Positions 1 through 64,000 of a stretch of 64,000 nucleotides of DNA are shown one piece after another. Location: positions 26,471 through 90,470 of the forward strand of contig JALQPE010002153.1 in the NCBI GenBank assembly GCA_030407315.1, in the 5' to 3' direction. The position numbers and the translations under genes are program-made. Under the pieces are notes generated by a model. It was not told the origin of the DNA and did no database searches. It saw only the letters and a program-made list of their open reading frames with translations. This stretch comes from Asparagopsis taxiformis (Eukaryota; Rhodophyta; Florideophyceae; Bonnemaisoniales; Bonnemaisoniaceae). The stretch's first letter is position 1. Every line of letters begins with the position of its first letter.

Positions 1-2272
1 CCGAGATCATCGGCCAACCGCCGCACATGCGGAATCGATAGCAATTCGCGACTCGACAATTCCCCACGTAGGATATCAACAGCAGGAGGCTGACGCGTGA
101 CTACATCATCACCGTTCACGGATGGCTCAGAACCTTGGTCGGATGTCAGAAGCGCCTCCATGGCGGGACCCACTTGGGATGAAGGGGCAGCTGTAGGCTG
201 AGGGGTTGGCGCGGTAGGCGCGACGGTCATCGGGACCTGACTTTCGTACAAGTCATCAGCACCACTGGGTGGTAAGGAAGCAACAGGAGCGAAGCTCCGT
301 CCTGCGTAAGGCGAACGCCCAGCTGGGCCTCCCGCCTCGGCGGCCGTCCACCACGGACGCGGCACAAATGCCTCGCCAACAGGCTGATATTTGTAAGAAT
401 CGGGATGACCGTCGGAATAATTGTCAGGCTCCACGCCGTAATACCCATCTTCGGTGAACTCACCATCTCTGCGATAAGGCGGCAGCTCTGCGACTGTACC
501 ATCTCGATGGTTTAACACGTTAATACGTAACGCCCTCACCGGCAAGTCACTGACTGTTGGCAACAGTCCTGTAGATAACCACCTTCTCCGGTGCCACTCC
601 CGTGATGTTGGTACTGACCAATTCCTGCGGATAATCATCACCCCCAAGGGCCACCTTCAGCAACCGACGCACTACCGAACCAGGTAACTCCCGACTATAG
701 GGGACCACGTCCGACACCGGAACCTTCGGGATATCGTACCAAGTACTGCTCACCCTATTGAGGAGTTCCTCCGCCATCACCGGCACAAAGCCCCGCGTCT
801 CGGCGGTACGAGCCAACTCGATCCCTATAAGGATACCCCTCTCCAGCTCGAGGTACGATCGGAACCTGTCCATCCGCCATTCGGGCGCGTCGCGAAGAGC
901 GGAATTGTGGAAGTACACCAGCGACGGAGGGTCGGCAACGGGCAAACACATCGGTGGAGATGACTGGCCTTCCCAAGTGGGATCATCCCATAGCGGGTCC
1001 AAAGCTTCCCTAGCTACCTTCATGGGTCTAGTAGCCGGCTCAGCAGAGCTACCATGACGGTGCGCGAACACGCGATAATCATTCGCCGTCACCTCACGCC
1101 CCATCCTTCGGGAAGTAACCCTAGCGTGCAAACGCATATGATGCTCATAGCTACCCGTATCGGGACGTGGAGGTTACGCAAACCAGCGTGACCGAACCAT
1201 CGGTAGATCCGCTACGGAGCCTTGGTATGATCCCTCTTGGAACAAGCGACGATTCCTACGTTCGACGTAAAGCGCATCTCCGGGATGAAGCAGGAAATTC
1301 CTGTCGCTACATAGCGTATGGGGAACACGGAAGTGACGCATCGGGCGACTCGAGGGGAGACGGGCGTAAGCCGACCAACATTCGTTTTGAACCTGATGGT
1401 TTTGACCCCGGAGGGAGCTCATGAGAAGCATGTCGCGACGTAACTCGCTTCTCGGGCGATCCGTAAAGTCCCTACGAGGGAGTCGCGCAAACGGGTAGTG
1501 TTCCCAAGGAGCAGCGAGCTCACGCCTGAAAGGCAAGGTTTGCGTGTCGAATACCACCAGTTCATCAGCATTGGCTGGGTAGAATTCTCCTATGGAGCGC
1601 CAATTGGCAGTCGGCTTAGGTGCCCGAGGAGGAGTGTCGTGTGACGTAACAGCTGTTGCTGGGGCAGACGCAACCGCGTAAGGATCAACTAGGGCGGTGC
1701 CCGACGGTCTTTCGCCTACGGAGGCATCGGCGGCAGCCGCACCAGACCCACCTCAGGTAACTCTGCCAGTAGAGGCGTATGGGTCTATGACCTTCTCGAC
1801 AGGTTGAGCATTAGCCTTTTCGGCTGCTGCCTTCTCGGCTTCTGCTCGAGCAGCCTCGCGGCGCAACTCTTCTTCTCTACGCTTTCGAGCGTCCGCCAGT
1901 ATCTGCTGGTTGCGGCGACCATAGTCCTCATAGGGATTCGCTGAAGCGTCACGACCAGAAGAGGTACGAGCCGCAGGGGCGGAAGGACGAGAAGTAATCG
2001 GACGCGAACTTGGCGAAGGCCTGACGTTCGGTTGCCTTGTTGGCCTGGGCGTAGCGCCTCCCTCGGCGACAACTTCTATCACCTCCTCGGTGTTGGCCGG
2101 CATAGCTCCCTTTGGGGACGGGCCGGCGGCCTTCGATGACTCACCTTCGCGTGACGGCGGATTAACCGATGACGGTTTTACACTAGCCACTGGGGTGGAA
2201 GGCTTCGGGGAAGCAGGCGATTCAGCTGGAACAGAGTCGCGCTCTTGTGCGCTTGCCCTGGTAGGGGGGACC

Positions 2273-2760
2273 TGTTGGAACGAATTGGTCGCTTACCGAG
2301 CGTTTATTGAATCTGCGAGCTCACTACATTATTTGTATTCTCGCCGAGGTGCCCCGGCGGTGCTAAGGACAGCCTGTTCATGGCTGCTCCAGACAGACTG
2401 TCACTGACAGTCTGTCCTAGCAAGCACCCGCTGCCAATCTGGTACACGTGGGCTTCTCTATCATATCATCCACACGTGTACACTTATCATAACATTTTCC
2501 CTCTGCTATGATGGCAACCCATCCTGGCATTTCTAATTACTAATTGAAAGTATGAGAAACAAATTGAAACTTCAGACGCTATTATCTCCATGAAGAAAGG
2601 TCGTAGAAGCTTCGGAGAAGTTGCTACCCTACTAATTCGGGCACGCTGAACACGATGAGATAGGTTTCGGAGCGCCTAGAGCACTCTTTCTAGGAGAAAT
2701 CGAGGGTCAAAGTTTTCTCACGTAATTGAGCCCCTCAGGGCCAATTCCAGTGCTCCAACA
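2273..2760 (-). repeat. 3' LTR of element C
   Basis: A 488-bp repeat starting TGTTGGAACG and ending GCTCCAACA, nearly identical to 8097-8584. It contains an 11-bp perfect inverted repeat GACAGACTGTC/GACAGTCTGTC with an ACT spacer at 2392-2416. Confidence 0.95.
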
Positions 2761-5700
2761 CTCCCCCTCTTTGACCTTCTCGATTAATGATCTGGTAGTT
2801 ACCCCCATAAGTTCACGAAGCTTGACGAACTGAATCCTTTGCAGAGGCTTAGTGAGGACATCCGCTACCATATCGGATGTTGGACAGTAGTCGATATCGA
2901 ACATCCCTTCGAGGAGGCAATCGCGGACAAAGTGGTACCGAATGTCGATATGCTTCGTGCGGGTTCCAGAAGCATCGTTCCTAACCATTTTGATAGATCT
3001 TTGATTATCCACATTGATGAGGATAGGATCTGCAGGATTTGTGCTGCTGCTGAAACCAACGATGTTTCTCAGCCAGATTGCCTCCTTCACTGCTGCACTG
3101 AGAGCCATGTATTCGGCTTCTGAGGAAGACTGGGCTACACAGCCTTGCTTACGAGACTTCCAGCTCACCGCTCCTCCAGCCATCTTGAAGACATAGCCAC
3201 TAGTCGACTTCCGGTTGATAGTACAACCGCCCCAGTCCGAGTCGCTGTACCCGACTGGTGCAAGTGTTGCTGTAGCTCTGTACATCACGCCAAAGTCCCG
3301 TGTACCAGCGATGTAGCGTAGGACACGTTTAACGGCTACCTAGAGAGCTTTTGTCGGGGCCTCAACGAACTGTGCAAGTCTCCCAACGGCAAATGTGATG
3401 TCAGGGCGAGTTCCCACCGCTAGGTACATCAGGCTACCAATTGCTCTGCGATAGAGCGTAGAGTCGATGGGCTCAGTTTCTGTATCCCCGACAGAGATCT
3501 GAGCTTACATTGGCGTAACAACGGGACTTGCGTTTTCCATTCCAAACCGTTCCAATACCTTCTCATCGTAGCGGGACTAATTCAAGTGTAGCAGTCCTTT
3601 GGAGGTGTTGCGCGCAATCTCTAGGCCAAGACATACCCGAGCTCTACCACAATCCTTCATCTCGAAACGCTTACTGAACTCTGCTTTCAGCTCATCCAAC
3701 ATATCTCTACTGCTTGAAGCAAGAAGAATATCGTCGACGTATAGTGCAATGATGATCATAGAGTCGTCACGATACCTGACGTAGAAACATGGATCGTACG
3801 GAGAGCTCTGGAAGTCGAGCTGTGAAATGAGAAAGTCATCGATCTTAGCATGCCACTGCCTCGGAGCTTGTTTGAGTCCGTATAGAGCCTTTTGCAGTTT
3901 GCAGACATGGTCTGGATGCTTCGAGTCGACGAATCTCTCCGGCTGCTCCATGAATATGTCCTGCTCGAGATCTCCGTAGAGGAAGGCTGTTTTGACGTCC
4001 ATTTGATCGCAGTGCAAATCGTGGTGGACAGTGAGCGCAAAGAACATGCGAAGAGTACAGAACTGGACAACGGGGGCATAAGTCTGGGCGTAGTCGATGC
4101 CGTACTTCTGCTGGAATCCTCGAGTTACGAGTCGAGCTTTGTGTTTGATCGAGTGCTCACCAGTTTCACTGACAACATCTTTGCGTTTGAAGACCCACTT
4201 CGAAGTGAGGAGGTTGAGAGCTTCATTGCGGGGGACCAGAATCCAGGTGCCATTTGCCCTTCGAGGGAATCCATCTCGGACTGAATGGCCTCAATCCAGA
4301 GATCTTTCTCCTCCCCCTTGGTCACCTCAGTGAAGGTAAGAAGATGTTCCGGAGTGGTATCAGCAGTAGTGGAGACAAGGGCAGTTGTTTTCCACCACTC
4401 ACCCGGAGGTTTACGAGATCGAGAAGATTTACGCGGAGCGTTAAGGAGAGACTCATCAGTAGATGCTGAGGGAGTTGGTGGAGGAGATTGAGGTTGTGGA
4501 GCGTTGGTGTCAGAGTCAGAGTCCGAATGGGATGGAGGAGGAGTATCCTGTTTGATAGAGAGACCAGACTTGCCGTCTCCATCCCATGGCTCAGTATTGG
4601 ACTCAGAAGCAGCATCAACGCCGTTGTAGTCTGTATCAGAAGATGGCAAACGCTTCTTTTGCAGCTCGTCGAACACTACGTCTCGCGACAAAACTACCTT
4701 TTCATTTGCTGTGTCCCATAGTTTGTAGGCTTTCTGGGAGCTTGCGTATCCAAGCATAATTGCTTCCTTTGCCCGCAAATCAAGGGTCTAAAGAAGTTTA
4801 TCAGGCGTTTATCAGGCGTTTTGTACCAGCATCTACTTCCGAACGTTCGCATATGAGCAATACTCGGTTTCCTACCATACCAGATCTCATGTTGCTGTGA
4901 TGGAGCATGGCACGAATTTGATCTTTGAGGGTTCTGTTCATTCTCTCTGCCACACCATTCTGTTGCGGAGTGTATGCACAGGTGGTCTGACGTTTGATGC
5001 CTTTGCTGTCGAGGAAGGAGGTAAAGTCGTTTGAGAAGAACTCTCCCCCTCCATCCGAACGTAGTTGGCGGAGTGTACAACCAGTTTGCGTTTCAGCCAT
5101 GCGCAGGAATCTCTGGAAGGAGTCGAAGCAGTCGGACTTACGGTGAAGCGGGTATACCGTTAGCCATCGGGACTTGTCATCAATAAACGTCACAAAGTAT
5201 CGAGCTCCCCCTTTCGAGAGTACTTCCATCGGCCCTGCCAGATCTGTGTGAACCAACTGGAGTAGCTCAGATGCTCTCGTTTCGGAGAGCTTTGGAATAG
5301 CTGCTCGGGGCATTTTGCCGGTTATGCATCCTTCACATGGGGCACCTGCATCTGATTTCTGAGATTTGATTCGGAGGCCCTTCACAGCAGATAGCTGTTC
5401 CATGCGTGAGATACCGGATTTGTTGACATGCCCGAGCCGCTCGTGCCAGAGCTGTAGCGAGGCCACACAGGCTGTTTGCTGCACATGATCTTTTGGGGCC
5501 TCTGACGAGAAGAGATCAATGGCATAGAGTCCCTTGCTTCTCCGTCCAGTGGCTATCGGTTTGTTGTTCTGATTCAGGATGACTGTATTGTTGTTGAACT
5601 GCACCGATATGCCTCGAGTAGTGAGGGTGCTGACGGAGATGAGAGAAAATACAAAAGAGGAAACGTGGAGGACGTCACGAAGTATGCACTGTTTTATTTC

Positions 5701-6756
5701 CCCATATAGAGAGATCATTAAACGAACATCACCACGGCCGACTGCCATTGAGGTAGACTTATTTCCCAGAGTTACGGAGAACGGTGTTATTCCCTTATAG
5801 GAAACAAACACGGAGCGATCAAAGGTCATGTGAGAGGTGGCAGCAGAGCCTATGTACCAAGTTGATGTATGAAGAGATCCAGGCGTAGTTGACATGAGGC
5901 AAACATACTCTTTCTCTTCATCATTATGGAAAGTAGACGCGGAAACCGTGTTTGATGGAGGATTGCCTTCTGAATCGGTGAGAGTAACCATGGCAGAAGG
6001 TTTGGACCTTGCAGGCCGAGAGCTGGATGGACGGCCATACTTTTGCCAGCAATACGGTTCAGTGTGGTTGGTACGACCGTAATGAGTGCATTTCTTTCGG
6101 TTACTGCCGGGCTGTTTCCCAGACCTAGATAATAATGCAGCCGAGTCAGAAGAAGAGCTTCCAGGTTTCAGAATAGAAGCTCTACGTTCCTCCTGAAGAA
6201 GGAGACTTCGGACTTTGTCGAAGGTGAATGTAGGGTCCTCATCACCTATAGCATCAAGAGCAGTAATGAGTGTCTGGAAGGAAGAAGGAAGGCCATTGAG
6301 GACAGCCATAGCCATTTCCTTGTCGTCGATGATCACGCGCATAGAGCTGAGAACCGAGGCCATCTGTCGAACACGGTTGATGTAGACGAGCATCTGTTCA
6401 CCGGGCTTCATAGTAGCAGTATAGAAGTCACGCCTTGCAGCTAGTTTGTTTAGGAGAGTGTGCCTTTGGTGCACGTTACAGATCTCCTGCCACATTTCCA
6501 GAGCAGTAGTGGTGTGTGAGACGTTCTTGAGCATCTCATCAGACAACGTGATCCCGATGGTCATCCGAGCAGTCTTATCTTTGCGAAGCCACTTGGACAG
6601 TGCTTCCTGGTCTGCAGGGCGTGGAGGACGTAGGTCAGGATCGATCATTTCGTCCACCTCGCGGTGTCCGAGGATGAGCTCCATCTTTTGCTTCCATGAG
6701 TGGAAGTTGGAGTAGTCCAGCTTTTCAATGCGAATGCCGGATGAAGTGCTCTCCAT
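2707..6756 (-). pseudogene. Copia gag-pol of element C, frameshifted and mutated
   Basis: The first ORF (6756-4801, 651 aa, starts MESTSSG) holds a UBN2-type gag. It is followed by a degenerate zinc knuckle, CTHYGRTNHTEPYCW, in which the second Cys is Tyr. The protease segment reads WYIGSAATSHM, where families have D-S-G-A, so the catalytic Asp is lost. The integrase core keeps HTDLAGP, RSDGGGEF and NGVAERMNRT (D, D, E). A frameshift near 4870 moves the rest of integrase to another frame. Reverse transcriptase follows (4047-3577) with the YVDD catalytic motif, then RNase H (3288-2707) with SSSEAEYMAL and LTKPL. Further stops lie between 3577 and 3288. The polyprotein cannot be made intact, so this copy is non-autonomous despite its young LTRs. 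Confidence 0.9.
2761..2776 (-). other. Polypurine tract of element C
   Basis: On the minus strand the bases just before the 3' LTR read GGTCAAAGAGGGGGAG. This is a purine run placed exactly where plus-strand DNA synthesis is primed, and it confirms the element's orientation. Confidence 0.8.
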
Positions 6757-6939
6757 GGCTCTGCAGTAAGTCTTATCTGTTCGACCCTTCCCAAGTGGAC
6801 AACCGATAGTCGTCTAGGGCCAAGCTGGGATCTATAGGATAGAGACTTTTAGCTAAGAGCAAGATGAGTGGAGAACAAGAAACAAGGTTTATCAAGGAGA
6901 AATCAGCTAGATTTCTAGTGTGTCTAGAGAAGAGGAGTA

Positions 6940-7435
6940 CTACTTATCGGAGGAGGAGGAAGCCCTAGAGGCTTTAGCGGCTTTGAGAGTCTTTTCGATG
7001 CCACGGTGGCGGCTACCGCGGAGGTGGTTGTCGAACTCGCTCTGGGTGCGAACGATGACACCGCAGGGCTTGCAGACCTTGAGACAACCTTCCTTGAGGC
7101 GTTCGATAGTCTTCTTATGTCTAGAGCCGCTGAAGTGTGCGACTCTAGACTCGGCGGAGTTGAGAAAGACGTTGCAGTGATGGCACCTCGAGCGGTTTGC
7201 CTTCTTGTTATCCCTCCTTTCGGCGATGCTGTAGGCTTTGCGGAAGACCCGGTCTTGAAGAGACTCCCCCTCGCGACGAAGCCTGGGAGGCTGCTCGTCG
7301 TTGCGCGGTTCCACGCGGTCTTCGTCACTGCTAGACACTGCAGAGAGAAGAGAACAAGAGAGTTAGAAGTTATACCGATCAATACTAAGGTCTAAACCTT
7401 GAAATAGACCGAAAGGTGAAAGGTATAAACTTACT
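6940..7435 (-). CDS. Accessory double U1-type zinc-finger protein of element C (spliced start)
   Basis: The minus-strand frame at 7337-6940 encodes about 132 residues beginning SSSDEDRVEP, with no ATG of its own. A consensus intron precedes it: donor GTAAGT with its G at 7434, and acceptor CTCTTCTCTCTGCAG ending at 7338. Removing these 97 nt joins a terminal A (7435) to TG and creates ATG in this frame, in the context CACAATGTC. The product has two matched fingers, CHHCNVF...HFSGSRH and CKPCGVI...HLRGSRH. Both are Cx2C-x(11-12)-Hx5H, the U1/matrin/JAZ type usually linked to RNA or dsRNA binding. Flanks are basic and Ser-rich. It sits between the primer site and gag, in sense with them. The role is unknown; an RNA-packaging or splicing role is inference. 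It could be a captured host gene. Confidence 0.7.
7338..7434 (-). other. Predicted spliceosomal intron in leader of element C
   Basis: On the minus strand it begins GTAAGTTTATACC and ends in a pyrimidine run TTCTCTTCTCTCTGCAG, 97 nt in all. Splicing would assemble the ATG of the zinc-finger ORF. Predicted by eye; an RNA read across the junction would settle it. Confidence 0.65.
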
Positions 7436-7609
7436 TGTGGATAGAGTTGATGAGAAAACCAAACGTCCGATGAGTTTATTCGGTGATATGTAAAGGCTAT
7501 AACGCTATACCGATCAGGACAAGGTCACTGTCTTACAAGAGCAGGACCGAGTTGAGAAAGGTATAGACTAGCCAATATAAAAGAAAAGGTCGATTCCACT
7601 AATTGGGCC

Positions 7610-7702
7610 TTGAGTGGCCCGGTAGCCGAGTCGGTTGGACGGTCCACGGAGATGTACAGAGCCTTGGTTCGAGTCCCAGCAGCGACGCTGGCCAAACTTT
7701 TT
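7610..7702 (+). ncRNA. tRNA-like Pol III unit, antisense within the leader of element C
   Basis: The plus strand carries an A box TAGCCGAGTCGG (7623-7634), then a B box GGTTCGAGTCC (7666-7676) 31 nt further on. A TTTTT terminator follows at 7698-7702. The D arm can pair (GCCG with CGGT), but the anticodon and acceptor stems do not fold well, so a functional tRNA is unlikely. It is more likely a tRNA-derived SINE head or a decayed tRNA gene. It would be transcribed against the retrotransposon leader. Confidence 0.5.
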
Positions 7703-8082
7703 CCTTCGCACGCGAACCCCAGATAGAAGAATGATGTCACCTGATGACGATGACCAAGAGACGGATGGCAAGATGACAGAGTGTCAGTGTGACACAGTGT
7801 GGATGACAGGATGACATAGTGTCGGCGCGGAGCGGCGACAGACGTGCGGCGCGGCGACAGAGGTGCGCGGCGGCCGAGGAAGAACGCGGTGATGGCCGCG
7901 GCAGCGTGGAGGAGACGCTCAGCAAGACCGCGGAAGCGCGGGAAGGCGCAGAACGGAAGAAAAGCGCGCAAACGAAGAGAAGAGAAAACGAGGCGAGAAC
8001 GAGACGAAATAGGTAAGAGAACGCCGACGCAAACGACGCACTTACCGAAGCGCTAGAGAATAAGAAACGACCTACGAGCGCG

Positions 8083-8096
8083 CTGGGCCCATAACC
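8083..8096 (-). other. Primer binding site of element C (internal initiator tRNA-Met)
   Basis: The bases abutting the 5' LTR read GGTTATGGGCCCAG on the minus strand. Their complement CTGGGCCCATAACC is the anticodon-arm sequence of eukaryotic initiator tRNA-Met with its CAT anticodon. This is the half-tRNA priming used by Drosophila copia and related elements. Confidence 0.85.
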
Positions 8097-8584
8097 TGTT
8101 GGAACGAATTGGTCGCTTACCGAGCGTTTATTGAATCTGCGAGCTCACCACATTATTTGTATTCTTGCCGAGGTGCCCCGGCGGTGCTAAGGACAGCCTG
8201 TTCATGGCTGCTCCAGACAGACTGTCACTGACAGTCTGTCCTAGCAAGCACCCGCTGCCAATCTGGTACACGTGGGCTTCTCTATCATATCATCCACACG
8301 TGTACACTTATCATAACATTTTCCCTCTGCCATGATGGCAACCCATCCTGGCATTTCTAATTACTAATTGAAAGTATGAGAAACAAATTGAAACTTCAGA
8401 CGCTATTATCTCCATGAAGAAAGGTCGTAGAAGCTTCGGAGAAGTTGCTACCCTACTAATTCGGGCACGCTGAACACGATGAGATAGGTTTCGGAGCGCC
8501 TAGAGCACTCTTTCTAGGAGAAATCGAGGGTCAAAGTTTTCTCACGTAATTGAGCCCCTCAGGGCCAATTCCAGTGCTTCAACA
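8097..8584 (-). repeat. 5' LTR of element C
   Basis: 488 bp, TGTTGG...TCAACA, about 99 percent identical to 2273-2760 by eye. It is the promoter-bearing LTR for the minus-strand genes. Confidence 0.95.
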
Positions 8585-8840
8585 GGACCGTCTCTTCGGA
8601 ACGTGCTTGTGTGTTCGCAACCTTGCCAGCAGGCGACGCTGGATCAGCGGGGCCTTTGGCGGCAGTCGAACGCGTTCGCGTTTGCGATTGAGCCACGGTG
8701 GCTGACGGCGCGCGTGGCACGGAAGTCGACGAAGACTTAGCCGGTGTAGGCGAAACCCCGGTGGGGGAGGAGGAAGCTTGGTGGCGAGTCGTGGGACGGC
8801 GAACGCTGGAGCGTGTGGTCGGGCGGTTGGGCGAACCCAT

Positions 8841-10077
8841 ACTGTCTCCTTCCTCTTCGGAGGATTCGAATTGAATCGGAGCACGAGGGTCATCCTAAAA
8901 GCCAGTAGAGGCGATGACGGACGTTGATAAAAACCCTGAAGCGGGACGAACAAGTGGCCTATTGGCTTAAGTCTCCGGAAGGGAGCTGCGCTATTCAACC
9001 CAGGAAGGGGATCGCGAGGCAATGGGCCGAAACGGCGAATGCAAGCCTCGAATTGGCACCGCTCGTGCGATCACGCGGCTAATTATTTAGCAGATGGACG
9101 CAAAAACCCTTTGAGGGATAATGGAAAGGACGCGAATGCGTGGACGCAGTTGGGCACCGAAGGGGTGAATGCGCTGTTTTGCGTTAGGACGATGATGAAC
9201 CTGTAACAGGTATTGATTCCAACAGGAAACGGTCGGGCGGAACTCGGGAAGAGTCGGATGGACAACACATTTAGTGTGCACGCGCCGCGCGCGGGAAAAT
9301 TTTGAATTGCACAATGCAACGGCCACAGCCAAAAATTGTAATTTTATTTGATCAAATTTTGTCGGGACGACAAATCTCTCAGGAGGGGGCCGTGTCGTAC
9401 CGCCTGGCGGTCCTCGCTGATCGAGCTGTGTCGCTTCCCTATTGGATACCCACTTACGGGATGTGCCAATCAGAAGGCACCAGCCAACTGGGCGTGTTTC
9501 CTATACTTAGGGCAAGCTAAGGCTGACAAATAACCCCACCCGGGCCTATCGGCCCCGGCCAAGACCCCACAAGGGGCAAATTTTAACTTAGGCTGATCAG
9601 CCATACATTACAATGTAAGCCTAACTGGCAATAACCTCGCGGGTAGGCGAGTGCCGTTAACTGGGCTCTGGTTTGTCAACAACTGGATATTTATTCCTAA
9701 CCACTAACCCTAGCTTACAGTAGACTTAGTATAAAACTGCCACTGGAATAGCCAGTAGGCACGGTTTCTAGAGTAACGTAAACTCAAGTGGAATTACGAC
9801 CCACTGGAACAGTGTTCGCATACCTATTGTTCAACCCCTCTCCGGGAAAACCTTAGGGTTAGCCAACAGCTCGACGGATTACGTCATCTTGCTCCATTAA
9901 TACGCACCTCGCGTGAGCGCTATAATCGCACAACCCCCTCCGGGTAGCGATACCTTCTCTCTTACGAGATTACCCGCCGGGTACCTATAAGGTTCATCTG
10001 CTCTACCGCTTCCTCTACCGAGGCTCGGGACACCTGTCGGGTGGTTTGCCGCTCCAGCGGATTTTCTACCTGCTACA
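8841..10077 (+). repeat. Probable 3' end and LTR of element A (inner boundary unresolved)
   Basis: No convincing coding sequence. The outer end is placed at 10077, where copia B coding resumes. The partner LTR is outside the window, so the start cannot be fixed. One candidate is TGTCGTACC at 9393, preceded by the purine run AGGAGGGGG. Short inverted runs such as GCCGGGTACC-like segments occur at 9960-10060. Confidence 0.35.
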
Positions 10078-11145
10078 AATTCTGTGAGGGACTTTGTGAA
10101 GAATTCTTTGGCACTGTCCGATGTTAGGTGTTCAATGCGATGGGGGTGGTGTGATGGGTATGGTTTATGTGGTCTGTGATATGAGAAGGGGCGTCTGATT
10201 TTGCAGGTGTGCATTCTATGTGCAAATAGCGGCTTCCTTCGTCGAGGAATGTTATGAAGTACCTGTTATTTAGGAATGATTCAGTCGGGAGAGGGCCGCA
10301 AATGTCGATGTGGACGTGGGTGCCTATCTGGCTGCGGCGGATAGTGCGGTGGAAGGGAGCGACGGATTTCTTTCCAAGTGCGCATCCCGAGCACGTAAAC
10401 AGTGGTGGTGTACGAAGAAGGGTCGATGGCAAATTGTCGACTAGTTTGTTCTTGGCCATGAAGTGTAATTTGATGGGGTGCACGTAGTTCATTTTCATGT
10501 GCCAGTTGTAGTAGTCACGTATTGTAGAAGGGAGATCTACATGGATTTTCGGTGTCGGTCTGCTGCGTGGTTCTTATTTTCGTTTGGGTGCTGGTTTCCT
10601 TAAGGGGCGTTGGATTTTTTTGAATCGTGGTGAGAAGGATTTCTGAATGGGTGTGCGGAGGATTCGGCGGGCGTTCGAGGTGGGGAGGATCTTGTTGGAA
10701 TGTTTTGGTTGGTTGGACTTTTTGCGAGGGTGGTTGAAAGTACGAGCAGCGTTGGCAGATCCTTTTTGTATGGGTCGGGCAGTAAACTCTTATAGAGCGT
10801 TCTTCTTAAGAGGGATGATCGCAACGGTATTTTTCGGGGAAGGTGCTTTTCCCTTCTTGGTGATGAAAGCTCGTTTAGATTGGAAGAGGACATCATGGGT
10901 TTTTGTGATTTGTCCAACGGATAGGAGGTTTTTATAGAGTTGTGGAGCTACCGAGACCATGTGTAATGGGAGGGAATTTGATTTAGAGAGGGGGATAGAA
11001 AGTTTATCACAGTGTGTGATGGATGTGTGGGTACCATCTGAGATGACTGTGGTATGGTTGACCTTTTCCATTCCTGGTACGGGTTATGTAAGGTACGATG
11101 GGTTAGCACCGGAGTCCAGGATGAAGTGTTTGGGAGCGAGTTCAC
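10078..11145 (-). pseudogene. Copia protease and integrase N-terminal remnant of element B
   Basis: In several frames the minus strand shows copia landmarks. A protease-to-integrase linker reads LHMVSVAPQLYKNLLSVGQI near 10940. A GAG-pre-integrase finger follows with HFMAKNKLVDNLP and CSGCALGKKS near 10460-10370. The first integrase Asp lies in HVHIDICGPLP near 10330, and the second in LTSDSAKEFFTKSL near 10100. Frameshifts separate these blocks, so it is inactive. The sequence ends at 10078 where element A inserted. Confidence 0.75.
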
Positions 11146-11386
11146 TTACGAAGTCTGACGTGTCGGTGTCAGAGTCAGCTGAGGAGGCATTTTACTGTAC
11201 TTTTAAGTGTGGTGGCGGTGGCTGGTGGGAGGTTTCAGATCCAGATCGCTTTTCGAGCTTGTATGGCCTGTCTTTGCGTGTGAGGTGAATTTGGCGAGCT
11301 CTACAATGTTTCGTCCAGTGCGTAAGCGAACCGTGGAACGAGCACCACATTCCTGGGTGACTTGGCGGTGGTGCAGATTGGTTTTG

Positions 11387-12229
11387 CTAATGGTACCGGT
11401 GCGGGCGGAAGGTAGAATTGTGAAAAGGTGTGTTGGGTGTGAACGGTTCCCAGTTACGGAATGTTCGTTTGACATAGCTTCCTGTAGCTGATCGGTTTTT
11501 TGCAGGCTTCGGGCGATTAGATTGTTTGGATATCTCTTCATGTTTGGTCATCATTGTGACTAGTTGAGAAATCGTCAGTGGGTGGGAGGGATTAAGTTCC
11601 AAATAATTGCATATCATCTGGTTGAAGGTTGTCCAATTGGGGTGTTTTTTGAGGCCTTCGAGTATATGCCTTATCGTGGTTTGTTCATTGGCGATTTCCG
11701 GATAATTTGATCGGATCATTAACAAACGGACTTTTTCGTGTTGTGCATGATAATCATTAACATTCATGCTTGATAACCATTTGATCTGTTGTGTTTTGCG
11801 ACGAAGGTTTGAAGGGGAGTGCTCAGGGTGTGTGTCGGTTAATCTGATGCGAATACGGCCGAACAAGAGGTGAACAGGTCCCTCGAGGTCTATGTTGGTG
11901 AATTGCTCGGTTATTTCCGTTGGGAGTGTCATGAGTACGAGCAATTGTGCTTGAGAGTGTCCTGCTGTATGTTTTTCGAGTTCTGCTGGAGATTCTGTCG
12001 CCTTTATTGCATGGTGGAGGTAGTATGAGACATTTTGGGCTCGCGCGAAGTGCTCGATACACAATCGCCATGGGATGTAGATGGAAAGGTGCAGGGTTGG
12101 AATTTCCATTGGAGAGTAACCGGGTGGTGTGGGGTGTGAGTGAGGTGTGAGTGACATGTCGGATGACTGAATGGCACTGTTGGACAGGAACTTGGATAGT
12201 AGGGCACGGAGTTGGGCGGGAGGATGCAT
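11387..12229 (-). pseudogene. Copia gag of element B
   Basis: A 280-residue frame beginning MHPPAQLRALL. The middle has the UBN2/gag signature: a helical region with WLSSMNVNDYHAQHEKVR, then HILEGLKKHPNWTTFNQMICNYLE and LTISQLVTMMTKHEE, followed by a basic tail. No zinc knuckle is seen before the frame ends near 11387, so it is probably frameshifted there. It would encode the capsid protein of the particle. It lies immediately inside the 5' end of element B, about 35 bp from the primer site. Confidence 0.65.
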
Positions 12230-12277
12230 CGCCGGGAGGGAGTGGTGGGATTCTTGGTAGCGTCTGGGCCGATAACC

Positions 12278-12806
12278 TGTGAAGATAATCGTCTGATGTC
12301 GACTATTGTCGCCGCGGTGATCGTCGGCGTGTCAATAAATATCAGTACTGAGCTGTAATGCTAGTGTAATGTACAAGTTATTCGTCACTCCGTGGATGGC
12401 GGCATTCGTGGGACAGTCTGTCTCTGCTTATCTTATCTGTATTATGTTTAGCGGGTTCAGTGTGCGTAGTGGCAAGGAGCGACGATAGTGAGAGGATTGA
12501 AAGGGTTACAGCAGCATCACTAATGGCGTTTAATTGTTCATGGGCCATCTAATATAATTTGGTTATTATGAGGACCCAAGCCTTGGTCTAATTCGCTACT
12601 CTCTCTAGATGGGGCTGAATGTGCTCTTACCCTTTACAGCTTTTGCTCTCTTTCAAATAGAGTGTTCAAAACAAGGGGACAAACACAATCGAGACGCTAC
12701 TATTAGTCCAAGTGTTTTTTCATGAAGGTACCTCATTGGCGGAGACTACAGCTTCACGTTCTTTGATTTACAGTTCCCTGTCCGCCAGCTGTTAACCGTT
12801 CATCGG
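12278..12806 (-). repeat. 5' LTR of element B, partial, cut by E1
   Basis: It starts TGTGAAGATAATC directly after the half-tRNA primer site. It is interrupted by E1 at 12807, whose target duplication ATCGG (12802-12806 and 18812-18816) links it to the sequence right of 18816. The outer end is uncertain because the other LTR is absent. Confidence 0.5.
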
Positions 12807-13167
12807 TGTAACGAACTGAAGCTGATGCCAGCAATGGCCAGCATAAACTAGTGTATTCTAGACACTACAAGTTACACTAAGTTTACTCATATACTATAGG
12901 CTGCTAGAAAGTAACTTGCTGTTACGCCTAGAAGTATCTAGTTGGCTATGTCATCGAGTGATGTCATGATGGCATCATGTTAGATTTATTTTGATGACAT
13001 AATTTTATTTAGATTAGTATTTTCTAGAATTAGTTCGACATCGAACTACAATTCTATGGTGGGTATAAAAAGGCATGGTCAACTCCGGTCTTGGGGGATC
13101 GGAGGCATCATCGATCATTCAACGAAAACAACTACCACTCAGCTATCCCGTATACACATTCGTTTCA
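12807..13167 (+). repeat. 5' LTR of element E1
   Basis: 361 bp, same sequence as 18451-18811 by eye. It holds a TATA box and an upstream inverted repeat (see the promoter entry). Confidence 0.95.
13031..13072 (+). promoter_or_regulatory. LTR promoter of E1: inverted repeat plus TATA box
   Basis: TATAAAAAG lies at 13064-13072. Sixteen bases upstream is the perfect inverted repeat TAGTTCGA-CA-TCGAACTA (13031-13048), placed like a dimeric activator site. The same pair recurs in the 3' LTR (TATA at 18708-18716). Confidence 0.7.
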
Positions 13168-13180
13168 CTGGTAGCATCGC
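13168..13180 (+). other. Primer binding site of E1
   Basis: CTGGTAGCATCGC directly follows the LTR. TGGTAGCA is the complement of the TGCTACCA 3' end typical of initiator tRNA-Met. The match beyond 8-9 nt is not certain. Confidence 0.6.
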
Positions 13181-13267
13181 TTTCTACGGGCGCACTGAGT
13201 GAGCAGTTCGGCAAACGCCGGCCGCCTGCAAGCTCTTGGCTGAAAAGCCATCGTTGGGAGTTATTGA

Positions 13268-13481
13268 ACACCTGAGGGCAGGAGTGCCAGGTGTAAGAAC
13301 TGTAGTGTCTGCTACCCCTTGAGCAAGGGTAAGTTACCTGAGGGCAGGAAGGCCAGGTAACTAAGGGCCTACAGGAGGGACTGTAAGTGGTCAACCCGAG
13401 GGCAGGAGAGCCGGGTTGTACCTGAGGGCAGGAGGGCCAGGTGGTGTCTGAGGGCTGGAGAGCCAGACATCCCACTTACAG
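13268..13481 (+). ncRNA. Structured leader RNA of E1: five covarying stem-loops with a constant 13-nt loop
   Basis: Five hairpins share a 13-nt loop of consensus AGGGC(A/T)GGARNGC, but their stems differ and pair perfectly. They are ACACCTG/CAGGTGT (13268-13294), AGTTACCTG/CAGGTAACT (13332-13362), CAACCCG/CGGGTTG (13392-13418), ACCTG/CAGGT (13420-13442) and TGTCTG/CAGACA (13445-13469). The last three are enclosed by a 10-bp helix, CTGTAAGTGG (13381-13390) with CCACTTACAG (13472-13481), giving a cloverleaf-like junction. It lies in the genomic RNA between primer site and gag, so packaging or translation control is the likely role. Confidence 0.8.
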
Positions 13482-13970
13482 AACCTAGATCGGAAGTCTA
13501 GCTTCCTGGAGGGATTCTTGATTCTCAAGACTATCCTCTGACCAGTCCTGTGCTGTCGCCAATTGTATTCCCTATACATCCTATTCCACTTGTTGGCTGT
13601 TAGCTAGGTGGACCGACAGGGTCACGGATACGGGTAACGCAGGCTTGATAGGGGTAAGGACTTGGACTAAGAGGGGTGGAGAGGAGATAGGAAAACTCGA
13701 GGAAAGTTGGGTACGGTCGACTCGAGAAACTTTCTTATAGGGTAAGGACACCGAAGGGTTTACATCGTAAACTGGTGGGGATATCCCGAACGGATCGTTG
13801 AACCACATTCCCTGAGGTGGGTGTGATCAGAGTGCTGAAATTCCTCTCTCCGCGGGTAGAGGACCCGTCGTCAAAGGACGAATCCTTTCAAAAATTGGAA
13901 ACTGGAAATTTGTTGTTGAAGAAGAAAGAAGTTTTTTTAAGGTTTTAAGTTTTGGAAGAACACTGTCATT

Positions 13971-14738
13971 ATGTCGTTATTGAAGCCCAATAAGCCCCCG
14001 ACATTCGATGGAACGCGTGATGCGTTTACTGTTCGGACGTGGCTACACTCTGTTGGAAGGTACATTTCTCTCATTCAGGTAGGCTCGGATGCAGAAATAT
14101 CCGATAAACAAGCTATTGATTTCGCTTCGACGTTCATGACAGGGGTGGCTGCCAACTGGTGGTTTACCGTTGTCAACGGAGCGAAAATGCCTGATTCTTG
14201 GGAGGCCTTCTCAAACCTGGTTATTCAAGAGTTTGTTCCTCAAGATAGTGCTGTTAGAGCTCGCGATAAGCTCAGCAAGTTGAAACAGAAAACAAGCGTT
14301 TCTGCCTATCTTTCCGAGTTTAGGAACATCGTAATCAATATCCAGGATATGAGTGAGGGTGAGAAGTTGGCTCGTTTCTGTGAAGGTCTCAAGTCTCATA
14401 TTCTTCTTGATGTTCGCAAGAACAATCCATCGGACCTTGATGCCGCTGCAAACATTGCTCTTAGCGTTGATGGTGCTTATTACGGAGCTGGGTTCTATAC
14501 AGGAAAAGTTGTTCCTTCAAGTTATTCCGGGTACGCTCCCATGGAAATCGGCAACTTCGAGAAAAGCCATTCCATGAATGCCCAGAAGAGGAAGGATATT
14601 CGTGAGAACCTATGCTTTGTATGTCACAAGCCCGGTTGCAGAGCGTATAGGCACAAAGGGGAAGTCAAGAAGAGGCTTAACACGAACAATACTCAGGTTC
14701 ATTGGGGTGCACCGAGTTCCTTTCCACAGGAAAACTAG
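13971..14738 (+). CDS. Gag of E1
   Basis: 255 aa from ATG 13971 (MSLLKPNKPPTFDGT). It has the Ty3 retrotrans-gag fold signature: AANWWFTVVNGAKMPDSWEAF, then LSKLKQKTSVSAYLSEFRNI. It ends with a knuckle-like motif CFVCHKPGCRAYRH, Cx2Cx4Cx4H rather than the usual CCHC order. The product would form the retroelement capsid. Pol opens in the -1 frame at about 14702, overlapping the gag tail by about 36 nt, so a -1 frameshift could link them. Copy E2 has a 1-nt difference here. It seems intact in this copy. Confidence 0.85.
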   Translation: MSLLKPNKPPTFDGTRDAFTVRTWLHSVGRYISLIQVGSDAEISDKQAIDFASTFMTGVAANWWFTVVNGAKMPDSWEAFSNLVIQEFVPQDSAVRARDKLSKLKQKTSVSAYLSEFRNIVINIQDMSEGEKLARFCEGLKSHILLDVRKNNPSDLDAAANIALSVDGAYYGAGFYTGKVVPSSYSGYAPMEIGNFEKSHSMNAQKRKDIRENLCFVCHKPGCRAYRHKGEVKKRLNTNNTQVHWGAPSSFPQEN

Positions 14739-17700
14739 TCGGTCCTCCTAAAAACAAGTTATACGCTCAGGATGGACCTGAAAGGAGTGTGAATGTTCGA
14801 TGCGCTGATGCGCAAGTTAAGAGACCAGAAAAGCCAGGAAGGGCTGTTCCAAGGCAGGAGAAGGGCCGTGTAGAGCCGAGAGTCTTGGAAGCTGAATCAA
14901 ATACTATTGTTGGGAAAGAAAGCATCACTACTGATGACCCTATACCAGTAGATCCATTATTGGTTTTCCATGGAAAGTTGAACGGATTACCAGTCAAAGT
15001 ATTGAAAGATGATGGATGCAATACCAACACCAACGTAGTAGGGGCCGAGTTTCTGAGGAAGCAGAAATCTCGAGGAAATTTCATGATTCAGAAAGAGAAA
15101 ATACAAGTCTCACACTCTCGAAAAGGTTCCACGGAAGAAGCATCAGAAGTAATCATCAAAGGAACATTGAATATGGGTTCACATACCTATACATCAAATT
15201 GGGTTGTTGCCAATTGTAGGTATGATGTTCTTTTGGGGATGCCATGGCATGTCGCCCACAATCCAGTTATCGATTACAAAAAAAGGATTGTGAAATGTGG
15301 CCATCAGTTGCTTCACGCCTGTAAAGATCCTGATGATCCAAGGATTCATGTGACGAATCTTGGAGTGAGAAAATTCAGAAAAATGTTACGGAACAGGAAG
15401 AACAGTAATGACTTTGAAGTGTATCAAGTGTTCGAAAAGGAAAATATTCAGGGAATGAAAGGTTCCAAACACAGTGAGAGGTTGGGGAAGTTACTGACAA
15501 AGTACCAGGAAGTGTTCAGAAGTGATCTTTCAGATGGACTTCCTCCCAAGCGAACAGTAGATCACGCGATCGATGTTCAGAAAGATGCTAAACCTCCACT
15601 GAGACCTCTATTTCAGCTGTCTCCCGCGGAACTAAGAGCAGCTAAGGAATATGTCGAGGAACTGCTGAAGAAAGGAAAAATAAGATCAAGTAAGTCACCT
15701 TATGGAGCTCCTCTGTTCTTTGTCAAATAGAAAGACAAGCTTCGTGGAGTAGTCGATTATCGAGCTTTGAATCGAATCACGAAGAGGAACAATGCTCCAT
15801 TGCCGAGATCTGATGAAATGTTTGATCGCCTTGGGGGATCAAAATATTTTTCAAAACTAGACCTCAAGACGGGGTTCCATCAGATCAGGGTGAAGCCGGA
15901 AGACATCGAGAAAACAGCGTTTAATACAAAATATGGGCAGTTCGAATATCTTGTCATGCCTATGGGTTTGTGTAACGCTCCTGCAACGTTTCAGACCTTG
16001 ATGAACCAGATTTTCTATGATTGCATTGATGTTTTCTTGGTTGTTTACATGGATGATCTACTAGTATTCAGCAAGACGGAAGAGGAACATTTTCGGAATT
16101 TGGAAACTGTATTGGAACGTCTGAAAAGAAATGAATTGTACGTTTCTCCAAAGAAATGTGAATTCTTTCAGACAGAGATCGACTTCTTGGGATTTTTGGT
16201 TGGTAGAGACGGCATCAGGGTTAATCCTGAAAAGGTTGACGTCCTTAAAACCTGGCCAAAACCAAAATCATTGACAGAGTTGAGAAGTTTCCTTGGTCTC
16301 TTACAGTTTTTCCGAAGGTTCATTCCGAAATTCTCTGGGATTGCGGCTCCATTGACGGATCTGACGAAGAAAGAAAAGGGTATTGGACAATGGGATGAAA
16401 TCTGTGATGAAGCTTTCCAAAAGTTGAAAGATGCAATGATTCAGGCTCCAATATTAGTTGCACCTGATTGGAGAAAGGCCTTCCGAGGTCATGTTGATGC
16501 ATCTCAGCTCGCTGTTGGTGGTACTCTAACTCAGCTGGACGAGAATGGGAAGGATCGTGTTATTGCCTTCTACTCAAAGAAGTTATCATCCACTGAGGCA
16601 GATTATACAGCGAATGACCGAGAACTTTTGGCTTTGATTTGTTTCTTGGAAAGATTTCGATGTTACCTCGAAGGAGTTGAATTTGAAATATTCACAGACA
16701 ACCAAGTGCTAAAGAGTTTCTTTTCGAAAGCCAAGTTGAGTCGAAAAGAAGCGAGATGGTTGGAAACTCTAGGTAACTTTGGTATATTCCCGATAACCCT
16801 CAAACCTGGCAAGATTCATGTATTGGGTGATGTTTTATCAAGGGCTCCTCACGTTATAACTGGGCGAAATGCTTCATTTAGCAATATTGAAGTACCTGAA
16901 ATCAATTTTGAGGACATTGTAACCCGATATGATGATGACCAGTTCTTCGGACCAGTGGTAAGAGCCATGGAAGGAGATTTTCCTGAAGATGAGATTCAGA
17001 AACGGAAACTGGAAAAGATCATACCATTGTTTTGTCGTGAACGGGCGAGGCTATTTCACAATGGAAAGTTGTGTGTACCGAGAAGGTCTGTGTCCAGTAT
17101 TTTGCAAATGGCACATGACTCTAGGATAAGCGGTCATTTCAAGTTCTTGAAGACGCTAGCAAGACTTGAAAAATTTCATTGGAGACACAAAGCCCGAGAT
17201 GTCCGGAAGTATGTGGAGGGATGCATGAAGTGTCAGCAATACAAAGACTCTAATCAGAAGAAGTTGACTGATCCAACTTCTTTAGAGATTCCTGAGAGAA
17301 GATGGGGATCTCTAGCAACCGACTTTATCGTAAGTCTACCCAAGACAAAAGACGGTTATGATGCCATAACTACCTGGGTAGACCGGTTGACGAGAAGAGT
17401 TCATTTTATCAAGTCAAGAGGTACTAACACTGCTGAGGTTGCGAATGCATTCTTCTCCAACATATTCAAGCTTCATGGACTTCCTGACAATGTGGTATCG
17501 GATCGAGATAGAAAGTTTACATCCAAGTTTTGGGATTGTTTGATGGAACTTTGTGGCGTTAAGCTCAAGATGTCTACGAGCAGGCACCCACAGACGGATG
17601 GCACGTCCGAAATCATGAATCGGATGATTGAGAACTATCTTCGGTGCTATTGTTCCTATAACCAAGACAATTGGGATGAACTTCTACCATCTGCAGAGTT

Positions 17701-18409
17701 TTCCTACAATTCTGCTGTTTCTGAAGATCTAGGTATGTCCCCTTTTGAGCTGGACCTGGGATGGATTCCAAAGTCTCCTTTGGACTTTGTGTCTGGAAAT
17801 GAGATACCTGTGCAAAGTGTTGAGGAATTCAAGAAACGGCTTACAGCTTCTCTTGAAGATGCTAAGTACTCTTACAACATTGCGAAAGCAGCACAGAGTG
17901 CGTATGCCTCCAGAAAGTTCAAGGATCCAGACTATAGGGTGGGATCCAAGTTATGGATTAACAGGTCTTTGTTCAGGGATGCATACTCCCAGTCTCAGGA
18001 AAAGGAGAAGTTGACAGCAAGACGTTTTTGACCGTTTGTTGTGAAGGAATTGATAGGCAAAAATGCAGTTAGGTTGGATCTTCCTGATCATATCAAGATT
18101 CATCCTGTTGTTAATGTCAGCCACACAATTCCTCATATAGAACAACCGAGTGATATTGCTGCTCCAATACCTCCTGTACCGGCCCCTGTCCCTGCTATTG
18201 AAGGTGATGAAATCGAGGTTGAAGCGATCTTGAATCATAGAAAAAGAGGACGAGGATATCAGTTCCTAACCTTGATGAAAGGTAGTCCTACGCATGATGC
18301 TTCATGGCAACCTACGAGGGATTTCATAGACAGAGATGGCACGAAGACTGGAATATGGTTAGAATACATCCGAAAGAAGAATATTCTACCGGAATATCAT
18401 GATGAATAA
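14702..18409 (+). pseudogene. Pol of E1 (protease, RT, RNase H, integrase, chromodomain) with two in-frame stops
   Basis: One frame covers the region but is stopped by TAG at 15728 (FFVK-stop-KDK, probably from a Lys codon) and TGA at 18029. The protease motif is VKVLKDDGCNTN, with a 6-bp duplication absent from E2. Reverse transcriptase has VVYMDDLLVFS. RNase H includes FTDNQVLKSFF. The integrase finger is H..H..CMKC, with core residues in LATDFIVSLP, VVSDRDRKF and TDGTSEIMNRM. The C-terminus (VEAILNHRKRGRGYQFLTL...WLEYI) is a chromodomain that may target insertion to marked chromatin. As written, the element could supply no full Pol, although stop readthrough cannot be excluded. Confidence 0.9.
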
Positions 18410-18436
18410 CTATGTTGATGAGGACATCAACTGTGT

Positions 18437-18450
18437 GAGGGGGGGAATAG
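18437..18450 (+). other. Polypurine tract of E1
   Basis: GAGGGGGGGAATAG directly precedes the 3' LTR at 18451. Confidence 0.85.
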
Positions 18451-18811
18451 TGTAACGAACTGAAGCTGATGCCAGCAATGGCCAGCATAAACTAGTGTAT
18501 TCTAGACACTACAAGTTACACTAAGTTTACTCATATACTATAGGCTGCTAGAAAGTAACTTGCTGTTACGCCTAGAAGTATCTAGTTGGCTATGTCATCG
18601 AGTGATGTCATGATGGCATCATGTTAGATTTATTTTGATGACATAATTTTATTTAGATTAGTATTTTCTAGAATTAGTTCGACATCGAACTACAATTCTA
18701 TGGTGGGTATAAAAAGGCATGGTCAACTCCGGTCTTGGGGGATCGGAGGCATCATCGATCATTCAACGAAAACAACTACCACTCAGCTATCCCGTATACA
18801 CATTCGTTTCA
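18451..18811 (+). repeat. 3' LTR of element E1
   Basis: 361 bp, TGTAACG...TTTCA, matching 12807-13167. Followed by ATCGG, the target duplication. Confidence 0.95.
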
Positions 18812-18816
18812 ATCGG

Positions 18817-19863
18817 TTTCCAACATGCACCCGGCCCGGAATGCCATGCAACACACGATCGGAGACCGGGAGGGAAAGCAATTGGAGAACTATATTTTTT
18901 GATTATTCTCAGTGTCTGGGCGTATACGCAACGGTCCACAGCATTTTTTGGAAAGAATGGCTCGCCGCCGCATTTGCCGAGCCGTCGTGCCCGGCGTTCC
19001 TCGAGTTGAAATCCTCTGCGGTATACTTCGGCCTCTCCAAACATTCCCATATGTTGTGTTCGATGACTGGCTTCCTACCCCAATTACTCTGAGAGGAACA
19101 CGGAATAGCCAAGCTGAAAGCCACCAGCAACTTTGGGAATAGATGAATTTCTAATCACTAATAATCTATCTCTCCTTTTCCCGTACGCCCTGACGGTATT
19201 TTCCCCTACAACGCTTTTCTCCACGCCCTGCGCGAACCACGAAAAGGGTTAATTTCATATCGTCAAGGTTCATTCTAGTTCTTTCCAGTTCACTCAGAAA
19301 AATGAAAGAATCCAGAACTGGTAGAATCTGTAGTTTCAACTTGATCACGAAACTTGATCACGGTACGGAAGGAGAACATAATTGTATGAGCCATTGCGAA
19401 CTTCATATCATCAGAATACCCGTATGCAGAGAGATTTGTAGTGAGTGTTGTCGAATTTGGTAAATTAAAAGCGGCACGTGAAGGTTGCATCTTGCGAAAC
19501 TGAATAGGAGTGGGAAAATAGAATGTACATCGAATCTTGTTTTCCAATTTATCACGTCCAGAAATATACGGTGAGCTTGGCGATGATGGATGGGATTCAC
19601 CAAAGTTCCCATCGCTCTTCCTACGCGTTAACCCAGCTTTCGTAAGGAATTAGCTCTACAAAAAACAAAACAAAAGTTGGAATTAGAGGAAAAGAGCAGA
19701 AGGATTTATTCATTGAACTATCGCAACCTAGAAACACTTTCGATGCAATCTCAACACAAAAAGACTTTGGTTGGGATTTACACGTTTGCTTCAAACTATT
19801 CAATGAACCATAACTGCTCCGAAAGATATTTGTTGGGCATTGACGTCTATGCCTCAAACGTTA
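18817..19863. other. No recognised gene
   Basis: The first bases are the right flank of the E1 insertion and may include the rest of the element B LTR. From about 19150 the composition becomes AT-richer host-like sequence. Open frames here are short and unconvincing. Confidence 0.5.
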
Positions 19864-20718
19864 CTAGAGAGGAAGGAGGGGAGGAAAATCGTCCAGAAAT
19901 TCATCTTCCATGTGGTCTACTTCCATGATTTGGAACATTGATATAGCCGCAATGTCTTCCATAGATGGGAGCTCCCATTTCTTTCTTTCTCCGATAGTCA
20001 TTGAAGAATTGCATATCTCTTCCAGTTCGTACAATGGATCCGGCAAGGGGACTAGTCCATATCCAATCCAATCATGGGTCATGAAATCAAACGATACAGC
20101 AACAGGATTTGCTTCCTTAGCCATTTCTTCGCGCAGTACCTGCTCCAAACTCAATCGCTTTGCCATCTCTCTGCGCCTAGCAACTCTCCTGCGCTTCTTC
20201 TTATTTAGTTCCCTGTTTCCGTCCTGATTGAAGTAAACTCTAGAGCCAGGATGGGTCGCAAGGTAGTGAATAAGGTTCTTTCTTTTTGGGGCAGCATTAC
20301 CGGCTAGCTTCCTCTTGTCAATAGTGTTCCAAATAGCAATGTGTTCCTCGGGGCCTTTGTTTATCCAAGATTCTGGGTCGGATAGGGCGTCATCATTAGG
20401 CGTTGCGGTAGTATTGTCCACACTGGGAAGAGAAGCATGGTCAGCCGACGATCCAGGGGTAGACCTCTTACGAATGACTTCTTGGTTGTATGTCGTGTAT
20501 GAATCGAAAACAGCAATGCAGAGTTCAAGATCAATATAAGTCGGTTTCTCCGAAGATTCCGGGTGCTCATCGGGTAGCTGCGTAGCGGGGTGTGCTTCGG
20601 GCTGCTCGGCTTCGCCGTTCGCGCCAGGCTGCTCGCGTTCCGAGTTCGCATCGGTGTTTAGATCCATGCCGCAGTAAGCGAGAGCGGCCGCGTCAGGAAT
20701 CATGTCTTGAGATTGCAT
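19864..20718 (-). CDS. Hypothetical protein, 284 aa, basic centre and acidic tail
   Basis: The ATG at 20718 starts MQSQDMIPDAA; the frame ends near 19864. Residues 20-65 are acidic and Pro/Glu-rich, and residues 65-85 (YIDLELCIAVFDSYTTYNQ) look helical. A dense basic cluster, KKKRRRVARRREMAKR at about residues 175-190, fits a nuclear localisation or nucleic-acid-binding segment. The last 20 residues are acidic with DFPPLLPL, like an activation tail. No domain is recognised. A TATA box lies about 100 bp upstream. It is the first host-type gene right of the E1 insertion. A nuclear role is inference only. Confidence 0.65.
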   Translation of the reverse strand: MQSQDMIPDAAALAYCGMDLNTDANSEREQPGANGEAEQPEAHPATQLPDEHPESSEKPTYIDLELCIAVFDSYTTYNQEVIRKRSTPGSSADHASLPSVDNTTATPNDDALSDPESWINKGPEEHIAIWNTIDKRKLAGNAAPKRKNLIHYLATHPGSRVYFNQDGNRELNKKKRRRVARRREMAKRLSLEQVLREEMAKEANPVAVSFDFMTHDWIGYGLVPLPDPLYELEEICNSSMTIGERKKWELPSMEDIAAISMFQIMEVDHMEDEFLDDFPPLLPL

Positions 20719-20817
20719 ATGTGTGTTGCCGAAGATTTGAAGGTTGAGAGGCGCTCGGTTTTTCTTGTGATGATGATGAGAGGAGCGGGTGAAGGAGGTG
20801 GCGAGGGAAGGTAGGGC

Positions 20818-20825
20818 TTTTTATA
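20818..20825 (-). promoter_or_regulatory. TATA box for the 284-aa gene
   Basis: TATAAAAA on the minus strand, about 100 bp upstream of the ATG at 20718. Confidence 0.55.
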
Positions 20826-21349
20826 GAGTTGAGTAGGTGGCTTTCGGCCGCCAGAAAGGGCGGATCATTGCGCGCAATTGCCGGGAAATGGGGAAATCTC
20901 AGTGGAAGTAGCGCTGCCGCGCGGCCGTCGACAGAATTTGGAGGCCGCAATGAGGTGTACGGGTCCATATTAGGGCGGCAAAGCAATAGTGTTTGTAAAA
21001 AGGGCTTCTGAGGTGGTTTTTAGCGATGAATAACGCGGTACTAGCTGGAGCACTTACCGACAGTGGATTAGTGACATGATGATGTGTCGAGTAAAATAGC
21101 GAGGTCGTCACGCCCGAAAATGGGGCACTGTTGCATGAATTTGGGAATAGCAGAGGGCATTTTAAGGCTATTGGTGTCGTACCAACTGTCCGGCCAAATT
21201 GAGCGCTGGGAGCTACTTTTTGTATTAGCGCCCGCGTTTTTACCTGGGCAGTTTGGTACCGTACCACCAATGTCAACGTCAAAAGAGCAGAGTAAAGCCC
21301 CTGTTTGAAATTACTAGATCTAGTGGTCCACTTTTTGCCGGGGCATCAT

Positions 21350-21504
21350 GCCTCCAGCGCAGGGGCCTTTCAATTTACTATTGCTATCCTCTCTTCTGCG
21401 CACGTGCCTAAGGTAGAAAGCAGAATATGATTTTACCGCCAGTGCAGGGGCCGTTGCATTTGCAATTGCTATCATCTCTTCAGCGCACGTGCCTAAGGTA
21501 GAAA
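21350..21504 (+). repeat. Diverged tandem duplication, period about 86 bp
   Basis: Both copies contain GCAGGGGCC, then TTGCTATC and CGCACGTGCCTAAGGTAGAA. The first starts at 21350, the second at 21436. Confidence 0.75.
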
Positions 21505-23602
21505 ATGCTATTTGCAGCATCGAGTCCAATTTTACCACGACATGTCCGAATACTGAATAGTCTGCGCCGAAGTTTGGGAATCGGCCGAGAGGGGCGCTCG
21601 AGGACTGTTTGTCCACCGGACTCTCACCGACGAGACCATTGGCGAAGCGAAGCGCGCGCGGAATGGCACGTCTAGAGCAAATGTGTCAAATTTCACTCGA
21701 TATGACAAGGATGCTACCACAGACGTGGCATATGGCATCGCTGGGGTGCCACGGCACTCGCCACTTTGTTTTACATATACTTTTTTTAAATTTATTTCCA
21801 TAGATCCCAAGTCAACAGTGTTGCTGGAACCGAAATTAGAAAATTTTTGATTTTGCGTGTGCGACGCTCGAAAGCGTGCGGTATCGCGGTTTGCGCGCAG
21901 CTCTTCCCCTTCATCGACGATGATGCGCGTGTTGACGTCAAGGGTGAAGGGCAGCGCGCCAATCCGAGGCGAGAATATTATAGGAAGAGATAAAATTTGT
22001 TGGCACCAAGTTGCATTATTCAGTTACATACGCTATATGCGCCGCGCATCGCGAGATCCATATACGTCCGACCGCGCTCGCTCAACAAAGTAGAGGTGAT
22101 ACTCAGGGGGGCGTGTGCACTCGAAGCAACGCTGCGTTCCACCGAGTGCACGAGTGCTGCGCGCCGCAATGAGCGCACAGCGGTGGTGGCGGTGTACAAA
22201 TTTGAAAAAGCACGCCGGAAATCTGGCACGTCCGCCACCAACAGTACCGTGGCCCGGTCAAATCGCGCTGCAACGGGCGTACGGTCGTGGCAGCTATACA
22301 GCGGCTGGGCGAGTATCGCGCCAATTGGCGCCATTGCAGTCACTGGTATGATCGCGCATAAAATATGAGCGCGCGTGCATTATACACGCGCCGCACTGTA
22401 TGCTGCGTTCCACTCCGGCCGTCGCTCTTCGCATTGGTGATAATGTTAGCGTTATCATAACTGTGTATGGTGAGGGTACCAGATGTCGATATAGCACAAG
22501 TTAGTGCTGCGTGACGCCATATACACACCAGTCATACTTGTCACGCCGACACAAATGCTCTCTCGCCGCCAACAGTCTCTAGTTGCAATACATCGCCGAT
22601 TTATAGCACTGCCGCGAGCATTCCGGCCGAAAAACAGCAGCTTTGGCCTCGCCGTACACTCTCGGCATTTTCCAAACGACATCACCAATCATCCCATGCT
22701 CGATCCGAGGGATGCTTTCAGGCCACGGTCGAGTGATTGACTCCAAAACTTTCATTTTCCCTAGACCCAGAATATAGCCCGCAAGTAAATCATTGGCGCG
22801 ACGAGGCTACACTTCATTCTAATTATGTCGAACGGACTCAGTCGCATGCAATGCACTCGACAGTTTGGCGCAAACTGCGCTCAAAACACCGTAAACTACT
22901 TGATCTAAAATACATCCAGCTTCGATATTGCCATTCTAATTTGTCCAGCGCGCTCTCATGCTCGGTCATCCATCCTCTCCGCACATTGGTATGTCTCCTC
23001 TGCCTTTCCTGAACGGGCCGCCAATACAATCAAGTTCTCAGTTTAGTTGTTCATCCTTCGCTCCACCAATTCTTTTGCACATTTCCTGGCTTCCAGAACG
23101 ACTTTGGCAAAAGTTTATGCGATTTCGCCACCGCAACTTGAATCAAAACCCACTTATGACTCTACCACCCATCCTATTCGCTCTGAAGGCATGCCGCGGC
23201 GAGAATATTTTAGCAGATCAGGACGGGGAGGCCTTTCATTGGACTGTCGGCTCTACTGACCGCCCTTTGCATCTACTTTTTCGTTTTGAGAAGGTTATTT
23301 TGCGCTCTTTTCTAAGCAATCAATAATTGACCTCTCAATGGACGCCGAGTGTTCCATACACGTTTTCGTGCCTTCTGGAGGGGTCTCCAACCCGTTGAAT
23401 ACACTCGCCCCGCAAATTAACCAGATCAAAGTACTGCTATTGTGCCAGAACATCGGAAACGCCGCATACCGCCAAGTGCTTTTCGATTCCAAATTTCTTC
23501 TTAAGCGCTGCTCGATTGAGTCAAACCTGCGAACATCCTCATCTCATCAGACTTTTCACCAGAACCATCTTGCATCTTTCGCTTCGTTTTACTCTCGAAA
23601 CC

Positions 23603-24052
23603 ATGCCTCTCTCAAAGAATGATACGACGGACAGTACTACTGCGTCCGAATCGAAGGATATCAAAACAGAGGACACGAGCGAAGAGATTTCGCAACTCGC
23701 CGAAAAACTTCACTGCCCTGAAAAAATGGGTGATATTATTGGGAGCGAATTTCATGACGTAATGGACTACGTTATGGAAACCATGGACCATGACAGCGAC
23801 AAGGAGGAATGTCCGTGCGAACTTCCTGGACAAGGAATGTCCGATCTAACGATGACAATCGTGTCCCAGAAGTACGGACAGAACATTTGTCCCTTTTGCC
23901 GCGGCCCCCTTCTCCCGAAAGAGGCTGGCGTGGAAGACATAAGGTACTCGTGGATGCCTATTCACAGGATTTGTTTCGAACTGTGGAACGTGATAAGGAG
24001 GCATGCATGCAAAGCTTGCAAGGACCTCGAAAAGAAACCCGTCAAGAAGTAA
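23603..24052 (+). CDS. Small putative zinc-binding protein, 149 aa
   Basis: The ATG at 23603 (ACCATGCCT) is chosen because the frame further upstream has no ATG. Residues 1-35 are Ser/Thr/Glu-rich. Residues 36-80 are acidic and helical with ECPCEL. The C-terminal half has paired metal ligands C96xxC99, H121xxC124 and C136xxC139, compatible with a treble-clef or RING-like zinc fold, although spacing matches no family I can name. The end is Lys-rich. It lies among host genes with no operon logic and about 1.25 kb before the RING gene. Function unknown; an E3-like or protein-binding role is possible. Confidence 0.65.
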   Translation: MPLSKNDTTDSTTASESKDIKTEDTSEEISQLAEKLHCPEKMGDIIGSEFHDVMDYVMETMDHDSDKEECPCELPGQGMSDLTMTIVSQKYGQNICPFCRGPLLPKEAGVEDIRYSWMPIHRICFELWNVIRRHACKACKDLEKKPVKK

Positions 24053-25305
24053 ACGACGCGAGGCAGGCCCTGAGATGAATTATTCATTTGTACCCCAGAA
24101 GGCATGTTACAAGTAGTTTGAATGGTAGTTAGATTTTTGTTCTTTTGCGGTATGGTCCTCAACCACAACACATGTAAATATTCGTTGAGAAGTGAAGAAA
24201 TATCTGTCTGAAATTCCACCGGGTATCGTTTATCACAGTTAGAGCTCTTTCTGAAGATGAAGATCCCATTTTCAACATGTAAGTTTTTGCAATAATTCGT
24301 GCTCTTCCAGTGCTGCATTGACTTTGTGCAGCAGGTTGAGCGATCTCTTTGTCGACAGATGCACCTTCTCAGAGTCCCTCGTTGTTTCGAGAAAGACTAC
24401 TGAATCCACTTTGGAATGTTTCTGTTCCCATATTATTATTGTCACGCAGAGTAGATTATGTGAGCGATTGTCGTCGGGAAGAGAAAAACAGCTGAAACCT
24501 TGGTGCACAGTTTTTCCTGACCTGGTGTTGTTGGAATACGGATCATGTTATCAGTTTACAAAGCACTGTGATCTTTGCCATCTCCCGAGAACCGAAAAAC
24601 GGCTATCTTTCGCAATGCTGGAGATAGCAACGAGCGAGACTCACATTGTGTTCTTCCAAATTTAGAGAGGCGCAAGTGAAGAGAGTTTGTGGAAGATAGC
24701 GAAAACTGGTGCCTTTCGCATAGCATCTCTTGAATTCAATGAATGGTGAACGAAGAGAGCAAGTGGGAGGAAAACCTGAGATGGCGGGTGCGCTGAAGAA
24801 AATTGATTTTAGCGCAGTGCTTTCCGCTGGGACCTCCGTTCATTCGCGCTGAAGCGGGTCTAAGATTATATTGATATCTCTTGACTTCGCGATGAAGTAG
24901 CCTCTTCTGGCTCATTTTAACGCTCATCAAGAAAGGTTCAAAGCGATGAGGGCTTCATGTCATGGATGGAAAGTCATTTTAGCTCTCGGTTTTTTTGCGT
25001 GACACGGCCTCATTCACTGTCTGCTATGAGAGAAATTCGGTTATTTTGAAAAGTTGGTTGTGGAGGATCGCATTCTCATTGGCCAGTACAATGCGCCACG
25101 GCTCTTCAATATATCAAAACACCTGATGCGTGACACTTCCCGCTAAAATTCTACCGCAGACGTTCTGCCAACACTAGGTCTCGCACCATTCTTTAAACGC
25201 TCTCGGCTGCCTTTCATATGCCCCATTCCATCCTCTACCCCCTCCGCGCGAACGTTTCTGGCTCCAAGTCCAACCCTTCTCTCGTCCGTGTTCCCTTTCC
25301 CGATA
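24053..25305. other. Intergenic region, no recognised gene
   Basis: Only short frames without recognisable domains. A TATATCAA motif near 25110 could serve the following RING gene but lies about 195 bp from its ATG. Confidence 0.5.
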
Positions 25306-25917
25306 ATGACCGGATGCAACGAGATCAGCACATGCAGTACTGGTGCGTTAGCGATGGTTATTAGTGCTCAGACAGCGGGTACGTTTCTGGTGTTGTACGT
25401 TTGCTCCGTAATCATATTTACCTGCCGTCGTGCTCTCAAAATGACTTCTGCTGCAGAACTTGAACGAAATGGAATTACTTGGCGTGATTTACCCGAGTCT
25501 GCCGCCCGCCTTCTACTGGGTCTTTTGTTTCATGCGTTTCAAAGATCTTCTCGCCGCACTTTTGGCCTTTTCAATCGCAACCCCTTCCGTCGTTCTCGTC
25601 GGTCTGATCTTCCGACACACGTTGACGATAGCGAGTTTCCGAACGAGCCTCCCTCTCCGTTCTTCGCTGCTCTTCATCAAGCGGACATAGCGAAAATGGC
25701 TCGATCTTCTTACGAGGGTACGCTAAAGAGCACCCCAGCTGAAGATGATGTAAAGGATGACCCATGTGTCATCTGCCTTGAACCTTTGGGAATGAGTCCT
25801 GTCTCTCGCGGAAAATGCTCGCATGTCATTCATACGTCTTGTCTGGAGTCTTGGTTGTCCAAAGACGATATGCAAAGGTGCCCGATCTGCCGTGCACGCT
25901 ATGAGGACTCTTCGTAA
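25306..25917 (+). CDS. Membrane-anchored RING-H2 finger protein (putative E3 ubiquitin ligase)
   Basis: 203 aa from ATG 25306; the frame extends upstream only through non-ATG codons. A hydrophobic segment at about residues 15-39 (TGALAMVISAQ...VCSVIIF) is a single membrane anchor. The C-terminus carries a canonical RING-H2 finger: C154xxC157, C171xH173, H176xxC179, C192xxC195, with W183 in the position that contacts E2 enzymes. Proteins of this build (ATL/RNF-like) transfer ubiquitin to membrane-associated substrates. The cytosolic linker is Arg-rich, then Glu/Asp-rich. No intron is evident. The finger is clear; substrate and compartment are not. Confidence 0.85.
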   Translation: MTGCNEISTCSTGALAMVISAQTAGTFLVLYVCSVIIFTCRRALKMTSAAELERNGITWRDLPESAARLLLGLLFHAFQRSSRRTFGLFNRNPFRRSRRSDLPTHVDDSEFPNEPPSPFFAALHQADIAKMARSSYEGTLKSTPAEDDVKDDPCVICLEPLGMSPVSRGKCSHVIHTSCLESWLSKDDMQRCPICRARYEDSS

Positions 25918-28900
25918 GAAATTGCTCTTCCTTCAGTGAATTGGGTTGAATACAATGGAGTGACTCATTTTCCTTTTCTCTGTTCGCAATTCGAATCTCA
26001 AACGATGATTTTACCAGCATGCACCTGCTCCTCATGAATGGGCAAAGTTTCGTGGATACTCCGTAGTCCTTCACACCCAACTATTCATTCACTAAATCTC
26101 TCTCCAGCTTCAAATTTTTCATCTTCAGATGCTTCCTGTCAAGGAAGATAGGACATTTTTCTTGCTATAGAATCAAACGAAACAAATCGCAGTTCAACCA
26201 CGATGACGAAAGAAAAGAAATGGCTTCTCAAGTGAGACTCTTGTTCTCTAGCTATCGACAGGTAAGTTTCTTGCTGAGTTAGAAAGAGAATAACTAGAAG
26301 CTCTTCGTAATTTGACGCGCAAACTGGAGCTTCACACAATTTTTACAAAACGGAACAGTGAGAAGTTCCGATCGAGAATTGTCATGCTTAACTCTTCGTT
26401 AATTGTCCTTTCCGACCACAGAAGTTCGTCCGCACAGAAGATTCAAGTCAGGGTTCAGATCAGGAAGCAGTGAGAGTTCGCCGAAATATCGTGGATGCTT
26501 TCGGTTCACCTGCTTGACGAGTGAAATTTTGATTACAATATCGTTGGATCGCACTTATTGCTTCATGAGAGAACCAAAGAGCACTTGCGCGGGTCGAATT
26601 GAAAAATGTCCTATGTTTCTCAAATTGTATACCGACGTCATTCCTACTTTGAGTTCATGATGATCAATTGATTTATGTACTGGATATGCTGGAATCAGCC
26701 TCGGAAACCCGCATAAATCTCGCTAGCATAATGTAACCAAGATACTATGGTAACCAAATAATCGATTCCTGCGCGCGATATAATCTTCGGAAGGGGTGAA
26801 CCTTGAACGGCTTTAGAGCGGCAAAACTATTACGTCACAATGCCTATGAGACATATGTGGTTTACCGTTGCGTGGAAGATTGATCACCTACAACGGAAAG
26901 ATACACTCAAAGATGTACCCTGGAACGACGATTTCTGACAACAACCAAAGTTTATGTATTTCTTTTGTCGCAGCGACCAGGTTGAAAAGGCTCGTGTTTC
27001 TGCTTAAATCTACGATCCTATATGTACTCATGAGGAAAGACGCTTTATTTCGTACCACGGCAGAAAACGATTTGAGCATATGTCGCCTGTGCCATATATG
27101 GAATGCTTCAGCCAAATTCGTACCCGTCTGGACGTATACGTACATCTCGCAAAGCAGTAATATTCGTGAGCAAGCACAGTGAGAGGATTACCCTACCGAT
27201 GACAAAATTTCAAAACACTCTCTTCTCTCATAGTCCTTGGATCCTGGAAATGGGTTCATCGATGCTGATAAGTTGTCATACTACCCCGTCCTGAACGAGG
27301 CTCGAGACTGCGATCGCAAAAAAGGTGATGGTATTGAAAACAACGTTTGGACGAAACTCTAATCTACAAGTGGGGAATGTTAGAAGAATGCGATGACTTA
27401 GGTTTTGGCGAGAAATGATCAATACGAGTCAGCACGAATATTGGAACAATAGGAGATGAAGAGAGGTTCACCAAAGAGCTTTTCGTAGGAATTGAACGCT
27501 TCAGTGCCCGCGACTGCGCATTCATCCAAATCAAGGAGTGGCAAAAATTTACCAGAGCAGCTTACCTATTGAAACGCACAATACATCATTCGAAACAGCG
27601 AGGAGATGTGATCAGCATTCCCAAAATGTAAGTGGCCTACATTAAGCTAGGAAACTGCGGGAACTTTGATCGGCCGGATACTCGGAGGCCAACAGCACTG
27701 CTGCACTGTGGAAGGCACGAGGACGCTATTACGTGATCATTTGGAAATCAGAGTTAGCAGAAGGAAGGAAAGAAAGAAGCCTTTGACTATCCGCGAAATG
27801 TTTGGATGGCGCACAGGAGGATTTCGCCTAAAAGAAGAGCACAACTCGACAAGTAATCACCCAACTTCTCAGATTCATGGTAGAAGTGGAAGCTCGTAGA
27901 CTGGTACATGAGTTGAAGGATTGTAAATGGCCGCTGCCTAACGAAAAACTTCAAGCTTGCTTTCTTTCGAGCGATTCAAGGATCCATACCTTTCAGATTC
28001 TCATTGCGGCTTCATCGATTCTAGTTCTTCTTCCCAGCTTAGTTTTGAGTGGGGGCACTGGGATAGTGGCGGACGCTTTAATTTTTTTGAAGAAGAGCAC
28101 CATCGTTCTTCGACCAGCACATTTTTCATGCAATGGCCAGGACAGCCAAAGGCAGCAGTATTGTAAGAAGAAAGATAATAATCCATTTTCTCTTTTTGTG
28201 TGCTCCGGTTGCACTCGGGAAATGGTCAGAACAGAAATAACTTGAGATAAAGTAGAAGGAGAAATTATGACTCGCGGATAGTCTGTTTGTCGCCAGTGCC
28301 CATTTGTGTAGGGGATCAGTACAAGGAAGGAGAATACTCAGGAAATGGGTATTACTAGTGAGCCGAGCCAACATGAACCAGTGAAGTGGAAACATCGCAC
28401 AAGAAAAGGTTGGAGGTAAAGCTATAGAAGTATGCATGCGGTTTTCGTGTTGACTGAACCCAACTGTGGAGTTTCACGACAGGTCGCAAATCGCTTGAGC
28501 ACTCGCAAAGCCAGTAACATTCGACTTAGATGGTTTTCATCGGCCATGGATTTTGAATGATTGATTGGATTTGAGATGGCGCTTTGCTGTTGCGCGGGGG
28601 AAAAACTCGAAAGCATCGAGTACAGCGCACTGTCGGTAGACCGGCCCATGCTCATGACTTTATACGGCGGTATACTTTTGATGTGAACCATTTACTCATG
28701 TGTACCGATTCTCTGATAACGCCACTCATTTGTACTTTTCTATTAAACAAACGCAGCATGAAATCAGTTTACAAAGTTCGAACTCGGGCGAATGTACGGC
28801 GATTCAAACCGGATTTCACCGCTGCTCTACCTCGTAGAACTTCAGCAGCACGAAAAATAGTATAAGAGGGCATCACACTCTCGAAAAACTGCGTCCCAGC

Positions 28901-28943
28901 ACCAACATCAACTAACAAACTTACCAACATCGAGAATCTCAAT
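25918..28943. other. Three kilobases without a recognised gene
   Basis: AT-rich, with only short unsupported frames (for example around 26868-27182 and 27666-28245). No repeats or transposon motifs are recognised. Confidence 0.5.
28861..28868 (+). promoter_or_regulatory. TATA box for the 362-aa gene
   Basis: TATAAGAG, 76 bp upstream of the ATG at 28944, followed by a C/A-rich leader. Confidence 0.5.
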
Positions 28944-30032
28944 ATGCATCCTTTTACGAACGATCTGCGCGCTATTGAAGAGAACGTTAAGCGAACTCAG
29001 CTGCCTTGGACCGAATTGAAGAAGATGGTTGACTCGGCTCTTGACGACTCATTTTCCGAACATATTGCTTTGCTGCTACTTACCATCGCTCTGTTGTTGT
29101 CCTTGTCCTACATTGCGGTCAAGGAAATATTGGCTCGCAGACAGCAACAGACTCATGCGACTGAAACTACTCCGCTGAACGGATCCTATCGTCATGGACA
29201 GGGCCAGTCTACAGACCACGCTCATAATCCACGCCGGGTGAGGCCTAGTCACGAATATATTGAAATGTTTGATGACATGTGGAGGCTTGCACGTAGAGAG
29301 AGTGAGGAGGCTCACCACAATATGGTTGAGGACCTTTGGCGCCAATATCTGAGCCAGATGAGATCTGGAGCCTCTCACGGTCAGGCACCACCACCGTGGG
29401 ATAACCAAGGAGAGGCAGGCCCAAGCTTTCCGCAGCCGCCACAAATGAGGAGTGATGAAATTGAATTGGTTCCTGGATTGGATGTACCGTTGACTGTCGC
29501 AGAACTGCAGAGAAGAGACAGAGATGCCAGGAGATTTGCGGAAGATTTGCGAACAAGGGCCAGAGGAATTTGGGACGATGAAGAAGTTACCAGCTTTGGA
29601 GTCCCTGCTGCTTCTGCTGCCTTGATTGCCGGTAGTAGTCACGATCACGATGCTACGGTGGCTGCGATATCTGCTGCCAACGCTACGGCCGGCCCCGCAA
29701 CTAGTACTACCTCTGCGGTGTCTGTGTCTTCACAGAGCCTTGAGGTTGGTACGCTGGATGAGTTAACAGAGGTGGAGGAAGATGATGGAGAGAGCGGGGT
29801 ATCGTCTGAGGAGAACCCTCAGGTGTTTCCTAATCTTTCCGAGGAGACAGGCAGCGGCAGCGATTCCAATGCCTTGGAGAACGTGATGGGTGGCAGTGTG
29901 GATGGAGGGGAGGATTCTGGAGTGGACGAGATGTCCGCCTCGCCTATGCGTGAGGAGGAATATCATCCAAGGCCTTTGAGGAGAAGCGCTCGGTACCATC
30001 GGTTATCGGATGCCTATCCTCGTGATCAATAA
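28944..30032 (+). CDS. Single-pass membrane protein of unknown function, 362 aa
   Basis: ATG 28944 (MHPFTNDLRAIEENV). Residues 40-59 (HIALLLLTIALLLSLSYIAV) form one strong membrane helix, followed by basic KEILARRQQQ, which suggests the long C-terminal part faces the cytosol. Residues 105-125 and 185-215 look helical and charged. Residues 225-260 are Ala/Ser/Thr-rich. Residues 265-335 are very acidic with many Gly/Ser. The last 20 residues are basic (RPLRRSARYHRL). No family is recognised. Low complexity over two thirds of the chain suggests a disordered tail. Clear codon structure and a TATA box support a real gene. Confidence 0.7.
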   Translation: MHPFTNDLRAIEENVKRTQLPWTELKKMVDSALDDSFSEHIALLLLTIALLLSLSYIAVKEILARRQQQTHATETTPLNGSYRHGQGQSTDHAHNPRRVRPSHEYIEMFDDMWRLARRESEEAHHNMVEDLWRQYLSQMRSGASHGQAPPPWDNQGEAGPSFPQPPQMRSDEIELVPGLDVPLTVAELQRRDRDARRFAEDLRTRARGIWDDEEVTSFGVPAASAALIAGSSHDHDATVAAISAANATAGPATSTTSAVSVSSQSLEVGTLDELTEVEEDDGESGVSSEENPQVFPNLSEETGSGSDSNALENVMGGSVDGGEDSGVDEMSASPMREEEYHPRPLRRSARYHRLSDAYPRDQ

Positions 30033-30126
30033 ACCAGTAGATCCTTCCAGCCATCTTTATCGCATCAGTAGATCACAGGTGACCAGTTTGCAATCCTTAT
30101 GTGACGCGCTAGAAAAGCGCAGTTCG

Positions 30127-30640
30127 AACCTGACAATACCGCTTTCACCAGTAGTCAGCTTCGCGTTGCGCACGCACTTGATGAAATGATGAAACTCATT
30201 TCCAGTAGATGTGCAAAGGTCACATTAGAAACAAGTGTAAGTTCCGAGCGACGGGGGCCTATATACCCCACGTTGATCTCGTGACTGACCAGGGGTTGGA
30301 CACTGCGCAGGGAAGGTGGACATGGAACTGATGGACAGGGCGCCCGGGGTGCGTTAATGCAAAAAATCGCTGAAATTGAGCCTGAGAATACTGCTTTCAC
30401 CAGTAGTCAGTTTGCGTTACGCCCGCCGTTGATGAGATAATGACACTCATTACCTGTAGACGCGCAGTGGACACATTAGAAACAAACGTAAGTTCCACGA
30501 AAGGGAGGCATGTCCAACGCTGAACTCAGTGACCAGGGGTTCGGCACCCCACAGGGGTGAAGGACGCGGACCTGATGCACAGCGGCGGTGGAGCCCCGGG
30601 TGCCGGGGGTGCGTTTAAGCAAAAAAATCGCTGAACGGTG
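30127..30640 (+). repeat. Diverged tandem duplication, period about 253 bp
   Basis: Two units share CTTTCACCAGTAGTCAG (about 30142 and 30395), ACATTAGAAACAA, GTAAGTTCC, GACCAGGGGTT and GTGCGTT.A.GCAAAAAA.TCGCTGAA-like ends. Identity looks like 70-80 percent. It starts about 95 bp after the 362-aa gene. No coding frame is conserved between units. Confidence 0.75.
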
Positions 30641-31472
30641 AAGATTTCAACGGCGGCGGCAACTATTTCAGAAATTTTCAAAAAAACACCTCGAGATGTG
30701 TGTTGAAATACAAAAAAGTGGAGACTACATCCCCGACAGCTGTCCGTGCACCTTTCCAGCACGCAGATGCTGGCTCGGGGCGCACTACCAATAGAATTAC
30801 TTTGTTCTTTGCAACACCTGGACCAATGATATGGTTTCATACTAATTTTGCATCATGTGGAAATAAAGACCTTTGAATTAAATCCTTTGTAATTTCGCAA
30901 AAACTACCCGCATTGCCTAAAAGTAGTGCTTATTTCCAAAATAGACCTACTAAGTTTAAAAGTTTTTGGTTTTGTCAAAATACCGATTTATTCATCAATA
31001 GCCGAGATATTCGGCAATGGAGGAATTTGGCAGGGGCCATGTGGATAATCTATGGGTAATTTGAAATAGCAGCGGTGCTTGCTCAGCGCTCACTCCTGGA
31101 CTGCTATGGTCTGGGGAGATGTGGAACGGGGCTTCCAAAAGTTGTACAAAATAATTTAGAACAATTTCTTTACCGTACCTAAAACATGGGAATCTTGTTG
31201 GAAGAGACCCTTGGTTTATTCGGTTCTATGGTTAGGTTGTTTACATGTTACTTCTGATCTCAGGACCGTCGGCGGTCTTTTCGACAGGCTGTCCATTATT
31301 ATTATCCTGACAAATCTGTCAGGACAATGATGTTGCCGTTGTTGATAGCATGCAAATAAAAGACAGCCTGTCACAGAGACCACCGCCAGTCACAGGACAG
31401 AATATAATACCTAACTAACTCAACTACCTGAATAAACTAAAAGAGGTACTCGTCGGAGGCACACTCTTCAAA
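30641..31472. other. No recognised gene; possible LTR remnant at the right end
   Basis: AT-rich. From about 31258, GACAGGCTGTCC and CTGACAAATCTGTCAGG resemble the inverted-repeat region of the element C LTR, and GGTTATCG at about 31475 resembles the copia primer site. The tract may therefore end in a decayed copia LTR belonging to fragment F. Confidence 0.35.
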
Positions 31473-31534
31473 TAGGTTATCGAACTTGAAGCGCCCATTG
31501 CCCGCGATCATGCCTCCGCCTTTTCCCCCAAATC

Positions 31535-32078
31535 ATGAAACGCACACACCTCCCTCCCCTCGAACTTGAAAATTTCCCAGTCTGGCTCCGCACCCTTCAT
31601 GCTCTTACTTCCAACCTCTGCCTCGGAGATCAACTCAACGCATTAACCAAAGCCCCCTCTGACCCCTCTAATTTCGCCTATTACAAGTGCCATCAAGATC
31701 GCCTCTCCCTTATCATCATTTCCAGCCTTCTCAAAACTATCACATACACAGTACCCCCCGAATCGCTTTGACTCCCTCTGCATCTCTTCCTTCAAAAAGG
31801 TCGCATCCCAGTCACTGAGCGAACCAAAATTGACCCCAAAATTTTCGAGGACGAAGCGAGAAGCAATATCCTCAACGTCGGTGAGACCATCGAAGACTAC
31901 ATCCGAAGACAAACCACAATTCGTAACAAAATGCAAGGCACCGAATAGCCCACCATCTCCAACGAATCGACGAAAATCAGATTCGTGATCTACGGCATAC
32001 GCAATCAACCGGAATATCAACTATCGCATGCAATTTTCTTCCTTACTCCCTCCGCTACCATCCACGAGTTCACCACTG
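31535..32078 (+). pseudogene. Element F: copia gag fragment
   Basis: The frame from 31535 (MKRTHLPPLELENFPVWL) has the copia gag N-terminal pattern with a conserved Trp, and continues to 31771. A shifted frame carries on with RIPVTERTKIDPKIFEDEAR and ETIEDYIRRQTTIRNKM, typical of UBN2 gag, then a stop (TAG about 31947) and further gag-like sequence up to 32078. At 32079 it is interrupted by the LTR of E2. Frameshift and stop make it non-functional. The rest of element F is not found after E2. Confidence 0.6.
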
Positions 32079-32274
32079 CTGTAACGAACTGAAGATGATG
32101 CCAGCAATGGCCAGCATAAACTATTGTATTCTAGAGACTACAAGTTACACTAAGTTTACTCATATACTATAGGCTGCTAGAAAGTAACTTGCTGTTACGC
32201 CTAGAAGTATCTAGTTGGCTATGTCATCGAGTGATGTCATGATGGCATCATGTTAGATTTATTTTGATGACATA
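32079..32274 (+). repeat. 5' LTR of E2, first half
   Basis: TGTAACGAACTGAAG..., matching E1 12807-13003 with small changes. It ends GATGACATA at the element D target site. Confidence 0.9.
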
Positions 32275-33552
32275 TGTAGGACCTTAGCCCTTGTAGATAG
32301 ATTATACCTCCGAGGAGGATTAGAGGATAGGGATAAGGCTTCGAACTCACGAGTGAGAGTGCCGATTCCACGAGGCTGGCGCCTCGTGCGATCCTAGTAG
32401 CCCGAGGGCGGTGTCGGGTGGATCGATCCCTCGGAGCCCGGACACTTGTCTCCCAACCCGGTAGCGGGTGGTAGAGCGGGGTCCGGGAGGGCTGGATCTA
32501 ACCTGCCGGAGGGATCTATCGGCCGTGGCCGTCCTCAACCCGCTTAAGGGTTAACTAGGCACTTAGCGCGATGGATCCCCGCGGGGAATTGTGGTCGCCT
32601 CCACGCGTGGCTGCCCACACGACGGATTCCGCAACTGTGATACCGCCGGCGGCTGCGGTCGAGACCGATTGAGAAGCCCACGGGCGTTAGCTCGGTTGAC
32701 CGGGTGGGAGTGCCGAACCGACAGCGCTCCCAGTCGGTAGCCTTGTCCCGGTGGGCGGGAGGCCACTCCCGGTCGCCTGACGGCGTTAAAAGAAGGGGGA
32801 AGGTGGTCCACCACCGCGGAGACGAAATGCCCAAGGGCAATCTACGTGCACTCCCGCCGGAGGGGGCTCGCGGCGGGCAATTGGGGAAATGTGCGAGCGA
32901 TCCCCAATTGGAGATCGAAACGGAGCAGCGGGTATCCGGTAAGGGAACTGCCGCCGCCGTTTAGTTGTAAGTTAAACGACCACGGTCGAAAGATTTGGAA
33001 CCGAGACGATCTGCCTTTATTGTAGCTTAGTGGTTAGTCCGTTGACCTTAAATGGTCAACGAGACTGCCGGGGCCGGACCAGGACCAATGGTCCCGGTCC
33101 GGCGTCCAATGGACCTTGTGGGGGGGTTTTATGCGGCCCAGGGGCCTTACAGAGTAAGCTGCTACGTTGCTACGTGTAAACTAATAGAAACGGCCAGCCG
33201 TAACGTACACGTGCACAACGGTAACGGGAGAATCCTCCCGCTCGCACACGTGTGTGACTAATCGCGCCTATATCGCTACACGTTGCACGCTCGCCGAAGG
33301 GTCCCGCGCAAGCAATGTGGCCCGGTGCCAATGCAAGGCGGCACGCGCCCATTCGCCCTTGGGCGACAATTGCCTTGCCACGTCACCGCGGCTAGTGATC
33401 CCCAACGCGGCTCTTCGCGGCTGATTCCCTATCGAGTACCCACTCACGCTCTCGAGCGTACCGCTTAAGCGAACCCTCCTGGCGCCCATTCCAGACGCCT
33501 GGAATTGTCCCTCCCGCGACCGCTCGCAGCGCAATACGGGACGAGTCCCACA
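32275..33552 (-). repeat. 3' LTR of element D
   Basis: 1278 bp, TGTAGG...CCCACA. It contains a tRNA-like A-box segment TAGCTTAGTGG (33023-33033), a TTGACC/GGTCAA arm, and a strong hairpin with GCCGGACC/GGTCCGGC arms near 33073-33105. Confidence 0.95.
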
Positions 33553-33565
33553 CTCTCCCCTTCTT
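33553..33565 (-). other. Polypurine tract of element D
   Basis: AAGAAGGGGAGAG on the minus strand, directly before the 3' LTR. Confidence 0.75.
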
Positions 33566-33594
33566 AAACTGGCGCGCTCCTGCGCGCCGGTATC

Positions 33595-36500
33595 ATGTAT
33601 CCATCAACTCCCCCACCTTCCTTCTCTTCCTCCTCACAGCGACTCGTCACTTCCATTTCCCCTATTCCGATCCCAATCAGCGAGTGGGGAATCATGGCGC
33701 CTCCGCATCCCGACGCGAAAGGCGACGTTAACAACAACCCTCGGGAGTCTGCTCGCTCGTTGCCTGCAACGAGTACTCCGACCAATACCGCTTTGGCGGT
33801 GACAGCGCGCGCGGCAGCCCATCAACCGTTGCCGGGCTCTTATCTTGACCTCTATGCTCCTGCCGCAGCAGCCACGCAAGGCCTTTCTGACCCTTATGCG
33901 GGGACTGAAGTGATGCCAAGTTATTACTATAACTACCCACGGTCGCGGCCTGCGCGCGATTCTGTCATCCCCTCGGGTGTTTCGTATTTCACCCCCACAG
34001 GTGGCGGCAACCGCCCTCCGCGTTTTGGCTCCACTGCAGCCAGGGGGGACCAAAATCCAGGTCGACAGGGACGGGGCGTCTCCCCTTCGGTACCGGCTCC
34101 ACCGAGAATCACAAGTGACGGTAATCGTGGCCGTCTCCCTGGGGAGTCATCTGCGGGATCCGTCCCGGCCCCCGCTGGGGACAAGTGTACTCTGCGTTGG
34201 CTCGCCTCGTTGGCGAAGCTGAGTCACCGGCCATGGCCGCCAAGCTGGGTGAGGTGTTGAACCTGGTCAACACTTTGCCCTCGGGCAAGACGGCAGACAT
34301 CCCCGAACACTCTCAATTAACCGGGGGAACCCCGGAGTCTCAAGGGACGCGACGAGAACCCTATTACGGGTCACCGTCCCCGCGGGCGCCGCGGCCTTTA
34401 TAGTTGACGAAGCCTCCGGTAGCCCCGTCGGCTGGAGTTGCCCCTGGGCATGAGACGAGAGTGGTGGAATGGATGCGGACGCTTCACACGCAACCCTTCA
34501 TCCATCATCAGGACGCCTTCGGGCACGAGCTCTCGCGCGCACCCGGTTACCGCAGCTACGAGTCATACGGACGCTTGCCGTTGCTTCGCCCCGTCCTGGA
34601 ACGGTTCGAATGCATCAAAGGAACTCACGGAGCCGCCGTGGCGGATCAAGTAATGCGCAAGCGCATGGAGCATGGCCGATGTCGTATCACTATCCCGGCC
34701 AACTTCCCGAGCGACGTGTATCACCTCAGTGAACCAGAAGACGAACCAATGGTTCGAATGATCGCCCGTTGGATCAAATTAGACCAACCTGGGGCGTTGG
34801 TTGACGATTTCGCTGAGGTGGACATTCGTCTACTGGCTGACCAGGCTCCGATGTTCCCAGTGCGCTGGATTCGCCAGCAGTGGGGTGGGGAGTATCGCGA
34901 AGAGCGTCGGCGCACGTTCCCTCAAACAAGTAACCAACCCCTGCATCTCCGGCCGGGTCCGCGGGGTTACGTTATCACGTTCAAGGACGTAGAATACGTG
35001 CGCATTCCGACCAGGTTGCGTCGACGTTACTATGCTCGCATACCCCGTTGGATGGAAGTCCCAGAATGGGAGGTCTTGTTCCCGATGCCGCTCGAGTATC
35101 GCTACGCAGCGTCACACCTGGTGAGCTCGGAAGGGGGTACCCTCGCGAGGGTTTTAGACAAGATGGCCCATACGGAATGGGTGTGCTACTACGCCGCGAC
35201 GTGGTTGGAGAATATTGTGGCGCAAAACCGCATGCACCAGGTCCCTGAGGAGATGTTCAAGAAGATACGCTCTTTGGGCGTCGAGGCACCCATCTGGCCT
35301 AGCGGACTCATCCGCAATTTCGAGTGCTTCGATGTCACGCCCGAGTTGCTCGAGCATTTCTATCGTTTGCACGAAACATTCCCGTGGGAGACGGTTGACA
35401 TCGTGCCGCTACCCAATTCTCCTTACGAACCGACGCGTCGGCTGAGCAAGTGGGTGCCAATGGACCCGGTCTCGCATTCGATCGACTTATCGTCGTACCT
35501 GTTCGGAGTACGCCTCGAGTTGGGCATCCCCCTTAGGGTCCTCGAATACACTGCCGCGCAACCCCTCATGGGAGGTTGGATGGCCAGGGGGTGGGATTAC
35601 CCAGTAAGACTCGAAGATGTACCAATGATGGCCGTATGATGAACATATGACAGACATGGTGTTCCTCTGATGTACCGATAAGGAACAATCGCTCTTCAGC
35701 TGATGGCCGCATAGCGATACACCAAAGATGGACCTGAGATGTCTTTACGCTCATCTTTCGGACATCAGCGAAGTATCTCTTGCGCACAGTAGAGATATCA
35801 CGTACATCATAGGTTCATCTGAGGTATATCCTGGGTACATATTCATTTTCTTATAGGGTTACGTTACCCTAGGGCGACTCGTGGAGGACTGCATATCGTA
35901 TCAGACCCATGGCGGCCGTCCTCTCCTTCCGCGGGAAGAAACGGGCTTGCCCGTCGCGGTTCCCAGGTCAGCGCGTCCTCCGGAGGCCACAGAAGCGTCG
36001 GCAGAAATAGCCACCGTTGAGCCTGTCCCGGCTGATTCAGCCGGTCCGTCTTCGGTTACTCGGCCGCGGCCTTCCGACCGTTCCCTCCCATCCGACATGA
36101 CCGCGCATGCTTCGGCCTTGGAGAAGCGCGTGGAATAGCTCCAGCGCGCGGTGTCTGCGGGCCGAGAGCGACTGGCGCAAAGCGAAGCGGCGCGAGTGTC
36201 AGCCGAAGCTGCCTTGGCGACGGTTAAGGGCGAGAAGGAAACTCTGCGAGCAGAGTTGATGGCTGAGAACACGCTGCTGAAGCGAAAGCACGATGACTTG
36301 TTCAAGAGCCGGCTGGGGTACGCGCGTGATTTGGCGGAACAGGAGTTAGCCCTGCAGAGCGCGCTCTGTCAGGTCTGGGATCTGCACCAGCAGTCCAACA
36401 CGATATGCGCTAGGGCTGCACGCGCCATCATGACGGTAGAAGACCTGCGTGTTCGCCAAGCAGACGTGGAAGGGTCACGCCCTCTCCCTGGTAACGCGCT

Positions 36501-37005
36501 CGCGCGTGCCTTCCCGAGTATGGCGTTCTTACACGGGCGGAGGGTCCCCGCCGCGTCACCCTCGGGTGCAGCGACTGCCCCGGCGGCCACGTCTGAAGAG
36601 ACGATAACAGCCCCTCTTGGTGCGGCCATGGCCGCGCGTCCCGTTGCCAACGCTCCTACACCGTCGGCTAGGGGCGCTTCCGATGCGGTAGCGTCGGGTG
36701 GTTCTGCTCCGGCCGACCCAATGGCAGTCGAAGCTGTCAAGGCGACGACCTCGGTCGCTCCTGCCCCGACAGCAGCGGGAACTGCTACGGCTGTGGCCGT
36801 GGTCGAACCCGCCACGAGTAAGCCGACCTCCGCGGTTGCTACCCCTACGGCGACGGGTGTTACTGGTGTCGCCACCGCAGTGGCGGCGGCGGGCCAACGA
36901 GTCGCCCGAAGGCGTAAAAGGGCTCAGCCCTCTTCCCCTTCAGCGAGCGTGGGGTCTCCAATTAACAAGGACAGGCCGACTCGTCGGACTCGCACGCGCC
37001 GTTAG
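33595..37005 (+). pseudogene. Antisense accessory gene of element D with at least one predicted intron
   Basis: Plus-strand frames, opposite to gag-pol, fill this region. The N-terminal part (33595, MYPSTPPPSFSS) is Pro/Ser-rich. The central 411-residue frame (34404-35639) is Trp/Arg-rich with VVEWMRTLHTQPFIHHQDAF and repeated 'RW' and 'W.R' patterns. The C-terminal frame (35881-37005) is a coiled coil (about 36151-36330) followed by Ala/Pro/Thr-rich sequence and an Arg-rich end. A good intron, CCA/GTAAGA at 35604 to TTCATTTTCTTATAG at 35856, brings the central and C-terminal frames into phase. A frame change near 34180-34260 with TAG at 34401, and TAG at 36136, look like damage. No known domain is found. 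Confidence 0.55.
35604..35856 (+). other. Predicted intron in the antisense gene of element D
   Basis: The donor GTAAGA follows a complete Pro codon. The acceptor TTCATTTTCTTATAG precedes GGT TAC GTT. Removal of 253 nt joins frame 0 to the downstream frame without a stop. The tract is AT-richer than its surroundings and full of stops. Confidence 0.6.
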
Positions 37006-37019
37006 TCGCAGCCCGTTCG

Positions 37020-39500
37020 AAGCGCGTAGTAGCAACTGATACCCTAAGGTAATCTTTGACAGTTAATACCCGCGTATAGAGAGCCATTGTAGGTGTGCGA
37101 CAATAAAGCTGAGTTTCCAAATGAATTCCTTTATGCAACGAGGGTAGGAATTACGCATCACCTAACCCTTGCTACAAAAGAGGTCCCTCGGGAGTCGGAT
37201 GAAAACTCACCCCGTGGGTGAGAAACCATGTCCCGGGGGCTATGATGTGCCATAATAATGGCCGTTCGCGATGGCCTTCGCCGCTAGTCGCCTTACGCTC
37301 TTGGGCGATGCGTGGCTACGGCCTTCGCTGTTGCGCGAATTCAACTGAATTCGCCATCCGAACTGACGCTCTCTTGCAAGACGTCATCTCTTTTGTCAGG
37401 CGGCTCGATAGCCGCAGTGACAATCTTTACCGGCAAGCCGGTGAGTGAGAATCGCTCTCGCGCATGGAACTGGCAATAGAGTTCCCACTGGACGGAAGTC
37501 GAGGGGTCGTGCGACCATCCACGCACGCGTGTCGAGAGTCCCAAGGTACGTGCTTCCCATCGCGGATAATTACAACCGGCAATAGTGTGAGAGGCAAGCT
37601 GTAAAATATCTCGAAGTCCGAAGACGTCCGTTGTCCTGCGCAGCCACTTGTTCGGGATGACTACGGTCAGGGCCGTTGTGAGACGCTGGTGTCGCTAGCG
37701 TCGGCGCATTCCGCGCAAGTTAGGAGAGTTGGCCACCATCAGTGACAGGGCGCTCACTTAGGCGAAATCCCCCCGAGTGAGTCGACCTTGAAATGGGTGG
37801 TGGCCTAGGCCAATTCTTTTTCCGAGTCGCTAGCGATGTTCGGCGTACTCCAGAGTGCCCGTGCGCGAGTTTTGAAGGACAATGGTGGACACTACATTAA
37901 TGTAAACTGAGGTTATTGTGTTCACCCTCAGGTTGCATCTTGCCCATTTTCGCAGGTGACAAATTTTTGCAATGCCCAAATTGGCCTGGGAGCAGATCCC
38001 CGAAAATTTCTAAGTCCAAGGACGAATTCCGAGTCGCGACGCAACATTCCCGGAACCTATTCGAATCGAACCGCCGTAAGGCGCTGGCGCCGCTGGTGTT
38101 GGCGCCTTTCCTATCCGTTAGGAGGGTTAGCTGCAATCGGCTATAGAACGCCCCATTCATGCGATATTTTCGCGAATAAACTCCCCGAACGCGAGGGTTT
38201 GGCCTCGGCCAATCGGTATTATGGGCTGCTGACGGTGTTCGGCACGCCCTAGAGCGTCCATGTGCGGAATTTCAGGCGAAACGGCGGACACTACATTAAT
38301 GTAAACCGAGGTTGTTTGCGTTGCATCCTCAGGTTTGACCCCCCCCAATTGATCGTTTTTGGGGTATCAAATTTTGCGGATTGCCAACTGCGCTCAGGGC
38401 AGGTTGCGAATTTTCCTACGGCTCCGGGCGAAATTCGCGTCTTGCCGTGGCTTATTGAAATTGCCTCGGGGTGGCTGCTGTCGAGCCGTTACCGCTCACT
38501 AGCAACGCGGGTACTCTAGTGCGCCCGTGGAATTGGCGTGCCTTCCAGTACCTTGCGGTAACGCAGCTGGCGTTATAGGGTCCTAACGTGTCGTCCGATC
38601 GGGGGCGTGCATCTGGTCAAGGCCAACAGGTTCTCCGTATCGACGATAGTGTTCGGCGTGCTCAAAGGCGCACGAGTGCGAATTTTGGCGCACGACGGTG
38701 GACATCCATTATTGAAACCCAAGAGTATCTATAGGCGCATCACCGGGTGCTGCCCTCCTTCCACTTCACTCCTTTTGGGGTACCGGGTATGCGGTTATCC
38801 ATTCCCTCTGGGGGCAGGCCGCAGAATCTCGCTCAGGGCGCAGAATCCTTGGTACCACTTTTACTCGTCCTAGCACTTGGCGCGCTGTGGCATGGGTGCC
38901 AGCGACACGTGCAAGCGTCGCCGCTTTCACGGTCACGGGTTGCGAATCGCAGAGTGTCGTGGCGTACGTAATAAAGGAACCCCCGTGGGGGCGGCAGATA
39001 ACGAACGCATGCAGGGACTCGCGAGTGAGTTGATGAAGCCGCAGGACGGCGGGCCGTGAGTAGTCGGTCCCGACGCGATTCCTATAGGGAAGCACGCGTC
39101 GTTGACGGTGGTCGCGACCATTGGTCCATCGTGATTCCGATCAATCACGAGGTGTTTCCGTGCACGGAAACACAAGGGGCTTCCTAGGAAGAAAGGGTTG
39201 CAGGGTCGGCCGCGGTCCATTGATTGCTCCCTTGCCGTGGCAGAGGGGGTTCAGGAAGGGGGTACGCGCCTTAGACGGGTTATTGACCCTACCTTACTTC
39301 ACCCCGAGGGGGAAGAATACGTCAGGGCGATCACCGGTCCACTCCTTCTGGATGTCTACATCCTTGGAGTTTCTATTGGCTCCCGCCCGATCCGCGTCCC
39401 TCCCTTCCGGCACGGCGCACGCGCCGTGGTCAGCGTACACTCGTAGCGATATATCGGTCTGGTTGTGTACGTTGCCATTTGGCCACGGCCAACCAGCGCG
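37020..39500. other. Non-coding 3' region of element D
   Basis: Between the antisense gene and the chromodomain end. No conserved frame. It includes the three-unit repeat listed separately. Confidence 0.5.
37700..38900 (+). repeat. Three degenerate tandem repeats of about 400 bp in element D
   Basis: Landmark TTCGGCG/TTCGGCA recurs at 37839, 38238 and 38652, each followed by a G(T/C)GTGCG-type run and then GGTGGACACTACATTAATG or its decayed form (37885, 38286, 38697). Unit lengths are about 399 and 414 bp. Confidence 0.75.
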
Positions 39501-39530
39501 CGACATCTGGGTCCGGTGACTGTGCGTCAC

Positions 39531-40469
39531 TTAGATCCAACGGACACCGTGGATCAACGATATTCTTACCTTCCGGCTGTGACTTGGCCGTTTGAAACGA
39601 GCGCGCTCTTTTTGACGTGCGGTCCGTTTCCGATGCCGAGCCACTATAGCTGGGGGAAGGTTCGCTTCCGGCTCCCAGGTATCCTCCTCGGGGGCGTACC
39701 CCAACCAGCGTACACGGAAATAGGATATGCCATCCTCGTCTACCCATTCCTCGATAAGGTCGTCTATCGTATACTCCTTGGAGTGTTCCTCGGAGTCACT
39801 GTCGACCGGCGTCGGACTGACCAGTTCGCTTGCGTCCTGCGTTACCCGTGGGTAATCTCCGCGTACGATTGGCGCGGGGGTGCTTCCTTGGGGATTGCGC
39901 GGGTCGGATACCGTATTCCCGGATGGCGGGACCGCCCTATGTGCCGGTAGAAGCGCTTCGGAACCCGGTTCCGTCTGTACTTCGTTCGCCCGGGGGCGAC
40001 GCGGCAATCGACTTCTTGCATTAGCGGTTTCGCGGCCTTCCTTCTCACCGTCGCTACCAGGCTGCACCGGTCCATGACCCGGGGCTGGGCGTACGCGATC
40101 CGAACTAATTCTCTCGGGAATTCCGTCGACAAGTATGTCAAACGTGTGACCTTGGTTAGATATAACCGTATACGGACCCATCGATTGGAAATCCAACTTG
40201 TTCCGGGCTCGCCCGAGTATAGTCGTCTCCTGGGAAGTATTGCGCAAGTCGATATAGACTGCGTCCCCGGCTCGGATGCGGCCATTTGGTGCTCGCACCG
40301 CCTTATCGAAGTCGCGCTTGTACCGGGCTTGCATTTTCGAAAGCGAGGAATTAGCGCGCGCATACAACCCACGTAGCTGCCGGCGCCAAGACTCAAGCGT
40401 CCAGGCTTCATCACCTTTGAGTGTAACATCCTCCAAGCCTATCGGCGGCGGCGCGCGCGTCAAGACCAA
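39531..40469 (-). pseudogene. Integrase C-terminus and chromodomain of element D
   Basis: A 312-residue frame. It begins in the post-core part of integrase (QARYKRDFDKAVRAPNGRIR, then GDAVYIDLR). It then has a GPYTVI/ILVDG beta module with a GPF/Y-like segment, a disordered linker, and a textbook chromodomain: YTIDDLIEEWVDEDGISYFR, VRWLGYAPEEDTWEPEANL. Chromodomains bind methylated histone tails and steer integration to heterochromatin; the aromatic residues Y, W and W are present. It is offset by a frameshift from the preceding integrase frame. Confidence 0.85.
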
Positions 40470-41299
40470 TTCGAAGGGAATTGGACGGGGAGATATTCGT
40501 CCCCGTTGCGATGATCCTCAGCCACGTAATGGCGCAGCATAGACGCGAGCGTCCGATTGAATCGTTCGACTTGACCATTCGTCTGCGGGTAATACGTAGT
40601 AGTAGTCACCGGCTTAATACCCAAAATGACGCAGGCGTCGACGAAGGTCTTAGAACGAAACTGGGGTCCATTATCCGACAGGATAGTCTTAGGTGCCCCA
40701 TAAGTAAACACCCATTCCTCCACAAAGGCTTTCACAACCAGTCTAGCTTGTATCGAGCGCATGGCCACGAGCCTGCACAGCTTAGAATAACGGTCCATGA
40801 TGACCAGAACGTGTAACTTTCCTCGGGAGGTTTTCGGTAGAGGGCCCATGAGGTCTATGGCGACGTCCTCAAGTGGCCTAAGGGCCGGGAACAACTTCAA
40901 GGGGTTGGTATGGCGGGACAGCTGCATCCTATCCCTGGCGCATGTTTCGCATCCTCGCACGGTGGCGTGCACATCGACGACCATGGTCGGCCAATAAAGT
41001 CCCTGTCGTAGAGTATCGTACATCCGCCTCACCCCTGGATGTCCAGCGGTGGCGGAGTGGTGATAGTTACGCAACAGCCGAGGCCGTAGCGATTCGGGCA
41101 CGAGGACCTGTGGGCGAATGAGCGCTGGCAGTTTCCTCGCGAGAATCCCGTCTTCTGTAAGAACCACTTGCTGGTCCACTCCGTCATCCATACGTTTGCG
41201 CATAGTTTGACAAAACTCATCAACCAGTTGCGCTTGGATCCACTCATCCCTCGAGATGGCTTTGGGTACCAACTCGTGAGTGGAGACAAAACATGGCAC
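40460..41299 (-). pseudogene. Integrase of element D
   Basis: 280 residues with an H2C2 finger (HHSATAGHPGVRRM and CETCARDR) and a DDE core. The core residues are D in VAIDLMGPLP, D in TILSDNGPQFRS and E in NGQVERFNRTL. The enzyme inserts the cDNA into the genome. It lies in a different frame from both neighbours, so either indels or frameshifting must be invoked. The catalytic residues are all retained. Confidence 0.85.
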
Positions 41300-43874
41300 G
41301 GAATCGCCCAGGGCAACGGATACATATCCTCTGTCACGCTGTACTCATCATCCTCCATAAAGGTCCCGTAGGTTTTCTCCCCTTCTTGGATTGAGAAGGT
41401 GGGTATGTCCTCGTCGATGGGGGTTCGGTCTTCACCGGTGGTTTCTATCCGCGACAGCGCGTCTGGAACGACGTTTTTAATACCTGGGCGGTATTGAATA
41501 TCGAAGTCGAACTCCGACAACCGTAGTCGCCAGCGTGCTAGACGTCCCTCGGAAGGGGTAATGGACAGGATCCATGTGAGCGAGTTATGATCCGTTCTGA
41601 CGGTGAAGCGAGCCCCTTCTAAGTAGGTCCTTAAGAGGCTGATAGCCCAGAACACCGAGAGGCATTCCTTCTCCGTTGTCGTGTAGCGGCGTTGCGTGTC
41701 CGTGAGCGTTTGCTCCAGTACCCCACGGGGTGTAGCAGTTTGTCCTCCTGTTCTTGCAATAGGGCGCACCCCATCTGCCCGTCCGACGCGTCTACGTCGA
41801 GCGTGTACGGCTTCCCAGCATGCGGGAGGCGTAGGATAGGTGGCGACGCGAGCGCCTTTTTCAATTCGTTAAATGCCTCAAGCTGGGCATCTGAGGGCTC
41901 ATCCAACTGCGCTGGCATACCCTTCTTTAGTAACTCCGTGAGCAGCGCAGATATCTTGGCGTAGGATTTAACGAAACGTCGATAGACGTTGCAAGAACCC
42001 AGGAAACTCCGTAGCTGCGTTTGCGTCCGTGGGTACAATGATCCGTGGATCGCATCTAGGCCAGTGGTTATGACCTCGAGCTTGCCCGGTCGAATGCGGT
42101 GTCCAAGATAATCCACACCCTTGCGGAAGAACTCGCTCTTCTTGAACTTGAGCGAGACTCCTGCGTTCCGTAGAATGGTCAGTATGGCGTCGACGTGCGC
42201 AATGTGTTCTTCTTCTCGCGAGAAGATAATTACGTCGTCGAGATACACTAGGCAGAACTGCCATTTGACTCCCGAAAGGAGAATGTCAAGCGCACGCTGG
42301 AAGGTTGCGGGCGCGTTAGTAAGGCCAAAAGGCATGCGCACGAATTGGTAGGAACCAACGTGTGCTGTAAATGCCGTCTTCTCCTTGTCCGCCTCGGTGA
42401 TTGGAATCTGCCAATACCCGCTGTTGAAATCAAGCGTGGTAAAAATGGCTGCTTCACCGAGGGAGTCGATGCAGTCATCCATCCTCGGGATGGGGTATGC
42501 ATCCTTAACTGTCACGGCGTTAAGCCGTCGGTAGTCGACGCAGAAACGCGACGAACCATCCTTTTTCGGCACAAACACAACTGGGCTCGCCCATTCTGAC
42601 TGTGCCGGCTCGATGACGCCGGCATGAAGCATTTCGCGCACCTGGGTGGCTATAATCTCGCGATTTTTATGCCCCGCTCGGTACGGTACTTGCCGAATTG
42701 GCACGGTGTCTGGCTTCAAGTCGATGCGGTGCTGCGTCGTTGAAATCTCACCAAGGTGACCACTCCACATCGACGCGTGCTTTTCCAGCATCGCTATGAT
42801 TTCCTTCCCAAGGGAAGGGTTGGAGACTTCGATAGTGTCCAACACGGTTTGGCGCCAATCTGGCGCCGGTTCTGCCCGAAGGCATGCCTCGCCCGTCGGT
42901 GACTCGCCACCAACCGGTAAGGAATTATCGATGACCCGCGGGTCTTTGGTTCTCCCAGGGTCGTTAGCCTCGCGCGGGCCATTCTCTATGGACCCGACCG
43001 TGAGTATCGAGGCTGGCAGACCCTCAGTGTGTCCGAGAACCATGCCTTTGGGCAACTTAACATCTCGGTTGCCGAAATTGGCAACCTCCACGGCGAATGG
43101 TACCAACGTACGAGCGCTGATGACGCCGTTCGCCATCTGGATGTTTTTCCCTTCAAGAAGGGCCTCCTTCGGAACCAAGACTTGGAGACCTGGCTCCGAA
43201 GTAATTACGGAGACTCGAGTGGTCCGTCGCGGCGGGAGGGTTATACTCGCAGCCACGCGGACGTTGCGGTTGCGCGGCCTCGGTAGCAATGGCGACTGAG
43301 GCGCTGGTACTCTCTTGAGAGACTTCCGCCACCCAATGGGTATACGTTCCTGGGTATGGCGCATGATAAACAGCCGTTTTGGCGGAAGTACGGCATCGAC
43401 ATGAGCGTTGATGAAATCACATCCAAGGATGCAAGCGACAGCAAGTTGTTCGACAACTATGAAGCGTTGCCGAATCGTCGATTTCCAAACCTGAAGGTGT
43501 AGGATTGCCACGGCAATTGGTGGCATTCGGCGGCCGTTTGCATCAAGAACTCGAGTTCCTGCGGGAAGTTTTTCGAGAGGATATCGCTGCCGCCAATCAG
43601 TGGGGGGCGCGTTCTCTCGAATAACACTAAGGCTGGCCCCAGTGTCCAACACTGCGGCCAAGTAACTAAAACTTACCTTGGTCAATCCTAGCAACGCGTC
43701 AACTTGGTAGTTGCGCGTTCCGACGGTTAGTACAGAGACGTCACCGGGCTCATCCCTTGAGCCGGCTGGTTGTCCTTGGACAATGTTCTGCACTACAGGG
43801 GCAAGTTGGCTTGTAGCCGTTTGGGCTTGACCAACTTGTTCGGCACCCGGAAGCGGCGAATGAGCAAATTTCAC
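41029..43874 (-). pseudogene. Protease, reverse transcriptase and RNase H of element D
   Basis: The long frame 43874-41631 (747 aa) has an aspartic protease AAVLDTGASLSVI. Reverse transcriptase follows with WASPVVFVPKKDGSSRFCVD, MPFGLTNAPATFQ and the catalytic LVYLDDVIIFS. The thumb/connection comes next. The RNase H start (YTLDVDASDGQMGCALLQE) is followed by a frameshift near 41720. RNase H continues in the 41769-41029 frame with TTTEKECLSVFWAI and FTVRTDHNSLTWIL. Protease and polymerase active sites are intact. The shift inside RNase H would truncate Pol, so this copy is probably defective unless it is a sequencing error. Confidence 0.85.
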
Positions 43875-43906
43875 ACAGGGTCTCGAGGCGCTCGGAGGCG
43901 GTTCCC

Positions 43907-45952
43907 CTACATCGCCTCCTCCATCCCGTTTTCCGGGTGGGGGCCAATATCGCTGGAGGAAGAGCTCCCTCCTATCGATAGCTCGTCCAACTCCCGTGGG
44001 AGTTCAGCTTCTTCGGTGTCAACCAATAGGGTGCGTAGCATATCCCTTTCGTTCTGGTCGTATGGTTCGCGCGCCTGCGCGGCTTTGATGCTATCGCGGA
44101 CCTCCTGGGGAAGTAAGCGGCATTGGATCATGACATGACCCACCTTGCGGCATACGAGGCAACGTGGCGGTGTGCGTGCACTGGTGTACACTCGCGAGTG
44201 TGGGGTCTTAGGGTATTCCCGTCGCTGACCCAAGGGTCTTCCACGGTCCCTTTCTCGTCGACCACCATCGGAGCCATTGAAGTCCAACTGGCGTTGAGTG
44301 GGGGTGCGGGCGGTTGCGCCGGCCTCTACCCCTCCTTCAGAAACTCCTATGGGAGTCGTATCGACCGAATCCAGAGGCGGGGTATTTTCCCCGCCGAGGG
44401 CCACGGCCAACACGGCGTTATTGCCTTGTTCGCTCGCGAGCGTTCCTTCGTCTACGGATATCGTATTCACCCTACGCGTGGTGACCCGTTTCTGCGTAGG
44501 TATCGGGGGATTAGTGCGCAGGCGGGAGTGTTGGCGCTGCGTTTCTCGAGCAGTATCGCCAAGGCTCTGCGCGCGCATACGAACGTCCTGAAACGTCATA
44601 CGGGGGTTCTTGGACACATCATCCCGCACAACGTGTTGTGAATATGATAATAATCCATCGATGTAAATCGCCATGAGGGAGCGCTCGAGGAATGCGTCAC
44701 CGCACCTCAGGGCTTCCCTTCGGAGACGGAAGGCGAACTGGTCTTCAGTCTCTGCTACGCCTTGGCGCATTTGCGTGACTTGACGGTACGCGTGCTGGAG
44801 TACCGACTCCTTCGCGTACGCGAGTAACAGCCAGTTGACAGCTTCTGGATAGGAATTGATGATATCAATTCCCGGGCGTGCGTGGACAAAACCCGTGCCT
44901 CGGCCGACGTAAGAGAGCATCGTTTCATGGGCCTCCCCAGCCATGAAATATTTCATGAGCGGGAGGGCTGCTCCTTCGGCCACGCCGGTTTCATCACACG
45001 AAAACTTGAAGTTCTTCAAGAACGCCAGAACGGCGATTGGGTCTTCACCAGTGAAGAGCGGTACGGTCATGACATGCCTGAGCTGTCTTGCCGTCCGGGA
45101 CAGCCGCTGGGCGACTTCATCGTCGTAGCGGTTGTCTTGGTTCCGCAACCTATATGTGCGGTAAGATAGGGCTTTCGTGAAGCGCTCGTTAAGCGGCCTG
45201 ATTTCGACAAGGCCGGGGTAAGACGAGTCTGGTGACTCTTCCGCCTGGGGGCGTTCTTGGTGTGGGGCTTGAGCGCAAGATTCACGCATGAGGTCCACCC
45301 AGCGACGGGCTTCTTCATGTTCCCTATTTTCCCTGCGGGGGTCATGGTTCGGTGGGTCTCCACCGATCGGTTCCATTCGAACCGGTCGAGTGGCGTCATT
45401 GTTCCGGCCCGCCCTGCTGCGAGGAGAGAGCGGACTTAACGGCGCCTCGGAGTCCTGCATTTCTGTCACGGCGTCCCGGACGAGATGCGGAATTTCGAGC
45501 CTTAGGGCCGTCTTGAGTCGCGTGTAAACGCGTTCGGTCACGACCGACTCCAATTGTCTGGCCACGATGGGAACGATTTCAGAGATCAGCGAGGCGCGCA
45601 TATCGTCATAAGCTGCCTGCGGGTGAATGGCGCGGTCGATACGCACCTCCTCGCGAGCGATTTCACGGGCTACCTCCCGTGCGATAGCCCGGATATCCTG
45701 CGGGGCAACTGCCGTGGCAGGCGGCTGCTTCAAAGCCGCACTGGCAGGGGCAGTGGCCGTGCATGGCATCCGTGGGGGCCTGTCCGAAAACAGTCCTGTG
45801 GATGGCAATGTGGTCAAGCCGAGGCTGGGAAGCGGGTCAATATGGATAGAGGGCTCGCGAAGCACTCTCTTCCCCTCGCTTCTGCTGTTCGCTGCAGCAG
45901 GCGTCGGCTCTTGAGCCACCGATAATTCATCACCTCTAGGGGTAGGCGCCAC
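43907..45952 (-). CDS. Gag of element D
   Basis: 681 aa starting MAPTPRGDELSVAQE. Residues 80-150 include a charged helix (REVAREIAREEVRIDRAIH). The central part holds the gag capsid region with FTGEDPIAVLAFLKNFKFSC and RQVTQMRQGVAETEDQFAFRLRREA, split here for length. Near residue 600 is a canonical CCHC knuckle, CLVCRKVGHVMIQC, which would bind element RNA. The acidic end leads into the protease frame with a change of phase at 43907/43874. The frame is undisturbed. It is the first gene after the 5' LTR at the right. Confidence 0.9.
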   Translation of the reverse strand: MAPTPRGDELSVAQEPTPAAANSRSEGKRVLREPSIHIDPLPSLGLTTLPSTGLFSDRPPRMPCTATAPASAALKQPPATAVAPQDIRAIAREVAREIAREEVRIDRAIHPQAAYDDMRASLISEIVPIVARQLESVVTERVYTRLKTALRLEIPHLVRDAVTEMQDSEAPLSPLSPRSRAGRNNDATRPVRMEPIGGDPPNHDPRRENREHEEARRWVDLMRESCAQAPHQERPQAEESPDSSYPGLVEIRPLNERFTKALSYRTYRLRNQDNRYDDEVAQRLSRTARQLRHVMTVPLFTGEDPIAVLAFLKNFKFSCDETGVAEGAALPLMKYFMAGEAHETMLSYVGRGTGFVHARPGIDIINSYPEAVNWLLLAYAKESVLQHAYRQVTQMRQGVAETEDQFAFRLRREALRCGDAFLERSLMAIYIDGLLSYSQHVVRDDVSKNPRMTFQDVRMRAQSLGDTARETQRQHSRLRTNPPIPTQKRVTTRRVNTISVDEGTLASEQGNNAVLAVALGGENTPPLDSVDTTPIGVSEGGVEAGATARTPTQRQLDFNGSDGGRRERDRGRPLGQRREYPKTPHSRVYTSARTPPRCLVCRKVGHVMIQCRLLPQEVRDSIKAAQAREPYDQNERDMLRTLLVDTEEAELPRELDELSIGGSSSSSDIGPHPENGMEEAM

Positions 45953-46040
45953 TACAGGATCCTGTAGTCGTACGTACGATGCTCACCAGCGGAGATGTTT
46001 TAGCAACCTAGGTTGATCAACAGCGTCCCGAACGTTTCTA

Positions 46041-46053
46041 GGTCGAGAGACCA
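46041..46053 (-). other. Candidate primer binding site of element D
   Basis: The minus strand reads TGGTCTCTCGACC, 2 nt inside the 5' LTR. It starts with the TGG expected opposite a tRNA CCA end. The donor tRNA is not identified. Confidence 0.45.
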
Positions 46054-46055
46054 AA

Positions 46056-47330
46056 TGTAGGACCTTATCCCTTGTAGATAGATTATACCTCCGAGGAGGA
46101 TTAGAGGATAGGGATAAGGCTTCGAACTCACGAGTGAGAGCGCCGATTCCACGAGGCTGGCGCCTCGTGCGATCCTAGTAGCCCGAGGGCGGTGTCGAGT
46201 GGATCGATCCCTCGGAGCCCGGACACCTGTCTCCCACCCCGGTAGCGGGTGGTAGAGCGGGGTCCGGGAGGGCTGGATCTAACCTGCCGGAGGGATCTAT
46301 CGGCCGTGGCCGTCCTCAACCCGCTTAAGGGTTAACTAGGCACTTAGCGCGATGGATCCCCGCGGGGAATTGTGGTCGCCTCCACGCGTGGCTGCCCACA
46401 CGACGGATTCCGCAACTGTGATACCGCCGGCGGCTGCGGTCGAGGACCGTTGAGAAGCCCACGGGCGTTAGCTCGGTTGACCGGTGGGAGTGCCGAACCG
46501 ACAGCGCTCCCAGTCGGTAGCCTTGTCCCGGTGGGCGGAAGGCCACTCCCGGTCGCCTGACGGCGTTAAAAGAAGGGGAAGGTGGTCCACCACCGCGGAG
46601 ACGAAATGCCCTAGGGCAATCTACGTGCACTCCCGCCGGAGGGGGCTCGCGGCGGGCAATTGGGGAAATGTGCGAGCGATCCCCAATTGGAGATCGAAAC
46701 GGAGCAGCGGGTATCCGGTAAGGGAACTGCCGCCGCCGTTTAGTTGTAAGTTAAACGACCACGGTCGAAAGATTTGGAACCGAGACGATCTGCCTTTATT
46801 GTAGCTTAGTGGTCAGTCCGTTGACCTTAAATGGTCAACGAGACTGCCGGGACCGGACCAGGACCAATGGTCCCGGTCCGGCGTCCAATGGACCTTGTGG
46901 GGGGTTTTTATGCGGCCCAGGGGCCTTACAGAGTAAGCTGCTACGTTGCTACGTGTAAACTAATAGAAACGGCCAGCCGTAACGTACACGTGCACAACGT
47001 AACGGGAGAATCCTCCCGCTCGCACACGTGTGTGACTAATCGCGCCTATATCGCTACACGTTGCACGCTCGCCGAAGGGTCCCGCGCAAGCAATGTGGCC
47101 CGGTGCCAATGCAAGGCGGCACGCGCCCATTCGCCCTTGGGCGACAATTGCCTTGCCACGTCACCGCGGCTAGTGATCCCCAACGCGGCTCTTCGCGGCT
47201 GATTCCCTATCGAGTACCCACTCACGCTCTCGAGCGTACCGCTTAAGCGAACCCTCCTGGCGCCCATTCCAGACGCCTGGAATTGTCCCTCCCGCGACCG
47301 CTCGCAGCGCAATACGGGACGAGGCCCACA
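46056..47330 (-). repeat. 5' LTR of element D
   Basis: 1275 bp, nearly identical to 32275-33552 with a few single-base differences and short indels. Followed by ACATA and the remainder of the E2 LTR. Confidence 0.95.
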
Positions 47331-47335
47331 ACATA

Positions 47336-47496
47336 ATTTTATTTCATAGTATTTTCTAGAATTAGTTCGACATCGAACTACAATTCTATGGTGGGTATAA
47401 AGAGGCATGGTCAACTCCGTCTTGGGGATCGGAGGCATCATCGATCATTCAACAAAACAACTACCACTCAGCTATCCCGTATACACATTCGTTTCA
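47336..47496 (+). repeat. 5' LTR of E2, second half
   Basis: ATTTTATTTCATAG... to CGTTTCA. It continues the LTR from 32274, with the TATA box GGGTATAAAGAGG near 47395 and small deletions relative to E1. Confidence 0.9.
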
Positions 47497-47594
47497 CTGG
47501 TAGCATCGCTTTCTACGGGCGCACTGAGTGAGCAGTTCGGCAAACGCCGGCCGACTGCAAGCTCTTGGCTGAAAAGCAATCGTTGGGAGTTATT

Positions 47595-47810
47595 GAACAC
47601 CTGAGGGCAGGGGTGCGAGGTGTAAGAACTGTAGTGTCTGCTACCCCTTGAGCAAGGGTAAGTTACCTGAGGGCAGGAAGGCCAGGTAACTAAGGGCCTA
47701 CAGGAGGGACTGTAAGTGGTCAACCCGAGGGCAGGAGAGCCGGGTTGTACCTTAGGGCAGGAGGGCCAGGTAGTGTCTGAGGGCTGGAGAGCCAGACATC
47801 CCACTTACAG
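47595..47810 (+). ncRNA. Leader hairpin cluster of E2 (decayed copy)
   Basis: The same five AGGGCAGGARNGC loops as in E1. The first stem is broken in this copy (GTGCGAGGTGT instead of GTGCCAGGTGT), while others still pair. Useful as a comparison for structural constraint. Confidence 0.7.
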
Positions 47811-48298
47811 AACCTAGATCGGAAGTCTAGCTTCCTGAGGGATTCTTGATTCTCAAGACTATCCTCTGACCAGTCCTGTGCTGTCGCCAATTGTATTCCC
47901 TATACATCCTATTCCACTTGTTGGCTGTTAGCTAGGTGGACCGACAGGGTCACGGATACGGGTAAACACAGGCTTGATAGGGTAAGACTTGGACTAAGAG
48001 GGGTGGAAAGGAGATAGGAAAACTCGAGGAAAGTTGGGTACGGTCGACTCGAGAAACTTTCTTATAGGGTAAGGACACCGAAGGGTTTACATCGTAAACT
48101 GGTGGGGATATCCCGAACAGATCGTTGAACCACATTCCCTGGGGTGGGTGTGATCAGAGTGCTGAAATTCCTCTCTCCACGGGTAGAGGACCCGTCGTCA
48201 AAGGACGAATCCTTTCAAAAAAATTGGAAACTGGAAATTTATTGTTGAAGAAGAAAGAAGTTTTTTTAAGGTTCAAGTTTGGGAAGAACACTGTCATT

Positions 48299-49077
48299 AT
48301 GTCGTTATTGAAGCCCAATAAGCCCCGACATTCGATGGAACGCGTGATGCGTTTACTGTTCGGACGTGGCTACACTCTGTTGGAAGGTACATTTCTCTCA
48401 TTCAGGTAGGCTCGGATGCAGAAATATCCGATAAACAAGCTATTGATTTCGCATCAACGTTCATGACAGGGGTGGCTGCCAACTGGTGGTTTACCGTTGC
48501 CAACGGAGCGAAAATGCCTGATTCTTGGGAGGCCTTCTCAAACCTGGTTATTCAAGAGTTCGTTCCTCAAGATAGTTCTGTTAGAGCTCGCGATAAGCTC
48601 AGAAAGTTGAAACAGAAAACAAACGTTTCTGTCTATCTTTCCGAGTTTAGGAACATCGTAATCAATATCCAGGATATGAGTGAGGGTGAGAAGTTGGCTC
48701 GTTTCTGTGCAGGTCTTAAGGCTCATATTCTTCTTGATGTTCGCAAGAACAATCCATCGGACCTTGATGCCGCTGCAAACATTGCTCTTAGCGTTGATGG
48801 TGCTTATTACGGAGCTGGGATCTATACAGGAAAAGTTGTTCCTTCAAGTTATTCCGGGTACGCTCCCATGGAAATCGGCAACTTCGAGAAAAGCCATTCC
48901 ATGAATGCCCAGAAGAGGAAGGATATTCGTGAGAACCTATGCTTTGTATGTCACAAGCCCGCTGCAGAGCGGATAGGCACAAAGGGGAAGTCAAGAAGAG
49001 GCTTAACACGAACAACACCCAGGTTCATTGGGGAGCACCAAGTTCCTTTCCACAGGAAAACTAGTCGGTCCTCCTAA
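48299..49077 (+). pseudogene. Gag of E2
   Basis: It begins at the same ATG as E1 gag. It loses phase after about 10 codons through a one-base deletion in the CCCCC run, and regains gag sequence from 48463 (TGVAANWWFTVANG) to the knuckle. There another lost base converts HKPGCRAYRH into HKPAAERIG. Otherwise more than 95 percent identical to E1 gag by eye. Non-functional capsid remnant. Confidence 0.85.
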
Positions 49078-50326
49078 AAACAAGTTATACGCTCAGGATG
49101 GACCTGAAAGGAGTGTGAATGTTCTATGCGCTGATGCGCAAGTTAAGAGACCAGAAAAGCCAGGAAGGGCTGTTCCAAGGCAGGAGAAGGGCCGTGTAGA
49201 GCCGAGAGTCTTGGAAGCTGAATCAAATACTATTGTTGGGAAAGAAAGCATCACTACTGATGACCCTATACCAGTAGATCCATTATTGGTTTTCCATGGA
49301 AAGTTGAATGGATTACCAGTCAAAGTATTGAAAGATGATGGATGCAATACCAACGTAGTAGGGGCCGAGTTTCTGAGGAAGCAGAAATCTCGAGGAAATT
49401 TCATGATTCAGAAAGAGAAAATACAAGTCTCACACTCTCGAAAAGTTCCACGGAAGAATCATCTGAAGTAATCATCAAAAGAACATTGAATATGGGTTCA
49501 CATACCTATACATCAAATTGGGTTGTTGCCAATTGTAGGTATGATGTTCTTTTGGGGATGCCATGGCATGTCGCCCACAATCCAGTTATCGATTACAAAA
49601 AAAGGATTGTGAAATGTGGCCATCAGTTGCTTCACGCCTGTAAAGATCCTGATGATCCAAGGATTCATGTGACGAATCTTGGAGTGAGAAATTCAGAAAA
49701 ATGTTACGAAACAGGAAGAACAGTAATGACTTTGAAGTGTATCAAGTGTTCGAAAAGAAAAATATTCAGGGAATGAAAGGTTCCAAACACAGTGAGAGGT
49801 TGGGGAAGTTACTGACAAAGTACCAGGAAGTGTTCAGAAGTGATCTTCCAGATGGACTTCCTCCCAAGCGAACAGTAGATCACGCGATCGATGTTCAGAA
49901 AGATGCTAAACTCCACTGAGACCTCTATTTCAGCTGTCTCCCGCGGAACTAAGAGCAGCTAAGGAATATGTCGAGGAAACTGCTGAGAAAGGAAAAATAA
50001 GATCAAGTAAGTTACCTTATGGAGCTCCTCTGTTCTGTCAAAGAGAAAGACAAGCTTCGTGGAGTAGTCGATTATCGAGCTTTGAATCGAATCACGAAGA
50101 GGACCAATGTTCCATTGCCGAGATCTGATGAAATGTTTGATCGCCTTGGGGGATCAAATATTTTTCAAAACTAACCTCAAACGGGCTCCATCAGATCAGG
50201 GTAAGCCGGGAAGACATCGAAAAAACAGCGTTAATACAAAATATGGGCAGTTCGAATATCTTGTTCTGCCTATGGGTCTGTGTAACGCTCCTGAAACGTT
50301 CCAGACCTTGATGAACCAAATTTCTA
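49028..50326 (+). pseudogene. Pol of E2, truncated in reverse transcriptase
   Basis: Protease region with KDDGCNTNVVGAEF (without the 6-bp duplication of E1). It is frameshifted near 49445, 49690 and 49910, then shows scattered reverse-transcriptase blocks (GQFEYLVLPMGLCNAPETFQ) up to 50326. The YMDD motif and everything after it are absent. The break point is followed at once by the GCAGTA-rich repeat tract. Confidence 0.85.
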
Positions 50327-50334
50327 CACTACCG

Positions 50335-50720
50335 AGTTTGAGATTAAAAAATGTAGTAAATTTACTGCCTGAGGCAGTAAAAATCACTGCCTGAGCAATG
50401 TAGTGCCTGAGGCAGTAAAATTACTATTTTAATTTTTTCAGTTCTAGTGCCGCAGGCAGTAAAATACAAAATTTCCTGGCAGTACGGTATGTAGCAGAAT
50501 TCAGTACTGTACGATAGCAAATTCTAGTAATTTTTGCTGGTACCACAGGGCAGTAGTGCAATGCAGTGATTTTTGATGATTTCTGCAATGGAATGTACTG
50601 CCGTACAGTACTGCCCTGGCAAATGACCTGGCATTAGAATCAGGCAGTAAAATATACTGGCTCCGGCAGTGAATTGTACTGCCTGCAAGTACTGCCTTGA
50701 TAGTAATTGGTGATTGGTAT
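50335..50720. repeat. GCAGTA-rich inverted-repeat tract
   Basis: More than a dozen copies of CAGTA/TACTG occur, several as palindromes such as TACTGCCTGAGGCAGTA (50379 region) and CTGCCGTACAGTACTG (50600 region). No coding sequence. It could be a decayed miniature transposon or satellite at the junction with the right-hand gene block. Confidence 0.6.
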
Positions 50721-51024
50721 TTTCTGAGATTCAATGTTGCAATAGTTGTCCAGGATAGGGTTGTACAATGTGTTCGCATGTGAGTTCAAGTAGAGAAGAG
50801 AGGAAACTATTCTGAAGCTACTAGTAGTGAGAAGTGTAGAGGATGCATGGTCACATGGAAATGACCGTTACAAAAAAGGTAGGAGAAAATCGGTCGTTTT
50901 CCGAGGATATGAGTAGAGTAGTTGGCATTATTTGTTACTATTGCTAGCATTCTAGTTCCAGGAAAAGCGTTTGGAGTGACACTCTGCGATTGGAACGAGA
51001 GGCGAAGGCGAATTTTGACGGAAG

Positions 51025-52548
51025 ATGGAATCTCAGCGTCGTGAGGAAAATCCAAATGACTGCCTAGCAGGGATTATTCGAGAGGGATTCAGGACAGTGA
51101 CTGGGGAAGTTCGTCGTATTGGGGAGAGGATGGATGAAATCGACGATGATCGAACGTCCCAACGCCAGCAAATCGAAAAGCTGATGAGTCGCGTCGAGTT
51201 TATTGTAACGGAACTACAGGGTGTGAAAGACATCTGTGATGGTTTATTACAGCAGAGTCAGGGCACTTCGAAGAAGGGGATGACTGACAAGGACAGGGAC
51301 CGTTTGCGCATCTCGCAGTCAGCAGAACTATCGTTTTCTTACAATTTTCTGTGTGCAGTATTTGGAACTGTTGTACCTTTGCTGGTCGACAAGATTGATG
51401 CTGGGGCGACAATTTACACCAACCAAGGAATCTACGACCTCCGTGGTTGCAGGTTGCTCTCTGCAATGATGTTTGCGAAGCAGAGCAATGACAAGAGGGA
51501 TGTGTTCCAATCAAACACCGGGAAGAACAACATCGAGCTTCGATTCCAAGTGGTGATGTCTCTCCTGCGGAACATTCAGAAGGAAAAGTCGGGTACAGGC
51601 CGTACAGTGGAAGGCTCGAGCTCTGGACGCGATTCGAATGCGTTCAACGTCTGGAAGGAGAACAAGTACATTCCGGACAAAATAATCGAAGAAGTTGTTT
51701 ATGGTGCCACTGGCGATGGCCGAAACCAGCCTGCAGGAAGCATTGACGGAGGGGCTAGGAAGCGGAGGAAAACAGATGGAAATGGTGGACAGTTGAGCAA
51801 GCGTGAAATATCTTTGGCTGTTACGAAAGTTGCGCTGACAAAGGTGCTCGGTTTCCTGAACAAGTCTAGAGAGCAGGTGCGCCATCGATTCCTTGTCGAA
51901 CTGGGGTTCGCTCTAGTGTTGGAAACGGACGCCTCTATCACTTTCGAGTTTCCAACTCACGATCTCATTCGAGATATGGATGTTATCCCCGATACCCGTG
52001 TGACCAACGGAAATCTAAGGCCTGAGGAACGGAAAGTTGTGGATGACAAGAATTCCGAGATCTTGATACAATTCATCGCTGAGCGGAAAGAGATGGTTGT
52101 CATCATTCAGTACGAAGTCGAGATATCGGGATGTGTGGCCAAAAGGATGATTCGAAGGAGAATCAATATCCTGGAGGTAGCCCTGAACACTGCAATTGCT
52201 TTCCTTCAATGCACGAGTAGAATGGTTTTCCTGCGACGTTCCTGCAATTCACTCAGATTTGTCTATGCAATCGCTTCCGGGATTCTAGGAATTTTCAAGG
52301 TACAATCAGGTCAGACCTTCGAAGAAAGTGTACAAGACGAGCTCAAACAATTAGGAAAGGCGATGTTGCCGAGTGACCGAATCTGTAAGAGGCATCTCTG
52401 TGAAGATGTACTGACAATTACTAACGAAAAATTCGATGAACAACACTTGGAACAGCGTAGTACCGCGTTTGAGGAGGATAGCGGACATGGAAATGAAGAA
52501 GATGGGAGTGAAAGCTACGTTGAAGTTTTCCTTGATGAGGAAGATTGA
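51025..52548 (+). CDS. Unrecognised nuclear-looking protein, 507 aa
   Basis: ATG 51025 (MESQRREENPNDCL). Residues 15-75 form an amphipathic helix/coiled coil (EVRRIGERMDEIDDDRTS, QQIEKLMSRVEFIVTELQG). Residues 90-165 are hydrophobic-helical. A basic cluster ARKRRK (residues 244-249) fits a nuclear signal. Residues 260-420 look globular, with two helix-rich repeats. The last 40 residues are highly acidic (YVEVFLDEED). No family is recognised. It converges with the 462-aa gene, with palindrome array 1 in the 605-bp gap. Position beside the ParB genes suggests it could belong to the same module, which is inference. Single exon, clear frame. Confidence 0.7.
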   Translation: MESQRREENPNDCLAGIIREGFRTVTGEVRRIGERMDEIDDDRTSQRQQIEKLMSRVEFIVTELQGVKDICDGLLQQSQGTSKKGMTDKDRDRLRISQSAELSFSYNFLCAVFGTVVPLLVDKIDAGATIYTNQGIYDLRGCRLLSAMMFAKQSNDKRDVFQSNTGKNNIELRFQVVMSLLRNIQKEKSGTGRTVEGSSSGRDSNAFNVWKENKYIPDKIIEEVVYGATGDGRNQPAGSIDGGARKRRKTDGNGGQLSKREISLAVTKVALTKVLGFLNKSREQVRHRFLVELGFALVLETDASITFEFPTHDLIRDMDVIPDTRVTNGNLRPEERKVVDDKNSEILIQFIAERKEMVVIIQYEVEISGCVAKRMIRRRINILEVALNTAIAFLQCTSRMVFLRRSCNSLRFVYAIASGILGIFKVQSGQTFEESVQDELKQLGKAMLPSDRICKRHLCEDVLTITNEKFDEQHLEQRSTAFEEDSGHGNEEDGSESYVEVFLDEED

Positions 52549-52865
52549 TAATGGAGGCGTAGAAGTAAAGTTTCATAGCCTTTGAAGGGAACCGACTACT
52601 ACGAGAGACTTAAGAGAAATAAAAACCTTTAGATGTGAAACTGTCTAGGATGTGCGTGGAAAAGGTGCACCGCAGCATGCTACGTACTACATGGTGTACT
52701 GGAAACAATAGCTATCGTTCTTTTTTTTCAGCTCACTCTGCGACTAGAAAGCGTCATGTCTACTACGGTTAAGAGTTTTACCCTGTCATTGAGCACGCCT
52801 CTAGTACCTTCGGGGCCTGTGCAGTCCCATCCAATGCCGTAGCTCCACCTGGCAGAGTAGTGCGG

Positions 52866-53050
52866 AAAATAATACCGGGTATTATTTTGAGGAATATTTT
52901 GCCAAGTGGAGGGCAATCATTCGTACCGACTACAGGCGATCCCTGGACGAAACCTAAGAATAATACCCGGTATTATTTTCAGGGATATTTTGCCAAGTGG
53001 AGAGCAATCATTGTTACAGAATGCAGACAGTCCCTGGACGAAGGAACAGG
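52866..53050. repeat. Palindrome array 1 (two sites, unit about 93 bp)
   Basis: AATAATACC-G-GGTATTATT at 52866-52888 (11-bp arms including flanks) and AATAATACC-C-GGTATTATT at 52959-52977. Each is followed by GATATTTTGCCAAGTGGAG-type sequence and ends TCCCTGGACGAA. It lies between the 3' ends of two convergent genes. Confidence 0.9.
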
Positions 53051-53153
53051 CCAGAAAGATACGGAGCATGTATCGATGGATACCATCGACTTAATCGAGG
53101 TTGACTAACTCTAAACAGTCTTGTAGACCCATCTAGAAAAGATAGAAAACGTT

Positions 53154-54542
53154 TTACTCGGAGGCGACATTGTGTACGGTAGGATGAGGTGCATCGACAG
53201 GGGAACTATTCTGTCCAACGATAACGTCATGTCCAATTGTGTCTAGCTCGCTGCAGATGGTGTGTCCACTGAAAATGCATGCTGGGAGGTTCAAGTATGC
53301 AGTTCCCAACACAACATTCTTGAGAACGCGCTCGAAAGTTCCATATGGACGAGGGCCTTGAACAGGTTTCCAGGTCAGTGAGAACGAGTTGGCCAGTTTG
53401 AAATTTTTGCTGTCCGGCAGCTCAAAGTTCTCTTGCATTTCTCGACTTGAGAGGAAGCGAGCTTCCAAAGGATACGAATAGCTGCAATTGACATAGTCGT
53501 ACTCATCAGATTCTCGAGTAAGAACGACAGTACTACTCATGTTTTCAGATCTCCTGTATAAAGAGGAACCAACAAGAACAGCCTTTGTAGATGGAATAGA
53601 ATCTTCTGAAGCACTGTCTGCTAGAGTTCCCAAAACTCTAATGACAGAAGACCCAGAATCGTGTCGTGTTTTCTTCCACTTGAGGATAGTAGAGTTCGTG
53701 CATGTAGACATGGAAGGAGCTAAAGTATTGCAGAGGTCATAGTATGTTCCAAAGTGGATCGATAGCTCTTTATCTCTCCCAGTTGAAATTCGAACCGCCT
53801 CGACGCTCGGCAGGAAAATTGTGTTTGGGTTGTTCTTCTCTTCGCATAGCCTGGAAAGTTGTAAAAACTGTTCAAGCGAGCAATCTGCTCTTGCCGTCAC
53901 ATAGTCTTGCACCAAGGAGCTCACTTCCCGGCCTGTTTCAGACTTCGTGATTTTGGAGGACAGGGGTTTGTCCAGTTTTAAGCCAACTCTCTGGAACAGG
54001 TAGTCGCACACAATGTTTCCGAAGATGGGTCCAGTAGCGCTTGATGAACCGCGACAGTTGAAAATCTGCCTTTCGAGGTAGGATACCTTTTGAAACAGCT
54101 TGGATATGTCCTCATTGATGTTAGGACCAGGAGGACTCTCATCGCAAACTAAGCGCGGCTCGGACTTAGATCGACTCAACATGTTTTCTTTGCAGTCTTT
54201 TTTATGGAAACTGTCTTCACCCGCCGACGAGATCGTCTGCTCTAGTGCTAGTTGCTCTCCAAACCTCCAACGTAGCATGTTTCCAGAGTCAATGTCCAGC
54301 AGCGAATTGTTCTTGAATAATTTTGCTGTAGAGACTGACTGGTCGAAACCGTGTTCAGATTGATATTGCAGCGTAACAAACAAGTTTCCAGTCAAACGAT
54401 GTTCTCCGGACGCGTCCGGCTTGGCAGTACTCAAAACTTTGGCGCCCCACCAAACCTTTTTCTGTTTCCTTCCTCTCGTTCGTAAACTCCATTCTACTTC
54501 AATGACTGATCCTTCGGAGACAAACTCTGTTGGGTCTTGCAT
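53154..54542 (-). CDS. Unrecognised protein, 462 aa, possible Tudor/agenet-like N-terminus
   Basis: ATG at 54542 (MQDPTEFVSEGSVIEV). Residues 11-95 have a beta-rich pattern, GSVIEVEWSLRT, then KVWWGAKVL, LFVTLQYQ and MLRWRFGEQL. This resembles small barrel domains of the Tudor/agenet/PWWP class, which read histone or DNA marks, but similarity is by pattern only. Residues 130-165 form a short coiled coil (ISKLFQKVSYLERQIF). The rest is globular and unassigned, with several Ser-rich turns. A TATA box lies about 118 bp upstream (54660-54667). It is divergent from the ParB-methyltransferase gene (731 bp apart), so the two could share a promoter region. A chromatin-reader role is inference. Confidence 0.65.
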   Translation of the reverse strand: MQDPTEFVSEGSVIEVEWSLRTRGRKQKKVWWGAKVLSTAKPDASGEHRLTGNLFVTLQYQSEHGFDQSVSTAKLFKNNSLLDIDSGNMLRWRFGEQLALEQTISSAGEDSFHKKDCKENMLSRSKSEPRLVCDESPPGPNINEDISKLFQKVSYLERQIFNCRGSSSATGPIFGNIVCDYLFQRVGLKLDKPLSSKITKSETGREVSSLVQDYVTARADCSLEQFLQLSRLCEEKNNPNTIFLPSVEAVRISTGRDKELSIHFGTYYDLCNTLAPSMSTCTNSTILKWKKTRHDSGSSVIRVLGTLADSASEDSIPSTKAVLVGSSLYRRSENMSSTVVLTRESDEYDYVNCSYSYPLEARFLSSREMQENFELPDSKNFKLANSFSLTWKPVQGPRPYGTFERVLKNVVLGTAYLNLPACIFSGHTICSELDTIGHDVIVGQNSSPVDAPHPTVHNVASE

Positions 54543-54659
54543 AATGGGTATTCCCAGGAAAAGAATGGAAGAGGTATCGACTGAGGAAACAGGAAAGATG
54601 ACGAAACTGTACAGCTTGTATCCGTGTGGAATGATAGAGAGAAAATTGGTAGGTTACTA

Positions 54660-54667
54660 TTTTTATA
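54660..54667 (-). promoter_or_regulatory. TATA box for the 462-aa gene
   Basis: TATAAAAA on the minus strand, about 118 bp before the ATG at 54542, within the 731-bp divergent intergenic region. Confidence 0.5.
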
Positions 54668-55273
54668 CTTGCATAACTCGTAACGGTTATAAATTACTAA
54701 CACCTGTCCCAAGCGACATGGGAGACCAACATCGTGATGATCATCTCTCTTGAACATTCATCACCATATAATAAAGATCTTATTCCGAGCTGCTCGAAGC
54801 CATTACCAGTAGATTGGGTGTATTTTTCGCTGTGGCAATATAACGGAACCTAGACGTGTATGTATAAAGAGACGCAGGGATCGAGAATGATGCAGTGAAA
54901 TCAATGTGTATATTTATATACTGGTTGTAAGAACGAGTCTACAAGTTCGAACAGAAGATGAAGTCCTCTCAAGAGATTGGTTTTGAAATCTCCGATGGCA
55001 GATTTCAAACTCAATCTCTCGAGGGGACTTCAAATTCAAAACAAAAATGGAAATGTCCGTTGGCGAAATAATTGTATTGAAAGGCCGCCGAAGAACCTAA
55101 TTATTCCTCATTACGTACCCTACCTAGCCAAAGTATACCTGAAAATATTCAGGTTAACTCTTTAACTGTGCATTTAAGGTTTATCAAGATTGTTGCCGAA
55201 GGTTTTTAACGCCAGGTAGGAGAGAAGATTGTTTTCTGCTGGTGGCTGATTGAGGTGAAGAATCTATTTCTCG

Positions 55274-58200
55274 ATGGCCTCTGAGAAGAGAAATCCAGCG
55301 AGCACCTCTGGGCGTCCCCTTCATGGTGAGCGGCGCAATGGGCTATTGCACATCGACCCATTCAAGATCAAAAGATATGTCGAGATTCGAGAAATCGACT
55401 ACAGGCACGTCGATGTTATTGCCGAGAGCATTCAGGTTTACGGCTACAATGACAACAACCCAATTACCGGTCGGATCATTGACGGTGATGTACAGGTGCT
55501 GGATGGTGCGCATCGTTCGAAAGCTGTAATCAAGCTCATAGAGAACGGTGAGCTTCCGCGTGATTTCACTGTTCCTATGATTGAAGAAGAAGTCGACATA
55601 TCTCCGATTACAAGTGCTGCTTTCCTTCTAGATAGTGTGAAAGCATCAAACGCGAACGATATGGCATCCAGGCAGAAGAGGATGACTTTCATTGAGTACC
55701 TGAATCTTACTTTGGATCTTAGAGATGGGTACTGGGAGCGAAACGCAGGTGAAAAACAAGGGAGCTCAAGCATGGTTACAATTCGCGACGTGAATATGCC
55801 ATCCATTAGGCGATGGCTCGCCGTGGGATCTCAGCGCGAAGATTTGGCAGAAACTGTGCTGAGGCAGCCACAGTACGAGAGTTGCTTGTCAATTCTTCGT
55901 GTGCTTCGCCCCTACAGTCGCATAGAAGAACCCAATCCCAAAATGGTTCGCTGTCTGTGGCAGTTGTTCTGTATTGTATGGGGAAGGCCGGTTGAAGTTC
56001 AGAACAATTTTGCGATGAAGGAGTTTCCCACATCTCTCGAGAAAAGAGCATCAGTCGGCGAGCAGTTGTTTGGGATGTCTACAAGTGGTGAAATTGCTTC
56101 TCCATTGTGTCGCGAAGTCCTCACCTGTGAGTATTTTCGTTCTGGAAGAAGTGCACAGGGTAGAACATTAACAGAAGAAGACAAAGTATTTGGAAGGCTG
56201 ATGTTTATGATTTCATTTGTGCACATTGCCCTCACTAGACGCAGAAATGCACCCATTCGCCGGGGTAGGAAGCGTCGTAGAACTGGGAGGGATACAGAGA
56301 CTTCTACATTCGCCCCTTTCCAGCGCACAAGAGCAAACGGAGAGTCTGTGGGTGTCGTTTTGGAAAGGGTCATGTCTGCCTGGGATACAACAGCGATGAT
56401 TCTGGGCTTCGAAAGCGCCTACATGATGTGTCGCCCATACATGGTTTTCGACTCTGAGAAATTCCAATTCATCTGTCTTGCTAATCGTACTGACGGGTGG
56501 GCACATCCTGACCACTACTCAGATCTTCTGCTTCCGTCCCCGGTAGTGAAACTCCGCGAGAATGCAGGTTATCCAGGCACTTTGGATATCTCTGTTGATG
56601 CAAGGTTGAGGTCTTTGACAGAAGCCGTACTAGTGTCTGTGTATGACTGTATGATAGGCATTGATGTATTCGGATCAAGTACGAACCAGATGGAAGGGCT
56701 GCGCACTAAATTTTTCCATCAGCCTGACCGGTTCGGATTGAACGCCTTCATCGAAGCAAGAATAGAACAATCCATCGCATTGGATGGTCACGAAAGACTC
56801 AAGGTATGGAAGAACTGGAACCGTGAAATGCGTGTGAAGCCAGTTGATGTCTGCGACTTGAAAATTCTCTACGAGACTGAACAGCGCAACGCAGCATCCA
56901 GATCTCTTTCTCGAGAAAGAGATCGTCTTGAGTCGAATGAATCAATGCAGCACAGCACTCGCCGTTTAGGTACAGGTGGAAGGAAACCTACCAATGACTC
57001 TGGATCCCAGTATACATCCAGCATGGATGGGAGGGCTTCGTCCGCAGTGGACACGGTTATGCAAGATGTTGCGGAGGATACACCGTCAGCGGAGGCAGTG
57101 GGTGAGGAAGAGGGGGTACCGGATCATATTGTGCAATTGAAAAAGGTCATGAAGAGATTTTGCGTGGCTTACAACTGTACAGCCTCGAGGTTAGTGCACC
57201 GGGTTAACACTGATTCCATTGGCATGCTTTCAGGGAATACTATTGATGGACAAGCACAACTTGTGCTCACCGATCCACCCTTCAACACGCGGAGGGAGAA
57301 AGGCAAGACCAATTCAGACTATGATGACATCAATAGCGCACAAATGTTTCGTACTGGAAAGGACATTTCTCGAATGCTGCGCCCTGGAGGACATGCCCTG
57401 ATATTTTCCAGTATCAAACAGTTGGTTGGGTGGGGAGAAGCTCTTCAAAATGCAGAAAGCGGGGAACAATCCATGCGTACAGACGATGTTCCTCTCATTC
57501 TAAGCCGTCGTCCCTACGTATTCATCCAAAACCCAATGAACAAATCGTGTTCATTACACAACATTCACGAGTTTGTTGTGCACAGTTTCAAACGTGGGAT
57601 GGGAGCTGCCGCGTTTGAAATGGTTGATTATTCTTTGCATAACCGTGACCTTTCACGACATCCAGGGTACGTGAACGCAATCGACAACTGCCCAAAGCTC
57701 GGACCTGGTGAGTCATTGAACTTCGAAGACAAAAGGCTACGTGCGGAGCAGAAGCCTCTGTCCATACTTCGAGAGCTTATTTCAAGGTTTTCAAAGCCAG
57801 GAGACATTGTGGTAGATCTATTCTCCGGAACGTATTCTACTGCAATAGCTTGCATGACAATGAGAGATGGTCTGTATCGCAAGTTTATTGGATGTGAAAA
57901 AGACGCCACATGCCATGGATCAGCTCAGCCGTTGTTGCTGGATTGCTTTGTTAGGCAAGGTCGAGATGGAGTTTTTGGGGAGGCAACCAAAAATGACATA
58001 TCGAGTATTCTCGCTAACAAAGAATGGAATTACTCGATAAGGAGCAATGTAGGAAGTGAAAGACTTCGACATCGAAGTGATGCGCCTGATGGATTCCCGT
58101 CGGTATCTTCACTACCACTGCATATGTTGCGATTTGTCTCCTCTGTTGCGCGGGATCAAAGCATGCTCCGAAGACTTGCCGAAGTCCCAATGAATGAATG

Positions 58201-58783
58201 GGGCGTAGAAGATTTAGGCAAGGTTTTCTCCGTTGACCCTGAGATGATGCTTGCAGTAGATGCCTCCTTTCACAACGTTATTGTTGCTGCATCGACAGTT
58301 CGAGAGGGAGGATTGGGGGTTTTTGCCGCAGAAGATTTAGAGAGGGGCTCTGTTGTTGGATGGTATAATGGGACAATTTTATACGGGAAGATTGGGGAGA
58401 ATGAACCGCAACGCAGTCGCTTGTACGGACCGGACGGGTTCGGTTGTACTGGTGAAAGATTCCAAAACTTCAACATGGAGATGGAGACCAGTGTCATCGG
58501 AGAAGAAGCACCGGTCGACAAGATATATCTTGTACCAGCGGAATACAATGTCTGCAGCTACCTCAACGACAGTAGGACCATTGACGGAATGGAGAGAGTT
58601 GCAAATGTGCAACGCAGAAAAAATGCAGAGTTCCGAGTTCACAAAGACGTCAATCCTACTTGCGACTTCAAGTATGCAGTAGCAAAACCTGATCTCATCC
58701 TAGCGCAGGTTGTAGTAGATGTTCGAGCTGGGGAAGAGATATTCGTTGACTATGGATCGCGCTACTGGACTGCAGAGAAGTAG
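55274..58783 (+). CDS. ParB-domain / amino-DNA-methyltransferase / SET-domain fusion, 1169 aa
   Basis: ATG 55274. Residues about 20-110 match the ParB/Srx N-terminal fold: HIDPFKIKRY, then SIQVYGYNDNNPITGRI, and the signature DGAHR at 77-81. Residues 110-640 are helical and unassigned, with a basic RGRKRRRTGR stretch. Residues about 640-880 form a beta-class amino-methyltransferase. Motif IV is TDPPF (D667-F670), followed by DYDD, and motif I comes later as VVDLFSGTYSTA (D848-G852). Such enzymes add methyl to adenine N6 or cytosine N4 in DNA. Residues about 1000-1169 form a SET domain: GGLGVFAAEDLERGSVVGWY, VCSYLNDSR in place of the usual NHS, and EIFVDYGSRYW with the catalytic-type Y1160. 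All active-site motifs except the His look intact. One uninterrupted exon. ParB-methyltransferase fusions are common in phages; adding SET is eukaryotic. Confidence 0.88.
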   Translation: MASEKRNPASTSGRPLHGERRNGLLHIDPFKIKRYVEIREIDYRHVDVIAESIQVYGYNDNNPITGRIIDGDVQVLDGAHRSKAVIKLIENGELPRDFTVPMIEEEVDISPITSAAFLLDSVKASNANDMASRQKRMTFIEYLNLTLDLRDGYWERNAGEKQGSSSMVTIRDVNMPSIRRWLAVGSQREDLAETVLRQPQYESCLSILRVLRPYSRIEEPNPKMVRCLWQLFCIVWGRPVEVQNNFAMKEFPTSLEKRASVGEQLFGMSTSGEIASPLCREVLTCEYFRSGRSAQGRTLTEEDKVFGRLMFMISFVHIALTRRRNAPIRRGRKRRRTGRDTETSTFAPFQRTRANGESVGVVLERVMSAWDTTAMILGFESAYMMCRPYMVFDSEKFQFICLANRTDGWAHPDHYSDLLLPSPVVKLRENAGYPGTLDISVDARLRSLTEAVLVSVYDCMIGIDVFGSSTNQMEGLRTKFFHQPDRFGLNAFIEARIEQSIALDGHERLKVWKNWNREMRVKPVDVCDLKILYETEQRNAASRSLSRERDRLESNESMQHSTRRLGTGGRKPTNDSGSQYTSSMDGRASSAVDTVMQDVAEDTPSAEAVGEEEGVPDHIVQLKKVMKRFCVAYNCTASRLVHRVNTDSIGMLSGNTIDGQAQLVLTDPPFNTRREKGKTNSDYDDINSAQMFRTGKDISRMLRPGGHALIFSSIKQLVGWGEALQNAESGEQSMRTDDVPLILSRRPYVFIQNPMNKSCSLHNIHEFVVHSFKRGMGAAAFEMVDYSLHNRDLSRHPGYVNAIDNCPKLGPGESLNFEDKRLRAEQKPLSILRELISRFSKPGDIVVDLFSGTYSTAIACMTMRDGLYRKFIGCEKDATCHGSAQPLLLDCFVRQGRDGVFGEATKNDISSILANKEWNYSIRSNVGSERLRHRSDAPDGFPSVSSLPLHMLRFVSSVARDQSMLRRLAEVPMNEWGVEDLGKVFSVDPEMMLAVDASFHNVIVAASTVREGGLGVFAAEDLERGSVVGWYNGTILYGKIGENEPQRSRLYGPDGFGCTGERFQNFNMEMETSVIGEEAPVDKIYLVPAEYNVCSYLNDSRTIDGMERVANVQRRKNAEFRVHKDVNPTCDFKYAVAKPDLILAQVVVDVRAGEEIFVDYGSRYWTAEK

Positions 58784-58907
58784 GACAGTATACGCGTCCA
58801 ATTACAGATATCAAGAGTACCATCAGCAATAAAAAGTCTTGCATCTGAACTCGTACAACGTTGTAGTACTACAATCTACCTGAGCGATAATAACAGACTT
58901 TCATTTG

Positions 58908-59490
58908 CTGAGCGGTGCCAGTCAGCCCACGCCCAATGATAGTGCTGCACCTGGGCTTTGCCATACCAAAATAATACCGGGTATTATTTCGGGTGTGGCC
59001 AGCCCAAGTGCAGCTCTGCCATTGGCTGTCATGAACGCAGCGGCAGCCAATGGAATTGCTGCACCTGGGCTTTGCCATGCCAAAATAATACCGGGTATTA
59101 TTTTGGGTGTGGCCAGCCCAAGTGCAGCTCTGCCATTGGCTGTCATGAACGCAGCGGCAGCCAATGGAATTGCTGCACCTGGGCTTTGCCATGCCAAAAT
59201 AATACCGGGTATTATTTGGGTGTGGCCAGCCCAAGTGCAGCTCTGCTATTGGCTGTCATGAACGCAGCGGCAGCCAATGGAATTGCTGCACCTGGGCTTT
59301 GCCATGCCAAAATAATACCGGGTATTATTTTGGGTGTGGCCAGCCCAAGTGCAGCTCTGCTATTGGCTGTCATGAACGCAGCGGCAGCCAATGGAATTGC
59401 TGCACCTGGGCTTTGCCATGCCAAAATAATACCGGGTATTATTTTGGGTGTGGCCAGCCCAAGTGCAGCTCTGCTATTGGCTGCCAGGTT
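58908..59490. repeat. Palindrome array 2 (five sites, unit 113-114 bp)
   Basis: Cores AATAATACC-G-GGTATTATT start at 58970, 59084, 59198, 59311 and 59425. Between cores every unit holds a second inverted repeat, GTGCAGC...CCATTGGCTG facing CAGCCAATGG...GCTGCAC. Units are 98-100 percent identical. The array sits between the convergent ends of the two ParB-domain genes. Confidence 0.95.
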
Positions 59491-59814
59491 TGCATCTCAA
59501 CTACAGTTAGTATACTAAGAAGAACAATTCAAGACCTTGGTTACTCGAGTGATGTGGAATTGTGGCAGTCTTGCAAAACTGTGCCATGCATGTAGGAAAG
59601 GAAAAGAGATCAGTCTGTACGATGTAAGGTGTAGAAGCTATGCGGGGTGAGAGGTAGAGGAACTCTAATAGTGCAGTAGACTGACCGTGCTAATATTTTC
59701 AAAGTCGTGAATAGGAGTAGATTTAGTTGTGGTAAAGGAAGTATACTACCGAAGCTAGCTTAGGATTGGCAGATGCTGCCTGTAGAGGGAGAGGCAAAGC
59801 AGTATTCTTGCAGA

Positions 59815-62784
59815 TTATCGCGCACTAGGTGCATCCCAGTAGTTGACTGTTTCGATAGCATCCGCCAATTCTTCTTCGTCACTTAAAAGGTAGAGATGAG
59901 AACGAACCGGAAGACCATATGTTAGGCGATTTTCCGCTGAACTACTGAATCCCTTGCCTCCATGGTAGAAGTCACCACGACCGATGAAGAGAGAATACGG
60001 TGGCACGTAGATGTCCATAACAGGCGTCTTGTACTTCTCAGCGTCTGCACGCGTCAAACAGACGTGGCTGAAATACGCTCCACGAAGCCAGAACCCATCA
60101 GCCGCGCTTGCCATCAGAAAGTACGATCTTCCAGGTGGGAAATCGGAATCATTGATGACCACCGGTAGGTCTGTGTGCAAGTCTTGATCTGGAGCACCAT
60201 CAGAGGTCAGCAAAAGACGTAAACCGGTTTTAGGAAAGGCCACAGGCTCATGGATTCCTAGGCCCAAGTACATTAGCTCGGCACAGATTGCTTTGCCGAC
60301 CTCGAGAATCATCTTGTTCTTGAATTGATGTTCATCCATCTGCTCGAGATCGTCGCAAATCTTCTTCCTTGAGATAGAGAACCTTCCCAAACGAGAGGCC
60401 TGTTGCTCTGCTGTTACCTCACCCTTGTTTCGAATCTGATGCCAGGGATCATTGGAACTGTCTTCAGCAGAAGAATGAACAGGTTTGAACTTCTGGGCGT
60501 AGAACGTGAACAGTTCATGTGCTGCGTTGCCCACAGTCGAAGAACGGAAGATACCACTGAGTACATGGGCACCCAAGAGATTGAGAGTTGACCTAGCTGT
60601 TGCAAAGAACTTCTCTGCACAGCAAGCTGGACCACTGCACGCTATACAATTCATATCGGCAGCAGCTGCACTCAAAATCTCCTGTCGGATTGTTTCGTAC
60701 AGCTTGCTGTCGATATAGTACTTGACCCTAGAGTCTGACGGTATGGTGTTCGGGAGAATATCCATAATCCGTTCATCGACTACCCTGTCGGGGAGGGGAT
60801 TTTCCTGCTCATCGCTGAACAATGGAATCTCCTCGGTTGAACGTTTCACCGTACGGTTAGCTTCCAGTCTTCTGCGCTTCGGAAGGGGCTCTTCGGACTC
60901 TTCTTCTACCTCCGACTCTGCCTGACTGTCGCCGCCAACCCGTAGACTCTCCGTTCTCTGCCGTTTCGACCTGCGAAGTGTCTCGACTGGCTCATTCACC
61001 GCAAGCGGTGGTGCATTGAGAGGGAGACGGAGGAGAACAGATCCCAATTGCTTCTCAGAACCTGCCACAGTGGCATCAGGGGTTCCTTGAGCCTGCTCAA
61101 CTGCAGGAACGGAAGTGGCAGGAGCAGGAGGGGTAGCAGGAGGGGTGGAAGGGGCGGGAACGGAAGCGGCAGGAGGAGGGGTAGCAGGAGGGGTGGAAGG
61201 GGCGGGAACGGAAGTGGCAGGAGGAGGAGGGGTAGTAGGAGCAGGAGTAGAAGGGGTAGAAGGGGTAGAAGGGGTAGAAGGGGTAGAAGGAGTAGAAGGG
61301 GTAGAATGAGCACGAGGAGCAGGAGGGGTAGAAGGAGCAGGAGGGGTAGAAGGGGCAGGAGGAGTAGGACCAGAACGGGTAGAAGGGGTAGAAGGCTCAT
61401 CTGATTGGGGCGTAGATGGCTTCGGCGCATCTTCAGATGGCTGTTCATTGTGAACAATGACCCTTTGGTCTTCTTCCATGTCCACAACGCCCGTGGAAAA
61501 GCGAAGCTGCTCATACATTTCGTCGGAGACGAGAGCATGCTTCGTACCGCTGTTATCGTCGGTATTGAAGTGCAGGAGGGTCTCCGCGATACTGTTCGCA
61601 ATAACAGTCTCCTTTCCTGACCCAGTGTTCTTGAGCTCGGAGTAGAAATGGTCGAGCGGAGGCTCCATCATTTTGTGAGCAGCAACCGGCTCGGACATCT
61701 TGAACACTTCAATCAAAACACGAACGAAAGGATTACCAAATCCTCTTGTCGTCCTACTCAACTGACGCAGATCTCGCATGCGTGTCCAGAGAGCTGTTAT
61801 GAGCAAGATGAACCTTTGCTGATACTCCGAGCCGCGACGGAAGTCTGCCATGAAAACGAGATCCATGTTGCAGCCATACATGTCTACGGACTGCTTGAAG
61901 ACATCGTCGTTGATGTCACGGCCTTCTTTAACGGCCCTTTCCTGTTCCGCAGCGAGAATTTCCTTGGTGAACATGCTCGGTACGGAACTCCAGAACTCAA
62001 GCGCTTTGTTGTTCACAGTCCGGAAGCCTTTCGCAGCAGTCACGTGCTTGTTGATGGCTTGGTAGCCCAGTTTCGATATCGACAACTGGCTGTCCATGAT
62101 GACCTGAATGCACTTCCGATTCGGTTCACCCAACATGTCCTTGGTCGTGAGCAGTTGGACCACAGAACACACTCGGTCTGCCAAAGAAACAAGGGCAACA
62201 TCATGCGTGAGTGTGTTTGCTTGAATGGACAGCCCGAGTACTTCAAAAGGTGTGAAGTACTCATCGGAAACTTCTTCTGTCCCTGGGCGCCTGATCAAAG
62301 CCACATCGATGTTCCTGAATGACGCAGCATACGGATGTTGCCCTTCCGGGTCTTCACGAATGCACTTCTGGAGAGCCGCAACGCGATGGCCACCATCGAT
62401 GTAGAACGTTTGAAGGGTGGGGGTTGTGCTGCCTTCACTGGGAAGGAGCATTTTGCAGGCAAGGATTCGGGAGATTGAGGAGGTGAATCCTTCCCTCAGG
62501 AACTTCTCCTTCAGCTCAAGCACTCTCCCTTCCCTAATATGACGAGAGAATAGGGGGGGTCTGTGCAAATCCAAGGGAGACAGCCTGTGGTCAGCTTTGG
62601 GACAGTCTGACAACTGAACCTCGGCGGTGACAGAGTTATCGTGACCAGGGCTGCGAGAAGGGGCGCGAGAGCGAGAAGGGGCGCGAGAGCGAGAAGGGGC
62701 GCGAGAGCGAGCGGAGGCCCGACCGCGAGTCGAAGCGCGAGCAGGGGCGGGGGCAGAGGGTTTGGAGCGAGTGCGAGGAGCCAT
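59815..62784 (-). CDS. ParB-like domain / 2-oxoglutarate-Fe(II) dioxygenase-like fusion, 989 aa
   Basis: ATG 62784. Residues 1-50 are Arg/Ser repeats (ARSRAPSRSRAPS). Residues about 65-180 carry a ParB-like fold with the signature YIDGGHRVAALQK (D130-R134), matching DGAHR of the partner gene. Residues 180-440 are helical. Residues about 455-590 are Pro/Thr/Ser low complexity. Then come a basic KRRRLE segment and a Cys group CIACSGPACC near residue 715. The C-terminus has double-stranded beta-helix landmarks: H870-T-D872 (DLHTDLPVV), H941 in GDFYHGG and R953 in SAENRLTYG, the HxD...H...R set that binds iron and 2-oxoglutarate. Relatives such as AlkB and TET/JBP oxidise methylated bases, but prolyl or histone substrates are also possible. 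It converges with the methyltransferase gene across array 2. Confidence 0.8.
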   Translation of the reverse strand: MAPRTRSKPSAPAPARASTRGRASARSRAPSRSRAPSRSRAPSRSPGHDNSVTAEVQLSDCPKADHRLSPLDLHRPPLFSRHIREGRVLELKEKFLREGFTSSISRILACKMLLPSEGSTTPTLQTFYIDGGHRVAALQKCIREDPEGQHPYAASFRNIDVALIRRPGTEEVSDEYFTPFEVLGLSIQANTLTHDVALVSLADRVCSVVQLLTTKDMLGEPNRKCIQVIMDSQLSISKLGYQAINKHVTAAKGFRTVNNKALEFWSSVPSMFTKEILAAEQERAVKEGRDINDDVFKQSVDMYGCNMDLVFMADFRRGSEYQQRFILLITALWTRMRDLRQLSRTTRGFGNPFVRVLIEVFKMSEPVAAHKMMEPPLDHFYSELKNTGSGKETVIANSIAETLLHFNTDDNSGTKHALVSDEMYEQLRFSTGVVDMEEDQRVIVHNEQPSEDAPKPSTPQSDEPSTPSTRSGPTPPAPSTPPAPSTPPAPRAHSTPSTPSTPSTPSTPSTPSTPAPTTPPPPATSVPAPSTPPATPPPAASVPAPSTPPATPPAPATSVPAVEQAQGTPDATVAGSEKQLGSVLLRLPLNAPPLAVNEPVETLRRSKRQRTESLRVGGDSQAESEVEEESEEPLPKRRRLEANRTVKRSTEEIPLFSDEQENPLPDRVVDERIMDILPNTIPSDSRVKYYIDSKLYETIRQEILSAAAADMNCIACSGPACCAEKFFATARSTLNLLGAHVLSGIFRSSTVGNAAHELFTFYAQKFKPVHSSAEDSSNDPWHQIRNKGEVTAEQQASRLGRFSISRKKICDDLEQMDEHQFKNKMILEVGKAICAELMYLGLGIHEPVAFPKTGLRLLLTSDGAPDQDLHTDLPVVINDSDFPPGRSYFLMASAADGFWLRGAYFSHVCLTRADAEKYKTPVMDIYVPPYSLFIGRGDFYHGGKGFSSSAENRLTYGLPVRSHLYLLSDEEELADAIETVNYWDAPSAR

Positions 62785-63194
62785 TGAAGGATGATGGAAA
62801 GCAGGAATGGAGAGAAGCTTGATTGAGTGTACGACCCCGATAACGACGATACAGAGACGATTAAGATAGATTTATTTCGCTACTGCAGTCTGATAAAGGA
62901 TCAAACGTGAACAATCCGTTTCAACTCTGATTTCAATTTTTTGTTTATTTCTAGACCACTTGACTCAGATCAAGAGTAATACTCGAAATTCAGTTAATTT
63001 CTGCGGCCAAATACAATCGCTATACGACGAGTTCACACTCAAAGTGGCTAAACAGGTACGAGTTGGTCATGGTGATTACCCCAAAACCACTCAAGTAATA
63101 ACTACATAATGCTGAAGTCACATACTTCCCAGCATTTTGCACCAACTCGTGGAGCTGATGCGTACATACCAAATGCATCTGTATTCAACATGAA

Positions 63195-64000
63195 CCACGA
63201 ATAAGTGGGCTTCGGCCAATGAGTGCACTGCACCTGGCTTGAGAAACTAGGAATAATACCCGGTATTATTTTGGCCTCCCAAACGCCAGGTGCACCAACG
63301 CCATTGGCCGGTGGTAGTTTGGACAACCTCGGCCAATGGGGTTGGTGCACTTGGTCTATACCGACCCAAAATAATACCGGGTATTATTTTGGCCTCCCAA
63401 ACGCCAGGTGCACAACGCCATTGGCCGAGGGTATCCGGCTACCACCGGCCAATGGGGTTGGTGCACTTGGTCTATATCGACCCAAAATAATACCGGTATT
63501 ATTTTGGCCTCCCAAAAGCCAGGTGCACCAACGCCATTGGCCGGTGGTAGTTTGGACAACCTCGGCCAATGGGGTTGGTGCACTTGGTCTATACCGACCC
63601 AAAATAATACCGGGTATTATTTTGGCCTCCCAACGCCAGGTGCACCAACGCCATTGGCCGAGGGTTCCGGCTACCCCCGGCCATGGGGTTGGTGCACTTG
63701 GTCTATACCGACCCAAAAATAATACCGGGTATTATTTTGGCCTCCCAAACGCCAGGTGCACCAACGCCTTGGCCGAGGGTATCCGGCTACCACCGGCCAA
63801 TGGGGTTGGTGCACTTGGTCTATACCGACCCAAAATAATACCGGGTATTATTTGGCCTCCCAAAACGCCAGGTGCACCAACGCCATTGGCCGAGGGTATC
63901 GGCTACCACCGGCCAATGGGGTTGGTGCACTTGGTCTATACCGACCCAAAATAATACCGGGGTATTATTTTGGCCCCCAAAAGCCAGGTGCACCAACGCC
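63195..64000. repeat. Palindrome array 3 (seven sites, continues past window)
   Basis: Cores at 63252, 63370, 63486, 63603, 63718, 63834 and 63950, spacing about 116 bp, with small core variants (no central base at 63486; an extra G at the last). Each unit has 21-nt outer arms GTGCACCAAC.CCATTGGCCG facing CGGCCAATGG.GTTGGTGCAC. This is the same plan as array 2 with different sequence. It lies about 450 bp upstream of the dioxygenase-like gene. Confidence 0.95.

What the first reader, a model, noticed from the sequence alone, without database searches (positions are those of the whole stretch)
55274..58783. ParB domain, DNA amino-methyltransferase and SET histone-methyltransferase domain in one eukaryotic protein
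The sequence shows the ParB DGAHR signature, a beta-class methyltransferase with TDPPF (motif IV) before DLFSG (motif I), and a C-terminal SET domain ending in a catalytic-type Tyr, in one 1169-codon exon. Known: ParB-N domains fused to DNA methylases are phage and plasmid features, and eukaryotes have captured amino-methyltransferases before (bdelloid rotifer N4CMT with a chromodomain). Inference: one protein could find a DNA site, methylate the base and mark the local nucleosome. I know of no described protein with this architecture.
Basis: partly seen in the sequence, partly recalled or inferred. Interest (0 to 1): 0.95.

Follow-up and report, generated by a model that had tools for sequence, protein, structure and literature searches.

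The report
Transposon-encoded DNA-and-histone methyltransferase fusion protein
A jumping gene of about 25 kilobases, present in well over a hundred closely similar copies in what is probably a red alga, carries a protein that joins a bacterial-type DNA-methylating enzyme to a histone-type methylating domain, so the element may write its own chromatin marks.

Summary

The element starts at 50327 (CACTACCGAG...) and runs past the window to an end ...CAGTAGTG; seven end pairs that hold the gene span 24.7-37.0 kb, five of them 24.7-25.9 kb. Nine copies were tested for target duplications: seven have 2 bp (2 of 4 long copies, 5 of 5 of a 15.1-kb class). A 30-base probe from the gene matches 174 places in the 141-Mb genome; the seven best-scoring other copies are identical over 3507 bases. 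The element also holds a CMC-transposase-like gene, two paralogous ParB-like genes, and tandem arrays of a perfect palindrome.

Best reading: a self-targeting epigenetic writer that keeps its transposon active, as plant VANC proteins do. Anatomy is well supported; target, substrate and direction are inferred.

The parts
50327..64000 (+). DNA transposon (CMC/CACTA-like), left part; continues past the window, which ends at the contig end; five long copies measured 24650-25946 bp, two others 29040 and 36995
   Evidence: window and 10 other copies share sequence from base 50327 rightward in the stretches fetched (one, C1778, by one extra base) and differ by eye to its left; right end from C1754 and pattern search; lengths
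50327..50342 (+). left terminus CACTACCGAGTTTGAG (CACTACTGAG in the C285 copy and many others)
   Evidence: 233 matches with <=1 mismatch in the genome, 0 for the reversed control; opposite end GATTTCAGACACAGTAGTG 319 matches, control 0
50327..51026 (.). subterminal GCAGTA/TACTGC repeats (11 in 700 bp; 13 in the last 700 bp of the C1754 copy; 3 in the 3.5-kb gene M)
51025..52548 (+). gene U, about 507 aa, function unknown, travels with the element
   Evidence: 85 full-length places scored in the genome at 99-100% identity (lower bound), fixed spacing to T and M where both are listed
52868..53042 (.). array 1: two units (period 91) with the core AATAATACCSGGTATTATT, between convergent genes U and T
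53154..54542 (-). gene T, 462 aa, function unknown, travels with the element
   Evidence: 92 full-length places scored at 98-100% identity (lower bound), one with an internal stop
55274..58783 (+). gene M: ParB-type / beta-class DNA methyltransferase / SET protein, 1169 aa
55331..55591 (+). M residues ~20-106: ParB N-terminal-type domain with DGAHR
57143..57973 (+). M residues ~624-900: beta-class DNA methyltransferase domain (DPPFN ... EQK ... DLFSGT)
58271..58768 (+). M residues ~1000-1165: SET domain
58943..59483 (.). array 2: 4.8 units of 114 bp with the same palindromic core, between convergent genes M and N; unit number varies between element copies
59815..62784 (-). gene N, 989 aa, IDGGHR N-terminus (ParB-like, weak) and a C-terminus with HTD...GDxYH (possible 2OG-Fe oxygenase, unproven); paralogue O lies beyond the window
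   Evidence: 170 genome matches to a 30-mer; 32% identity to O; weak profile match to M's ParB region
63252..64000 (.). array 3: 6.4+ units of about 116 bp with the same palindromic core; cut by the contig end

Best explanation
Gene M is an accessory gene of a recently amplified, roughly 25-kb CMC/CACTA-like DNA transposon in what is probably a red alga. The protein probably recognises the element's own DNA, most likely the tandem palindromic arrays, through its ParB-type N-terminus and helical middle part. It then methylates adenine in element DNA with the CcrM-like domain and a lysine of nearby nucleosomes with the SET domain, keeping the element's chromatin permissive so that its transposase gene stays expressed (a self-targeted anti-silencing system). 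Shown: the fused domains with most of their catalytic motifs, conservation of the methylase-SET fusion in relatives, the element's two ends, 2-bp duplications in 7 of 9 copies, copy number and identity, the arrays inside the element, and a transposase-like gene. Inferred: that the enzyme is active, that the base is adenine, that the protein binds the arrays, that SET acts on histones, and that the effect is activating. I put about 0.9 on 'transposon-encoded fusion of a DNA methylase with a SET domain' and about 0.4 on the whole mechanism.
Against: No biochemical, methylation or expression data. No evidence that the ParB-type domain binds the arrays; they could be terminators, satellites or replication-related. 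SET motif III has ND where canonical SET has NH (D in 27 of 32 rows with a letter), so substrate and even activity are open. Activating versus repressive cannot be read from sequence: the best solved SET chain is KMT2C with the 33-row profile but an EZH2 chimera with the six-row profile. P matched no Pfam family at E<=1 and no PDB chain at E<=10. Of four long copies tested, two (C75, C1754) lack a matching 2-bp duplication. 27 of 33 rows have no DGAHR, so the ParB part is not essential to the fusion (some rows are ORF fragments), and the tree needs at least three gains or losses of that label.
Confidence: 0.42

Rival explanations
1. Self-limitation: M methylates element DNA and histones to silence or time transposition (as Dam does for some bacterial elements, recalled), so many copies are tolerated by the host.
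For: High copy number with near-perfect identity fits an element that spreads without immediate loss; [quoted passage not shown] an EZH2 chimera is the best SET chain for the six-row profile.
Against: Very recent amplification argues that the system does not hold the element silent; with the 33-row profile KMT2C ranks first, though sequence rank does not give substrate.
Confidence: 0.25
2. M takes part in the transposition reaction or in replication/segregation of an extrachromosomal form: the ParB-type proteins load on parS-like palindromic arrays and the methylase marks element ends or newly replicated DNA.
For: One ParB-type and two ParB-like genes (M, N, O) and tandem palindromes in one element; bacterial and phage ParB relatives of the N-terminus.
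Against: N and O relation to ParB is weak (hhalign E 0.027, probability 1.8); Pfam reported no ParA-like family in U, T, N, O or P; a SET domain is not explained.
Confidence: 0.15
3. A captured host gene hitch-hiking in the transposon with no role in it, on its way to decay.
For: CACTA-type elements often capture genes (recalled); a 15.1-kb class with the same ends exists, and its seven contigs are not among the first 100 of 174 listed M matches.
Against: 40 of 40 scored copies are open over 1169 codons; the aligned rows are 20-44% identical to the window protein with catalytic columns kept, as under long selection; M probe matches are as numerous as N's (174 and 170).
Confidence: 0.1
4. Chance or artefact: domains matched by accident, or genes joined by misassembly.
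For: SET score is only just over its cut-off.
Against: Independent relatives carry the same fusion and near-identical copies lie on many contigs.
Confidence: 0.02

Closest known systems
CcrM and other beta-class N6-adenine DNA methyltransferases
   Different: eukaryotic, fused to ParB-type and SET domains, FxG followed by T and F/Y instead of the recalled FxGxG
Bdelloid rotifer N4CMT (PMC8885841; 8s9m)
   Different: N4CMT carries a chromodomain (abstract passage); here SET and ParB-type domains, transposon-encoded, DPPF adenine-type motif
DNMT-bearing retrotransposons of dinoflagellates and charophytes (PMC5890265)
   Same: transposable element encodes a DNA methyltransferase
   Different: C5-cytosine enzymes in retrotransposons; the abstract mentions no histone methyltransferase
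Fungal DNA transposons with TET/JBP and oomycete Harbinger/MuDR with SET genes (PMC12730594 and references 9, 10 there)
   Same: DNA transposons, including EnSpm, carrying epigenetic enzymes; SET genes already known in transposons
   Different: in the passages seen these are TET/JBP genes or SET genes, not a DNA-methylase plus SET fusion; other hosts
VANC proteins of Arabidopsis VANDAL elements (PMC10398659)
   Same: element-encoded protein acting on tandem repeats in the element's own non-coding DNA is the proposed analogy
   Different: VANCs induce loss of silent marks; no sequence relation was tested; MuDR-type element
Chondrus crispus 'adenine specific DNA methyltransferase' (P0025)
   Same: family member with methylase and SET (30% identity over 608 aligned columns)
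   Different: no DGAHR N-terminus in the ORF; named only as a DNA methyltransferase

Membership tests
Beta-class DNA amino-methyltransferase | motif IV (D/S)PP(Y/F/W) before SAM motif I | tested here: met
   DPPFN 667-671 then DLFSGT 848-853; D667 and P669 in 32 of 32 rows with a letter (P668 31 of 32), F850 and G852 in 33 of 33
Beta-class DNA amino-methyltransferase | methyltransferase fold | tested here: met
Beta-class DNA amino-methyltransferase | catalysis and base (6mA or 4mC) | not testable with these tools
   D of DPPF suggests adenine (recalled rule)
SET-domain lysine methyltransferase | Pfam SET match over the whole profile above the curated score | tested here: met
   25.3 vs 22.4 bits, 1-105/105; 28 of 33 members at E<=0.01
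SET-domain lysine methyltransferase | catalytic Tyr in the last motif | tested here: met
   Y1160 in EIFVDYG; Y in 27 of 31 rows with a letter
SET-domain lysine methyltransferase | motif III NHS | tested here: inconclusive
   N1098 kept in 29 of 32 rows with a letter, the next residue is D in 27 of 32 and H in 1
SET-domain lysine methyltransferase | histone substrate | not testable with these tools
   none
ParB N-terminal domain superfamily | sequence similarity to annotated ParB proteins | tested here: met
   best phage hit E 2e-6, best plasmid hit E 2e-5, phrog_1033 E 1.3e-5
ParB N-terminal domain superfamily | match to Pfam PF02195 or to a solved ParB chain | tested here: inconclusive
   PF02195 not reported at E<=1 for 6 N-termini; no ParB chain at E<=10 for their profile; DGAHR is present
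ParB N-terminal domain superfamily | CTP or site-specific DNA binding | not testable with these tools
   none
CMC/CMCT DNA transposons (EnSpm/CACTA, Mirage, Chapaev, Plavaka) | 5'-CA..TG-3' termini and 2-5 bp target duplications (definition from PMC12730594) | tested here: met
   CACTAC...GTAGTG; 2 bp in 7 of 9 copies: 2 of 4 long, 5 of 5 of the 15.1-kb class
EnSpm/CACTA proper | 3-bp target duplication | tested here: not met
   duplications are 2 bp, none of the nine shows 3 bp; so not filed as EnSpm proper
CMC/CMCT DNA transposons (EnSpm/CACTA, Mirage, Chapaev, Plavaka) | DD(E/D) transposase with C(2)C and H(3-4)H motifs | tested here: inconclusive
   gene P has CHSC at 634 and HKNEH at 942 but no Pfam match; acidic residues not assigned
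VANC anti-silencing systems | element protein that lowers silent marks on its own element | not testable with these tools
   analogy only

The most novel reading that the evidence does not exclude
A selfish chromatin-domain system: a DNA transposon encodes ParB-family proteins that load on its own parS-like palindrome arrays. One of them writes both a DNA mark and a histone mark from a single polypeptide (a 'DNA-write plus histone-write' enzyme), and two paralogues carry a possible oxygenase that could edit them, giving the element a private, heritable epigenetic state.
Probability: 0.25. Interest if true: 0.95.

Novelty: new variant of a known kind. Interest (0 to 1): 0.82.

Why it matters
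Transposons that carry epigenetic enzymes are known; in the passages I saw those enzymes are described singly. A DNA methylase and a SET domain in one transposon protein would tie base and nucleosome marking together and give a natural candidate for a dual writer with an obvious candidate target, the element itself. It makes concrete questions testable: whether this alga has adenine methylation, whether it sits on these copies, and whether a transposon can impose its own chromatin state.

Tried and rejected
Host-gene reading: rejected once the own-genome search answered. Neighbour N as a plain host gene: rejected, since it moves with the element. 2OG-oxygenase identity of N/O: only a recalled HxD...H pattern, conserved between N and O; Pfam gave no family, PDB searches only unrelated chains at E 1 or worse, and a phage search with the N-terminal part of N only hits at E 2, so it stays a lead. 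Viral origin: the viral-contig scan gave 12 loci matching around the methylase only (query residues 505-905, 24-48% identity; not searched for SET), and the one viral contig with the palindrome has a single site, probably chance. Rfam and tRNA scans of the window found nothing. Structure look-ups list methylases only, because that domain fills the list; absence of SET or ParB rows there says nothing. Literature: ten searches listed no paper on a ParB-methylase-SET protein or on red algal 6mA; four of them listed only the top 10-15 of 14 to 66 papers, and the library holds only open-licence papers, so this is not proof of absence.

Rows dropped before counts: P0001 (99.6% identical to the window protein) was left out of the 33-row alignment; P0038-P0043 (E 7e-7 to 7e-4) were left out as distant methylases; P0034 was left out of the tree (short). 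P0008-P0011 match N only in its Pro/Thr-rich stretch. Both profile and single searches scored only the ~8000 candidates sharing most words.
Full report

A conserved family. A single-sequence search found 7 proteins and a profile search 37. I aligned 33 rows: the window plus 32, leaving out P0001 (same protein) and P0038-P0043. Of the 33, 33 match the methylase and 28 the SET model at E<=0.01. Motif columns: D667 and N671 in 32 of 32 rows with a letter, R823, E825 and Q826 in 33 of 33, D848, F850 and G852 in 33 of 33, SET Y1160 in 27 of 31, N1098 in 29 of 32 with D after it in 27 of 32. SET motif III therefore differs from the canonical NHS. DGAHR is present in 6 of 33: window, P0002, P0003, P0012, P0016, P0030. 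In the tree these fall in one supported group of eight (98/98) whose other two members, P0013 and P0027, are shorter ORFs; counted as true absences, these two make the label need at least three changes. The only named relative is 'adenine specific DNA methyltransferase [Chondrus crispus]' (P0025), 30% identical over 608 aligned columns. That the window's organism is a red alga is inferred from this alone.

A transposon gene. The window is contig C2027:26471-90470 of a 141.5-Mb genome and ends at the contig end. The protein has at least 40 full-length copies with no stop (40 of 40 scored, the scoring cap). Genes T (92 scored, one with a stop) and U (85 scored) recur in the same order and spacing. 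I fetched flanks of ten other copies: all share sequence with the window from base 50327 rightward in the stretches fetched, and their left flanks differ by eye (the C1778 match is one base longer). Two of the ten (C9, C1983) are cut by their contig ends before the end of array 3. The start is CACTACCGAGTTTGAG in most of these 11 (C1754 differs at the 17th base) and CACTACTGAG in C285; it has 233 genome matches with up to one mismatch, 0 in the control. One copy (C1754) was followed to its other end, GATTTCAGACACAGTAGTG, which has 319 matches, control 0. Distances between ends, for pairs chosen by hand from the first 100 places listed of each: 24650, 25328, 25714, 25946 and 25535 bp in C75, C1754, C337, C582 and C732; 29040 and 36995 in C718 and C107; 15098-15101 in seven others; 11687-12882 in seven more. 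The right end of C1754 was read from its sequence, the others from the list. The seven long pairs each hold probe matches for M, N and P. Of nine copies whose two flanks were read, seven show the same 2 bp on both sides: C337 and C582 of the long class (TG, AT) and all five of the 15.1-kb class tested (AA, TT, AT, AT, AC); the long copies C75 and C1754 do not (the left flank of C75 is, since the script misprinted it). The ends are rich in GCAGTA/TACTGC: 11 and 13 per 700 bp against 3 in the 3.5-kb gene. The window's copy sits inside a Gypsy-like retrotransposon, 97% identical over 3.0 kb to another copy in the window.

Other genes of the element. Beyond the window, read in copies C75 and C1754, lie gene O (minus strand, 1184-codon open frame), 32% identical to N, a fourth array with a variant palindrome, and gene P (minus strand, 1247-codon open frame). 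P has DYPA at 615, CHSC at 634, ERMHQPLK at 927 and HKNEH at 942. The C(2)C and H(3-4)H pair is the mark of CMC-type transposases as described in PMC12730594 (passages), but P matched no Pfam model or PDB chain, so it is a candidate transposase. 30-base probes gave 174 (M), 170 (N) and 222 (P) matches with up to 3 mismatches, 0 in each control. The seven best-scoring other M copies differ from the window by 0 of 3507 bases (an eighth locus, L020, is the window itself); lower-scoring copies were not compared at DNA level.

The palindromic arrays. Three arrays in the window contain AATAATACCSGGTATTATT: 12 exact matches in the window, none expected, all inside the element, and 2333 in the genome, control 0. 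Unit lengths are 91, 114 and about 116 bp. Majority sequences of the three arrays agree over the whole core while much of the spacer differs, with smaller, partly shared boxes (around CCAATG, TGCACCTGG, CCAAGTGCA, CATTGG) placed on either side. Two arrays lie between convergent genes (U/T and M/N). This pattern fits protein-binding sites but was not tested.

Mechanism. The most economical account is a self-targeting epigenetic protein: bind own arrays, methylate own DNA (adenine by the DPPF/DPPY motif, a recalled rule) and local histones. In Arabidopsis, VANC proteins bind tandem repeats of their own VANDAL elements and induce loss of silent marks (PMC10398659, abstract read). Fungal DNA transposons, EnSpm included, carry TET/JBP genes, and oomycete Harbinger and MuDR elements carry SET genes (PMC12730594, passages). 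Retrotransposons of dinoflagellates and charophytes carry C5 methyltransferases (PMC5890265, abstract). 6mA goes with permissive chromatin across eukaryotes by the title of PMC12695648, whose main text has no occurrence of 'red alga' or 'rhodophyt'. This favours an activating role, but a silencing role, as in the bdelloid 4mC system (PMC8885841, passages), is a live rival; solved SET chains do not decide, KMT2C leading with one profile and an EZH2 chimera with another. The direction, the base, the lysine and the binding site are all inferred.

Novelty. Transposon-borne epigenetic enzymes are a known kind; the DNA-methylase plus SET fusion with a ParB-type N-terminus is, as far as ten searches of the held library show, undescribed. 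I file it as a new variant of a known kind.

Noticed in passing
59815-62784 and L042:5636-9187: Genes N and O, paralogues in the element, have IDGGHR near the N-terminus and a C-terminal HTD ... GDxYH pattern that recalls 2OG-Fe(II) oxygenases; no profile supports it.
   Followed up: partly
genome contigs C59, C181, C212, C238, C511, C704, C753: A 15.1-kb class of elements with the same two ends; none of these contigs is among the first 100 of 174 listed M matches, so it may be a different or non-autonomous member.
   Followed up: partly
52868-53042, 58943-59483, 63252-64000: Array units look like composite symmetric elements: palindromic core flanked on both sides by partly shared boxes (CCAATG/TGCACCTGG-like and CCAAGTGCA/CATTGG-like) at similar distances in arrays whose other sequence differs.
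   Followed up: partly
54960-55031: Imperfect inverted repeat (about 30-base arms) some 240 bases upstream of the M start codon, read by eye.
   Followed up: no
47331-50326: Gypsy-like retrotransposon interrupted by the element; 97% identical to the copy at 12997-16017.
   Followed up: yes
39531-46000: Gypsy-type element with a chromodomain after the integrase (minus strand).
   Followed up: no
L013:560-578: Single copy of the palindromic core in one viral contig, probably chance.
   Followed up: no
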